Assembly: GCA_018398585.1 (NCBI GenBank)
Contig: JAGTTD010000010.1
Location: forward strand, 3,551,501 to 3,615,500
Reading direction: 5' to 3'
DNA length: 64,000 bases
Source of the DNA: Simmondsia chinensis
Taxonomy: Eukaryota > Streptophyta > Magnoliopsida > Caryophyllales > Simmondsiaceae
Shown here: piece after piece, positions 1-64,000 of the stretch
Numbering within the stretch: position 1 is the first letter of the stretch
How the letters are laid out: each line of letters opens with the position of its first letter
The notes under the pieces: generated by a model
What the model was told of the DNA's origin: nothing
Database searches by the model: none
What the model saw: only the letters and a program-made list of their open reading frames with translations
Program-made: the position numbers and the translations under genes

Positions 1-2432
1 GCTCTACCCAATGCAGCACAAATCTGACAATTTTGACATTTTCACTTCATTTACAACTCTTGTCGAAGACCAGTTTAATCTAAGAATTAAAATCTTTCAA
101 AGTGATGGAGGAGGTGAATACAATCACTGACGCATGAATGCCCTATGTCAAGAATTCGGTATTCACTTTCGCCTATCTTATCCTGATACCCCAGAATAAA
201 ATGGGGTGGCGGAGCTCAAGCATCAACATTTATCTGAAATGGCTTGAACGCTTTTAATTCACTCGAATATACCTTATGGGTTTTGGGATGACACCTTTCT
301 ACACTGCTTATTTTATTATAAACCGTCTCCTAACACCATTAATTTCTAATGCCTCACCTTTTTAAAAGCTTTTTAACTCAACACCTGATTATAACTGTTT
401 TCACATTTTTGGATGTCCATGTTACCCAAACCTCACATTTTGTGCCCCTCATAAACTTGCCCCTCGTTTTTTCAATATGTTTTTCTTGGATATGCAGCTA
501 GATATAAAAAAATACAGGTGGTTTGACCCTAACAACAATCAAATGTACATTAGTCGTCATGTGTTATTTGATGAATTTCATTTTCCCCATCCTGAACTTA
601 AATCCCCTTCAATGACCACTCCTAATGCCACACACTTCCAACCCCTCATTGTTCAGGTCTCCCCCAACACCAGAGGTCAAGAAGAACCCCATGAATCCCA
701 TTCGGCAACCCCCAAACCCGCTGCTTGGCTGCTGTTTGGAGCGGCTGTCTCTGATGGTGTTGGCCACCGCACCTGCCTTGCTCTCCCCCAGTCCAGTTGA
801 TGTCCCACAGTCGTCCAAAGTCAACACCCTCCCTATGCAAATGAGACTTAAGGCTATTATACGTAAGACTAAGTACCCTCTCTCTCCTTTCTCCATAACC
901 GTAATACAGAAACCAACGTGCTACTCACAGGCTGCTAAAAACCCACAATGGAAAGAGGCAATGGCAGATGAATTCAAAGCTCTAATACTAAATAACGCTT
1001 GGGACCTTATCCCCCATGACCTCACTGAAAACCTTTTAGGAAGTACTTGGAAATACAAAGTAAGGTGTAAGGCGGATGACTCTGTTGAACGGTTCAAGGC
1101 TCGACTAGTAGCTAAGGTTTTTCACCAATGTCAAGGCCATTGACTTCAAGGAAGCCTTCAGTCCAGTTGTTAAACCTTCGACCATACGCTTTATAATAAC
1201 AATGGCTATTACATACAATTGGCCCTTGTGACAGTTGGATGTTAAAAATGCGCTCCTACACGGTTATCCAAAGGAAGAAGTTTACATGAGGCAACCTCAA
1301 GGCTTCATACACCGAAATACTCTAATCATGTGTGTCACCTAAAGAAAACATTATATGGACTCAAACAAGCACCTCGAGCATGGTTCTCATGGTTTAGTGC
1401 CTTCTTACTTGGTCTTGGATTTATTTGCTGTCGGGCTGACCCCTCCCTCTTCATCCAAAAAATCGAAACCCACCTCACATGCCTCCTCTTGTATGTCAAT
1501 GGCATTATCCTCACAGGGACTAACAACTCTCAGCTAACTCTCCTAATAACCTCCCTTTCACAACAGAATAAAAGACTTAGGACCCTTACATTTCTTCCTT
1601 GGCATTGAAGCCAAACGCCAACCCAGTGGCCTCTTTCCCTCTCAACACAAGTACACTGTGAACCTCCTCACCAAACACAATCTCCAAGATGCAAATCCGG
1701 TTAAACACCCCCCCCCCCCCCCCCCGCCCGAGCACATCTCTCCTTGAGTGAAGGGGAAACTCTGGACGACCCCATCGGGCTCTATAATACGTCACAATGA
1801 CACGTCCTGCCATCTTCTATGTGTCAATCTTGTTTCTCAATTCATGCATGCTCCTCGTTCCCACCTCTGACAAGCAGTCAAGCGCATTCTTTGGTACCTA
1901 AAGTGCACACCATATTGTGGCTTATCCATTGTGCCCGCCTCCTTCCCAACCATTGCTATTTTCGCCGATACTGATTGAGGTGGCTGTCCCAACACACGTT
2001 GCTCCACAACTAGATACACTGTATACTTTGAGCCCAACCTTGTCTCTTGAAAAGTAAAGAAACAAGCCACCGTATCCAAATCCACCATGGAATCTAAGTA
2101 CAAGGCGGTGGCACAAGCTGTAGCTGAAAGCGGCTGGGTCTAATACTTAATGAGAGATCTCGGTCTTCGTCTTCCAGGCTATTATCTTCTACTGTGATCA
2201 TGTCTCAGCATGCTACTTGGCCGCAAGTCCAGTCTCAAATGGCAGAAGCAAACATGTCAATGTAGACTTCCACTACATCTGGGAAAAAATCCTCAAGGGT
2301 GATCTTCAACTCCGCTACAATCCCACAACCGAACAGATCGCCAACATTCTTACCGAAGGTCTAGCAGTTGATCGCTTCCTCCAACACAAGACCAGTATTA
2401 ACGTTCTTCCTTCCTGCTCAGATTGAGGAAGC
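1..2432 (+). pseudogene. Decayed Ty1/copia pol (integrase, RT, RNase H)
   Basis: The window opens inside a copia element read on the plus strand. Across several frames I can follow integrase-core remnants (SDGGGEY, then NGVAELKHQHL around 100-230), the post-integrase segment around 470-600, reverse transcriptase from about 945 (WKEAMADEF), and a second RT block at 1330-1540 (LYGLKQAPRAW). The catalytic YVDD box has decayed to YVNG. RNase H traces lie at 1860-2130 and 2217-2426, including KYKAVAQAVAESGW. Stops and frameshifts occur throughout and a C-homopolymer lies near 1710-1726, so the element cannot code. The order IN-RT-RH is diagnostic of copia. The 5' part lies outside the window. Confidence 0.85.
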
Positions 2433-2433
2433 A

Positions 2434-2622
2434 TATTAGGAATATTCAATGTAATCTAGAATATCGCTAGGTTTATGCACTTTACTTCATTACTCCTAGA
2501 TTTATGCTATCTCAAGGATATGATTGTGTTTTTCCTTTCTTGATGTATGCCTATATAAAGGCTTGTAATTCTCTTTATTTATCATTACAATAACAATTTG
2601 TTTTATATCTTCACAGCATGGA
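2434..2622 (+). repeat. Probable 3' LTR remnant of the copia element
   Basis: Directly after the RNase H reading frame, a purine run (gattgaggaagc) resembles a worn polypurine tract. It is followed by about 190 bp beginning tattaggaatattcaatg, which could be a decayed TG start. A TATA-like tatataaagg lies near 2550. The position after RNase H, the TATA and the following A-rich stretch fit a 3' LTR, but the 5' LTR is outside the window and no target-site duplication can be checked. Confidence 0.45.
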
Positions 2623-2729
2623 CACCAGACCCAAAAAAAAAAAAAAAAAAAATTTAAATTGAAAAATAAAAATACTATAAAAAAAATATTTACAAACATG
2701 CAAACAATATTGTCTTAATAAAAGCTTCA

Positions 2730-5700
2730 CTAAGCGATTTTCCATGCTTTTCCACCTCCCATATTAAACTTTTTAAGCCTGCCAAAGAACATGACCACAA
2801 TGAGAACAAGTTTTCCCTCTTTACTCCATCTCCCTACAAATCCATACCATGCATCCTTGCAACTTGGGTCGGGTTTTAGTTGCCATCTACAGCTATAACC
2901 CGTTGAAAATCCCACACTCCCATAGGTGCTGCACTAATGGAATTATGTGTTAATGCCGTTGAAATCTGTTTTTTCATTTATAATTTGTGAAGGAACCAAA
3001 TGATGAACTAAATTACATCGTACCTTATTACTTCTACGACGATGTTCAAAACAGTGAAGTTGAGGGGGTCTTCTTTGAGACTTTTTCTCTCCGTGATACA
3101 AACGGTGATTATGACGATAGCCAAGTAAGAGAGTTGGGAAAATAGCAAATTCTCTACAATATTGTTGCTTGTCTTCTTCGTCCGATTTCAGTTTGTGACC
3201 CTCCTTTATGACTTTGGATTGGTAAAAATGAAGTGTATGGCGGAAGATACCTGTAACATTTTTGTATTCAATTTTGTGATAAGAAGGAAATATGACTTTC
3301 TTTGTAGAGTTTGACTCCTTTATTTTTCTGTCAAGGTGTCTGGTGGTTGAATTCCACCATGAGTAAAGCATAATCTATGATCTTGTGGTTAGGAGTGTAA
3401 ACAAGTCGGGCCAAGCCAAACATCCCCTCGTTCGAACCCTTGCTCAATTAAGCCTTAAGATACTCAGAGTTCGACCTGAGCCTTTGTCAAACTTTCCAAA
3501 CTCTATTTGAACTCAATTTAGTAAGATATTAGCATGCATAATACTCAATTTGACTTGTCATGTTGGACTCGTATTCAAGTTATTTAGATCAGGTTATTTC
3601 AAGTCAATGGTAAACCAGTTTGCATCAATTTGAGTTTTGGGCCATTTTATGGTTGGGCGAAGATCAGATCGAGGTAGTTCTAAGTCGGGTCATTTCAACT
3701 TCCAATTTAATTACCATTCAAGTCAAATTTTTACTTCAAGTCGAGTCGAGGTGCTAGTGTTTCTGATCATTTTTTAGGGCCGAGTTGCCTTTTCACACTT
3801 CTAATTAGACCAAGTCTCACAAATATTCCGAACCTATAACTGAGGAGTTACTGATCTATCCTAAGGATCAATAACACTATTTTTAGCTTTATGATTAAGG
3901 CCCTCTTTTTTATAGACAATCTTGTGCAAATTATTTTCCATTAAAAATATTTTTTCCCTAAAATTTGCATTTTTCTAGCTAAAAAAAGGAATTTATTTTA
4001 TAAATTTTAATAGATTTACATTTGGTCAAACCAAATAAAAGAAATTTTTTCCTTAAATTTTTTTGGGTATACTGTTGTACTTTAGATGTTGGCATGTTGG
4101 TAGGAGTCTAGGGATTCTAGGGTCTATTTCTGTTTTATTTTATTCTGTTTTGTTTTCTCTGCTCATGTGGGTTTCCTTGAGTTTCGTTTTGGTCAATTTC
4201 TCGATTTTGTACTAACAATTATCTCTTTAATTATCAAAAAATGAAAGAAAATTTTTCCTCAAGGCAAAGAACCTCCAAGTAACATATCATTTGACACAAC
4301 TTTCTGATCCTTACATGTTGGAATCAAATAACGAATTTTTCATGGTGATATCTGTATCAGATACTATGATTCAAAGGCCAAAAGTCAGAAGCAATGCCAA
4401 TGATGTGGAAAACAAAATAGATCATAAAAAATAATATTAAATTAGTTTGTTTTAACAGTGGTAACGAGAAGAGCACTAAGCATGTCTTCTAGAAAAGGGT
4501 CCTGCCTTTTTTGTCGTAGCCAGCACAATTTGAGAAACAAGGAATGCCTTCTATTACATAACTATGTTCCTGTTTGGTCATTGACACCGTAAAATTAAGA
4601 GCCATCTATTGGTTTCACGCAATAGTGGGTGGCACAGATATATCTATTCACCATTGCATGTAAGATCTCCAAAGTGTCATTCCTAGATCCAAACCCAGAA
4701 TGACCTTATCACATGAACATTTTTAGAATATCATGTTAGTAAAAACTAACGGATATTACCGGCGTCACACTGAAGTGCAAGAAACACACATCATAATCAC
4801 AAAGAGAATGGAAAATTAAGAGTCCCTTTCCTATGGTCTCGTACATGCAAACCCATGCAATAGAAGTGGAAAAATGAGAGAGAAACTCACATCATAATCA
4901 CAAAGAGAACCAAGATGGCTGGGGAAATGATGGAGAGGTCAACAATGGATTCTCCACTATGCCTTGAATTTGCCGTCTGGAAGAACGACCCCACCAGCTT
5001 CTCGTACATATTCATTCCCTGCATTGCCTCGGAGTTCCATTCCATGACAGAAAATAGTATAAATTGTACAATCACAAATCCAACAGCTGTAACAGCCAGT
5101 GCACAGGACTCCTGTCCCGACATCAAGTGGTCATAGCCCATATCCTTATAGTTTTTTAACATGTAGGAGTACTCTCTTCTTGTGAAACACTTGTAGAACC
5201 ACTCGTAGGCAGGAAGGATACATGGTGTTTCCTATAAAGATTTGGGGTAGAAGAATCAAATGGAGGCCGGGATTTTTCCTAAAAACTATCATGTTTTCGT
5301 TCATAGGGACAAACCCACAATTTGCAAAGGTTGACACTACTGTGAAAGCGGAGAAGGTTTGGAGGACAAGACCTTTGGTCTTCAATACGTTATATGCAGT
5401 TGGGTTAAGACTGATATACAATGAAAGTAAACATGATCCGAGTACATGGACTACTAAGAAGTATGCCAGCACTACATACCCTAGAGACTTGATAGAATTG
5501 TACCTCAAATTTTGTTCACCACTACTGCCACCTATGACAACCGCTTCACCTTCCTCATCCACATCTATGATGGGCTTTTTTGAATCCCTACAAGGGGGTA
5601 AGGTGACATGACCTAGTTCTATCTAATTGACTACAACAGAAGAATCCGATGAAAATTGATTCCTCTTATTTTTGAACAAGTGAAATTTGGACCATCGGAG

Positions 5701-6018
5701 TAGGAGGCCAACCAAGGAAGTGAATACCTCACCTCCAAGGAGCATCGAAATGGTCATGATTATGAGTTGCGCATTAGAGAAGGCCTCCATTTCCACAGTA
5801 GACATGCTAGAGACTGTTGTTGCAGAAACCGAGGTGAAGAATAGATTGAAATCATTGGGTCGAGATGCCGATCTCGGCCTCGACACTTTCAAGGCCAAGT
5901 AACCAAGAAACGAGAAAACAATGAAGGAGTAAAGATGGAGCCAAAATGGGGTTGCAAAGGAGAGTAAGTGACTATAAAGATGCTTTAATTTGTTATTGCA
6001 AGTGAAAATGCACATCAT
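2730..6018 (-). pseudogene. HKT1-like: Class I HKT-type sodium transporter pseudogene (3 exons)
   Basis: HKT proteins are plasma-membrane Na+ (or Na+/K+) transporters of the Trk/Ktr/HKT superfamily. Plant class I members retrieve Na+ from xylem sap. Exon 1 runs 6018-4891, exon 2 3250-3024 and exon 3 2928-2730, with GT-AG introns (donors GTGAGT and GTACGA; acceptors TTACAG and GTGCAG). The four pore loops are visible: SVSATTVSSMSTVEME, STFANCGFVP, NSRHSGESIVDLS and, across the exon 2/3 junction, [13 protein letters not shown]. The first filter residue is Ser and the others Gly, the class I Na+-selective pattern. The spliced length is 1554 bp, normal for the family. It is broken: an in-frame TAG at 5623-5625 (minus-strand context VVVN*IELG), a frameshift near 5195-5205 after YPSCLR, and a frameshift in exon 2 around 3175-3215, before ENLLFSQLSYL. 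The first ATG is chosen because a TATA box lies about 75 bp upstream. The extreme N-terminus is unsure. Confidence 0.9.
3390..3803. mobile_element. hAT-like MITE in HKT intron 1
   Basis: About 414 bp with matching inverted ends: taggagtgtaaacaagtcgg at the left, and the complement of the right end starts tagaagtgtgaaaaggcaac. The interior is rich in cgagtc/gggtc words typical of non-autonomous plant hAT elements. No exact 8-bp duplication was found at the edges, so the boundaries are approximate. It lies inside the 1640-bp first intron of the HKT pseudogene. Confidence 0.55.
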
Positions 6019-6089
6019 ATTGTATGCTTTTGTGTACTTTCGAGGGGTTTGCTTTGTTTTTTTTGGGGTTCAACATTCGTGTATGATGG

Positions 6090-6097
6090 TTTATATA
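6090..6097 (-). promoter_or_regulatory. TATA box of the HKT pseudogene
   Basis: On the minus strand the sequence reads TATATAAA, 72-79 bp upstream of the ATG at 6018. This is the expected spacing for a plant TATA box with a short 5' leader. No other core element is evident. Confidence 0.55.
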
Positions 6098-6167
6098 AGG
6101 AAACCCAAGGTGTTCAACTCAAAGTTGTCAAGAAATTAATTATTTCAAAAGGTAAAACTGTTAGGTG

Positions 6168-6717
6168 AAAATTTTAGGGTTATTTATAGTTTAATAACCT
6201 AACGTTTTTGAAATAATAAAAAAGATCCTGACCTTTTTCAATTATTAAAAAGGCCCCTAAGTTTTTGTTGTCCTAATAACAAGGCCTCTCTCTGGCGAAA
6301 TGACCTCATTTTCCGTCGATAGAGCTGTTATGGCAACTTTTTTTTTTTTAGTAAAGTTAAAATGAGCAAAATACCCTTCAATACTCTTACTATTGCATTA
6401 TAAGTACGAAATTCGAGATGTATTGTGTGGAAACTACCTGTTTTCGCTTATTTGTTTTAAAAATAAAGTTATTGAATGGTGTTTGTTTTCACTTTATTGT
6501 AGCATTAACACAAAAGTAGCTGCCGTGTTAGCTCTATCGACGGAAAATGACGTCATCACGCCGAAGAGGGATTATTGTGAATGCGACAAAAACTTAGGGG
6601 TCTTTTTATTAATACGACAAAAACTTAGAGGTCTTTTTAATAATTTAAAAAGGTCAAGGTCCTTATTGTTATTTTCAAAAATATCAAGATACTAAAATGT
6701 AAATAACCTAAAAATTT
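6168..6717. mobile_element. Foldback (long-TIR) MITE upstream of HKT
   Basis: About 550 bp with long inverted arms. The left arm contains ttgaaataataaaaaagatc and the right arm the complementary ttattgttattttcaaaaat. Further in, tttccgtcgatagagct is matched by agctctatcgacggaaaatg. There is no coding capacity. Long TIRs without coding fit Mutator-like or foldback MITEs. A related copy lies at 33430-33930. It sits about 70 bp beyond the HKT TATA box, so it would have affected that promoter. Confidence 0.65.
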
Positions 6718-6837
6718 AAGAATAATTTTATACTCTAAGTATCATGTCATCTCATACAAATGTTTATTGTGCTTAAAGTGTATACAGTGCACTAACCCAC
6801 CTCATATGTTATACTGAGGGATGTTGAGGTTGAAACC

Positions 6838-7896
6838 TGTCACAGTTATTTTATGAGCTAAGTACCCGGTGAGGTTTGCTCACCCGAAAGACGAACAACA
6901 ACAAAGAAATGAACACAAAGGAAATTCAAAGGGAGATGTAAGACACAATTTTTCACACAAAGGGGAGAGGCTTTTCTTATTAATATTTCAGAGATTACAA
7001 GATCTGTAAAATGAATGCCCATTTCATCTATTTATAGCCGTGGTCAACCCCATGAACAAGGGGATAACCGTTCCCGCCATTTTCCCTCTTTCTTCAAAGC
7101 CGTGCTCCACTCTTCCCACGCATGCCTTGGCGGTTACAAGGTGAGCTGGTCAAAGCACATGTTATATTAATTTAGGCGCCTGATTTTCAACTGGCGGTTA
7201 CATCCACCTCAGCCCACTCTTCCATTTTCCCGCCCTTTACCTCGTTTGGACTAGTCAATGCTTTTTCCCGCTTCTTTTCCTTTGGTAACCGTTACCAATA
7301 TGTGTCACGTGCTTATTATTACCATTTTATAAGGTCGGGCTTCATTGGGCCTTCTTGGGCCTACTTGGGCTTGGGCCGGGCCAGTGCCCTGCACTGGGCC
7401 CGTGCCTATCGCTACTCATCTGTGTCCTTGGGCCGGCCCAGTGCCGTGCCCTGGACCTTGTCATGACACTGTCTAGGTCGCGCCCCGCCTATGTCATGAC
7501 ACTGTCTCGGGTCGCGCCAGGCCCTTGTCATGACACTGTCTCGGGTCGCGCCCCGCCTATGTCATGACACTGTCTCGGGTCGCGCCAGACCCTTGTCATG
7601 ACACTGTCTTGGGTCGTGCCAGACCCTTGTCATGACACTGTCTTGGGTCGTGCCAGACCCTTGTCATGACACTGTCTTGGGTCGTGCCTGACCCTTATCA
7701 TGACACTGTCTTGGGACCGCGTCCGTCCCGGTTCCCACTTCGTCCGTCACTTAGGCCTAGGTCCGTGGAGGCCTAATGCACTCTTAACTGAGTGCGCACC
7801 TTGTCCACACAATGCCAATCATTGGCAGCCCATTTGACACGGCACATGCGCAAGGCGCACACCTGTGCCCCGGTCCGGAGTGTCACGGGTCTTACA
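6838..7896 (-). repeat. 3' LTR of the chromovirus
   Basis: A 1059-bp long terminal repeat, TG...CA on the minus strand, nearly identical to 12523-13615. It contains a TATA box (TATAAATA, minus, 7029-7036) and eight copies of a repeat built on TGTCATGACA at 7456-7715. The Gag-Pol stop codon lies just inside its edge. Confidence 0.93.
7456..7715. repeat. 34-bp tandem array in LTR (8 units)
   Basis: Eight units of about 34 bp share the core tcatgacactgtct. Each unit except the last carries the perfect 10-bp palindrome TGTCATGACA, and the last has ttatcatgaca. Spacers alternate between gggtcgcgcc and gggtcgtgcc variants. The other LTR has nine units, so the array changed by one unit after or during insertion. 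Confidence 0.9.
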
Positions 7897-10800
7897 AACC
7901 TCCCCCACCCGAAAGACCTGACGTCCTCGGAAGGGAATTAAGGTACTCCGCAACTTTGTCCTCAAATTGCCACAAAGTTACGTCTCGTTCCCACGTAGCC
8001 TCCGTAATAGGAGTGCCTTTCCATTGAACCAGGAAGTCTCGTCTCCTGTTCTTTTTACTCTGACCATACACCCGATGGTCTAGGACTTTTTCCACCTCTT
8101 GTGAAAATTGCTTCCGAATGGTAGGTGGCGCCCTTTTTTGCTTTAAGTGTGCACCCATTAGGTCCTCAACGTGAGGTTTAAGAAAACTAACATGAAAAGT
8201 GGGGTGCACCTTTAACCTTTGGGGTAAATCCAATCGGTAAGCAACGGGTCCAACCTTTTTAACAATTTCGAAGGGTCCATCGTATTTAGGCACTAAGCTA
8301 CGATGCACTGTTTTACTGTTTATTTTCTTCCATATTTGAGGCGTGAGTTTAAGCATAACTTTGTCCCCTACTTTAAATTCTAAGGGTCTCCTCTTTTTGT
8401 CTGCATACTTTTTCATACGCCTAGCTGCCTTGTCAAGGCTGTCCTTCGCCATGTCAAGGAGCTCTTGTTTATCTAACGCAAAGCGTTGTGCAGCCGGGCA
8501 TTTTCCCCCACTTTGTTTCACAATCTCGTGTGGAGTGAGAGGCTGCCAACCCATGGCCAACTCAAATGGGCTGAAGCCCGTGGCACTGCTCTTGTGCAAG
8601 TTATAACAAAGCTGAGCAGAGTCCATGAGTTCCACCCAATTCTTTTGGGAGGCCGTCACATAGTGCCTCAAGTATTCTTCCAACAAGGCATTTACTCGTT
8701 CCGTTTGCCCATCCGTTTGAGGATGGTTGGCCGTGGAAAATTTTAGTTGAGACCCCATTAAGTTAAACAACGTTGTCCAGAACCGACCCGTGAACCTAGA
8801 ATCTCGGTCACTTACAATATCTTCGGGTAGACCGAAATACTTGACCACGTTTTTGAAAAAGAGTTGGGCGGCTTGATCCGCTGGACAAGCGTTTGGGGCT
8901 GCCATGAAAATGGCATATTTTGAAAATCTATCTACTACGACCATTACCGATTTTTGTCCATCAACACAAGGAAAACCAGAGATAAAATCCATCGACAAAG
9001 ACTTCCATGGCTTGTCGGGTGTTGGTAGTGGTTGTAGAAGACCCGCTTCTTTTCTTCGCTCAAGTTTGTCTTGTTGGCACACGAGGCATGACTTGACATA
9101 GGCCTCGACCTCCTGTCCCATCTTCGGCCAGTAATAGCTGCGCTCCAGCAATGCCTGGGTTCTTTCGCGCCCTGGATGTCCGGCCCACCTCGCATCGTGA
9201 CATTCCCGCAGCAGTTCTACTCGGATTTTTCCTGCAGGGACATATAAACGAGCACCCTGCGCAAAGATTAAATCATCATCGATCCAGTACCTGCGTGCTT
9301 CGCCACTGATTACCTGCTGTTTTAACCGTTGGTACATAGGGTCGGTCCGGGCCGCTTCCTTGACACGTCCGGTGAAGTCCGTCTCAACCCGTGACAAGGC
9401 TGCGACAAGCTCTAGGGTCTTACGACTTAGAGCGTCCGGGACTACGTTATGCTTCCCCTGTTTGTGTTCCCATACAAAATCATACTCTTCTACAAATTCT
9501 TGCCAACGGGCTTGTTTGGATGACAACTTCTTTTGTGACTTGAAATATGTGTTCGCAATATTGTCAGTACGAACCACGAATTTCACTCCCAAAAGATAGT
9601 GTCTCCATACTCGTAAACAATGTATTACAGCAAGCATCTCTTTCTCATGTGTCGAATACCGTTCTTCATGCTCTTTTAACTTCCTACTTTCGAAGGCTAC
9701 CGGATGTTTGTCTTGAACAAGCACTCCACCAATGGCACGTCCAGAGGCGTCCGTATGAAGCTCAAAAGGCCTGTCGAAGCATGGCAACTTCAAGACCGGC
9801 TCCGTTGACACTGCGCTCTTGAGGGCCCTAAAGGCTTCTTGGCACGGTTCGGACCACGACCACACTCTATCTTTTCTTAACAAATCTGTTAGAGGCGAAA
9901 CCTTCTTAGAATAGCCAAGTATGAATTTTCTATAATAGTTGGCTAACCCTAAGAATGATCTCAACTCTGATACATTTTTGGGTGAGGGCCAATCCAAGAT
10001 GGCCTTGACCTTGGCCTCATCCATTTTTACATGTCCTTGACTAATTTTGTGCCCGAGGAACATGATCTCGATTTGGGCAAATTCACATTTCTCTTTCTTT
10101 ACATAGAGTTCATGTTCCTTTAGCTTTTCAAACACTTTTCTTAAGTGTGTTACATGCTCCTCTAGGGATTCTGAGTATACAACAATGTCATCCAAATAAA
10201 CCACAACAAAACGGTCGAGGTAATCGTAAAGAACATCATTCATTAAGTTACAAAAGGTAGCCGGGGCATTAGTGAGCCCAAACGGCATTACAAGAAATTC
10301 GAAAGAGCCATAACGAGTTACACAAGTGGTCTTGGGCTCGTCCCCTTCCGCGATCCGAACCTGCCAGTAACCCGAGCGCAGGTCCAACTTGGTGAAGTAT
10401 TTTGCCTTCGACAACCTGTCAAAAAGATCATCGACACGAGGAATAGGATAATTGTTTTTCACCGTTACCTTGTTTAGGGCCCGATAGTCCACGCACATTC
10501 GTAGGGACCCATCTTGTTTCTTTTGGAACAACACCGGTGCCCCATACGGTGCTTTAGACGGTTGGACAAAACCTGCATCCAGCAATTCTTCTAGCTGTCT
10601 ACGCAGCTCGGTAAGTTCTGCCGGCCCCATTCGGTATGGGACTCGAGCAGGGGGTCGGGAGCCCGGCAGTAACTCGATTTTGTGGTCGATGGCCCTCCTA
10701 GGCGGTAAATGCTTAGGTAATTCAGAGGGCATGACATCCTTGAACTCGTCTAGGACCCCCACAATTACATCAGGTACTTCCACCTTCTTCCCCGGTTTAA

Positions 10801-12490
10801 TCTCAACTAGGGTCGCTACAAAAGTAGGGAGTCCTTTCCTAAACCCTTTCTTGAGTTGCATTGCGGATAATGTTTGTAACGGGCCCGGGGGTTTCATAGT
10901 AGTGGACCACGCCTTGACAAAGCAAGGTTTCGTCGGGTCGCTTATCATCATCCCCCCTAGGTGAGGGGTGACCGAGGCCCTTGCTGTCCGAAAGAATTCG
11001 TTGCCTAGAATCAATTCAAAATCGTCTATGTCCACTACCGTGAAGTCCGTCTTTCCTTCCCAGTCCCCTACTTTTATAGTCACATTTGGGGCCCTACCTT
11101 TAGTTGCTATGGCGTTAGAGTTTACAGCTTTCAATCCCGTGTCGGAAGGGACTAAATTCAGTTTCAAAGTTTGGGCGGCCTTCGAGTTCAGGAAATTATG
11201 TGAAGCGCCGGTGTCGGCCATAGCAACTACAGGTCTCCCGTTCAATGTTACACGAAAATACATAAGTCCTTCTAAAGAAGGTGTGTCATGACTAATGGCA
11301 TTAAGTAGTCTCAAAGAGGTGGCCCTAAATTCATCGTTTTGTACTCGTTGCTCTTCCTCTTGTACTTCCTCACTTAATGCATTTAGGTGTTGTTTCTTGG
11401 GGCAATCCCTTGCATAATGCGGTCCGTCGCATATGAAGCAAGTCACTCCCATTTTATTCTTCTTAGGAGCCGGTGCGTTTTTCTTAAACGTGGGCTTGGG
11501 CAGCCCTGATTGAGATTGTTTGTTATACCGGTTCCAATTAGATTTGTATTCTCTCTTCCTCTTTCTAAATGCAGCCGGTTGTTTTTCTTTATCCCCATTT
11601 CCGTTAGGTTTAAGGTCTATTAAACCGTCAGCCACAATGATTGCGGAGGTAAGGTCATGAACTCGTTGCCTCCGAATCTCAATTTGGGCCCACGATTTGA
11701 GACCCGATACAAAGTTAAACAGTTTATCCTCCTCAGTCATGTCATTTATATCAAGCAATAAAGACGAAAAAGACTTAACATACTCACGGACGGATCCAGT
11801 TTGTTTCAGGTTCTTTAGCGCTTCTCTTGCCATCCATGAGGTGTTCAATGGCAAGAATTGACTTCGCAGCTCCTTCTTCAAAACGTCCCACATGTTGATG
11901 ACAGGACGACCAGCAGCCCGGTCGTCGGACACACGAGCTCTCCACCACAGCTTTGCATCCCCATTAAGGTGCATTGACGCAATCACAACCTTGTCTTCCT
12001 CCCTCACTTTAGTGGCATTGAAGTATTGTTCCATATCCCACAGAAAATTCTCAAGGACCCGAGCACTACGTTCTCCTTCATAAGATCTCGGTGTGGGGAC
12101 TTTAATCCCTCTTTTCTCTAGGCTTTGAGGTCCGGTGTTAATGGCTCTCTTTAACACAGAAATTTCATTTTGAAGGGACTCCATGGTTGGATTAAGGGTC
12201 TCGTTTGAGGTTCTTACATTTGAATTCCCACCCGTGGTTGAATTTTCCCTACGGTATACATTGGGTGGAGCCGGAGGTGTTGGGGACGGGGTCCTATGGG
12301 CTTCAAGCAAATTATTCATAACTTCTTTCAAAGATTGAATGTCATTAGAAAGCATTTTGATATTACCGAAAATGGTTCCAGGGGGAGGGTTATCACCGTC
12401 TTCACCTTCGGTTCCCACGATCTCCTCAAGTCTGGCTATGCGTTCGCTAGCCTTGAGTTTCTTCAATGGTTCATTTTGATCTCCAGCCAT
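7892..12490 (-). CDS. gag-pol: Gag-Pol polyprotein of chromovirus (1532 aa)
   Basis: A single uninterrupted ORF encodes all proteins needed for retrotransposition, in gypsy order. Gag lies at about residues 110-300, followed by a CCHC zinc knuckle ([13 protein letters not shown], 351-363). The aspartic protease has DTGAS at 426-430. Reverse transcriptase has YLDD at about 765-768. RNase H starts near 912 (HTDASG). The integrase HHCC zinc domain is around 1098-1137, and its catalytic triad is D1168, D1228 and E1264 (D-60-D-35-E). A C-terminal chromodomain spans about 1466-1517 ([12 protein letters not shown]), a module that in chromoviruses binds modified histone H3 and guides integration. The start ATG lies just inside the element, 17 bp from the primer-binding site. 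No frameshift separates gag from pol. Confidence 0.97.
7897..7910 (-). promoter_or_regulatory. Polypurine tract of chromovirus
   Basis: On the minus strand GGGTGGGGGAGGTT directly abuts the TG of the 3' LTR, the standard plus-strand primer position. Confidence 0.8.
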
Positions 12491-12506
12491 CGTTCACGTA
12501 ACCAAG

Positions 12507-12518
12507 GCTCTGATACCA
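12507..12518 (-). promoter_or_regulatory. Primer-binding site of chromovirus
   Basis: On the minus strand TGGTATCAGAGC follows the 5' LTR after a 4-bp gap. It is complementary to the 3' end of plant initiator methionine tRNA, the usual primer of this lineage. Confidence 0.9.
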
Positions 12519-12522
12519 CAAT

Positions 12523-13615
12523 TGTCACAGTTATTTTATGAGCTAAGTACCCGGTGAGGTTTGCTCACCCGAAAGACGAACAACAACAAAGAAATGAACA
12601 CAAAGGAAATTCAAAGGGAGATGTAAGACACAATTTTTCACACAAAGGGGAGAGGCTTTTCTTATTAATATTTCAGAGATTACAAGATCTGTAAAATGAA
12701 TGCCCATTTCATCTATTTATAGCCGTGGTCAACCCCATGAACAAGGGGATAACCGTTCCCGCCATTTTCCCTCTTTCTTCAAAGCCGTGCTCCACTCTTC
12801 CCACGCATGCCTTGGCGGTTACAAGGTGAGCTGGTCAAAGCACATGTTATATTAATTTAGGCGCCTGATTTTCAACTGGCGGTTACATCCACCTCAGCCC
12901 ACTCTTCCATTTTCCCGCCCTTTACCTCGTTTGGACTAGTCAATGCTTTTTCCCGCTTCTTTTCCTTTGGTAACCGTTACCAATATGTGTCACGTGCTTA
13001 TTATTACCATTTTATAAGGTCGGGCTTCATTGGGCCTTCTTGGGCCTACTTGGGCTTGGGCCGGGCCAGTGCCCTGCACTGGGCCCGTGCCTATCGCTAC
13101 TCATCTGTGTCCTTGGGCCGGCCCAGTGCCGTGCCCTGGACCTTGTCATGACACTGTCTAGGTCGCGCCCCGCCTATGTCATGACACTGTCTCGGGTCGC
13201 GCCAGGCCCTTGTCATGACACTGTCTCGGGTCGCGCCCCGCCTATGTCATGACACTGTCTCGGGTCGCGCCAGACCCTTGTCATGACACTGTCTTGGGTC
13301 GTGCCTGACCCTTGTCATGACACTGTCTTGGGTCGTGCCAGACCCTTGTCATGACACTGTCTTGGGTCGTGCCAGACCCTTGTCATGACACTGTCTTGGG
13401 TCGTGCCTGACCCTTGTCATGACACTGTCTTGGGACCGCGTCCGTCCCGGTTCCCACTTCGTCCGTCACTTAGGCCTAGGTCCGTGGAGGCCTAATGCAC
13501 TCTTAACTGAGTGCGCACCTTGTCCACACAATGCCAATCATTGGCAGCCCATTTGACACGGCACAGGCGCAAGGCGCACACCTGTGCCCCGGTCCGGAGT
13601 GTCACGGGTCTTACA
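12523..13615 (-). repeat. 5' LTR of the chromovirus
   Basis: A 1093-bp LTR carrying the promoter for the Gag-Pol transcript. The TATA box TATAAATA (minus) is at 12714-12721. It matches the 6838-7896 LTR almost base for base, apart from one additional 34-bp repeat unit. Confidence 0.93.
13141..13434. repeat. 34-bp tandem array in LTR (9 units)
   Basis: The same palindrome-containing repeat as at 7456-7715, with nine units. In transcriptional orientation it lies in the upstream (U3) half of the LTR, before the TATA box, an enhancer-like position. Confidence 0.9.
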
Positions 13616-13769
13616 AAACCCATGACATATCTATCAATATAAGTTCTGATTTCATGTTGCGAATCCGATTAAGATGTTAGGTGAAGGTAAAAACATGGTT
13701 TTATATAGTAATGGAAGACTTATGTACGCAATACTAACATGTTTTTTAAACAGTTAGATACAAGTTATG

Positions 13770-14383
13770 AGGCAAATTGGGCATGGCCCAGATCGAGGAT
13801 AAATTGAGGGAGCAACGTTTAATGTGGTTTGGGCATGTTAGAAGGAGATCAACCAATGCTCTGATTAGAAGATGCGAACAACTCCATACTACGCTCGAAA
13901 GGAGAGGAAGAGGCAAGCCAAAGAAAAGATGGTTGGAGACGATCAAGCACGACCTAACCCACCTAAACCTACAGGAGGAGATGGCCTTAGATAGAGCTCA
14001 ATGGAGGGCTAGAATAGGGGTAGCCGATGTAGTGGCTTAGAATACAAGAGCATATTCTTGCTAACATTAGTGTTCCCATGCCTTTTTGATATGGTCGCGG
14101 GCTATTTTATCCGCCTATTTTATTTGCCTATTTATTTATTTGTTTATTTGCCTATTTATTTGCCTTTCTTTTCTTTAAGCTTTCATTTTGCTTGCCTTGC
14201 TATGCCTTTACTCTTATACTTTCATGCTTTTATGCTTCTCATACTTTTCAGGTTGGGTGCCCTTATAAACATAGCCTTCCTTTAGGGTCACACCCTGAAG
14301 GGGTAGGGCTTCGTACATCCCACCCCCCAAACCCTACTTATGCGGAAACCCTTGAGGCACCGAGGAGTTGGGGTGGTTTTTTG

Positions 14384-14415
<32 letters not shown>

Positions 14416-14438
14416 TGGGGGGGTGGTTGTTGTTGTCG
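13770..14438 (+). mobile_element. 5'-truncated RTE-type LINE with 15-bp TSD
   Basis: The element is bounded by the duplication tagatacaagttatg at 13755-13769 and 14439-14453, which proves a target-primed insertion. It starts with the last 87 codons of an RTE-type reverse transcriptase protein (13777-14040). About 400 bp of 3' untranslated region follow, with the motif cttcgtacatcccaccccc and a T-rich, TTGTTG-containing tail. The UTR from about 14250 matches the 3' half of the 5S-headed SINEs in this window. The 5' truncation is typical of LINE retrotransposition. Confidence 0.88.
13777..14040 (+). pseudogene. RTE reverse-transcriptase C-terminus fragment
   Basis: The 87 residues include WFGHVRRRSTNALIRRCE, GRGKPKKRW and HLNLQEEMALDRAQWRARI. 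This is the conserved C-terminal tail of plant RTE-clade non-LTR retrotransposon proteins. It is open to its natural stop, but the endonuclease and RT domains are missing because of 5' truncation, so it is non-functional. Confidence 0.85.
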
Positions 14439-14453
14439 TAGATACAAGTTATG

Positions 14454-15109
14454 GTTGGGGTTTATCAAAAACCTTGCTCCCATGTTTTTGGCTATTAATA
14501 TCAGCTTAATTATATTTATGAACGAGCTTAAAATTTAAAAAAAAAATAAAGAATAAAAGCATCAAACTTATGACAAAAAAGTAAAAAAGAAAATCTAGAA
14601 CTTAAATTTAGTAACAGGTCCCACAATTGATTGAGGATATATGCCTTTTTTTTTTTTTTAAACTTTTTATAAGTTAATTACAACATATGCGAACAATCAT
14701 CAACCAAATAGGTGCAAAGACCGATAATGTTGAATACTAGTATTGTGTATAGGTTACGTATATTTGTATTATGCTTGGAATATTCTTTGTATTTAGCATT
14801 AAGTTAGCTTTAGCCTTAATTCCATGCACTTAGCACACCTCTGATAATGAGCTAGCATATAGATATCCATGCTAGTATAGTAAAATTAACGTTACATCCA
14901 TACTACAAAATCCTTCGATTTGCCAATACCACTCTTTTTCTTTTTTCTTTTTGTGAATAATCGGGTTTACTATTTGTCTCACATCTTTTATGAACAAACC
15001 GAACACCTCTGACATTCTTGCTGAGTATCATGATGTTATTCATTGATTAATTCATACGCCAAGGTGATAGGGATGTCTCCTAACGCACGAAATAGTCAAC
15101 ATAGAATCT
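14454..15109. other. Intergenic AT-rich stretch, no gene seen
   Basis: AT-rich DNA with poly-T and poly-A runs near 14390-14420 and 14646. I see no reading frame, repeat terminus or RNA gene here. Confidence 0.6.
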
Positions 15110-16200
15110 AATTCCACGATCAACTAGAAGTTGAACACTCATTTCTTGTCATTTGATAAAGCAATCATTTTTCTCAATAGCCATAAGTTCCTCTTCATTA
15201 GACTCTAGGCATCTTATGTTCATGTCCCGGTCACGAAGCATGCTAGCAACACCCACAGGACCCAACTTTTCCGAGGTCTCCCCATCAACATTCCATTTTA
15301 AGCATCCGAATGGAGGAGGTTCCTGCGGAATAGATATTCCTTGCTGCCTCTTTCGAACAGTTCGGAAAATCCCCTTTCGGTCGTTTAACCCGAAAACATA
15401 ATCAAAGTTTTGTGCTCCAAATAAGATCACTGCAATGCAACATCTCATCATCAAATACAACTCTATTTCCCGACAACATTAGAGACCACAACGTAGCAAA
15501 GAACACAGTGGACCACACTTTCATTTGAAAGGAACCCAATCCCACATTTCAGCAGTGCGAGAAGAAACCAGATGCACTTGCTAGGATACAAATACACAAC
15601 CCCCACTATGAAGGCCAGGCAATGGATTAAAATATATATATATATATATTTATATGTGTGTGTGTGTGTGACGAAATGGGCCATGATCCATATATGGGGC
15701 GATAACACCTCTATGAACCAATTGCTTCCGAGTACATTGTTCTCGTAATTAAGACTAACCACATCAAAACTTCAACTTTTGGTGGGGCCAAGACAAGTCA
15801 AAAACTCATAAGTCTTTCCTTTTTTACACTTACTTAAAAAAGGATTTCACCGAATAATAACCCTTATTATCGAACTTCCACACAACTCTATCATCTTACC
15901 GAGGTATACAAACACCGATTTGAGCATGCCATGTAGTTGGCGTCGTATTTCCGATTCCCAAACAAAGAAACGGTCTTCTTCGATGCAGGTTCCAACACCA
16001 TTTTTCTCTATCCCAAAAGCCTTGGTTGGAGACAGCTGCATTTGTACGAGTGGACAAAGGTCCAATACAACCAAACTGTATAACAGAAAATAAGTTGGGA
16101 ATTTGATTCTCCACAAAATGTGTCCAATCCAGGAGTCATGCCACAATCGCACCTTATCTCAGTCTCACACATTAAAATGCACACACTTTTCAATCACCTC
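15110..16200 (-). pseudogene. Decayed L1-type LINE 3' end (zf-RVT and RNase H)
   Basis: Minus-strand fragments in three frames follow the C-terminus of a plant L1 ORF2. A zf-RVT-like part lies at 16152-15847 (RLWHDSWIG, then FVWESEI). A linker lies around 15540-15470 (SVVHCVLCYVVVSN). The RNase H start lies at 15300-15160 (GCLKWNVDGE, GVASMLRD, ESNEEELMAIEK). Frames are broken between blocks and a TA/TG microsatellite interrupts at 15630-15670. There is no intact function. Confidence 0.72.
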
Positions 16201-16246
16201 TTTGTACACTTAGCATATATCCTTCTTGTTCCCAACCCATCCTTCC

Positions 16247-16755
16247 TGTTAGAGTATAGAATCATTTATGTGCCTTTACCGATTAGCTTAAATCTTTGAA
16301 AAAGTTGAATCCTTAATATAGTATTAGAGTCTTATTAACTAAGTGGTCATGAGTTCGAATCTCAACAAACCCCCTTTTCAATATTAACTCAATTTAAGCA
16401 TAAGATATGAGGTGAGCCTTTGCAATATTCATGTTTCAAGCCCAATGGACATTTGCATAAAGAGATATGTTAGAGTATAAAACTATTCTTTTGCCTTCGC
16501 CCATGAAATTAAGTTTTCGAAATAATTGGTTCTTTAATATAGTATCAGAACCTTGTTAACCAAAAGGTTATCAGTTCACATCCCAATAACCCCCCCCCCC
16601 CCCCCCCCCCCCTCAATATTATTAAGCACTAGGTATGAGATAAGGTTATGCACTATTCACATTTCAAATCTCCCATGAAGATTCATGCAAGGAACATGTC
16701 AGAGTATAAAATTATTCTTGAACTTTCACCTATCAGCTTTATGTTAGCCCCAAGG
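16247..16755 (+). mobile_element. TRIM-like miniature LTR element, tandem LTR-int-LTR-int-LTR
   Basis: Three copies of a 72-bp terminal repeat begin at 16247, 16468 and 16697 with tgt(t/c)agagtata. The first two (16247-16318 and 16468-16539) are followed directly by worn initiator-tRNA primer sites (tagtattagag and tagtatcagaac for tggtatcagagc). The two internal segments carry gagttcgaatctc-like sequence and end in purine-rich stretches before the next repeat. This is the plan of a non-coding TRIM/SMART element in a recombinational tandem array. A long C-run lies near 16590-16612. A second member is at 62682-62974. Confidence 0.7.
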
Positions 16756-16955
16756 GATAAACTGCTTTTATAGTATAATCAAAGTTTTTCATTCTTTTTC
16801 TTTTTCTTTGAGACTTGTAGAAATTTTATGATTATGACAGAGGCTTCTCGCGGAGGAAGACGCTTTCCATAATGTACAGAAGATACTCGTACTTCATAGA
16901 GTTAAATCAAATAATATATCAATTCTTAAACTAAAACTTACAATATTTGAACATA

Positions 16956-17191
16956 AAGGAACATACTCAGTGCCTCAAGGGCTCCCGCCTAAGCAGGGTC
17001 TGGGTGAGACGGATGTACATAGCCTTCCCCCTTCAGGATGTTAACCTGAAGAGAAGTTATTTCCCAATACCCCCAACCTGATGGTGAGGACTTTCCAGGA
17101 ATTCACCCATTCTAGTACTACTCTCGCCCAAGCAAGATTAACTTCGGAGTTCTAATGGGATCCAATGACGGCGTATTGGTACCCTCTTTGG
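16956..17191 (-). mobile_element. 5S rRNA-headed SINE copy
   Basis: A 236-bp copy in minus orientation. On the minus strand it reads CCAAAGAGGGTACC, then a 5S-like head (GGATCCCATTAGAACTCC, GAAGTTAA, GGGCGAGAGTAGTACTAG), then the RTE-like 3' half (GTACATCC, CCTTGAGGCACTGAG), and ends TATGTTCCTT. Length and ends agree with the 39548-39782 copy. No clear duplication remains at the edges. Confidence 0.85.
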
Positions 17192-18158
17192 TAATTAAAG
17201 AGCTCTTAAAAGCACAAAAATAACTTTATACTTCGATTCCTACTAGTTACATACTTGCATTGTTACACCCAAAACAGTGAAAAAAAACCCCCAAATTCGT
17301 ACAATGTCCGTGCAATACTGAAGACTTGAAAACCCACTGCTTGGCACCTGGCAATGGGGTAAAGATAATGACAGGTAAGTCCTTACCCTTATTTGACAAT
17401 TTTATTTTCCGAGAGGAGGGCAGAGTAAAGTTTTAATGAACTTTCCATAGTATTATTCATATTTTAACTATAATTCTCTTTATTTTTACTCAGATAAAAG
17501 CAATTTATTTACTCCTCTTTATCTTTACCCCTCTTTATTAAACATATCTAAACAAAAGTAAAATAACATGTTAGCACACGTACTCATTTCATATCCTTCC
17601 TTCTACAACACACACTCTTAAACCAAAATTCATAGAGATAATAACTCAAAACACATAATACAACATACAAGCAAGGATTCGGTGCAGTCGTTGACAACAA
17701 ATGCACCATACATTTTGATATATTAAGTAACTTTTAAACCATTTATATATGTATATAACTGTATATATATATATATAAAAAGTCATAACAAAATGCATGG
17801 TACATTTTTTATAATAAATGCATCGAATCCTTGCCCACGAACAACACTACAATTTTCCCTCATTTTTCTTCCTCAATTGACAGGAAGAAGAAATGAATAA
17901 AATAAAAACAAAAAAAGAAAAAGGAGATAATTACTTATAAAATTATAGGCATCTTTGAAGAGAGAGAAACTGAATGAAGAGGAAGAAGAGAACTGAGCTC
18001 CATCTTTGCATGTTGGTGTTTGCTGAATTATTGTTGTTGCTGCTGGGTGCTGCTTATTGTCATATACAAAAGAGACATGGACATCTTAGAACAATAGTCA
18101 CATAATGTTGATTATAAAGCTATCTCGGAAGCTAAAACTGTTGAGTGAAGGTCTAATC
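17192..18158. other. Gene-poor stretch downstream of LYM2-like gene
   Basis: AT-rich sequence with a TA microsatellite near 17765-17778. A minus-strand stretch around 18010-17930 reads as a short signal-peptide-like peptide of about 22 codons without continuation. I see no supported gene. Confidence 0.5.
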
Positions 18159-18170
18159 ATTATTTATACT

Positions 18171-18422
18171 ACAACAACAACAGACCCAATGCTTCAAGGG
18201 CTCCTGCCTAAGCAGGGTCGAGGGGGTGGATGTACGCAGTCTTACCCCTTCAGGGTGTAACCCTGCCGAGAGGCTATTTCCAAGGACCTCCAACCTTATA
18301 GGATTGGCAACACGAGAACTTCTCAGGAGGTCACCCATCCTGAAACTACTCTTGCCCAAGCACAATTAACTTCGGAGTTCTAAGGAGATCCGGTGCATTA
18401 GTGTTTGGTAAATGAACCCTCA
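18171..18422 (-). mobile_element. 5S rRNA-headed SINE with TTG tail and TSD
   Basis: A 252-bp copy flanked by attatttatact at 18159-18170 and 18423-18434. On the minus strand the 5' end is TACCAAACACTAATGCACCG, which follows the plant 5S rRNA sequence closely from near its start. The C-box region and CTCGTGTTG follow. The 3' half matches the RTE 3' end and finishes in GTCTGTTGTTGTTGTAG. This copy has the most complete 5S head in the window. Confidence 0.9.
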
Positions 18423-18575
18423 ATTATTTATACTGCATGTTCATTAATACGAATATCTATTGGGTTTGAAGCATGAACAATACATAGAGCCACAAATCTG
18501 ACAACTTACAGGGATTAGAATTTGAGATCTCTTGGTTAAAGGATGTGGTATTTATGTGTAAAGTTTCAGTCAATG

Positions 18576-18660
18576 CTAGGCCTATCTCACGAAGTTAACA
18601 TATATGAAATCCATATACAAGCTCAATTGGATTTCATTATGTAACCAATTCGCATTAGAT
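18576..18660 (+). repeat. Dispersed repeat family member (partial)
   Basis: A short fragment (ggcctatctcacgaagtta, atgaaatccatatacaagct) related to copies at 24534, 25601, 26705 and 48788. The origin is unknown. Confidence 0.4.
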
Positions 18661-18955
18661 GGAATAATCTAGTATTTTATCACACAATTCAAATGTAAAA
18701 CATTTTAACTGTATTAATTATGTAACCAATTGGATTACAGTTTTTGGCTTTGAGAAATTAAAACGCGGGTTTGGAAAACAGCTTTTCCTTGTTCTCGCTT
18801 TTCTATTTTCATTTTTCCAGTCAAACAAAAAAAAACTGAAAATAAAAAACTAAAGTCTAGAAAAAATCATTTTCCTTTTCGTTTCCAGCAAACCAAAAGC
18901 TGCAAAGAGAAAACAACACCACACAGGCTTTTAAGCTTTTGGGATAGTTGTCTCA

Positions 18956-21900
18956 TCAACAATTATAACAGAAAAAGGCAAAAAGAATGGAGAAGAATCG
19001 AGATGCGAGCGTACTGAGGGCAGCACAGGTGGACTGATCAGCAAGGCTGGTGAGGATGGTCTGGTTGTTGTAGCCAGTGTAGGTGCATGTTTTGCAGCTG
19101 GGTGTGGTGGTGACATTGCCAAGTGCTAAGTTTCCTTGTGCATAGGAACATTGCGTAGCTGGGCATACTGACCACTTTGATGGCCTAAGCTGAGATGGCT
19201 CACACTGCAGCCTGTTCATCATCCACACCCATAAGTTAACATCAACTGGGTTCGGTTTTAGAGTCGTCGAAAACTGTAAAAGTTCAAGTGAGGTTTCATT
19301 CCAAAACAGATTGATCACTCAGGTGGAGTGATCCAGTTAGTCTTAAACTGACAACTTTGTATTGAGTTTTCTAAGTGGAGGCGTTAGTCACCAACTATGG
19401 CTCAGGAATCGGGGTGAATAGAGCCACCATAACAGTAACATAACCCTAAAGCAGACTCAGGGTCATTAAAAAGTACTACAGTATAAAAAAGCTTATGCCT
19501 TTTAGACTATTGCAAATCCAAAGAATCCTCACTCGAACTTAGCTCTTAAATAATTGAACACAAGATATGAAGTGGATTCATCTACTGTCACGTTTCAACA
19601 CAATTGGCATACATGTGAGGAAGTATGTTAGAGTATAAACCATTAGAATACAGTCTTTATCTCATAGCTTAAACTTCTAGCATAAGCACAAATGATTTAT
19701 TTGACGAAAAGACCAAGAAATGTACAAGTGTACTCCATGAAATGGGCTTGTCAAAATAACAAACATGCAAGCTAGATAGATGACCCCAACTTGCACTATT
19801 ATACATAATTGAGGAATAGTCAAAGCGCAGACAAGCTGGCCCGAACACCGCAATAAGAAATAAAAAAGAGTAAGAGATGTACGTGTAGTTGTTGGCAGAG
19901 GTGCACTGGCACTTGACACAGTTGTTAGCAGTGAAGGCATAAGTGCCATTGGCCAAAAGTAAAGGGTAATCTGGTGAGTTCTGGCTCACATTTGATGTGC
20001 ATGCTGCAATTCCAAATCAAGCATCATTAGTACACAACAAAAACAACAAAGTCAGTGCCTTAAAAGGCTCCCGCTGAGACAGAGTTTGGAGAGAGTAAGA
20101 TGTACGCAGCTTTACTCCTATAGGGTGGTACCCAGAAGGGAGGCTGTTTTGAGCCCCTCCCTCCAACACTAAAAAGCAAGAACAAAACAGTATTAATTAA
20201 ATCAAGCATCATTAGTAAAACTATGAAATTTTGGTGCAAACTCATGTGTTAATTAGCCCTCAGCACCATTAAGTAGAAACCTTTTTGCCATAAGAAATCA
20301 ACTCGATTTCAACTCTAATCTAATATAAATTACTAAATTTCAAGCAAATTTAACTAAGCAGAAACACAGCCTTAACAAAAGTGTTCTTTATATTGAAAAA
20401 AAAAAAAAAAAAGACACTACTTTTATGAGTTTTTCATTGTATTTGGTCAAAATATATAAGTGCTTTTAAATAAAAACAAAAGCTAAGTTTTTACCTTTTA
20501 AGCATAAGCAAAAAGATGGTGATTCATCTTTAAAATTGAAGCAAAATTCAAATTTTATAAGAGAAGTATGTCCCCATTCATAGTTCGATCAAGTATATTA
20601 TAAGAAAAATTGATTCTAAAAAAGAATTATTATTTACAGCATTGCTAAACAGGCTTTAAATCATAGATAACACAAACCTTACTCAAAACAAATCATTGGC
20701 TTCCCGAAGTTTTGGGTCTACATCCACATACACAGGGATCCTAGATCCAAACATACCAACGATGGGGAAAGAAAGAAAATAAGAGACACCAAATTTAAGT
20801 GGTTCAACTAAGGTCTACATTTATAGAGGGAGCACAACAATAACAACAACAACAATCTAATGCCTAAGAGTCTCCCGCTGAGGCAGGTCTAAGGGTTGAA
20901 ATGTACGCAGTCTAACCCCTCCAAAAAGAAGGCTAAATCTGAAGGACCCCAACCCTAGAAAGCACAAAATATTAATGAATCATGAGCCGAAATCTGATAG
21001 GCTTAATCCTCTACCCATAGACAGATCCCAAAACAACCAGACTCCATATGTAAGCCTAATATTAAGACAAGATAAGATCCAAAGCTATTAGTTTTGAAAA
21101 TTATTCTAATGTTAGAAGATGTTGGGAATTCACATGCAACTTGTCAACATGCTAACTAATACACAAATCAAATGGGACCTAAGTTGGGTCTTTTCGCAAT
21201 CAAAATCAATAGAACTGTAGAAATGTGAACGAGATTATATGATCATGAGAATCATCATCATAATGTATAAAGACAAGCATGACGGACCCCCCATTCCTCA
21301 TCCACAAGCTTATAGTGCATCACAATAACTTAGCAGCTCCTAAAGGATATTATATTTAATTCTACTCGTTAAAACTACTACAATAACAACAACAACAACT
21401 TAATACCTTCTCCGATATCTTGTTATGACCACCCACGAATCATCGAACCATAAGTAGAAGTAGTAAACATAATAAAGGGATTGGGGGAACAATTTGAACA
21501 ACGGAATTTACGTGGTTCAGTCAAAGCGTATGTCCACGAAGGGGGAGCACATAATTTCTCTATAGGAACAAAGGTATTACAACAGAGTTTTACACTCACA
21601 ATCTACCTCCCACTGTTTGGACTACATTTTATCCATTGCTTTCAACCCCTACCTAAATCATGGCACAAGAGGTCCTATTTATAGGCCTCTAGATTCATAA
21701 CCTTCAGGCAATCCAAGAGTCAGAACCATTATGTAATCCTTAATTTAATCCAGCCATTAAAGTAGGTATACCATCGGTATTCAACCTTAATAACAACAAT
21801 AACAGACCTACTGTCTCGGAGAGGCTCTCGCCAAGGCAGGGTTTGAGGAAGGTGAGATATATAGAGCCTTCTTCCTAAAGAGTGCTAGCCCTTAGGCAAG

Positions 21901-24900
21901 TTGTTTATGATGGATCGCCAATCCTAAAAAGCAAAGACGAACCAATATTTATAAAATTCAAGTCAAATAAAGCAGTATCAGACATGCAAGCCTAGGGGCA
22001 CTACAAACTAGCATCGATGTGATCCTCTCTCCTAACAACTGTGTCACATGTATTTTTAACTGCCACTTACCTCTACCTAAGGCCATCTCCTCATTAAAGT
22101 TTAGGAGGGTACGGTCATGCCTAATCGTCTCCATCCAACTTTTCTTTGACCTGCCTCTCTTTCTCTTCCGGTGTGTATTATGCAAGTGTTTACATTATCT
22201 AACATGGGCAATAATCAGTCCCTTTCTGACATATTCAAACCATTGCAGACTGTCATGATCATGGCACCCCGAGCAATGATAATGCCATAACATTGTCAAG
22301 ACAGTGTCAAAGGACCGTGCAGACGAAGGCCTAGCTTGTGCCCAAGAGGTGCCGGGACAGTGTCACGACAGTGCCACAACAGTGCCCAGGCAGTGCCCAC
22401 GACAGTGCCCAGGCAACGCCCAAGACAGTGTCACGACAGTGCCCAAGCAGTGCCCACGACAGTGCCTAGGTAGCGCCCAACAGGCCCAGCGCCGCCCCCA
22501 GCACGCCCCAGCAGTGCCCAACATCCAAAACCTTCTAGAAGCTTCCAGAACCTTGCTATCTGTCCCTTGACAACCCTTGTCTAGCCAGCTCATCGCATAG
22601 TACCGTCCTTGTTTTGTCATTTTGCTTTGTAATTATCATTTATTTTTGTATTTAGTTATTTAGGATATATTTTCAAATTTAGTTAGTATTTTTTAGATAT
22701 TTTTATATTTTGAAGTTGTACTAGCCCATTTAGTATAAATAGGGGCAAGCTCTAGCATTTGTAATCAATCAATCAATCAAAAAATATGAAATGAAAATCA
22801 TCTTTTCTCTCTTCTCTCTCTTCCTCACGGGTCATCTTCTTCTTCTCATCCCAAAACCCTAAAACTCTATTTCTTTCTCTCATCTAAATCTATTTCTATC
22901 TCACCTTCTTTTCTCACCTAGCTCTAAAAATTATCTATTTCTCTTCTCATCCTATACTCTATTTTCAACAAATCTATCCTTCCGTGCGTAATGAACATCA
23001 AGGTTCGCTACATTTGGTGTCAGAGCATTGTCACCAACCTTTGGGTTTATGACACAGACGTTGCTCCCTCAACTCGTCCTTAATTAGAGCCCTTGTTGAA
23101 AGGAATATCTCGATTATATAAGCTAGAGAGAGATTTTTAAAATTCCAACGGCACTACAAACAAATGCTAATATCAGCTACTGGGGAAGGCTTTTTTGAGC
23201 TGTATATAATATGCACCTTTTTTAACAACTTGGCAACTTCAACTTGCCAAATTTGTCTGTAGGGTCACACATTATTTTATGGCAAATAAATCTGAACCTA
23301 AGACTTTATGCTTTAAATTCTTCTCTTTTTTTTTTTTTTTTTTTTTTTTTGATGTTTTGATCATATTTGATATCATGATAGCATCATCAGCACCTCATAT
23401 TACTGTTGACTAGTGTTAGAATGTTATGTGTAATAATACGTATAAGTGATTAGTAGTAGTTGTAGTAGAATACATAATAGTACAATACTTGTATTAGGTA
23501 ATTAGTACAAATAGCATATTAGGTTGTTAAGGAATTAATCAATACAATAACAAACTATTCTCTCTCTCATCTAACTCTCTCTCTCTCTCATACCTTTCTT
23601 CTAATTCTTTCTCTCACCTCAACTCTAATTCCCAATCTATATCAAGAACCCTAACCCTAATCTAGGTTACAACCCCAATTGGTTGTAACATAGGCTGATA
23701 TTCTTTGGTGTGGAGACTAATAGCCGTCCTAACAGTCAAATTCATGACTGAATTTATTGGAGCCTTTTAAATGGCCATCTTTACTTATAGTGATTTATGG
23801 TGACTAGGAAGCAGCCCATAAGTAGGGCGTTCTGCTATTGTACTACAGTGAGGGAGAAAAGATTGTTTTCTCTATTTATATAATGAATTTCGTTGCTCCT
23901 TTATTGACATACGCTTCGACTCAACAACGTAAATTCTAAAGTTCTTGTTTTCTCCCAATCCCCTTTTGTTCTGTGCTTGCTACTTTTCAACTTAGAGTTT
24001 GATGTTTGTAGGTAGTCGTAACAGACTAATGGCTACTCCGAACACTACTGGTTAGGGCTTATTAATCATCACTAATTAAAAATCCCCCGTTTTCCTCCAC
24101 ACAAATACTTAGAAACTTTGTCCTCTCCCTCTTTTCCAGTTGTTAAATTCCAAAATTAAGTAAAAGTTAAAAGGAACCTTCTCAAAACGATCTGCGCCTA
24201 ATATTACCTGAAGATTTAACTAGCTAAAGGATGGAATGTCCTCACTATATAAGCTGACACATACTAACATACCTAACAGCACAAACCGTATGCCAGCCAA
24301 CTATGTACATCAATATTACAAATGCAAATACCAAAAACTATGAGCAGCTCTATTACCATTTTAATGGATGTTACGCCTAACTCCGCGAGAAAAATTGTCT
24401 TGACGGAGAGAAAATACATTCACCATATAACACGTGCCAACATTACTTAACAAACATTTTGTAGGAAAAATTTTCTAATATGTTGATCTTTTCCACAGTG
24501 ACGCAATTATAACATGTGAATTTCACCAAGCTTTAGGTCTAACCTACAGAGTCAGTAATAGATAAAGCAGTTGATTAGACTTATATATTAATCTCTTTTT
24601 TTATCGTAACTCCAATGTGAGATTTTTTACTAAACTCATCTGTAAAGTCGTAACAGCGATCCATGATATGAAGTTGACCATAAAAAGTCAGGAAAATGAC
24701 ACAATTATAGTATTGTGATGTGTATGGATATATATCATGCAATTAGCTCGCGCACTTACTTTGACTTGAGCGCTTACTAAAAGCCACAAGCACTAGTTTG
24801 ATCTACATTTTCATTAGATGGTGTTAGGTCTAGCATCTCGAAAACAACCTCCTTTTAGGGTAGCACCCTAAAAGGGTAAGGTTGCGTACATTCCTCCCCT

Positions 24901-27290
24901 CTCTCCAGACCCTGCTTACGTGGGAGCTCCTAAGGCACTGGGTTGGTGGTGGTTGTTGGTGGTGTTAGGTCTATCATAAACAAATACCATTTATTTATTG
25001 TCTAAATTTCCATTTCATATTCACTAAAAGCAAATTCTTATTAATCTGACTTGTACTTTTCCATATGTGCATCGAGCTCAAGATTTATCATCTGAGTACC
25101 TTGATATTTTAATGTACGATAGGATAATTCAAAAATCTAAAAGTTCTATTAATTGGTTACCATCTTCTAAAATCTAGTTAATTGTTGCTGAATTTCCAAT
25201 GAAATTTTGCCCGAGAAGGCTAACACAACACATGATTACTAGTCTATGTTGTATTAATGTTCGTGACCGAAATTCGCTGGACTATGACAAAAATTCACGT
25301 GATTTTGGTAGGTAATATCCATGTATTGTCCAAAACATATGCCTTCTTAGTTCGGTTTTTCTACCTCGACTCCTTTTTATTTTCTTACTTAAGTTCGATT
25401 TTTGATTACTCATTATCACTATTTATGCCATTTGTCAACTTTTGCTAAATTCTAGTTAATCTTTATTAAAATTTGATGAGATTTTATTGGAAAATGTTGA
25501 GAAGCATATGATTTCATTATTGGAGCTTTCGGCAACAATTTCCCAAATTACCAAAAAAATATGCAAAAAGATAGAGAGCATGTCAATTTTCCCGAACCGT
25601 AGGCCCGACACCCATAGAGTTAGCATGCATAAATATCACATATAAGTCTATCCTAAAATCAATTGGCCTTAGGTGTAGTCACCCATGTATTAATATGTTT
25701 CCTCCTCCGACTCCAAAGTACAATTCTTAATAAACTCATTTATAGAGTACTTAGCAGACAGAGTTGTACCTTTGAGAGGAACATCAAGGATTTGGCCAGC
25801 GTAAAGCTTCTTAGGATCAGTCATCCCATTCAACTTCATCAATGTCTCCTGGGTGGTTCCATACGTCGTTGCTATACCCTCCACCGTGCTCCCTGCTGCC
25901 ACCAGGAGTCCATAGTGCACCACCTTCATCCCATCCATGTCGTGGTCGCAACTGCACGGCAACGGTATCCACAGCTTCTGCCCCACCTTTATCACATTCT
26001 TGTTCACTATGTTGTTCACGGCCGCGATCTGGTCGTCTACTACTAGCCCTCCAAACACCTGTTACGGAAATAGTATTTGAATTGGGTATGAAAGCAATAA
26101 AATGGGTTTAATGCGTGTAGAGAATCACTAGCGTTAAAATTTGTTTTAGTCTTATGCAGATAGTGTTGGGTTACAACGGAACCTTAAAAACATGGTGAAA
26201 GTGTACGTGGAATAATGGGTTTTTGAAATTCAAGATAAGAGAATAATTTTAAGTTTTTTAAGTAATTAAATCTGATTTGGACGGTTTAATATAGAGGGTC
26301 ACGCTTAAAATAGGCCAAGTCACTTTGTTAAGAGTAATAACTCTACATGTGAGTTAAAATGCGAATTTCATATAGAAGTAGTGGGAGTGAAAAAATTAAT
26401 TTACAAGACTAGTGAGTGCTAAACCTATTGTCAATTGATTTTATGATAGAACCCCATTTAGACTTATATATAGACCTTGTATATTCCAACTTCGTGGGTA
26501 AGGCCTAAAAGGCCCTATAAAATTTAACACCGGTTCGACACATAGATCGGTATGTTGAAGTTGTGAGTTGATATATAGTACTATTGTTTTTTCCACATTG
26601 TAACTTTTCTAAGATTATGTGTGTGTCAACATACATCATCCCATGAGCATCACACACCAAGCCCAAGGTAGAACACTTCCAAAGCATATTGTTAAATTTG
26701 AGGGGCGTTTAGGCCCGACCCACATAATTGGAATATATGAAATCCACCTAAAAATTAAATGGATTCTATTTTAAAACTCATTGATATTTGGTGAAATAAC
26801 TCATTATCCTAATATATTAATCCCTTTTTTTCCTACAACTTCAACATAAGATTCACATTTAACTCACATCCAGAGTTGTTCACACACATCCAAAGCAAAA
26901 ACTACATCAACAACATACATCAGCCGCGATGCGATAGAGCCCATCACCGGGAACCACAGTATAGACCGGAACGTGATTCGACATCCCAGTGCCGTTAGCA
27001 CAAGCACAGGGGAACGGGACCCGAATCGTCTGCTTAGCCCGGACCGGGGCATTAGGCAATGTAGAGAGGGGAAGATTGTTAACACCGAGGATGGCGCGGA
27101 GGTTCTTGACTTGGAAGAGGGATTGGATGCCGCCAAGGGTGGTGGCGTTGGGCGTGAGGTAGTCGGCGAAGGCTTTGCAGGTGGTGGTGGTGGGGGTGGC
27201 GCATTTGAAGGAGGGCGGCGGAGGCTGGGCGGTGGAGAGAGAGAAGAGGAGGAGAGAGAAGAGAGAGATGAGGAGAGAGAAGGACGCCAT
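18956..27290 (-). CDS. LYM2-like: LYM2/CEBiP-type LysM chitin-binding protein (4 exons)
   Basis: Proteins of this family sit on the outer face of the plasma membrane, bind chitin fragments and act in fungal recognition; Arabidopsis LYM2 also limits plasmodesmatal traffic. Exons on the minus strand are 27290-26919, 26058-25770, 20003-19883 and 19211-18956. All introns are GT-AG and the exons sum to 1038 bp in frame (345 aa plus stop; family about 350). A signal peptide (MASFSLLISLFSLLLFSLST) is followed by a cysteine-rich part. LysM 1 (residues about 110-157) and LysM 2 (about 173-218, GTTQETLMKLNG) follow, with CxC motifs FPCAC, PLPCSC and VKCQC. The C-terminus ends in a short hydrophobic run (FFSILFAFFC), weaker than a usual GPI signal. 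A GT inside exon 4 (CTCA/GTACGC) could instead lead to an unseen terminal exon. Intron 2 is 5.8 kb and full of transposons. Confidence 0.92.
19540..19690 (+). repeat. TRIM-like fragment in LYM2 intron 3
   Basis: It contains the internal and right-LTR words of the 16247 element (acacaattggcatac, then tgttagagtataaacc). It lies inside intron 3 (19882-19212). The primer-site half is missing. Confidence 0.5.
20033..20198 (-). mobile_element. RTE LINE 3'-end insertion with 19-bp TSD
   Basis: A 166-bp severely 5'-truncated LINE copy flanked by aaatcaagcatcattagta at 20014-20032 and 20199-20217. On the minus strand it runs from TGCTTTTTAGTGTTGGAG to CTGCGTACATCTTAC and ends in a TTGTT-rich tail. 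It has no 5S head. It inserted into LYM2 intron 2 close to the exon 3 acceptor. Confidence 0.82.
20834..20972 (-). mobile_element. RTE LINE 3'-end fragment
   Basis: The minus-strand sequence has the same 3' UTR (GCTTTCTAGGGTTGGGG, CTGCGTACATTTC) and a TTGTTGTTGTTATTG tail. It is 5'-truncated within the UTR and lies in LYM2 intron 2. Confidence 0.65.
21480..21700. repeat. LTR-retrotransposon fragment (tacgtggttcag motif)
   Basis: A segment with gaatttacgtggttcagtca and a following tgtccacg block. This wording is common at the ends of plant copia-type LTRs. Related sequence occurs at 48340-48400 and, in complement, near 51420. No termini are identifiable. Confidence 0.35.
21789..22250 (-). mobile_element. 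RTE LINE 3' region, 5'-truncated
   Basis: Minus-strand coding remnants (LQWFEYVRKG, RGRSKKSWMETIRHDRTLLNF, EEMALGRGKWQLKI) of the RTE C-terminus are followed by the 3' UTR and a tail GTCTGTTATTGTTGTTATT at 21789-21810. The tail and UTR are homologous to the element at 13770-14438. The 5' end abuts the LTR that starts at 22251. It lies in LYM2 intron 2. Confidence 0.75.
22251..23012 (+). repeat. LTR with primer-binding site, rest of element lost
   Basis: About 762 bp beginning tgtcatgatcatgg and ending gttcgctaca, followed at 23015 by a primer-site-like tggtgtcagagc. A TATA box (tataaat) is at 22734-22740. The 5' part holds degenerate short repeats built on acagtgcc and acagtgtcacgacagtgcc, reminiscent of the arrays in the 6838-13615 chromovirus LTRs. 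No coding region follows, so this is a 5' LTR with a small internal stub, on the plus strand in LYM2 intron 2. Confidence 0.65.
23422..23690 (+). repeat. Solo LTR of the 35209 element family
   Basis: 269 bp starting tgttatgtgtaataatacg and ending caattggttgtaaca. It is the same LTR as at 35209-35464 and 36839-37115, including the CT-microsatellite and ctaaccctaatctaggttac. No internal sequence follows, consistent with a solo LTR from recombination. The flanks (tagaa and taggc) no longer match. It lies in LYM2 intron 2. Confidence 0.82.
24534..24650 (+). repeat. Dispersed repeat family member
   Basis: It shares aggtctaacctacagagt, cttatatattaatctc and actccaatgtgagatt with 48788-48950 and 26705-26880. 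Non-coding, in LYM2 intron 2. Confidence 0.4.
24838..24960 (+). mobile_element. RTE/SINE 3'-end insertion with 17-bp TSD
   Basis: A 123-bp copy flanked by ggtgttaggtctagcat (24821-24837) and ggtgttaggtctatcat (24961-24977), one mismatch. It runs from the ccttttagggtagcaccct block through gttgcgtacattcctc to a TTGG/TGG-rich tail. It is too short to tell whether the source was the LINE or the SINE. It lies in LYM2 intron 2. Confidence 0.75.
25601..25730 (+). repeat. Dispersed repeat family member (diverged)
   Basis: ggcccgacacccatagagtt and acatataagtctatcctaaa relate to the 26705 copy. It ends just short of LYM2 exon 2, inside intron 2. Confidence 0.35.
26705..26880 (+). repeat. Dispersed repeat family member
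   Basis: It contains ggcccgacccacataattgg, atatgaaatccacctaaaaa and aacttcaacataagattcac, colinear with 48788-48950. It is located in LYM2 intron 1 near the exon 1 donor. Confidence 0.42.
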
Positions 27291-27488
27291 TGATGGAGCT
27301 CAGAGTGAGTTGCAGGGGAGGGGGGTTTTGAAATTTGAAAAGGAGGAATTGATTGTGGGGTGGAGAAGTGGGGAGGAAATTGGACCAATTGTGGGGAGAT
27401 ATCTAGGAAATTTTCAATTTGAAAATGTTATATATAATTAGCGAAATTATAATTATATATTATCAAGGGTTGATTTATCATATAATAA

Positions 27489-27719
27489 GGCACTGAATCC
27501 TATTAAAACTTTGAAGTTAAGCGTATTTGGACGAGAGTAGTACCAGGATGGATGACCTCTAGAGAAGTTGTTATATTATCAACCTTATAAGGTTGAGGGT
27601 CCTTAGAAATAGCTTTCCGGCAGGGTTACACCCTAAAGAGGTAAGGCTGCGTACATCCACCCCTCCCAGACCCCGCTTATGCTAGTGTCCTTGAGGCAAC
27701 TGGATCTGTTGTTGTTGTA
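27489..27719 (+). mobile_element. 5S rRNA-headed SINE upstream of LYM2
   Basis: A plus-strand copy about 200 bp upstream of the LYM2-like ATG. The head reads ggcactgaatcctattaaaa, gaagttaagcgtatttggac and gagagtagtaccaggatgga, colinear with 5S rRNA from about its base 20 onwards. The 3' half has aaggctgcgtacatccaccc and the tail gatctgttgttgttg. The first bases of the 5S head are missing. No clear duplication is visible. Confidence 0.85.
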
Positions 27720-27859
27720 TTAGTATATATTGTCAAAAAATTAATTATTTTAAAAGTTTAAGTTAATAAGTAAAAATCAAGTATATTTTGTACTCAATAT
27801 ATATTGTTGTTGTTGCTGTTTGTTACTCAATATATGTATTGAGCACATTTTGTTCTTCT

Positions 27860-28690
27860 GCCCCTGCTCGAGTTACGTGGTTTTGTTCTGATCTAGGGTT
27901 CAAACCGTTATTGGAGGGATTCCGCTATTTCAGGTCATGGTGGGACCACATTTGCTCCATTTTTAGTCTTCCCCAGGAATGTTTGATTGCTTTTATTTGT
28001 TGGGAGATTTAGAAAGCCCAGGACGAATTCGTTTTTAGGCTTAAGGATTATGATCCTAAGGAGGCGGCTTCTTGTGCTTCTCGTGCTGCATTTGAAGCCA
28101 TCTCCTTACTCACCACAAATTCTCCCTCTCATGGACTCTCGCAATTGACATCCTCTCGGTGGATTCCTCCGTCCTCAGCTATTGTCAAAATTAACTCAGA
28201 CGCTGTTTAGATTTCTTTGCATTGTAAAGCAGGATTAGCGATGGTGGCGAGGAACTCGTTTGGATCCATTGTCGGTGGCTGATGTGCAACAATTGTCTCT
28301 TCCTCCACTTTGATGGCTGGGGCTTTGGGGATCTGGGCTGCTTGCTCTCTAACTCTTTCTTTTGGATGGTCTAATGTCCTCTTCGAATCCGATTCCAAGA
28401 ACCTCATTAGGTACCTTAAAAAATTGCACCCCCCCCGCCCCCGCCTTGGAAAATCAAGACAATTGTTGATGATATTTTCGCCATGATCTCCTCTTTTAAG
28501 TCATTTTCTTTTAGTTGAGCTCCTAGAAATTGTGATAGGGTGGCTCATTTTGCAGCTAAACTTTATTGCTCTTCCTTATGGTAGCATGACCGGTGGAGAT
28601 TTGTCCCTCCTAGTCTCGGTCAAATTGTAAATGCTGATATCTGTGATATTTAGTCTCTAGCCCTCAGGCTTTTTAGTGTTAAAAAAAAAA
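27860..28690 (+). pseudogene. Decayed L1-type LINE 3' end (RNase H) with A-tail
   Basis: Plus-strand remnants of the ORF2 C-terminus. The zf-RVT end is near 27870-28010 (LLEGFRYFRSWWDH, ICWEI). RNase H lies at 28160-28420 (WIPPSSAIVKINSDA, AGLAMVARNSFGSIVGG, VLFESDSKNLIRYL). A decayed terminus ends in a poly-A run at 28680-28690. Stops (such as in KINSDAV*) and a C-homopolymer near 28430 break the frame. Confidence 0.78.
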
Positions 28691-28939
28691 GTATGTTTTT
28701 CACTCTGGATTCCAAAAAAAAAAGAGAAAAGGAAAACGAATAGTAAGGAGGAATTGTATGTGTCTAGAAAGGGAGACTTAAAGTTAGACTTTTGACTTTT
28801 ATTGACTTTGGGGAGGCAACTTCCGTCTTGTGCACGATGAGTCATGGGGTAGCAAACGTTCTAAATCAACTAAACGTTTGATGTAATATTTACGTTTGAC
28901 ATTGATTATTACTTGTTTGTATTTTTTCAAGAAGCTTTA

Positions 28940-29345
28940 TAATTTATTAAACCGAGTTCGAGTAAGTTTGATAAGCTTACTGGGCTGAATTCAAATAGGG
29001 GGTGTTTGACTCGTTAATATTCATGAATAATAGGATAAGGACTAAGTAAGGGCTAGTTAAAATCCCATTAATAAATGGTATTAGCTAAAAAAGGGTTTGA
29101 TAATGATCCAAGAGTAACTCGAATAATTTAACTCGATAGTAAGCTCGACCTAATAGCAAAATCGGATTAGTTATAAACGGGATTCAACTCAATAACTAGC
29201 ACGAATAAGTTCGATTAGGCTAACAAGTCAAACTGAGTCAAGCCTAATATCGAACATACTAAAAACCTATTAAATTGAGCTCGATATGGCTTATCGAGTT
29301 TGACTTGAAACAAGGGATGCTCAGCTCGGCTCGTTTATATCTCTA
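28940..29345. repeat. hAT-like MITE remnant (gagctcg-rich)
   Basis: A stretch dominated by ctcga/gagct words ending ctcagctcggctcgtttata tctcta. This is like the ends of plant non-autonomous hAT elements such as 32182-32721. The left end is unclear. Nothing else is seen in 28691-29555, apart from a short duplication near 29390-29455. Confidence 0.35.
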
Positions 29346-29559
29346 GGGCTAGTAAGGTAAGGAACTTTATCTCTGTAAATAAGCCAAGTTTAGCTAAGCT
29401 TGTTAATTTGAAGTTGGAATCGAGTTTAGCTAAGCTTGTTAATTTGAAGTTGGAATGTCATAAATAATAAAAATTACAACCAAAGGTATTTCTAAATTAC
29501 TTGAATCGTATTCTGCTTAAGTATTTGCGCTTTTTGCAATAAAATCATCTCAAAAAGTT

Positions 29560-30050
29560 CAGCCATTATTTAAAATAATATCAAAATAAAAAATATTTTT
29601 CAAACTAGCTTTTCTAAAAAACTATTTCCCCAAATGACATTCATATCATCATTTTTTTGTTTACTTTCTTATTTTTTAATACATTTATAATTTTTTTAAA
29701 TTATAATATATTATGTATTATAGTAAATAAATTAAATTAAATTATTTATTAAATTTTAAATAAAATTATTTATACACAAATTTAATTTAACTATTTAGTA
29801 TATAATTTATTTTAATTTATTTGTTATGATTAAGAAAATATTATAATTTTAAAAATAATAAATTCATTGAAAATAAAGAAAGTAAAAATAAAAAGTTAAA
29901 TGATAATATGGATGCCATTTGAAAAATATTTTTCTTTGAAAGCTAGTTTTGAAAATATTTTTTATTTTAGCATTATTTTGGACTTTGGTCTGAAAAATTA
30001 TTTTTTAATTAACTACCATATTTTTTTTAGTTTTTCTAGAAAAACACCTC
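29560..30050. mobile_element. Long-TIR MITE, AT-rich
   Basis: Inverted arms: aaaatatttttcaaactagc near 29590 pairs with gctagttttgaaaatatttt near 29942, and ttactttctt near 29662 pairs with aagaaagtaa near 29877. The centre is almost pure A/T. There is no coding. Exact ends and duplication are not resolved. Confidence 0.6.
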
Positions 30051-30889
30051 CAAAATTCTAATTTTTTTCAATCAAATGCATTAAATCATGTTGTAAACTA
30101 TCGGCTTTATATTACATGTCATTCATGTGGATTTTCAATACCTTTTTAATTTTTTTAAGGCACGAGAAACATATGAATTAAAATTAGTAAAGCTAACAAT
30201 GCATTCACATGCCCCCTGCTCCAACTTGGTTTGATCCGCGAGGGCGTTTAAAAGAGGTGGGATTCAAACTTTGGTGTGGAAGGGGGTGGAAAATGTTTTT
30301 TTCGATAATGTTGGAATATATTACAAGCAACTCGTACAAAATAAGGCATACGTCAACCCATATAAAACAGGGATCAAAAAAAGGCAGAAATACAACATCC
30401 CAGTAAGTAACAAACAATTAACAGTATGATTTTAAATAATTGATTGAAAAATTTTAAACTTTTAAAGGTCATTTCTTAAGAAATTAAAAGTTACAGTGGT
30501 TAAGTAAAAAATAATAACTTTTCAATATAGTTTTTTTTTTTTTTTTCAAAAAGACCTTAAGTATTTCAAACAAGACTTTACCAGATTCCTTAATAAAAAG
30601 TTTAAATTTTAAAATAATTTATTGTATATATAAAAATATTATGAAAAGCAAGAGATTGGAGAAACAACAACCTCAAGTGGAAGTTTGACAGGACATTGTC
30701 AAATTTGCATTTATTGTTGACTTTGAATAGTCAACTACGCTACACGACCATCATTCAAACTCTAAATAGGTAAGATTCATTTTGTTTACGAGCAATGCTA
30801 TACACTACGAAAAAAGCTGTATAAAAATGGCACGAGGGATGCTATTATAAGCAAAAATAAATATATAATTAACCGAAGAGAATTACATA

Positions 30890-30957
30890 GAGGGCTGTAA
30901 CTCAGATGGTATTGATTTTGCAAATCATGTGCATGGATCGGACTTCGAATCCCTCTT
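30890..30957 (+). repeat. tRNA-like sequence, likely tRNA-derived SINE head
   Basis: gggctgtaactcagatggta resembles a tRNA 5' part with A box, and ggacttcgaatccct resembles the T-arm/B box about 40 bp later. Mismatches (taactc for tagctc) and a poorly paired anticodon arm argue against a working tRNA gene. The flanks at 30051-30889 and 30958-31130 show nothing else recognisable. Confidence 0.45.
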
Positions 30958-31136
30958 GTGTCAATTTCGGGCCGTTATTTTTCGTTGTTTATAGACTTAT
31001 TCTTTGTTTAAACATAGCTAACTTTATTAAAGATGTATGTATTTCCTGCAATATATCTTCTAGCTATTGTGAAAGACGTCGAGATTTTATGTGATGCGGA
31101 TCGGAAACATAAAATTGATTGAACATGTTAAAATTA

Positions 31137-31560
31137 AAAGATAAACTCGGAATCCGCCTAGGGTTTGTATTTCATTAAATTAGAGAATGAGGATTACAAC
31201 CATCTATGACTACTATATATAGACAAATAAAGAAAAACCCTAATATGTAGAAAATACAAAATTATGAAACTGCTCGTAAACTGGGCGAAAAACATAAAAG
31301 TGCCCCGAAAATATATTTGGAGGCTAAATTTGGGGGGAAATAGGCGGGCCGCAGGTGAAGTGTCTGGAGTTGCATACTTCAGTCTGATAGCTTTGTTTTG
31401 ACAGGTTAAAGGCCCCGTACTCCTCATGGATCAAAAGTTGTAGCCGTTTGAAGTTGGCTACGCAAATTAGTGCTTCCGGCCCACCCATTTGGGTTTCTGA
31501 TGGTCTAGCTCCTTCGAAAACTCTTCCACTACTCGTCTTATATCACTATTTCCAGTTTGA
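31137..31560. repeat. Dispersed repeat, related to 50085-50385
   Basis: Shared order of words with 50085-50385: aaaccctaa, atgaa, the cccgaa block, ggatcaaaagttgtag versus ggatcgaaagttatag, and cccacccatttgggt versus cccacccatttagat. It is probably part of an LTR read on the minus strand. No termini are identified. Confidence 0.4.
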
Positions 31561-31748
31561 TATGCCTCTTTCACTCATTGGTATAGTACAAATCAGCAGA
31601 TTAGTTAGCCAACATTGGTCATATGGGGTTTTGGCATTATATTGTGGGATCATCCTTCGCATAGGAACCTCCTCTTATTCATTCATGTTGATATCGTATG
31701 AGTTTCTCTGAGCAGAGGGTATCGTTTAGGGGTTGTCTTTACTATCGT

Positions 31749-32990
31749 TAAAAAAAAAAGTTAATCTAAAAATAACTCAATTATATGTCAATATACTAAA
31801 AAATAAAACAACTCTATTTTCTAACCCAAAAAGAAAACTCAACTAACTTTTCTACCAAAAATTAATCCAACTCTATTTTCTAACCAAAAAAGAATACAAT
31901 TCTAACTTTTTCTACCAAAAAATAACACAATTCTAATTTTGTACCAAAAAATAATCAAACTCTAAAATTAATTTTAAAAAATACTGAATTAATGGCTAAC
32001 ATGGCATGTGGTATGATGCTCCGACAATATATTTTTCTTCTATTTATTTTTGGTTTGATTTTTTTTCTCACATAACCAAACTAAAAATATGTTTTTTTGA
32101 TAATTGAGTATAACCCCAAAAAAAGGCAAACATCCTATGGTAAAGAACAAGCAAAACAACCGCGAAATACAACCAAAGAACTGGGGCTGCAAATGAGCCG
32201 AGCCGAGCCGAACCACAGCTTGCTCGTCTCCGCTCGTTAACTAAATAAGACAAGCTCGGTATCGGTATCATTTATGTAACTGAGCCGCATATTTGTACTC
32301 GACTCAGCTTGTTTACTAAATAAGACCGGCTCGGTATCGGTATCATTTAGGCTTGATTATTTGGTGAACTGGCTCATTGAGTTTTGCCGGCTCATTGCGC
32401 TCATTTACCATTGTGAAACTCATTTATGATTATTATTACTTGAAATAAAATAAACCATGTATGAAAATTGGAAATAAATAAAACATACATGTAACTCAAT
32501 TCCGTGATGTAGACATGCAAGCCAATAATTGAGCCGGCTTATGAGCCCATAAACGAGCCAACTCGTGAGCCTTTCAAGCCAAGTCAGCCTGGGTCTGATT
32601 TGGCTCGTTTATTTAAACGAGTTCAGCAGGCTCTCGAATCGCCTTAGATGAACCCAAACCGAGCCCTTAACAAGCCGAGTCAAACTAGCTCGAGAGCCGG
32701 CCTGGCTCATTTGTGACCCTACAAAGAACGAGCCAAACCAAAAATACGTAAAAGAAAAATTTACTATCAGAGCATCACAATTTAGTATTTTTTAAATTAA
32801 ATTTTTAGAGTTGGGTTATTTTGATATTAATTTTAGAATTTCGTAATTTTTTGGTAGAAAAATTTAAAGTTGGGTTTTTTTTGTAAAAAAGTTAGAGTTG
32901 AATTATTTTTTGTTAGAAAATAGAGTTGGGTTATTTTTTAATATATTGACATATAATTGGGTTAGTTTTAAATTAATTATTATTAAAAAA
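31749..32990. mobile_element. Foldback element with ~220-bp inverted arms
   Basis: The left arm (about 31749-31985) and right arm (about 32775-32990) are inverted copies. For example ctcaattatatgtcaatata at the left pairs with tatattgacatataattggg at the right, and repeated caactctattttctaac units pair with gttagaaaatagagttg. The arms consist of short degenerate repeats. The core holds a separate hAT-like element (32182-32721). There are no ORFs. Confidence 0.7.
32182..32721. mobile_element. Non-autonomous hAT element with 8-bp TSD, nested
   Basis: 540 bp flanked by caaagaac at 32174-32181 and 32722-32729. The inverted ends are tggggctgcaaatgagcc and the complement of ggctcatttgtgacccta. The 8-bp duplication and end sequence fit hAT. 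The interior is rich in gagccg and carries an internal duplication of ctcggtatcggtatcattta. There is no transposase. Confidence 0.85.
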
Positions 32991-33429
32991 TGTACGTATA
33001 TTTATGAGAAATGAAACTAATAACTCCTTTTTTCATATTTTTGTTGAAGGAATAAAATAATGGGCTTTACAAAATTACCTTTACCTTATTATTTTCCATT
33101 CAATCCTCACAACTTTTAAATCTTTCAAAAAGTCATCTTCAAAAGTTCAAATTTTTTTAATCAACCTCCAACATTAACGACATTAATTTCCATTGAGGCT
33201 ATATGTGATTTTATATGACATAAAAAATAAAGAGATAAACATATATATTAATGTGAGCTCACTTGATAAAACGATATTAAATAGTCTTTATGTACAGGTT
33301 CGAATCTGAAACTAAACGGACTCTAAAGAGATAAATATGAGGCAATGATGTTGCTAAACACTTGCATTCCACCCAGTTTTACACTTCAACAATCATGATA
33401 TAAAAGCAGAATAATAACCACATAAATAT

Positions 33430-33930
33430 TTGTGTTATTTATATTTATGTACTCATGTTCGTGAAAATAATAAAGGTTTCCTAAATTTTTAATATATTAT
33501 TTTAATATTATAAATTTTTTTTGTATTAATAAATAGAACCCTATCTGACATAATAACGTCATATTATGTCAAAAAAGTTGACATAATTGGTCATTTTGAA
33601 CACCCATTATAGTATAATACTTTTTCTTAAATAATCACTAAGTGATATAAATGGTTGAAGAAGGGTTTTCCTTTTTTAAAAAATAAATAAAATGGCCAAC
33701 AGGTCAAGGGGGTGTTTTTGTCAATATACTATAGAGGTATTTAAACCCTTTTTTGTGAAAATAATAAAAATGCTCATTTCTCCCCGGGAAATGATGTCAT
33801 TACACTGGAAAGAGTCCTATTTATTTATACGAAGAAAATTTGAATTACTAAAAAATAAATCAAAAAGGTCATGAGCATTTTTATTATTTTCACAAACATC
33901 AGGGTATTAAAATATGAATAACCCTAAATA
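33430..33930. mobile_element. Foldback MITE, same family as 6168-6717
   Basis: The left arm contains gtgaaaataataaaggtttc and the right arm the complementary gcatttttattattttcaca. The outer ends (gttatttat and aataaccct) match those of 6168-6717. There is no coding capacity. Confidence 0.6.
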
Positions 33931-34193
33931 ATTAAAACAAAGGTGTCAGTTAACTCGGTTAATAAATTTTCAGGAGGGTGTTATCGAAAGATGAGATCGA
34001 ATACTACTTTCATAAGAAGTGAGGGGATTTATAAGAGTTTTGAGGAAAGTCGCTCTCTTATATAACCAAACGAGGCTTCTTACCATTTGAAAAAAAAAAA
34101 TGTTAAATATCTAAAATGGCTAGCATATGCTATATATAGTGAGAGTATCTATTCTTTGATAAGCTAATTTTTCATGTCATATTCAACGGTGTT

Positions 34194-34320
34194 ACAGCCC
34201 AAAGGTGTCCCACATCGGTGGGATCACCAAAATAATACCAATTTATATACTAGAGGGGCTACTCCACCCACTGTCAATTGATTTTGGTATGGAACCTCAT
34301 TTTATATATAACAATACTAA
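34194..34320 (+). repeat. Dispersed repeat (cccacatcggtggg motif)
   Basis: tgttacagcccaaaggtgtc, cccacatcggtgggatca and a ctactccacccactgtcaat block form a wording dispersed in plant genomes. Diverged relatives in complement lie at 37395-37515 and 61215-61345. The class is not known to me. Confidence 0.4.
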
Positions 34321-34396
34321 GATGAATACGTCATGAAAGCTGTAGTCGGGTTTCAAATGTAAATTAAGATGAATACCTAAGTATTGGGTATTCATT

Positions 34397-34628
34397 AGCA
34401 ACATTTTTAGAGCCTTAGGGGCTCCCGCCTAAGCAAGGTTTGGGGGATGGATGTACGCGATCTTTCCCCTTCAGAGTGCGACCCTGAAAAGAGGTTGTTT
34501 TCGAGAACCCCCAACCAGAGTGTTGCCATGGGTTTTTCAAGAGGTCACCCATCTTGGTACTACTTTAGCTCAAACCCGCTTGGCTTCGGAGTTCTACTGA
34601 GATTTAGTGCTTGCATGTTTGTATCCAC
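34397..34628 (-). mobile_element. 5S rRNA-headed SINE with 13-bp TSD
   Basis: A 232-bp copy flanked by ttgggtattcatt at 34384-34396 and 34629-34641. On the minus strand the diverged 5S head (GAACTCCGAAGCCAAGCGGG, GTAGTACCAAGATGGGTGAC) is followed by the RTE-like half (GCGTACATCCATCCCCC, GCTTAGGCGGGAGCCCC). It ends CTAAAAATGTTGCT, a different tail from the TTG-repeat copies. Confidence 0.88.
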
Positions 34629-35026
34629 TTGGGTATTCATTCTTGGCACTAAAAAAGAGGTATGCAAAATTCCTTATATATTTTTTTTAAGTAGAATTTT
34701 TATATATTTTTATTTTTCCTGTATAAGTATCACTAAATATTTAAAAAATAATAAAATTTGACTACCTGATTCGAGTCGATGGATAATCAAATAGTAATAG
34801 TAATGTGAATATTAAGTAGAAGTTGTCACTACTCTCAAATTGCTTGAAATCCCGATCCTAGAAATTCTATAGGGGTTGTTCATTTTCTAAATATTTAAAA
34901 AAAGAAAATACCAAATAATGCACTATCTATATCTATATTCTTCAAACTCCATTTCTAGCAATTCTAGAGGGGGTCTTTAAATATTCATAAAAAATAAAAC
35001 AAAATTCAAAAATAAGTCATAAATTC

Positions 35027-35170
35027 CCATAAATCTTCCATAAATCCTCCGTGCATCGCACGAGATTAAATTACCCACAAATCTTCCATAAATCCTCCGT
35101 GCATCGCACGAGATTAAATTACCATAAATCTCCCATAAAGCCTCCGTGCATCGCACGGGATAACACTAGT
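35027..35170 (+). repeat. Tandem hairpin repeat, Helitron-like 3' end
   Basis: Three tandem units of about 50 bp each contain tccgtgcatcgcacg, which folds as a hairpin. The last is followed 8 bp later by CTAG at 35166-35169 and then T. A GC hairpin about 10 bp before CTRR is the hallmark of a Helitron 3' terminus. No 5' TC end was identified, so this is a candidate only. Confidence 0.45.
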
Positions 35171-35208
35171 AGTAATGTGAAAGAGGAGTATTCAAAAATG
35201 GTGGAATG

Positions 35209-35464
35209 TGTTACGTATAATAATACGTATAAGTGATTAGTAGTAATTGTAGTGGGGTACATAATAGTACAATACTTGTATTAGGTAATTAGTATAAATA
35301 GCATATTAGGTTGTTAAGAAAATAACCAATACAATAACAAACTATTCTCTCTCTCTCTCTCTCATCCCTTTCTTCTAACTCTTTCTCTCACCTTAACTCT
35401 AATTCCCAATCTCTATCAAGAACCCTAACCCTAATCTAGGTTACAACCCCAATTGGTTGTAACA
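35209..35464 (+). repeat. 5' LTR of gag-RRM element
   Basis: 256 bp, with the TATA box tataaata at 35293-35300 and a CT microsatellite near 35350. It ends ccaattggttgtaaca. Confidence 0.92.
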
Positions 35465-35520
35465 ATTGGTATCAAAGCAGGTTACGTGCTGCGTTTTTTA
35501 TCCATGGCTGACAGTACGCG

Positions 35521-36240
35521 AAGAGTTTAGACCTGCGGCGGTTGGAAGCTCGGTTGGGTGACATCGAGGGTCGAATTGATGGGCGATTTCACGCAATTGG
35601 TGAACGCTTTCAAGTATTGCAATCCGATATGGTCTCGATCAAGCTGGAGTACAGTAAGATGTTGGACATTCTACGTGAGCTTCAATAGAACCCATGCCAC
35701 AGCAACGGATCTGGTATTGAATCATCATCCACTTCTCCTTATCAATTTCATAAGAATGTTGGCTTCATCCAAGAAAAGATCTTCCGTAAATCTACACTCT
35801 TGGTTAAAATTCACAATGCTCCTTTTCCAATCACTGAAGACATTCTTTACCATGTTTTTCACTCCTACGGACATATCGAAAGAATTGAAGTCATTTCCAC
35901 ATCAACCTTAATGTTTGAAGCTCAAGTGTCCTTCTCCACAAAAGAACAAACTATTTCAGCCATCAATCCATTGCAAGGGAGAAACATTTATAACTGTTGT
36001 TGTCGAATGGATATTACATTCCTCACTTCTTGTGAGGCAATTGGAGAATCAAGCAAAGTTTCTTCTTCAAGTGACCCTTTAGAGCTAGTGGATGGTGATG
36101 TGCATAGTGAGGAGACGATTGATCAAGAAAATGGGTTGGATGAAGAGGTTGTTATGCTAATGGAGGACAAAGCTTACACAAAGTTCCAAAGTTCTTCAGC
36201 TCAGCAAGAATTGCCAACAAGATCCACAAATTACAACTGA
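35521..36240 (+). pseudogene. Gag-like coiled coil fused to PTB-like RRM
   Basis: One frame reads from about 35521 to the stop at 36238-36240, interrupted by TAG at 35686-35688. The first part (LRRLEARLGDIEGRIDGRF, then VSIKLEYSKMLDILRELQ) is a heptad-rich coiled coil like the N-terminal region of plant retrotransposon gag. The second part, 35785-36020, is an RRM: LLVKIHNAPFPITEDILYHV, then QVSFSTKEQTISAINPLQGR and a CCCRMDITF strand. It resembles an RRM of plant polypyrimidine-tract-binding proteins. An acidic tail follows. The start is unclear: the ATG at 35503 is one frame off. The fusion could have served as an RNA-binding gag. The function is inferred; the homology is recognised by eye. 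Confidence 0.75.
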
Positions 36241-36244
36241 TATT

Positions 36245-36754
36245 TTGAAACGTGCAATGCCTGAAATTGAAGACCATGACTTGAATCCTCTTGAAGAGCT
36301 TGCACCTTTGCAAGTGGCTGAACCATTAGATCTTACAATTAAGAATTTACAAGTGTATATTGAAGTTTTTAGTGATGTGAAAATGCAAGATTCTGTTTTG
36401 ATAGTATTGCCAACTGCTCATTTTGAGAAATTCAGCAAGGAATACGTGAACAAAACGGCTATTGATGTGTTCACAGGATCTAAAAATGGAGCTTATACAT
36501 CACCCAAGCAAGACGAAGTAGAGCTGTTTGGTGTTGCTACTACTGCAAATTCCATTAAACTCTATGGGAGCAAGTATACCAAACGAATCCTTACTCTCTT
36601 CAAGAATTCTAAGGGTTCCATAGTGAGTCTTTGCTATTGGGAAGATATTTGTGAGTTGTTTACCAAGTTGACAGCAACACCACGGTTCTTTCAGCTGCAT
36701 TTCTACAACATCCAGTGGCAGCCGATGCTAGACTCTTTCAAACTTAAGTTTTGA
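36245..36754 (+). CDS. Second ORF of gag-RRM element, unknown function
   Basis: 169 codons open to a stop just before the polypurine tract. It is probably the +1-shifted continuation of the preceding ORF, because the open frame extends upstream of its ATG (ILKRAMPEIEDHD) to the end of the acidic tail. I do not recognise a domain. It is predicted to be mixed alpha/beta, with a tract DSVLIVLPTAHFEKFSKEY and a C-terminal WEDICELFTKL. The length and position suggest the C-terminal part of the same gag-like protein. It may be inactive. Confidence 0.5.
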   Translation: MKRAMPEIEDHDLNPLEELAPLQVAEPLDLTIKNLQVYIEVFSDVKMQDSVLIVLPTAHFEKFSKEYVNKTAIDVFTGSKNGAYTSPKQDEVELFGVATTANSIKLYGSKYTKRILTLFKNSKGSIVSLCYWEDICELFTKLTATPRFFQLHFYNIQWQPMLDSFKLKF

Positions 36755-36826
36755 TGTCTTTTCGCTATACTAAAAAAAAATTCATATCAATGCTTACTGT
36801 TAAGATTCTTGAGGGCAAGAATCTCT

Positions 36827-36838
36827 TAAGGGGGGTAA
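36827..36838 (+). promoter_or_regulatory. Polypurine tract of gag-RRM element
   Basis: taaggggggtaa immediately precedes the TG of the right LTR. Confidence 0.7.
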
Positions 36839-37115
36839 TGTTATGTATAATAATACGTATAAGTGATTAGTAGTAGTTGTAGTAGGGTACATAATAATAC
36901 AATACTTGTATTAGGTAATTAGTATAAGTAGCATATTAGGTTGTTAAGAAAATAACTAATATAATAACAAATTATTCTCTCTCTCATCTAACTCTCTCTC
37001 TCTCTCTCTCTCTCATCCCTTTCTTCTAACTCTTTCTCTCACCTCAACTCTAATTCTCAATCTCTATCAAGAACCCTAACCCTAATCTAGGTTACAACCC
37101 CAATTGGTTGTAACA
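36839..37115 (+). repeat. 3' LTR of gag-RRM element
   Basis: 277 bp. It differs from the left LTR mainly by a longer CT microsatellite (an additional atctaactctctctct stretch) and scattered substitutions. Confidence 0.92.
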
Positions 37116-37394
37116 GAATGAAAGCTTTTAAATACTCAATTTTTTGAATATTTCCATTTTAAATACCTATATAAGATGCTCTAATATCAACATAATGAAC
37201 CTATAATATAATATTTTTCATATTATTTTAACTGTTACACTGAATACAAGTTAAAACGCCAAAAAAAGTGGGCCACAAAACATGACAAGGGCCTCGATAA
37301 ACTCCTAGAGAAACAAACAATTATGGCTCTGTCCCTACTGACCAATTAAATTATTGTTTCAAATATTTTTACACATCATGTTACATATCAAAGA

Positions 37395-37515
37395 AGGTTT
37401 CATTTTAAAATCAGTTGGTCATAGATAGAGTAGCTCCTTAGATATATAAAATGATACTTTTTCTTCTAACTTACTAACATGGTTGCATTTTTCTACTATT
37501 CTTTTTGACTTGTAT
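37395..37515 (-). repeat. Dispersed repeat, related to 34194 and 61215
   Basis: gagtagctccttagatatat and the following taaaatgatactttttcttc parallel 61259-61300. It is non-coding. The remainder of 37116-38066 is AT-rich with nothing recognisable. Confidence 0.4.
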
Positions 37516-38074
37516 CACATCGGTAAGAAGTATAAAATTTTTTTCTCGAAAAGAAAATTAACACCTAAGAGAGGGAGTGATAAGGTCTGAATCCACGACA
37601 CTTCTTACTTCGGAGTTCAAAGACAAATCACTATATCAATACCTTTAACTTAAGTATTATCAGATATCATTTTTACAAGGTATTTTTCTGTTATTAAATT
37701 GTTGTTTTCGGTTATTTGTTTTTCTATAATTGGTAAAACTTCTACGAAATGCACAAGAGTGTACAAGATGATATTGAACGAAGTTTTTATTATTATTATT
37801 ATTTTGGTTTTTTGTTATTTGGTGTTCAATTTAGTATGAAAAATAGTTCAATTATTATAGTAGCAAGAAAACTTTCAGTAATTCTATATTCACTTATTCA
37901 GTATAATATGACTAACATAGATCTCCAAACCTTATCTTCTGAGGATGTTGCTGGTCCAGAAGCAAAAATCACTGTCGATAGAATAAAAGGTGCAGTTTGG
38001 GAGTTGTGACAGTGCATTTGGATTTGATGGGTTCAACTTCACATTCATAAAACACTCTTGGCACATCGCAGGAC

Positions 38075-38742
38075 TAGGGATGGCAATTGGTCCGAACCTG
38101 TCGGATGTCCATCCAACCCGATTCACTTATGGTGAATTTGGATGTAAGAAATGGGTTCTAAATAGCTTTGGATTTGGATGCTGATAAATGGGTTTGTGTT
38201 GGGTTGGATTTGGATGACATCAAACCCGACCCAAAACTATGTTTAGTGTAGGAAAAATTTTGAAATTACTAAAATTTGAGTTTTTAACATGACAAACCAA
38301 ATTGTAATTTTTTTTTTTTTATGTGTCAATATTTTAGAGTTTTTCTGACACTATAGTATTATTTGTAAAAACCATGATGTAACAAATATATACTGATCAA
38401 AAAGTTTTTGAATGGTTGCTTAATATTGTATTATTACTATATTATACATATTACATGAAAAAAAGGAAAAATATATAGCAATTTGTCTAAATTTTTTGCT
38501 TTTAAGTTATTATTGTCACAATATTATTGTTACATATATTAATGTTAGATTTTAATATTATAATTTGTTCTAAGATTTGAATGGGTCATGGATTCGAGTC
38601 GGATATCCAATCACCCAACGGATTTGGATTTGGATTTGGATTGAATTTTTATAGAACAAATGGGTTGTTTCTGAATTTGGGTTCTGTCGGGTTTTTTAAA
38701 TTGGATCTGGATGAACGCAAATTCAACCCATTGACATCCCTA
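38075..38742. mobile_element. Non-autonomous hAT element with 8-bp TSD
   Basis: 668 bp flanked by cgcaggac at 38067-38074 and 38743-38750. The ends are tagggatggcaattgg and the complement of cattgacatcccta. The interior has ggatttggattt-type words near both ends and an AT-rich centre. There is no transposase. Confidence 0.85.
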
Positions 38743-38814
38743 CGCAGGACCAAACATAATTCAATTTGTCCAAAGTTTTGAGCAAACAGGATCATTCTCC
38801 TCCTACACAAACGT

Positions 38815-39370
38815 TATTGATTCCCAAAACCTCACTAGCAATTGACCTTAAGGACTTCAAGCTCATTGGTCTAGTTGAGTACCTTTACAAGATCATATTA
38901 TAAATCCTAGTCAATATAAGCCAAGTAATAGCATGCCTAATAGGTGAATCTCAAATGGCTTTTGCCAAAGGGAAACAAATTCTAGATAGAGCATTCATTG
39001 CAAATAAAGTAGTTAACTTGATCAGAAAGGAGGAAAAAAAAAAAAAAGGGAAGGCTGTCGTCCTTAAGATTGACTTTTATAAAGCCTTTGATTCTATAGA
39101 CTAGCATTTCTTGGACTAGACACTTGGTCAAATGGGGTTCAGAAATAAATGGAGACAATGGATCAAAAGTTGTGCCTTCACAGCCACAATCTCAATTCTT
39201 GTAAACGGCTCTCCCACAAAACCAGTCAAAATGCAGCGAGGTTTTAGATAAGGTGACCTCTCCCCGTTCCTATTCATCATTTTTGTAGAGGTTCTTATTC
39301 GTCTGCTATCTCAAGCAAAGTCACTGAACCTATTTTCTAGTCTTCAAATCTCAAACAGAGATTCTCCAGC
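38815..39370 (+). pseudogene. L1-type LINE reverse-transcriptase fragment
   Basis: Plus-strand fragments follow the RT palm and fingers of plant L1 ORF2: GESQMAFAKGKQILDRAFIA, then AVVLKIDFYKAFDSID, LVNGSPTKPVKMQRGFR and GDLSPFLFIIFVEVL. Stops (CGA to TGA type, for example R*GDLSP) and a poly-A insertion near 39031-39046 break it. It has neither end of the element. Confidence 0.82.
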
Positions 39371-39547
39371 TATTAGCCGGTAATCTTCGAGGATCAAATT
39401 GACACAACATCAATTGTACATGGGCAGAATTGAAGTAATTAAAAGTATAAGGGCTAAAACTGACAAACGGATAAAATATAGGGAGTTTTAGTGTAAATAA
39501 CTCCTATTTCTAACAAGGTTATATTCCATCTAGGGAGAACCAAACTA

Positions 39548-39782
39548 AAGGAACATACCCAGTGCCTCAAGGGCTCTCGCCTACTTAGGGTCGGGGGGGG
39601 TGGATGTACGCAACCTTTCCCCTTCAGGGTGTTAACCTAAAGAGAGGCTGTTTCCCAGTGCCTCCAACCTGAGGGTGAGGACTTCCCAGAAGGTCACCCA
39701 TCCTGGTACTACTCTCGCCAAAGCATGCTTAACTTCGGAGTTCTCATAGGATCCAGTGATGGCGTATTGGTGCCCTCTTTGG
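39548..39782 (-). mobile_element. 5S rRNA-headed SINE, full copy with 19-bp TSD
   Basis: The reference copy: 235 bp between tctagggagaaccaaacta (39529-39547) and tctagggggaaccaaacta (39783-39801), one mismatch. On the minus strand it starts CCAAAGAGGGCACCAATACG. The 5S-like head continues with GAGAACTCCGAAGTTAAGCA and GAGTAGTACCAGGATGGGTG, which are the positions of the pol III A box and C box. The RTE-like half follows (GGTTGCGTACATCCACCC, GAGCCCTTGAGGCACTGGG), ending TATGTTCCTT. It has no LTR, primer site or ORF. The long duplication indicates target-primed insertion. Confidence 0.93.
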
Positions 39783-39889
39783 TCTAGGGGGAACCAAACT
39801 ACACAATGGAAATAAGGGAGGGGGGGGGGGGGGGGGGGGGGGAAGAGAAAAAAAAAATCAAATTTTACAGGGTAGTAGTAGTTTTCTTC

Positions 39890-40201
39890 TGTTGAAATTG
39901 TATTTTTGATGTATAATTTACCTGTATTTAGATTGGTATTTTACATGTATTTATTCCTAGCATAATTTTAGGATCTTGTTTATTCTTAACATAATTACCT
40001 CGCATGATTCTAGGATCTGGTTTATTCCTAGCCTAATTACCTAGCATGATTTTAGGATCTTGTCTCTTGCCTTTTCTTTGTATTCTCCTTGGTACTTGTA
40101 TATATTGTAAGGTTGATTATGTAAACATATAATCCAAAAATATAAGAGTTGAGAATTATTCTCCAAATTTATTCTTCTTGTGTTAATTTTATAGTTTAAC
40201 A
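39890..40201 (+). repeat. 5' LTR of copia element
   Basis: 312 bp, tgttgaaatt...agtttaaca, with a TATA-like tatatattg near 40098. Confidence 0.93.
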
Positions 40202-40213
40202 TGGTATCAGAGC
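40202..40213 (+). promoter_or_regulatory. Primer-binding site of copia element
   Basis: tggtatcagagc directly abuts the 5' LTR and is complementary to initiator methionine tRNA. Confidence 0.9.
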
Positions 40214-40412
40214 GGGCTCGATCCTAAAGACCTGACTCATCTAGCCATTGCAGTCGTGAATCACACGGCTATTTAGCGGGCTTGATCTTGAAGACCCAAT
40301 CCGATTGTCCACGCCTAGACCTGCCGTGAACACAACAATTTTTTTTCCCTTTTTGAGCGTATCTGTTGCCTTTTCTCTTGTTTTGATTCGTGGCATTTTG
40401 CAATTTTTCATA

Positions 40413-43400
40413 ATGTCAAGCGAAAATACCAATCAAGTTGAGGCACCAATTGTTGTTTTAGGGGGAGTTCTAGATGTTAGTTCTCCTAGTTTAAATTTAA
40501 CAGGTCAGGTTGCTACTTCTTCTGTTAGTTGGATCATTGATACCAGGGCCTCCGATCACATGTTTCCACGAAGTTCATGATGTTTGATGTTGCTGTTAAC
40601 AAGTCTGTTGGACCTGTTAGATTACCTAATGGGTCGAGTTTGTCGGTTACCGATATTGGGAAAGTTTGAATTTTAGATAATCTCGTTCTTAAAGATGTGC
40701 TATATGTGCCTGGTTTTTAATATAATTTGTCATCCGCGAGCAAAATAACTCAAAATGAGAATTGTACGTTAACATTTCACTCTCTTTTCTGTTATATACA
40801 AGACTTACGCTCGAAGAAGCCGATTGAAGCGGATAGGCTGAGAGATGGGCTATATTTCTTGAAACTCCCGTTGGTTGGGTCTGCACCCTTGGTGGAGCCT
40901 TCTTCACTTTTGGTCCAGAGTAATAAAGAGGATGTTTTGTGGCACGATCGCTTAGGACATGTACCTTTTTCGAGATTGTCCAAGTTTCCGCATTTGAATG
41001 TTGAAAGACAGGTTTTATTTGTGATCCTTGTCACCGTGCCAAGCAGGCGCGGTTGACTTTTCCATTGTCAGTTTCGAGGACAAATGTTTGTTTTGAGCTT
41101 ATACATTGTGATATTTGGGGTCCCTATCGTGTTGTTTCACTAACAGGAGCTCGTTATTTCCTCACTATTGTTGACGATTTTAGTCGGTGCACATGGGTTT
41201 ATTTGATAAGGGAGAAATCCCAAGCTCACAAAATTCTTAGAGATATTTGTAGAATGGTTAGTGTGCCATTTGGTTTTCAGGTAAAACAGATAAGAAGCGA
41301 CAATGGGTAAGAATTCAAGTATGGGCCTTTGTTGGAGTTCTATGCTCAACATGGGATTCAATTCCAAACATCGTTGACCGGGACACCTCAACAGAATGGG
41401 GTCGTAGAACGAAAACATAAGCATCTTTTGGAAGTTGGTAGAGCTCTTCGCTTCAAGGCAGGCTTACCGAAGAGGTTTTGGGGTGAGTGTGTTTTAACAA
41501 CTGCGTATCTTATTAATTTAACTCCGTCTATTTTGCTCAACAATAAAAGTCCGTATGAAATTTTGATGGGAAGATTACCCTCATATGATCATTTGCGAGT
41601 TTTTGGATGTCCATGTTATTTACATAGTAAACCTCAAGATAAATTAGAAAGAAGTGGTGTACCTGGAATTTTTATTGGCTACCCTCATGGACAAAAGGGG
41701 TACAAGATTTTTGATGTTGCAAATAATAAAATTGTTGTCTCAAGTGATGTTCGATTTTATGAAGATGTTTTTCCTTAATTAAAACCTGATAGCATGCAAG
41801 ATTTTCATGATAAAAATGAGAATGAATTTAATCTAGGACAAATCTTCTATTTTATTGATGAGGAGGAACCGGTTCCTGTGCAGCACCCCGCGGTTGGCTC
41901 ATTGTTGACTGAGGAGCAGGGATCTCACCCGGCTGAAGGACCGGTCGGGAGGGACAGTGGGGCTAGTGGTCCATACTCGACGCAGTGATCGTATTCGTTC
42001 AATTCCCGTTAAGTATCACGACTACGTTTGTGATATTCCGTCTTCTATAGCCCATACTCTCACTACCACTCCGTCGGCCAATTCGGGTATAGAATATCCT
42101 ATTTCAAATTATATTTCTAACGCACAATTTTCTAACGCTCATGTTATTGTTTTAAATGCCATCACTTCAAGTGATGAGCCCAAAACTTTCCAACAGGCCG
42201 TACAATACAAGCATTGGTGAGATGCTATGGAAAAGGAGATGCATGCCTTACAGCAAAACTGTACTTGGACTTTGGAGAGCTTGCCGGAAGGAAAAAGGGC
42301 GATCGACTCAAAGTGGGTCTATAAAGTGAAGTACAAGTCCGATGGGTCTATAGAACGATATAAGGCATGCTTGGTTGCCAAAGGTTATACTCAAGTAGAT
42401 GGTATTGATTATCACGATACTTTTGCACCTGTTGCCAAGTTAGTAACAGTTCGTTTTGTTTTGGCAGTTGCGGAAGCCCGAAGTTGGGTTGTGCATCAAT
42501 TAGATGTGAATAATGCCTTTCTACATGGAGATTTGCATGAGGAAGTGTACATGAAACTTCCTCTAGGTTTTGAACAAAAACATGAAGGGAAGGTTTGTCG
42601 TCTTCGAAAATCCCCTTATGGTTTAAAACAAATTTTCCGTAATTGGAATGAGAAATTTACTACCACCTTGGTTAGCATTGGGTTTATACAATCTAAAACC
42701 GATTATTCCCTCTTCACATATTTTCGAGAGAATGTTTATACGGAAATTTTAATCTATGTTGATGATGTCATAATCACAGGAAATAATGTGGAACATATAA
42801 AAGGGGTAAAAGATGTTTTGAACAAGTCTTTTGGTATTAAAGACTTAGGGCCGGTCAAATTTTTCCTAGGGATAGAGGTGGCTAGATCCTCGAATGAAAT
42901 TTTGTTAAACCAAAGGAAGTATGTGTTGGATATTCTTAGTGAAGCAGGAATGTTTGGGCTAAACCAGTTTCCACACCGATGGTTCAGAACCACGGGTTGG
43001 CTGATGAAGTAGGTGATTTGGTGAGTGATGCAGGTCAATATAGGGGTTTGGTAGGGAGGTTGTTGTACCTCACTATCACTCGACCCGATATTTGTTATGC
43101 GGCAATTTATGCATGATCCTAGACAACCTCATGTTGATGTTGTAATGCGTGTGTTGAGATACTTGAAGGGTACACTGGGACAGGGTGTATTTTTACCATC
43201 AGCTAATGACCTTATACTCTGAGCATATTGTGATGCAGATTGGGCAGGTTGCCCTACTACAAGGCGATCCACAACATATTATGTGGTTTTCCTAGGTGGA
43301 GCGCCTATTTTGTGGCGATCCAAGAAACATAGTGTGGTTTCTCGTTCCTGGGCAGAAGCAAAATATTGGTCCATGGCTACCACGACTAGTGAAATAGTAT

Positions 43401-43564
43401 GGTTGCGTCGATTATTAGGTGACCTTGTTGTTACTACTGATGACCCTGCTTATTTGTTTTGTGATAACCAGGAAGCCCTTCATATTGCTTCAAATCCAGT
43501 GTTCCATGACCGAACGAAGCACATTGAGATAGATTGTCACTTCGTTCGTGAGAAATTATTGTGA
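40413..43564 (+). pseudogene. Copia Gag-Pol, gag deleted, several stops
   Basis: The start MSSENTNQVEAP looks like a gag N-terminus, but within about 55 codons the frame enters protease (SWIIDTRASDHMF, with the catalytic DTG changed to DTR). After a shift, GAG-pre-integrase (WHDRLGHVPFSRLSKFP) and integrase follow. The integrase triad residues are visible in CDIWGP, IRSDNG and GVVERKH, with a TAA inside DNG*EFK at 41309-41311. RT at 42227-43012 keeps YVDD. RNase H at 43200-43564 has ADWAGCPTTRRST. Stops also interrupt between 41778 and 42227 and near 43012. It is not competent, although the 261-codon RT block is open. Confidence 0.9.
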
Positions 43565-43703
43565 AAAGAGATAGCCACGGCCTATGTTAGAAGTGGATAA
43601 CAAATTGCGGATCTTTTTACTAAAGCCTTAGGCCATCCGGGCTATTCTTCATTCATTGGCAAGTTGGGTATGGTGAATTTACATGCTTCAACTTGAGGGG
43701 GAG

Positions 43704-43997
43704 TGTTGGAATTGTAGTTTTGATGTATAATTTACTTGTATTTAGATTGGTATTTTACATGTATTTATTCCTAGCATAATTTTAGGATCTTATTTATTCT
43801 TAGCATAATTACTTAGCATGATTCTAAGATCTTGTTTATTCCTAGCCTAATTACCAAGCATGATTTTAGTATCTTGTCTCTTGCCTTTTGCTTGTATATA
43901 TTGCAAGGTTGATTATGTAAACATATAATCCAAAAATATAAGAGTTGAGAACTATTCTCCAAATTTATTCTTCCTGTGTTAATTTTATAGTTTAACA
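43704..43997 (+). repeat. 3' LTR of copia element
   Basis: 294 bp. Relative to the 5' LTR it lacks about 18 bp near tattctccttgg and has scattered substitutions. Confidence 0.93.
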
Positions 43998-44391
43998 TCT
44001 TCGATGATTAACAACAAAGTCACAAATATAAAACAAGAAACATGTACAGACGAGCCCTGAGTCAATCCAGATAAAGACGGGATCAAATGCAGGAGCGCAA
44101 TTGTGAAATAAGAAAGCAAGAGAAAAAAAAATGAGGGAAAAGGCTAAATGTATCAAATTTGGGTACCAAATGATACAATTTAGAGCAATGGATTATAAAA
44201 ATAAGGGTCATTTTATACATTAGTCACCGGACTTTTAGTCCTTACACTAATAATTTTGTCAATAATTGAAAATTGAAAATTAAAAATTTAATATTAATTT
44301 GCGGCTAAAAATTATAACACATTCACTTTTTATAAAGTTTGAACCTTTTTGAACACCCCCTCCACATGGAAAAAACATGTATATGCTGATT
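43998..44391. other. Intergenic, no gene seen
   Basis: AT-rich sequence between the copia element and the ORF1-only LINE. There are no repeats or frames I can support. Confidence 0.55.
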
Positions 44392-44402
44392 AACATTAAC
44401 AA

Positions 44403-47300
44403 ATGAAAGAAAGATAAATCAATCTAGATATAATAAGGACGGTAAATCCCAAATCCCTAACGGTAACGTTTGAACCACACGCCACCCAGATCAAGCGCCT
44501 GAGGGCGCGTCAGCCACCATACTGGCTCCCGCGTTGCATCAACAGAATCGTCTCCGCATAACCGTTCGAGTCGTACAACTATTACTCCATTCCGTCAGAG
44601 GAACCTCCATCAACAGCAACCCCTGTTTCGCCTTCTCCAGCCACTCCATCTCCCTCCACCGTCACGGGTATCACCACCAGATCCTTGCTTCGTCTTCTAC
44701 AACCACTTCGTCTTCTCTCCACTGGTAACACCACTTCGTCTTTTGTAAGCCACCCTACTTTGTCTTCTCTCTGTCACCACCGTCTTCCACTATCTCTAAA
44801 GATATAAGCCAATCATTCCTTCTCTCTCCACCATAACCAACCACACAGCCACCTTCCTAATCAATAGAAAACCACCGCCAAAGATACAGCAAATCACCAC
44901 CCTCCCCTCACCTAAACACTTCTCTCCTCTCCACTTTGTTTCTCTCTCTAGGCCGCTGGCCTCTCTCGACTCCATCATCACTGCAACCCCACATCATAAA
45001 CCACCACCTCCCCACTCCGGTTAACATCCAACACCGCACCTCCTCTCTTGTCAACATTGAACCCAACGTCCTCTATCCTCAATTCCATACCCAAAAACAA
45101 TTTTGAAATGCCAACAGCTAGAGAGACGGTGTCCATCTTCATTGATGGTTTACTAGAAAGGACGAAAAATTCATGGCTTAAGGCGGTTTTTCGAGAATTC
45201 AAGACAATCTATGATACTTTGGTTCCTGTGAAGAAAAGATTGAGGTGTAGATGCTCTTACGGTTTTGTTCGATTTCATGACTCAAGTGAAACTGCACGGG
45301 AAATTACATCCATGAATAGAAGATGGGTGGTGGGCGTTAGGCTCAGAGTTCAATGGGCTAACCCATGCAGAAGACCAACTTCTTCATCCTACCGGAATCA
45401 GCCTCAATCAAGGGTTTCTCAGCAGTCCAGAGACAATGGAGGAAATCATGATCGGGGCAATACTCCAACTAATAGAGTAGGGGATGCCGTGAATACGAAC
45501 ATTCCGAGGATTGTGGTGTCCAACATTAATAAGAGTGTGGAGGGCTGGCTCAATCGATCAATAATTGTGCACTCAGCTGATGAGATTAGTATGGACGATA
45601 TCCTCACATTTGTCACGGAGAACAACCTGTATGGATTAACCCTTAGAGGGCTAAGCAACACCACTTTTATCCTGGTCTGCAAATCTGATGGCACCCTGGA
45701 ATCTGACCTCAACCCGCGCAAGGTGACCTTACTTCGGAAATTCAAGGAAGTGTATAAATACTCCAGCGAGATCCTTAGCTCCCTAATAGAAGGGTGTGGA
45801 TTGAGATTTATGAATTGCCTATCCAATGTTGGCCAAAGAACTGCTTTATTGACATTGCGAAAATATGGGGAAAGTTCGTTAAGGTGGATTCGAGGACATC
45901 TGCGATGAGATGTGTTAACGTCGCTAGAATCCTAATTGACACTTGCTTTACAACATGCATTCACCAGATGATTCAAATTCAGTTTAATGGAGGATCTCGT
46001 TTGGTTCTGCCCAAAGAGGGCAATTCAGTGTTGATTCCAGACTACTCGCCCAGAGTTGTTGCATTCGCAGTCTCGGATAGATTGGCAAGGGGGCATGCCT
46101 CTTTTCCACAGATGTCCCAGCAAGACAGTTATTGTACCACACTGGCACGACGTTTCCAATGGGTTCAACGTCTTCTCGAATAGGTGATGAATGTCTTAGA
46201 TGACTATAAGGATTCTGAACTTGTCCTCCTAGGTCAGCGAATGGAGGCGTGAGTGTTTAGGGCATTCGTTGGGCCAGGTATTTATTCATATTGATGACCA
46301 GTACTTCGGTAGTTGGGCTTTGGGATGCTCTGGCCCGCGCGCCCCACTACCCCCTTATTTCCCGTAACCTGCTGCTCGAGTACCACTTCAGGAGGTTCCA
46401 GAAAATCAACATCTACCTCTTCTTTTGCCATGGGTTGAGAATGATAACGCCGAAACAGTACAGCCTCAGGCTCAGACATCACCACATGAGAACGAAGGTC
46501 GGGAAACCATTAGTTGTAATGACTCTGTAACCTCCGGTCCTGAATTTCCACCCGATTTCGAACCTCCTGAATTACTCAGACATCAGCATACAGAGGACAA
46601 TATACTTGAGAACTACCATGTGCCAGTGCTGATTATGGAGGGGACTAGTACAACTCGAAGGAAGAAGGAAAATATGCAGACGTCAAAAAAGGGTAGGCGA
46701 GCTCTCAAACACAAGATGAAAGAGAAGGAGAAGCGGGAGCTACAAGATTTCTTGAAGGACATGTTGCCCCGGAGAAGTGCACAGAATCTAGTTAAGGCCC
46801 ATGGCAAAAAGAACAAAGAGGAATAAGGCGAATCCAGTTAGGGGGAATCGGAACGACAAGATCACGAAAGCGGTGTATGGTGAGAAGATCATGGAAGCGG
46901 AGCGGGTAATAGAGATACGAAAAAGGACAGGTTTTTATTTTGATGGTTTTGACCCACCTATGGTGGCAGACATACTTGTAAAATGATGTGGATGAGTTTT
47001 TTTTTGTTGAGGCTCCAGTCCTGCTCTTGTTTCATGTGTTGGTCTTCTGGTTCATCTTCAGCTGGGATCCCTGTTTGAGTTTTATTCTAGCACCTTGTTT
47101 TTCTGTCCCCCGTGTCTTGTTTGATTTTGTGCTCGGTGTTTGCTGTGTCGTGTTTGAGGCGAGCGTTTTGTTCCTGTTGGTCTGTCCTTTTGTTTTGTGT
47201 TAGTTGTTTTTGGTCCCCATTTTGTTACGGTCAGACTCAGGTCTCGCATAGCGAGTGGTCCACTTGTATCACGATTTTATTGCAATTTATCGAAAAAAAA
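44403..47300 (+). mobile_element. ORF1-only L1-like LINE with A-tail
   Basis: About 2.9 kb: a CT-rich, GC-richer 5' leader (44460-45040), a broken ORF1 (45048-46986), then about 300 bp of 3' UTR ending ttatcgaaaaaaaa at 47300. Endonuclease and RT are absent. A possible duplication aacattaaca at 44392-44401 and 47300-47309 would define the ends, but it is short and partly A-rich. A second copy of the 3' part (54998-55915) has the same ORF1-end/UTR junction, suggesting a non-autonomous family. Confidence 0.6.
45048..46986 (+). pseudogene. L1-type ORF1 protein (RRM and DUF4283), broken
   Basis: 45048-45908 begins with an RRM (VSIFIDGLLERT, YGFVRFHDSSETAREI), which in plant L1 elements binds RNA. 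A linker and the start of a DUF4283 domain (WLNRSIIVHSADEISMDDI) follow. A frameshift near 45795 moves the DUF4283 continuation into another frame (WIEIYELPIQCWPKNCFIDI, 45797 on). A Lys/Arg-rich segment at 46640-46830 and the end peptide RTGFYFDGFDPPMVADILVK (to 46986) are in further frames. No cysteine knuckle is evident. The protein is inactive as it stands. Confidence 0.75.
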
Positions 47301-47412
47301 ACATTAACATTCTGCCACAAATTACTTTTTTGCCTCTATTTGGATTTCAAGAAAAACGATAATAAAGAATATTTACGTTTTGCCCCAGTTTGGATATCAT
47401 GGAAAAACAAGT

Positions 47413-47577
47413 AAGGAACATACCCAATGCCTCAAGAGCTCCAGCCTACGCAGGGTTTTTTGGGGGGGGGGGGGGGAGAGATGTACGCAACCGTCCCCCT
47501 TCAGGGTGTCAACCTGAAGAGAGGCTGTTTCCCAATGCTCCTAACCTGAGGATGAGGGCTTCCCAGGACGTCACCCA
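47413..47577 (-). mobile_element. 5S rRNA-headed SINE, head truncated
   Basis: On the minus strand it runs from GGGTGACGTCCTGGGAAGCC (the end of the 5S part) through GGTTGCGTACATCTC to TATGTTCCTTAC. A G-run of about 17 lies inside (47460-47476). The copy lacks the A-box half of the head. Confidence 0.75.
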
Positions 47578-48290
47578 ATAAAGAAAGTAAATTGAAAATG
47601 GCTGGCTAAAGCAAATACTGGGCTGGAGGGGGCTGGAGCGAGTTTGGTCTCTGATTTATTTTTTTATTTTTCGGTTTGTCCTAATAGGAAAGAGGAAAGT
47701 GATTTTTCGCAATGCCTATTGTAAATTTCCATCCAATCATTTTTTTTATTTTCCTATTATCTCAAACACAGTAAAATACTTCTTTTTTTTTTCTTTTTTT
47801 TTCCATCACAATACGTTTTGAGTTCTAAACATAACTTGAAACTCGTTTCCTAGCACCAAAAAAAAAAAAAAAAAAAAAAAATTTTCTGTTTCCCTCTTCT
47901 TCTCTTGGGAAGCCCTCCATTTGGCCTTGTTACTGTTTTATTCAAACTAAAATTGTTATGCATCTTTGCTAACGAGGAACCTGGTTATTCGGTAAACTCC
48001 AGCCCATACAGCAACCGATACATCAAAGGAGCTAGTTAAGTTAGGGTTTTATCAAGGAGAGGTTTAGGGAGGAAATCAAACTCCATACCTCTTGATATAA
48101 AATAATACTCTATCCTTTCGTCTGTCTCTTACCAGTGAAGCAAAGCCTTGGTGGGTAATTTTTATCCACCTTTTCCCGAACACAACTTTGCTTTGCAAGA
48201 TGTATAGGAAGGAAGACATACAATGTCCAAGGTCCATTGGCCCAAAGGCTTGGCCAATTGGTGTTAGGATCACCTACATATACTGAACCT
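47578..48290. other. Intergenic with unclassified repeat-like segment
   Basis: AT-rich with an A-run at 47859-47881. The segment 48050-48270 (aatcaaactccatacctctt, gtgaagcaaagccttggtgg, ttggcccaaaggcttggcca) has the look of a dispersed plant repeat, but I cannot place it. Confidence 0.4.
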
Positions 48291-48294
48291 TAAA

Positions 48295-48560
48295 TCAAAA
48301 TAACAATCAGACAATCAAGAAGAGAAGAAAAAACAAGACCCTAAATTTACGTGGTTTAGTCGAAGCGTACATCCATGGAGCAAAGTACAGTAATCCCACT
48401 ATATCTCTGAAATCCTAGTTTAACATACACAACACTAGTATATATATTGTTCATTCACACTGAAACCCTAATGTGTCATGCGCTTAATCAGATTGACTTA
48501 ATATTTATTTTATAAATAAGATTCAATATAATCGGACTTCACATATAAACCTAACAATTG
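48295..48560. repeat. LTR-retrotransposon fragment (tacgtggtttag motif)
   Basis: taaatttacgtggtttagtc gaagcgtacatccatgg resembles 21508-21540. It is probably the end of a copia-type LTR in complement. No boundaries are visible. Confidence 0.35.
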
Positions 48561-48787
48561 GGTCTAATGTTACAGCCTAAATTGATTTCGCGTAATAGCA
48601 AGGATGGGCCCGGGCCCTGTGGCCCAAATACTTCCATACTGAATGCGGTTCAAAAGGTCCTTTTTAAATTTTGTCATTAAAACATGACCAAACCCAAACA
48701 CAGCAATCTCACCCCCAAAAATTGGTACTAAAAATTACAAAATAGCCATTTCCCTTTTTTTTTTTTTGGTTAAATATCATCCAGATT

Positions 48788-48950
48788 TAGGTCTGACTCA
48801 CAAAGTTATCACACATAAGATCCATTTATAAGTCCAAGTGAAATTTCATCCTATAAATAATTTGAAGTAACTCATAAAACGTATATATTAATTTATGTTC
48901 TCTCACAACTCCAATATGAAATTCTTACTAGACTTATATGTGAAGTTTTT
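48788..48950 (+). repeat. Dispersed repeat family member (best copy)
   Basis: aggtctgactcacaaagtta, aagatccatttataagtcca and caactccaatatgaaattct occur in the same order as in 26705-26880 and 24534-24650. There is no coding and no identified ends. Confidence 0.45.
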
Positions 48951-50084
48951 AATTTTTTTTAGTTTTTATTTATAGTTGCAAAGGTCTTTTTTCTGTATTA
49001 TTTGTTGACATTTTAAATAATTTATTTTTCTGAGCGTATGAATCGTCAAATCTAAGCAACAAATTATGTTGTAATAGCCTTCATTAAAAAGTTACATTTT
49101 TGTGATCCCAAAAAAAAAAAAAAAAAAAAAAAGTTATATTTTATCTTGTTCATATTCAGGACCTATTTGGCTAAATTATAAAAGTACTATTTTTTACATA
49201 GCACTCTTTTCGTAAGGATGCTTTTGTCTGAAATTTTTTTAATTTTTTACTTTTATTTCTATTTTAAAAGAGAAGTAATAGTTTTATGCTTTTATGTAAA
49301 AGGGGAAAAAAAAAAATTATGCTTCTATTTAAAAGAATTTTCCATTCAAGCTAAACACTCACAAATTTTGGAAAAACTGTTTTTACTTCAAAAATATTTT
49401 TTTTATCTAAAATAGAAACTCGGTAAAATAGACCTTTAGTAACATTAAATGCTATATAGAATTTGTTATGTTGTACCTTATGTAGTTTCTTCGATAATTT
49501 TGTATATTGTAACCGCATCATTTTTAAAGTATAAAATTATTCTTAGCTAACTGGTTTCTTAATAGGATAACAAAGTTTGATTGGTATCATTCATCAAGTT
49601 TCAATGGACATTTTATATTTTGAACGAGTTGATTTGTAGACATTACATCATACTTTATCAGTTGCAGCTTGTCATAATTTTTCTTTTGTGATGTGATTTA
49701 GTATAATTGATGAAGATCTTGTTGTATATATGAGGTTCAAACTGGTAGAGAATAGAGCTCGTTGGATTAAGAATTGTCCTACAAAGTTGATACGGTGAAA
49801 TTCGTCCTTTGGAGATTCATTGAATAATTTAGTTAATGAATCTGCATAAGATAGGCAGTTGCTGAATCAAGAAGCCTCACCAAGTAAGAATGTGCGTAAT
49901 TTGTTGGATCACGAGTCATTTTTTGAGTATGTGTTTGCATGTGAGTGTTAACAAACTTTGTAATGGAGAAAGGCTGAAGCGAAATAGAAACGTAAAATTT
50001 GGTATTGAGCACGTTAAGATCAAAGCAATTTCAAATCCACTGAATAATGAGAGAAAATACTACAATTTGTATGGAGAATTTTAG
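48951..50084. other. AT-rich intergenic, no gene seen
   Basis: It holds poly-A and poly-T runs (49109-49131) and a short duplicated motif around 49260-49340 (ttttatgcttttatgt and ttatgcttctatttaa). I see no supported gene or element. Confidence 0.5.
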
Positions 50085-50385
50085 GAATGAAAGAAAACCC
50101 TAAATACGAACATTATGAAAATTCCCCGAAGTTAATCATGAATACAAAAGTGGTTCAAAATATATGAAGGCCAAGTTTGGTAGAAACAGGGAGACCCCTG
50201 GCGAAACAACTTACTTTGCGTAGTTCAGTTGAGAGATTCATATTGATACGTAATGGGTCCCCTCCTTTAGGATCGAAAGTTATAGTTGTTTCAAGTCAAT
50301 AATGCGGATCAATGTTTATGACCCACCCATTTAGATTAATGGCGGTTGAATTACCTTGTAGACTCTTTGACTACTTGTCTTACAT
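50085..50385. repeat. Dispersed repeat interrupted by Harbinger MITE
   Basis: Colinear with 31200-31530 (see that entry). The PIF/Harbinger-like element at 50389 is inserted in it. Confidence 0.4.
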
Positions 50386-50388
50386 TAA

Positions 50389-51125
50389 GGCTCCGTTTGT
50401 TTCAACGGAAGTACTTTTCCCACGGAAAATATTTTCCTTTGGAAAAGGTTTTCCATGGAAAATGCTATTCCCGTTGAGATTTTCCGTTGTTTGTTTCAAT
50501 GGAAAACATGTTTTCACATTTTAATATTCCTGATTTGTTTTAAAAAATCGTCTTTTACCATTCATCTTATACCTAGTTATAGGACAATATAAGTGGCAAT
50601 ACAATATATTTGAAATTATTTAGATTCAGTGTGGTTGCAGAATTATTACTAAGATACCCTGAGGTTTGAGCATTTATTACATATCATGACATTTGAATGT
50701 ATATAATAACGTACTCTGAAGTTGAATATTTTATCACTTGGGTACCATACATCAAAATTTGATGAATTTTTGTAAGAATCTGACCAAATATAAAAGTGCT
50801 AATATAATATATAATTACTATAATATTTACAAGTCATATCAATATTTTTAGCAAATTACGATAAAAAGTTTACCATATATTAATGTAAAAACTGCCTAAA
50901 TATGGCCGAAATCATATGCCGTGTTAGTATTTTTAAGGAAAAATCTAATGAGAATACTTATATATTGTGGAATCATGTTCCCAAATCACTCATAATGATG
51001 ACTTCCTCTCTTTTAAAAGGGAAGTCATTTTCCCCCATTTGAATAGGAAAACATTTTCCGTCACTAATCTTGCGCCAAACAATGGAAAAGGGGTGGAAGT
51101 GGTTTTCCCCTGAACAAACGGAGCC
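50389..51125. mobile_element. PIF/Harbinger-like MITE with TAA TSD
   Basis: 737 bp with 3-bp duplications TAA (50386-50388 and 51126-51128). The ends are ggctccgtttgtttcaacgg and the complement of ctgaacaaacggagcc. The inner segments near both ends contain ggaaaa/ttttcc repeats. There is no transposase. The 3-bp T(T/A)A duplication and GGCTCCGTTTG ends fit Tourist-type elements. A close relative in the opposite orientation is at 59514-60268. Confidence 0.85.
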
Positions 51126-51699
51126 TAAAGCTGGTAACTTATATTGCAATTCGAACTAATCATAGAAAATGCATTGGGCTTTTTATGTGGAGCCTAATTT
51201 TATACTATTTTGGGCCAAGTCCAATGTAGTGGACGATTGGGCCTTAATTTGGGCCTAGGTCAAGGTTCAAGCTCATGTTGATGACTTTAGCTGAAAAATT
51301 AGGGTTTCATATGTGCGCCTAAGGTTTGAGAGAGTAGAGCGAATTGAAGAAAACTCTCTGTAACAATTCTAAAGCGATAAAATTCTCTCTGCAACTCCAT
51401 AAGCGTAGGTAATTTTGACCGAACCACGTAAATCTAATCAAAATTGTGTGTGGGGACCCTTTTGAAAAATAATTCACATAAAATTTTAATCAAGTGTCAC
51501 ATTTGCTTTTTTTTTTTTTTTTTTTTGACCTTTTGGACAACGAGATGTGCTTATCATGGACAAAAATGAAGTCTGGTTACTTAGTACGAGTGCTATTCCA
51601 AATGAAAGAAACACTAATAATTGAATCACTTTACATGAGGTGTCCTTGTGCACCCGTTTACTGTTAACTGTAAAAATTTTAAGGGTCGATTCGTTGTAC

Positions 51700-52095
51700 A
51701 GCAATAACAGCTCAGTGCTTCAAAGAGACACCCTTTAAAGCAAGGTTTGGAGAAGGCAGATATATGCAACCTTATAGAGAGGCTGTTTCCAAAGAGCCTC
51801 GACCCTAATATACATGCAAGCAACAATAATAGACATACAGGCCTGGAGGCACTGTGAACTAGCATCTGTATACTTTTCTTTTCTAACAGCTGTATTAGCC
51901 ACGCTTATTTTTAACCGAAACTAAGTTCTATCGAAGGTCATTTCTTCAGTAAGGTTTAAGTGGATAAGGTCATGTCCAATAATCTCCACTTAGCTTTTCT
52001 TTGGCCTGCCTGTAGTACCTCTTTTCCAGTATGTATTATGTGGTTGTTGATATTTTCTAACACAGGCGGTAGTTACTACTTTCCTCCTGATTGTT
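51700..52095 (-). mobile_element. RTE LINE 3' region, decayed
   Basis: On the minus strand, about 52015-51895 gives GRPKKS, then HDLIHLNLTEEMTFDRT and FRLKISVANTAVR, with stops. The 3' UTR follows, ending GAGCTGTTATTGCTGTAC. It is homologous to 13770-14438 and 21789-22250 but more diverged. Confidence 0.7.
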
Positions 52096-52099
52096 AGAA

Positions 52100-53210
52100 T
52101 TGGTATATGATGTTAAAAATATGCATTTCATCATCTCTTGTATAACGCTTTATAGGGTTGCAATTACTTTCCTCAAAAACGTTTTAGTATTGCGTACTAA
52201 AACAATTTTTATCCAGATAATAATAATTTTCTAAATTTAAGGTGAAATCAAATACGATTAAAAGAGAAATATGATGCAGTAGCGCCTTAACCATTGGCGA
52301 GCTGCAGGGTGAAGGGGTCTTGGCGGGATTGCAGTCTTGGCAAAATTGCCATCGAAGCAAGCTCATGATACAACCCCTTTATAATTGGCGAATAACTTGG
52401 CGTGACGGGCTTTGGCGAGTTTCCCCAGTTGGCTAGCTTTCCCTAGAAGCGGGGCCAAAGAGATTGACATCTAAGATAATATTTAGTATTAGATTATTAG
52501 ATAATTATTGTTGTATTGATCCTTTTAGTAGATAATTAATCAGTTATTTTACATAATTAGTAATTGCTTTTGAATTTATCTTTTAAATTATTGGTCTTTT
52601 AGTTCAGGTGAATGTGGTCCTCTATTTAAATAAGAGGAAGTCTATGATTTAATGAAATTCAATTCATAGATATTCTTATTATTTTCTAAAGCTTTCTCAT
52701 ATTCTCGGGTTGTGAGAATTTGAGTTACTATCTTTTCTCTTTGTTTCTTATTGCTTTAGTCCGTTTCTGGTTAATTTTCATCTTAACGCTGCATCAAAAT
52801 GTAATGGAAGTTGTTACTGCCAGGTTGATAGTTATTATTTTCAAAGCAGTGATATGACTTATGTAAAATGAGAGCAAAACTTTGTCTCCAAAACAATAAT
52901 TTTGCTCTAACAATAATAATTTTACTCTGATAATAATATTATCTTAAAAATAAGGCATTTAATAATTAACCCTTTTTACACCAAAATGTAATAATGGTCC
53001 AATGCGTAATGATGAGAAGCAGAAAAAAATGTGAGTGAAAGATGTTGAAGGATTCCAATCGAACCCTAAACAGTGTTATGAGGTGGGCCATGGGCCCCTA
53101 GAATAGTACTGGGCCGGGCCCATTTCTTTGTATTAATCTTATCAATGTCCCCTCTCTTTGTGTCACTTTCTCATTGGTACCCATCTTCCTCGCTTCATTC
53201 CATTAACGGA
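52100..53210. other. Intergenic, possible LTR remnant at 52450-52800
   Basis: tatttaaataagaggaagtc followed by a ttcattttc-rich leader and gttaattttcatcttaacgc resembles the R-U5 part of a copia-type LTR. I see neither a duplication nor coding. The rest is AT-rich. Confidence 0.3.
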
Positions 53211-53211
53211 T

Positions 53212-53797
53212 AGAGCTGGCAAAATATAACCCGACTCATTTAGATCGTGTTGTCTGATCCGACCCTGATTAAAAAAAAATTTAAATTTATTAGGCTGGAA
53301 CCCCGAAATGGCACGACCTGAACTTAACCTGACCTGAAACCCAAAATGAACCGACAACCCGAACCATATACACAAGTATATGTGTGTGTGTCTTATAACC
53401 CGAAATGATCTAACATAGAAATCTAATTTATCATTGGATTTAAATAGTATGCTAATTATAGTCATTTTATTTGATAGTTTTCATTATGATTTTCAATGTA
53501 AAATAAATATGTTATCAAAATAACATAATAGGTCAACCTGAATTCTAATCCGACCCAATGATGATCTGACCTAAGGTTAATCCAACCCGAGGTTGATCCA
53601 ACCCATTATCAAACCAACCCGAGACTTACCAACCTCAGGTTCACCCAAACCCGAGGATGAGCTGACCCAAGCCTGACCCGAACCTGAGGATAACTCCACC
53701 TGAGCCTGACCCAATCCAAGTTTGACATGACTTGAGATATACCCGAAGTGATATTAACCCAAGCCGTACCCAACCCGATTGCCAGATCTGACAGTTA
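53212..53797. repeat. hAT-like MITE remnant (cccgac-rich)
   Basis: The ends agagctggcaaaatataacc and the complement of gattgccagatct are inverted. The interior is packed with acccga/cctga words, as in plant non-autonomous hAT elements. No matching 8-bp duplication was found. Confidence 0.5.
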
Positions 53798-54334
53798 CCC
53801 CTATTTGGCAATAGCTAAAAGCTGTAAATGGAAGTAAACGTAATGGAAGATAATTCCTTACCCCTATTTGATTATTATAATTGAGGAGTAATATAATAAT
53901 CAAGCATAAAATTTAACCCCAATTACCTCCTATTAATTTTGCCTAATACAATACGTTTCTTTTATTTTTATAAGTATAGTGCTAAAAAATTTACATAGAA
54001 CTAATTTAATGTTTTATTAATTATGTTTATCTATATTAAAGACTGCATAAAATTTTTTTCCACTAGCATGACGGCAAGTGAGTTTTAAACTTCATCACAT
54101 AGTACCAAAAAAAAAATAATCCATGCTAATATTCATTTTGTCTAGTATAATACATTTCTTATAAACTTGTGACTACAGTGCTAAAAGAGATATAGGACTA
54201 CTTCAGTAATTTTTTTCATTATTTTTCACACACACATATAAGGTTTGAGCATTTAGCACATAGATCTCTTGACAAGTTCGATTCTTCATTGGTGCTCTGA
54301 TGCTTCCAGTTTCGATACTTCACTGATGACACAC

Positions 54335-54483
54335 TCCTTGGGGTAGGAGGTTCTCGGGAACAGCCTCCCTTCAGGGTAGCTCCCTAAAGGGGGAAGGCTA
54401 CGTACATCCACCCCCTAGACCTTGCGTATGCGGAAGCCCTTGTAGCACTGGTTCTGTTGTTGTTATTGTTGTTGCTGTTGTTG
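54335..54483 (+). mobile_element. RTE/SINE 3'-end fragment with TTG tail
   Basis: gggaacagcctcccttcagg, then aaggctacgtacatccaccc and a long ctgttgttgttattgttgtt tail. It lacks a 5S head. The boundaries on the left are approximate. Confidence 0.7.
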
Positions 54484-54519
54484 ATGTCTTGACATTAAAA
54501 ATATACTATGAGATATCCT

Positions 54520-54970
54520 GAGGTTTGAATTTTTTTTTACCTATAGGTGCTCTATGTCAGAATTTCATGAATTTTGAAAGAATCTGACCAATTTTATGCA
54601 AAAGATATCGATTTCATACACGATTAGGTCATGCCAATGTTTTAACTAAAAATTTCATGAATTGCGATAAAATATTCACTAATGTTTTTGTAAACTACCT
54701 AAAAATGTGTCATGTTAGCATTTTTCTATAAAAAGTCATCAAATTCTAATAGAGATACAAATATATTGTCAAAATCATGAACAACTTTAGCATTTTCTAA
54801 CAAAAATCTATCGATTTTCAGCAACAAGGTATCGGATTGATAAAATTTTAAAATTTCAAGGTATCTAAGTGATAAAATGTTTCAATCTCAATGTACTTTG
54901 TTATATATATAGAAATGTCAGATTAATAGGTCATAAATAGTCAAATCACAGGATATCTAAGTGATAATTT
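54520..54970. repeat. Repeat related to Harbinger MITE interior
   Basis: cctgaggtttgaa, atttcatgaattttgaaaga and atctgaccaa occur in the same order as inside 50389-51125 (gaggtttgagcat, gatgaatttttgtaagaat, ctgacc). It is probably a decayed relative. Confidence 0.4.
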
Positions 54971-54997
54971 TTACATATGTACATATATATGTATGCG

Positions 54998-55915
54998 CGC
55001 ACGCGTGTGTGTGTTTTTGATAAATATCGGCAGAGCCGAAGAACAAACAGGCAACTCGAGAAGACGAGGCCTAAGCCACCCCATAAACAGAAGTGGGGAT
55101 AAAAAGAGATCAGAACAAACAAGCACCAAAAACAAAACACCCAAACACAACACAAACAGACAACAAGCACATGCCCGACAAGACAGGCAAGAACAAGCTC
55201 AGATAGGGATCCAAAATAAAAAAGAACCAGACAAGCAGCACATGAAACAGAAGCAGGATCGACGCCTCAACCACAAACCCATCCACCTCATTAAGCAAGC
55301 AAGTCTGCCACTATCGGTAGGTCGAAACCATCAAAGTTAAAACCAACTATTTTTCCCATCTCTATAACCCGCTCCGCTTGCATGATCATCCCATCATACT
55401 CCGTTTCCGAGATCTTATCGTACCGATTCCCCTATTCTGTCTTTTCTTCTTCGCGTCATTCCCCTTTTTCGCTTGACTGAGGCCTTGGTCATTTTCGGCA
55501 TGTTGTTCATAGGTGACATATCTTTCATAAATTCCTAAAGCTCCCGCTTTTCATTCTGTTTTTCCTTGTGCTTCAACGTTTTCCTATCCCTTTTTGTCAT
55601 CACTCCTTTTCCTTTTCTCATCCCAACTCCACTGGGTCTCTCCATATAGGGCTCTGACCTGCTCAAATCAAAGGGCTCAAAATCTGGAGAAAACACAGGC
55701 CCCGAGGACCCAGAATCATCTTCACTGGCTGGGTCTTGAGTTACGTTCTTAAGATGCGATAACTGAGTATGAGGCTAAACTGAACTATCTATGTCACTCT
55801 CCACCCACTGGAGCAAAAGAGGCAGATGTTGATTTTCTCGCACTTCCTGAACTGAGATAGGATCACCCCATTGTGGAAACAGCTGGGGAAGAGAAGTATG
55901 TGGCCAACTACATAT
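54998..55915 (-). mobile_element. ORF1-only L1-like LINE, second copy
   Basis: On the minus strand it contains the ORF1 end peptide (YDGMIMQAERVIEMGK, GFNFDGFDLPIVADLLA, around 55400-55290), the same UTR (ttgaggcgtcgatcctgctt) as at 47010, and a terminus gccgatatttatcaaaaac at about 55000. The acidic/basic upstream part is broken by stops. It is 5'-truncated near 55915. Confidence 0.7.
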
Positions 55916-56032
55916 ATACATATTATACATATTATTTTTTTAATTTTTTCACATCGGTAATGTCTGTGGGGAGGGGGATGCTAGATTCAAACCTCCATTC
56001 TGGGATTTACCAACTGTCACCTCAACTATTAG

Positions 56033-56091
56033 AACGAACCGGAACCGGAACCGGAACCGGAACCAGAACCGGATATAAATATATATATATC
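56033..56091. repeat. Hexanucleotide (gaaccg)n and TA microsatellite
   Basis: About six tandem gaaccg units (one with gaacca) lead into ggatataaatatatatatat. A SINE inserted in the TA run. Confidence 0.85.
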
Positions 56092-56282
56092 AACATACCC
56101 AATACCTTAAGGGCTCCCACCTAAGCAAGATCTGGGGAGCAGATGTATATAGCCTTCCCCTTTCAGGGTATTACCCTTGAAGAGAAGCTGTTTCCGAGTG
56201 CCTCCAATCTAAGGGTGGAAACTTCCCAAGAGGTCACCCATCCTGTTATTACTTTCGCCTAAGTACGCTTAACTTCGAAGTT
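56091..56282 (-). mobile_element. 5S rRNA-headed SINE, 5'-truncated
   Basis: The copy sits in a TA repeat, so the duplication cannot be defined. On the minus strand it has AACTTCGAAGTTAAGCGTAC, GATGGGTGACCTCTTGGGAA and the RTE-like half, ending GGGTATGTTG. The first part of the 5S head is missing. Confidence 0.82.
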
Positions 56283-56549
56283 ATATATATATATATATAT
56301 ATATATATCGAATTTAATAAATACATTGCTTGTGAAGTATGTGCTCATTTCTGGTCATGAGAGTACGGGCATTTCTATTTGAGTCATGCTCCCATCCGTG
56401 ATCTTCTTTCAATATTCTAAGCTGAGGATATGTAATTTTCTTTCTTGAAAGATCGTCCTTAACCTCTTCTAAAATCTCTTCTCTCCTCTTCGCTCATTTT
56501 CTCTGTCTTCCATCAGAAGCTTTGCGAAGGTTTTTCTCAACGTCTAACA

Positions 56550-57015
56550 CCATAAGTAGACCTGGCAATCAGGCCTTGGGTCGTGTTGGCTTCTAATCCG
56601 GTTAATTTCACCTCAGGTCTATCTTGGGTCAGGTCCAAATCGGGTTGGGTTAGGTTCGGGTCAGGTCATCCGCGGATTTGAGTGGACCTCGGATCGGGTA
56701 ATTCTCGGGTTAGGTCATTAGGTCGGGTTAACTCAAGTCAAGTATCCTTGGGTTGGATCCTATTTTAGGTTGACTAATCAGGTTATTTTGATAATATATA
56801 TATATTCGACCTTAAAAATTATGGCTAAAACTATAGAACAAAATGACTTTAGTTAGCATTTTATTTAGAGTCTATGATACATTAGATTTCTATTTTGGTC
56901 ATTTCGGGATATAGGACGGGTCTAGTTCGATCTCGGGTGATCAAGGGTCGCGTCATTTCGAGTTTCGGGTCAACAGGATTGTGTCAAATTCGGGTCGCTT
57001 CATTTTCATATTCAA
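56550..57015. repeat. hAT-like MITE remnant (gggtcgg-rich)
   Basis: It begins tagacctggcaatcaggcct. Repeated gggtcaggtc/gggttaggt words cover 56570-56780 and 56900-57000 around an AT centre. It is related to 53212-53797 in composition and end sequence. The right terminus is not resolved. Confidence 0.45.
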
Positions 57016-57286
57016 GTCCCAATAAATTTTAAAATTTTCAAGTTTAATTATCTTTCATGTTTTTTGTTATTAGTAAATTAATGTACCAACAAATAAAAGT
57101 AAAGATCTTAAAAAAATACTAGTATTTTTTTTGTAAAGATCAAGAGAACGCTAAGGGACCTATAAAAATAACAGGTCGAGCCTTATGAATTTCCTAATTA
57201 TGACCCTCAAAAATTCCGTTGTTGCTTCTATACCCTGGAATTCCTCGCCTTATTACCTCATGACAAACAGGGGAGATCATAAAATA

Positions 57287-57495
57287 AAAAACGACATTTC
57301 TAGTCCCCTAAGGGCTCCCGTCCAAACAAGGTGTGGGGGGGTGGCTGTACGCAGCCTTCCTTCTTCAAAATACTACCCACAAGAAAGGTTGTTTCTGAAA
57401 ACCCCCAACTTGAAGGGTGCAATACGAGGACTTCTCAAGAGGTCGTCCATCTTGGTACTACTCTCACCTTAGTAGGTTTAACTTCAGAGATCTAA
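57287..57495 (-). mobile_element. 5S rRNA-headed SINE with 17-bp TSD
   Basis: A 209-bp copy flanked by ggggagatcataaaata at 57270-57286 and 57496-57512, a perfect match. On the minus strand it starts inside the 5S head (TTAGATCTCTGAAGTTAAAC), runs through TCCTCGTATTGCACCCTTCA (the end of the 5S part) and the RTE-like half, and ends AGAAATGTCGTTTTT. The 5' truncation confirms reverse transcription from the 3' end. Confidence 0.9.
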
Positions 57496-57512
57496 GGGGA
57501 GATCATAAAATA

Positions 57513-58260
57513 CAATAATTATTAAAAGACAACATTGTTAAAAGAATATAAAATATATCTAATTATCTATTATATTATATATTTATTTGTAAAATTGTTA
57601 ATAAATATCCTATTGTTCAGGAAAAAAAAAAAGGATAATTTTAAATAGTAGCGCGGTGTTCTTACAGGCAATCAGGTACGGGGAAAGGCTGAAACCCATA
57701 TGCCTTTTCCTGTCTAGGGCTTGGCCATATAATATAGGGAAATAATTGTTTTATAATTTCATTCGATAAAATTAAATATATAATTATAATATATGGTGTA
57801 TAATAAAATAATAATATGAATTAAGAAAAGGTTAAATTATATTATTAGTTTGGATTTTTTAATAAAAACCACAAAAGTTTTAGGTGCTATTTCAAAAAAA
57901 ATGTCTTAAATGGAAAAAAAAAAAAAAAAAAAAACCCTCTTGCCAAAAAATATCACTTAAATTATATTTTTTTTAATATCGCACTTAAACTTTTCAAAAT
58001 TTTTTGATGTGATGCTATTTCATTGGTTGAAAGAAGTGCCGCGTTTTATGTATAGATGAACCAAAACACCAAGTTTACCCAATTTATTTAGAGAAAATTT
58101 GGTTCAAGTATATACTCTAGAATTTAATAATATATTTTTCATCTATATTGAGGTTTTGAAATGTTTTTGCATTAACTTGAACTTCGATAACTTTTTTTTG
58201 GTACCTCCATATGACTTTGTTATGCTTCTGTCAGTTTTTGCTTACGTGACACTTTAAACA
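57513..58260. other. AT-rich intergenic, no gene seen
   Basis: Poly-A at 57912-57934. No frames, no termini. Confidence 0.5.
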
Positions 58261-58261
58261 A

Positions 58262-58985
58262 AACTAAAAGATTAAATATTTATATTTAACATATTTTAAA
58301 ATTTTAGAATATTTTAAATATTTAGAGTCATAAAAATATTCTAAATATCTAAAATTTTTAATTTTTATAAAAATTTAGATATTTTAAAAAGTTTAGTAAA
58401 TGTCTAAAATTTTATAAATATTTAAAAAGCTATCATAAAATTTAAAAATATTTTAAATATTTGATACACATATTAAAAATATAATGCACATTTAGAAAAT
58501 CTTAAATATTTATAATTTTTTCGAATACTTAAAGTATTTTAAATATATATTAATATTTTCTAAAATATTTTTCAGAAGATTTTTCGTATATATTTATAAA
58601 ATTAAAATATTTTGTTAAATATATATAAAAATTTAGAATATTATTTGATTATTTTTAGATATTCAAAATGTTATATTAACTACAATTTCAAATTTCAAAA
58701 AAATGTTTTAAATAGTTTAAATTATATTTCAATATAAATATTTTTTAAATATTTAAAATTATTTTTAAATATTCAATTTAGTTCCCAAATTAAATATTTT
58801 TTCAAATATAAAAATATTTTCCAAATATTTAAAACATGTTTCAATAATTAAAAATGAAAATATTTAAATATTTTTATTAATTTACATATATAAAATAATT
58901 TAAATTTTTATAAATGTTTTCAATAATTTAAAATATTTTTAATATTTAAAATATTGAATTCCTAAAATTATTTTTCCAAATTTTT
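58262..58985. repeat. Low-complexity AT block (aaatattt words)
   Basis: Some 700 bp consist almost wholly of variants of taaaatattt/aaatatttaaa with very little G or C. It looks like a diverged AT satellite or an expanded palindromic AT repeat. It is non-coding. Confidence 0.6.
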
Positions 58986-59024
58986 AATTGTTTTTTAAAT
59001 GGCACATCATCAAAATTTACGGAA

Positions 59025-59405
59025 GTTATTTACACCGTTGGTCCCTATCTCTTTAAATTGTTCAAATTAGCCTTTCATCTTCTTTTTTTGCTCAAATGTG
59101 TCCCTTAGCTTCATAACTTTGTCCAAATTGGTTCCTCAACTTATTAGGTTTGTTTAAATTAGTCCTTTATTATTTCTTTTATTTAAAGTGATCCCTTATA
59201 TTTTATTTTCCTCATATTGTGATCAAAATTAGGAAAAAATTAAAAAGATAAGGGACCAACTTTGTCATAAAATAAAATATGAGGAATCATTTTGAACAAA
59301 AGAAAACATAAGGGACTAATTTTGACAAATTTAAGAAGACGCGGGACTAGGTTGAACAAAACTAAAATCATGAAGGGCCACTTATGTTAATAACTCAAGT
59401 TTACA
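59025..59405. mobile_element. Long-TIR MITE (ggtccct/agggacc)
   Basis: The arms are inverted: ttggtccctatctctttaaa and ttcaaattagcctttc at the left, and agggactaattttgacaaat and gaagggccacttatgttaat at the right, with gttatttaca/taataac outer ends. There is no coding. Exact limits are unsure. Confidence 0.5.
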
Positions 59406-59513
59406 AATGTTAATGGCCTCATAAAAAGGTGTGACACCGAAAATGTTTTAGAAAATTCATATGTGACATTGAAAAAATAAAAAAAATTAATTGAACTTTT
59501 GAAACTCAAACTA

Positions 59514-60268
59514 GGCTCCGTTTGTTTAGGGGGAAAACTATATTCTAGGAAGTAATTTTCTCCTTTTCCTTTATTTGGCGCAAGATTAGTGACGGAAGGA
59601 AAACCTTTCCCTTTAAATGGTGGAAAATAACTTCCCTTTTAAAAGAGGGGAAGTCATCATTTCGAGTGATTTGGAAGTATGATTCCAACAATATATAAGT
59701 ATTCTTATTAGATTTTTCCTTAAAAATGCTAACACGACATATGATTTCAGCCATATTTAGGTAGTTTTTATATTAATATACGATGAACTTTTTATTGTAA
59801 TTTACTAAAAATATTGATATAATTTGTAAATGTTATCGTAATTATGTATTATATTAGCACATTTATATTTGGTCAGATTCTCATAAAAATTCATCAAATT
59901 TTGATGTATGGTACCCGAGTGATAAAATATTCAACTTCAGAGTACGTCGTTATATACATTCAAATGTCATGAAATGTAATAAATGCTCAAACCTCAGGAT
60001 ATCTTAATAATAATTCTACAACAATACAAAGTCCAAATAATTTCAAGTATATTGTATTGCTACTTACATTGTCCTATAACTAAGTATAAGATGATTGGTA
60101 AAAGATGATTTCTTTAAAACAAGCAAGAAATATTAAAATGTGAAAACATGTTTTCCGTTGAAACAAACAATGAAAAATCTCTACGGGAATAGCATTTTTC
60201 ATGGAAAACCTTTTCCAAAGGAAAATATTTTCCGTAAAAAAAGTACTCTCATTAAAACAAACGGATCC
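59514..60268. mobile_element. PIF/Harbinger-like MITE, inverse of 50389 copy
   Basis: About 755 bp starting ggctccgtttgtttag and ending aaacaaacggatcc followed by TAA. The left neighbour is cta rather than taa. It is homologous to 50389-51125 over its length in reverse orientation: for example gatgtatggtacccgagtga here and cacttgggtaccatacatc there. Confidence 0.82.
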
Positions 60269-60638
60269 TAAAATTTAGGGGATTTTAATAACGATTTTTT
60301 ATTATTAAAATAAGTGAGGTACAATCCTTCATTAAATTTTAATAAACGTACTTTAATGATAACAAAAATTGTCGTGAAATTGACACCACCTTTAAATTTA
60401 GTATATTCGGCTCCTTTTGACTTTGACATGGCACCAGTCACATGCACTGTACGGAAATGTAACATGCAGAGGAGTGATGGGGTACTTTTATTGTCTTTAA
60501 AATGTGCATGAAAAGCCCAAATCTATGAATATTTTATTTTTATTTTTTCATAATAGTACAGGAAAAGGGCGCAAAGCGAACCTTTTTGGATAGTTTTGTC
60601 TAATAAATCCCCGTAAAAATTATCGAGCCGAGGCAAAA

Positions 60639-60965
60639 TGATACGAATCAATATTGATCGAGCTCACGAAATCCAATCAAATAATATAAACATTTAAATC
60701 AAGCATTAAACATAAGGATTGTATTATATTGATTGTAACAAAGGGGAGAAATTACATGGGGGGGGGATATAGAAGAAGTTAAGAGGGGAGAGAGAGCTAC
60801 ACATCACAAATCTTAACATAATAACATCTAACTTCCATAGGCTTATTTATGCTAATTAATTAGGGTTTAGGCTGATGTGGTATTGTTGATGTGGATAGTC
60901 GATGACATGGTAGACAAAAGGGCTCGAGACTAATTCGGGTATGACCCTCGGTAGTATTCGTATCA
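60639..60965 (-). repeat. Candidate solo LTR
   Basis: 327 bp with perfect 10-bp inverted ends tgatacgaat/attcgtatca (TG...CA). A near-duplication (caaaa at the left, taaaa at the right) and a minus-strand TATA-like cataaataagcc near 60850 also fit. There is no internal sequence. The family is unknown. Confidence 0.5.
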
Positions 60966-62340
60966 TAAAATGAAATATTGAACCATGGAAGATGTATTCA
61001 GTGATTATGATCATTTTTCTGTCTTCTTTTCTATACGTAGTGAGGAAAATTCACTATACAAAAATTGGCATATCACGAAGTGACCCAACAAAGCTCACAC
61101 ATAGTACGGAAAAGAGAAAAATAACAACCAATGAATGTCGTATCTAAGGACTCAATGCAGATGAAAAAAGAAATACGTTAGCTCCAATCATACCCCTAGA
61201 AATAAATAAACTGTTATATACCAAGGGAGATTCCATTCCAAAACTAATTGGCAATAGGTGGAGTAGCTCCTTAGGTATATAAAGTGGTACTTCCCCTTCT
61301 AACCTACCGATGTGGGATTGTATTTTTCTACTTTTCTTTTGGCTTGTATCATAAACAAAACAAAGGGATACATCAAAGCAGCAAAACCAAAAACAAAAAA
61401 GCAGGAAAAAAAAATCAAACCACACCTAATATGAACCAAGTAATCGACTCTTCTACTCAGGAGTGTCGTGTCATTAGCCACGTCATTGCCTAGTCAGCAA
61501 TTGCAGTCACTCTTAGGCTAATATAAATAAATGGTAGAGTTATACTCTATACTATACTATATAATATACAGTTGTTTATATTTCTAAGTTTATTGATTGA
61601 TTTTAGTGCGGAATTGTTGAGTTGTTACTGGAATTGTGTGGAATTGGGATCGAATTGCATCAACACCATATGCTTAAACTACCTCACGGATCAAAGACAA
61701 AACCCATTTTTATTCCAGTTGCAGTAGCCTTTTTTCCTTATCCTCGCTCGAGCACCTACAATCCCATGATCAAATTTGATACTTATACTAGCTCTTTTCA
61801 TCTTTACTATTTCTTGAATGATTTTATGAATTTGCCGAATGAAATGGAACTTCCCATTTAGAGCATCAATCACAATCTCAAATATATATGTTTGTTGTGT
61901 GTGCCGACTTTTTTTGTAACAATAGCTAAATTTATAAGATATTTTGTGACACTAATTTTTTTCTGTAATCTTGATTTTTTTTAAATTATATTTAAAAACA
62001 ATTTTTTTTTTATTTTAAGGGTTTTAGATATTATTTTCCATTTATATTATGTAACTTTTTAAAAGTTAAAAAAATTAAATTTTAGAAAAAGGATTTTATG
62101 TTTTTGGATTGTTTAAAATTTTTTTTAAAATTAAAAAATAGGGAAATTATTTTCAAAACCTAATTTTTAATTTATCCATAATTAAAAATTACAAACAAAA
62201 ACATATCATATTACGCCCTTGATTTTATTTTTAGAATTTTTGTTGTTTGAATTAACCAAGAAATGAAAACAAAAACAAATATTTCTGAACAAATTTTTTG
62301 AAAATTAAAAATATAATTAAAAAAAATACTAAATAAGCCC
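60966..62340. other. Intergenic; one dispersed repeat at 61215-61345
   Basis: 61215-61345 (ggagattccattccaaaact, gagtagctccttaggtatat, accgatgtgggattgtattt) is the complement of the repeat at 34194-34320. The remainder, including a 79-codon plus-strand frame at 61622-61861, has no recognisable content and is AT-rich. Confidence 0.45.
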
Positions 62341-62424
62341 TGGATGACCTCCGAAGTGAAGCGTGCTTAGACGAGAGTAGTACAAGATAAGTGACCTCCT
62401 GAAAAATCCTCGTGTTGCACCCTT
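62341..62424 (+). repeat. Isolated 5S rRNA-like head fragment
   Basis: About 84 bp: ctccgaagtgaagcgtgctt, agacgagagtagtacaagat, gtgacctcctgaaaaatcct and cgtgttgcaccc. It is colinear with plant 5S rRNA from about base 30 to its 3' end, followed by unrelated DNA instead of the RTE-like half. It is either a SINE truncated at the junction or a 5S retrocopy. It is too incomplete for a gene. Confidence 0.75.
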
Positions 62425-62681
62425 TAAGTTAAAAATTCTTAAAAATCCACCTCTTTCAAACCCGACTTAAACGAGAGCCATTGAGATATTGGGAATATTG
62501 CTTTTGCTTTAACGAGTAAGTCCTGGTCAAGTGAAAAATTGAGAATCCCCCAGCAAGTACCGGGTGTGCGCCCTTAATTAATTAAAGAGCTTTCGCATAT
62601 TCCTAAGTATATTTTTTATATTATTTTCCTAATTGATTCTCCTCCCAATCTAAGCGGTGCAAACTAAAAAGAAAATTCTTT

Positions 62682-62974
62682 AAATAAAGAAAAGAGCCTT
62701 TAGGCTTCGTGTGTTCATTGGCTTAAGTTGTTAAAAAAGTTGGTTCGTTGATATGGTATCAGTGCCTTCTTAACCAAGATGTTATGAGTTCGAATCTCAA
62801 CAGTCTCTACTTTCAATATTAAAATAATTTAAGTACAAAGTATGAGATGGGCCTGTGTGCTATCCTTGCTTTAAGCCCAATTGGCATTCCCATGAGGGGG
62901 CATGTTGAAATATAAAATTATTCCTGAGCCTTAACTAATTAATTTAAACTTTTGAGAAAGTTGGTTCCTTGACA
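62682..62974 (+). mobile_element. TRIM-like miniature LTR element
   Basis: The right repeat 62903-62974 (72 bp, tgttgaaatata...ccttgaca) follows a purine tract (gagggggca). The left repeat ends near 62753 and is followed by a primer-site tggtatcagtgcc. The interior (about 150 bp) has gagttcgaatctcaacag and caagcccaattggcatt-like words shared with 16247-16755. It is under 300 bp overall and non-coding. Confidence 0.65.
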
Positions 62975-63044
62975 CTGCGCATAATTTGTAATTTTTGTTA
63001 AAATAACAAAGGAAATATAGAATCTGCAATATGAATATAGATAG

Positions 63045-64000
63045 AAAACTTTCGAACTATTGGTCAAAATTAAGGTAACTTCCTGAACTTTTAATTTCAT
63101 CAAAGGCATCTTCTAAACTATTTATGTCATTCCCAAACTATTGTTGAAGGTCAATGTACCCCTCAACTTCTAATATTTATCAAAGGCATCCCAAACTATT
63201 AATGAAGATCTATTTGATCTGTAACTTTAAATTTTATTAAAGACGTCTAAAACTGGTACAGGAATTAGAAAAAAATGGTTTAGCTAGGTACCGTGACTTT
63301 TATATTTTTGAGATATTCTATGCTTTTATAACATTTTTTTCTCAAGTATCCTCCCTTAACTCCATTCGAATTCAGTTAAATTGGGCTGATGTGAAACATC
63401 AAATAAAAAGAAAATACCTCAAATATAATTTAACTATAATGTATATTTGAAATAATTTTAAATTTTACAAGTATATAAGACACATTTAAAAATGATAAGA
63501 TATAGAACTCTAGAAACTGCTAATAAATATTTCTGAAAATAAAAAATTTATATTTTAATTTGAAAATTATTTAAATAATATTTTGATACTTGAAATTGTT
63601 TTAAATATAAATAACATTTTTCCTTAGATTATTTTCTAAGTGTTACATTAGTTATATTCAATGGAATATTAGTGGATGAAAGAGTTACTAAAGTCTATAC
63701 CATATAAAAACATTTTAAAATCTTATGTCACCTGAAAATTATACTATCAAATCTCAAAATACCGGAACAAAGTTTTCTTTGAATGTTTTAATTGTTTCCG
63801 ATGTCTTTGGTAAAATTTTTGAAGGTGGGGGATTAAATTGATTTCAGTAATAATTCGGGAGGTGTCTTTGATGTACATTGATCTTCAGAAATAGTTCACG
63901 GGGGTCATAATGATTTTGACCAATAGTTTTAAGAGTATCTTTAATAAAATTAGAAATTCGAATGATCACATTAATTTTGATCAATAATTCAGAGGTTATA
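63045..64000. mobile_element. Foldback element with repeated arms, cut by window end
   Basis: The left arm (63045-63260) repeats units such as aactattggtcaaaattaag, tttatcaaaggcatc and gaaggtcaatgtaccc. The right arm (63830-64000) holds the complements (ttgatcaataattc, atgtacattgatcttc, aagagtatctttaataaaat). There is no coding. The right end lies outside the window. Confidence 0.55.

Follow-up and report, generated by a model that had tools for sequence, protein, structure and literature searches.

The locus around position 39548 raises the question of what kind of plant element begins with a 5S rRNA sequence and ends with a non-5S sequence. The question was addressed in the window, which is the whole stretch of 64 kb that was analysed, and in the host genome (831 Mb, 35 contigs). 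All positions are those of the window.

Copies in the window and in the genome

The alignment exhibits nine places in the window where a 5S rRNA head is followed by a common non-5S tail. The original prediction had named these nine places, and the 5S-like 5′ half and the common tail were found at all of them. Seven have an Rfam 5S_rRNA match, five of which are above the gathering score, and the copies at 47413 and 62341, which have no Rfam 5S match, were assigned to the family by alignment. Beside the nine headed copies, the window scan identified five copies that consist of the tail only, which the prediction had not included. The coordinates of the copies, their Rfam matches, and their target duplications are shown in Table 1. 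The 5S head of the full-length copy at 39548 occupies 39676-39783 and is without the last 11 nt of 5S, and its LINE-derived tail occupies 39548-39675. Base 39783 can be assigned either to the element or to the 5′ copy of its duplication. The copy at 47413 retains 5S only from about position 83. The copy at 62341 had been described as head-only, which is refuted by the alignment where its tail runs to about 62505 past an internal deletion.

The duplications in the window were scored against 3000 random placements, with the element ends set by eye. The 19-bp duplication that had been claimed for the 39548 copy is real, and those of 13 bp at 34397 and 12 bp at 18171 were recovered as well. The duplication at 57287 is perfect as claimed, but its length is 18 bp and not 17 bp. 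The 13-bp duplication (one mismatch) of the copy that had been placed at 27489 is an addition to the earlier list. Three of the nine headed copies (16956, 47413, and 62341) exhibit no target duplication above chance in the 3000 placements, and a fourth (56091) is uninformative because of a TA run at its flank. Among the three tail-only copies that were scored, those at 14248 and 54342 exhibit no duplication above chance.

Table 1. Coordinates of the 5S-headed copies, tail-only copies, Rfam matches, and target duplications in the window
Feature	Position	Strand	Evidence
A-type 5S-SINE, full length	39548..39783	-	Rfam 5S E 8.5e-9, alignment
19-bp target duplication of 39548 copy, 5′ copy (element sense)	39783..39801		one mismatch, p 0.004
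19-bp target duplication of 39548 copy, 3′ copy	39529..39547		
Full-length A-type 5S-SINE without a duplication	16956..17192	-	Rfam, alignment
Full-length B-type 5S-SINE with complete 5S head and (TTG)n end	18171..18422	-	Rfam, alignment
12-bp target duplication of 18171 copy	18159-18170 / 18423-18434		p 0.012
Full-length B-type 5S-SINE with (TTG)n end	27467..27723	+	Rfam, alignment
13-bp target duplication of 27467..27723 copy, one mismatch	27454-27466 / 27724-27736		p 0.026
5S-SINE copy, more diverged	34397..34628	-	Rfam, alignment
13-bp perfect target duplication of 34397 copy	34384-34396 / 34629-34641		p 0.009
A-type copy, 5′-truncated, start inside C-box	47413..47577	-	alignment
5′-truncated copy beside TA run	56091..56285	-	alignment
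5′-truncated copy, 3′ end of 5S complete	57287..57495	-	alignment
18-bp perfect target duplication of 57287 copy	57269-57286 / 57495-57512		p 0.002
5′-truncated copy, internal deletion in tail	62341..62505	+	alignment
Tail-only copy, LINE 3′-end type	14248..14372	+	alignment
Tail-only fragment	20037..20149	-	window scan
Tail-only fragment	20843..20923	-	window scan
Tail-only copy, read as 5′-truncated LINE 3′ end	24837..24959	+	window scan
18-bp duplication of 24837..24959 copy, one mismatch	24819-24836 / 24960-24977		p 0.004
LINE 3′ end with (TTG)n	54342..54470	+	as genome query, leads to LINE family
Rfam 5S match	39666-39783	-	E 8.5e-9, above gathering score
Rfam 5S match	18302-18421	-	E 1.4e-8, above gathering score
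Rfam 5S match	17075-17192	-	E 1.2e-5, above gathering score
Rfam 5S match	34513-34634	-	above gathering score
Rfam 5S match	27469-27584	+	E 1.2e-4, above gathering score
Rfam 5S match	57414-57529		E 0.037, below gathering score
Rfam 5S match	56204-56310		E 6.1, below gathering score

The host genome was queried with the A-type element at 39548, which gave 8088 first-look candidates, and with the B-type element at 18171, which gave 10184. Both sets of candidates surely overlap. For each query 40 candidates were scored and 40/40 were significant, those of the 39548 query on many contigs. The family comprises two discrete types, A and B, and the diagnostic changes are an 11-nt deletion and the CCTT end. 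The element is about 236-250 bp long with a tail of roughly 125 nt. It starts with ACCAAAGAGGG or GGGTTCATTTACC and ends with CCTT or (TTG)n. The 20 best other A copies were taken by similarity to the query, which favours intact copies, and nearly all of them have the start ACCAAAGAGGG and terminate at GTATGTTCCTT or close to it. The A consensus that was built from these 20 copies and the window copy is 236 bp long. The 20 copies are 96.2-99.2% identical to that consensus and the window copy (39548) is 92.8% identical.

Of the 20 full-length A copies, 16 are flanked by a duplication of 12-21 bp, with 18 bp the commonest length. Those 16 duplications have scores of 11-20, and the highest score among 380 controls with swapped flanks was 7. 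In a wider set, 27/40 copies have a duplication at a score of at least 11. A clear duplication is absent in 4/20 of the A copies and 13/40 of the wider set. Three A copies are only 2 substitutions away from the consensus; their duplications are 17, 20, and 21 bp long, and those of 17 and 20 bp are perfect. The family has been active recently, because such near-consensus copies carry long duplications. The long duplications abut the fixed ends in the 16/20 copies, which bears out the earlier interpretation of a SINE with a 5S head that is moved by target-primed reverse transcription. That interpretation is supported as largely right, and the identity of the tail as a LINE 3′ end was absent from it.

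The copies could alternatively be the LTRs or fragments of Cassandra, a plant TRIM with 5S in its LTRs. Cassandra is a documented 5S-bearing plant retroelement in the relevant passages of PMC10853983 and PMC10886601, and it resembles the family in this work as a plant retroelement with a 5S internal promoter. Two pairs of same-strand copies (16956 and 18171, 56091 and 57287) are placed about 1.2 kb apart as LTRs might be. Ten words like the primer site TGGTATCAGAGC (at most 2 mismatches) were found in the window where 2.75 are expected, and the one nearest to a copy (62754-62765, one mismatch) is about 250 bp past the 62341 copy. However, the members of each pair are unlike in type or truncation, and the copies at 18171 and 57287 carry their own 12-bp and 18-bp duplications. 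The duplications of the fetched copies have the lengths given above and not 5 bp. LTR termini are TG...CA, whereas this family starts with ACCAAAGAGGG or GGGTTCATTTACC and terminates in CCTT or (TTG)n. The 5S of Cassandra is located in the middle of the LTR of an LTR element, whereas neither LTR pairing nor 5-bp duplications were found here. No primer-like match adjoins a copy in the window, and such words are over-represented because the window has other LTR elements. A paired-LTR structure had been named beforehand as counter-evidence, and no two like copies were seen on either side of an internal region that bears a primer site. Cassandra or paired LTRs were therefore rejected for want of a matched LTR pair and an adjoining primer site and for the own long duplications of the copies, and we regard this explanation as extremely improbable.

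Several other features were observed in the window. The region 6838-13562 is an LTR retrotransposon, Gypsy-like by eye, whose minus strand carries a single frame of 1533 aa without interruption. The two copies of its 300-nt repeat (6838-7137 and 12523-12822) are 100% identical, and tandem arrays of 34 bp are located at matching places, which suggests a young insertion. The region 39890-43998 has Copia-like frames (by eye) between repeats that are 91-93% identical, with an exact TGGTATCAGAGC at 40202, and it starts about 90 bp past the duplication of the 39548 copy. A run of 23 G is located at 39820-39842, just outside the same duplication. In the region 45000-46180 an RRM domain precedes a DUF4283 piece, an arrangement that we take to resemble ORF1 of plant L1 LINEs. 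An inverted repeat of about 660 bp (50385-51043 and 59612-60272) consists of three joined pieces that are 88-90% complementary, and its arms are about 8.6 kb apart. A 254-nt repeat (16282-16535 and 62717-62970, 72% identical) is not part of the SINE; it is located near two SINE copies but on opposite sides of them.

The 5S head and its putative internal promoter

The host 5S genes were represented by 47 scored matches out of 51838 first-look candidates, 46 of which fall within two regions of contig C8, with the remaining one on C29. The A consensus agrees with the host 5S genes at 15/15 positions of the A-box, 6/6 positions of the intermediate element, and 16/18 positions of the C-box. These values confirm the A-box and C-box regions that had been claimed for the head. 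A genome-wide consensus without 5S identity had also been named as counter-evidence, and this is excluded by the identity that was found. The identity of the A consensus to 5S is 18/34 at positions 1-34 and 60/63 at positions 35-97 (Fisher p 1.3e-6), and its last 11 nt of 5S are absent. The B consensus (7 copies) is identical at 107/117 positions over the whole 5S and retains the 3′ end of 5S. The same contrast is absent from the B consensus (28/32 vs 59/63, p 0.44). This pattern suggests that the promoter is conserved in A while the remaining 5S is free to change, a contrast that B does not exhibit. The element starts coincide with 5S +1 in the alignment of both types, and no internal TTTT was found in the A or B consensus. 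Judging from its sequence, the head has the features required for a working internal promoter of the 5S type, and the elements are probably transcribed by pol III.

The C-box of the family was also compared with that of the host. The rDNA loci (contig C8, loci L088-L117) have the C-box AAGATGGGTG in 213/213 motif matches, a count in which the loci overlap, units are counted repeatedly, and units with different neighbouring letters are missed. The SINE loci have the C-box AGGATGGGTG in 25/27 motif matches, and this form is given as the canonical C-box in a passage of PMC10853983. The C-box of the host 5S rDNA units that were read thus departs from the canonical one. A change to C just upstream of the C-box is present in 27/27 SINE matches, compared with 2/213 matches of the rDNA loci. 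The simplest reading of these sequences is a single capture of the 5S head that would predate the change of the host C-box. Cassandra has been reported to mirror the promoter changes of its host 5S, whereas this SINE would keep the older C-box.

The comparison with the host also bears on whether each copy is an independent processed 5S pseudogene or a one-off chimaera of 5S and LINE. Chimaeras derived from 5S are an expected by-product of LINE activity, and the founder of this family too probably arose by template switching. Repeated independent capture should, however, yield heads identical to those of the host, whereas there are copies within 2 substitutions of a consensus that is not that of the host 5S genes. 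The copies also have in common one junction, fixed ends, and two discrete types. Independent pseudogenes were rejected on the common junction, the diagnostic types, and the non-host consensus, and we consider them very unlikely.

The tail and its probable LINE partner

The genome query with the tail-only element at 54338-54470 gave 4333 candidates, of which 40 were scored, and 30 loci were obtained including that of the window itself. No 5S head was found within 200 nt upstream of the tail in any of the 30 tail loci. In 16/30 of them, at least 150 nt upstream of the tail is common to another locus, and this sharing reaches as far as the fetched DNA extends. The extent of this upstream sharing varies, as expected of copies that were truncated at different points. 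Among eight longer fetched loci, two LINE copies align over 3.6 kb at 81%, a stretch that includes a reverse-transcriptase piece. Eight reading-frame pieces from four LINE loci were examined and the frames are broken. One piece matches reverse transcriptase (PF00078, E 2.8e-10), one matches endonuclease (PF14529) at 23.2 bits, which is below the cut-off of 27.4, a third resembles a ribosomal protein below threshold and probably by chance, and the remaining five have no match. For the reverse-transcriptase piece there are 1023 homologues, and the 120 listed include many named plant proteins (Glycine, Malus, Helianthus, and Camellia) and one from a moth.

The LINE 3′ consensus was built from 18 of the 30 tail loci. 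The tail of A is identical to it at 110/123 positions and that of B at 128/151 positions including the (TTG)n end. This identity and the LINE body upstream mark the SINE tail as the 3′ terminus of a LINE that resides in the same genome, and the five tail-only copies in the window are best read as LINE 3′ ends. Flowering-plant RTE LINEs end with (TTG)n or (TTGATG)n in Table 3 of PMC3747384, where 224/233 L1 families end with (A)n. The partner LINE is likely to belong to the RTE clade because of its (TTG)n ends.

The insertion sites of both elements were compared with this assignment. The SINE duplications start with T in 19/27 and with A in 8/27, which says little as the DNA is AT-rich and the element end is T-rich. 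TTTT is located upstream of 10/27 SINE duplications, compared with 3-7 in five shifted controls, and is weakly enriched. A duplication was found at 9/30 LINE loci, and TTT is located upstream of 8/9 of them compared with 0-4 in the controls. Of these 9 LINE duplications, 4 start with T, 3 with G, and 2 with A. It has been reported in a section of PMC13295347 that duplications of RTE-related plant SINEs start with T and have a T-run about 10 nt upstream. The insertion signature in this work gives partial support to RTE-type insertion.

A 15-bp hairpin is predicted in the tail (11 tails), with changes on both sides in 6/23 predicted pairs. Its covariation term is +0.27, which is slightly unfavourable, and the folding of the whole-element RNA is no better than that of shuffles (z -0.68).

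The abundance of the family was estimated from DNA that had been fetched for other reasons and leans towards retroelement-rich DNA. Ten headed copies were found in 90.7 kb around 29 tail loci, three in 59.2 kb around eight longer LINE loci (some kb overlap with the DNA of the tail loci), one in 22.7 kb beside seven targets, and nine in the 64-kb window. If the sampled density were typical, the family would have tens of thousands of copies, as estimated from a sample that leans towards retroelement-rich DNA. SINE or tail copies are nested or closely spaced at three loci (L080, L084, and L086).

We are highly confident that the element is a SINE3-type element with a near-complete 5S head and the 3′ end of a resident LINE, most likely an RTE, as its tail. 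The founder most likely arose when the reverse transcriptase of the LINE switched from LINE RNA onto 5S RNA. A fusion with both a promoter and an end recognised by the LINE would be able to multiply. Pol III would start at the first base of the element through the internal A-box, intermediate element, and C-box. The LINE protein would then take the transcript in trans by its LINE-derived 3′ end, which has the predicted 15-bp hairpin and the (TTG)n or CCTT terminus. Copying into a nicked target would generate the duplications of 12-21 bp and some 5′-truncated copies.

Relation to known elements and significance

The SINEs with a 5S head have been described in animals and fungi (PMC3747384 and PMC5063351, in the parts concerned). 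The relatives by build are SINE3 of zebrafish, AmnSINE1, Ped-1 of springhare, HaSE3 of Helicoverpa, and AfuSINE3 of Aspergillus. The tail of Ped-1 is Bov-B according to Table 1 of PMC3747384, and Bov-B is assigned to the RTE clade in a passage of PMC13295347. The family in this work exhibits traits of SINE3, namely a 5S head with A-box, intermediate element, and C-box, a short (within about 100-500 bp) and dispersed element, variable duplications, and a LINE 3′ end. Compared with the animal and fungal SINE3 elements, beside which it is set by build, its host is a flowering plant, its head is near plant 5S, and its tail derives from the 3′ terminus of a plant LINE. IMG/VR and prokaryote genomes were scanned for the junction, the tail, or plant 5S, and nothing was found except in one scan, which gave 29 contigs whose best 20 matches to the element are 12-26 nt long.

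The TS SINE of tobacco and the legume SINEs have a 3′ end in common with an RTE-clade LINE, and TS has (TTG)n (passages in PMC3747384 and PMC13295347). TS and the family in this work are alike in a SINE 3′ end from a LINE, which here is probably of RTE type, but TS has a tRNA head where this family has a 5S head.

The 3′ domain of the tail presumably also resembles that of the Au SINE or Angio-domain, with GGAAACAGCCTCTC...GGCTGCGTACATCC...(TTG)n or a T end. The Au and Angio-domain SINE families are generally tRNA-headed, and the Angio-domain SINE superfamily was reportedly described in a Plant J 2020 study. In contrast to their tRNA head, a 5S head is present in 9/9 headed copies in the window. 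No tRNA was found in the window by ARAGORN, which a decayed tRNA head would escape. No Au SINE sequence was found in open papers by sequence letters.

It is possible, though rather doubtful in our judgement, that the family is a real 5S-headed SINE that has already been catalogued in SINEBase, Repbase, the AngioSINE sets, or a paper. This concerns novelty and is compatible with the SINE3-type explanation. The presumed likeness of the tail to the Au SINE or Angio-domain 3′ end would fit an earlier description. A passage of PMC3095306 also places 5S among SINE3 elements 'including plants' and cites the Cassandra paper there. However, the 2024 Cassandra paper (PMC10853983), which cites the Plant J 2020 work, states in one passage that 5S promoters are well known 'for SINEs in animals', and the legend of Figure 5 in the 2024 Ajax paper (PMC10886601) sets Cassandra beside insect 5S SINEs. 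No plant 5S SINE was found among the matches listed for open papers by words and letters.

We lean towards the view that this family is the first SINE with a 5S head in the plant kingdom, where a 5S gene joined to the 3′ end of an RTE-type plant LINE replaces the usual tRNA promoter. It would have perhaps ten thousand to hundred thousand copies and would carry a fossil of an older 5S promoter with a mostly canonical C-box AGGATGGGTG (host units AAGATGGGTG), still using the same transcription factors. It would also belong to the class that has been proposed as the source of the 5S of Cassandra.

If this is true, 5S-headed SINEs reach a third kingdom, and both modules, the junction, and the LINE partner are visible in one genome. 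The insertion of a SINE3 has been proposed as the source of the 5S of Cassandra in the part of PMC10886601 concerned, where no plant SINE3 is named, and the family bears on that origin. It also allows one to examine in nature how much divergence from the host 5S a promoter of the 5S type tolerates while still working. The default cut-off of AnnoSINE, as described in a section of PMC8825457, drops candidates that are nearly identical to Rfam RNAs, and SINE annotation may overlook families of such a 5S-headed kind. A recently active family would supply insertion markers for this plant lineage.
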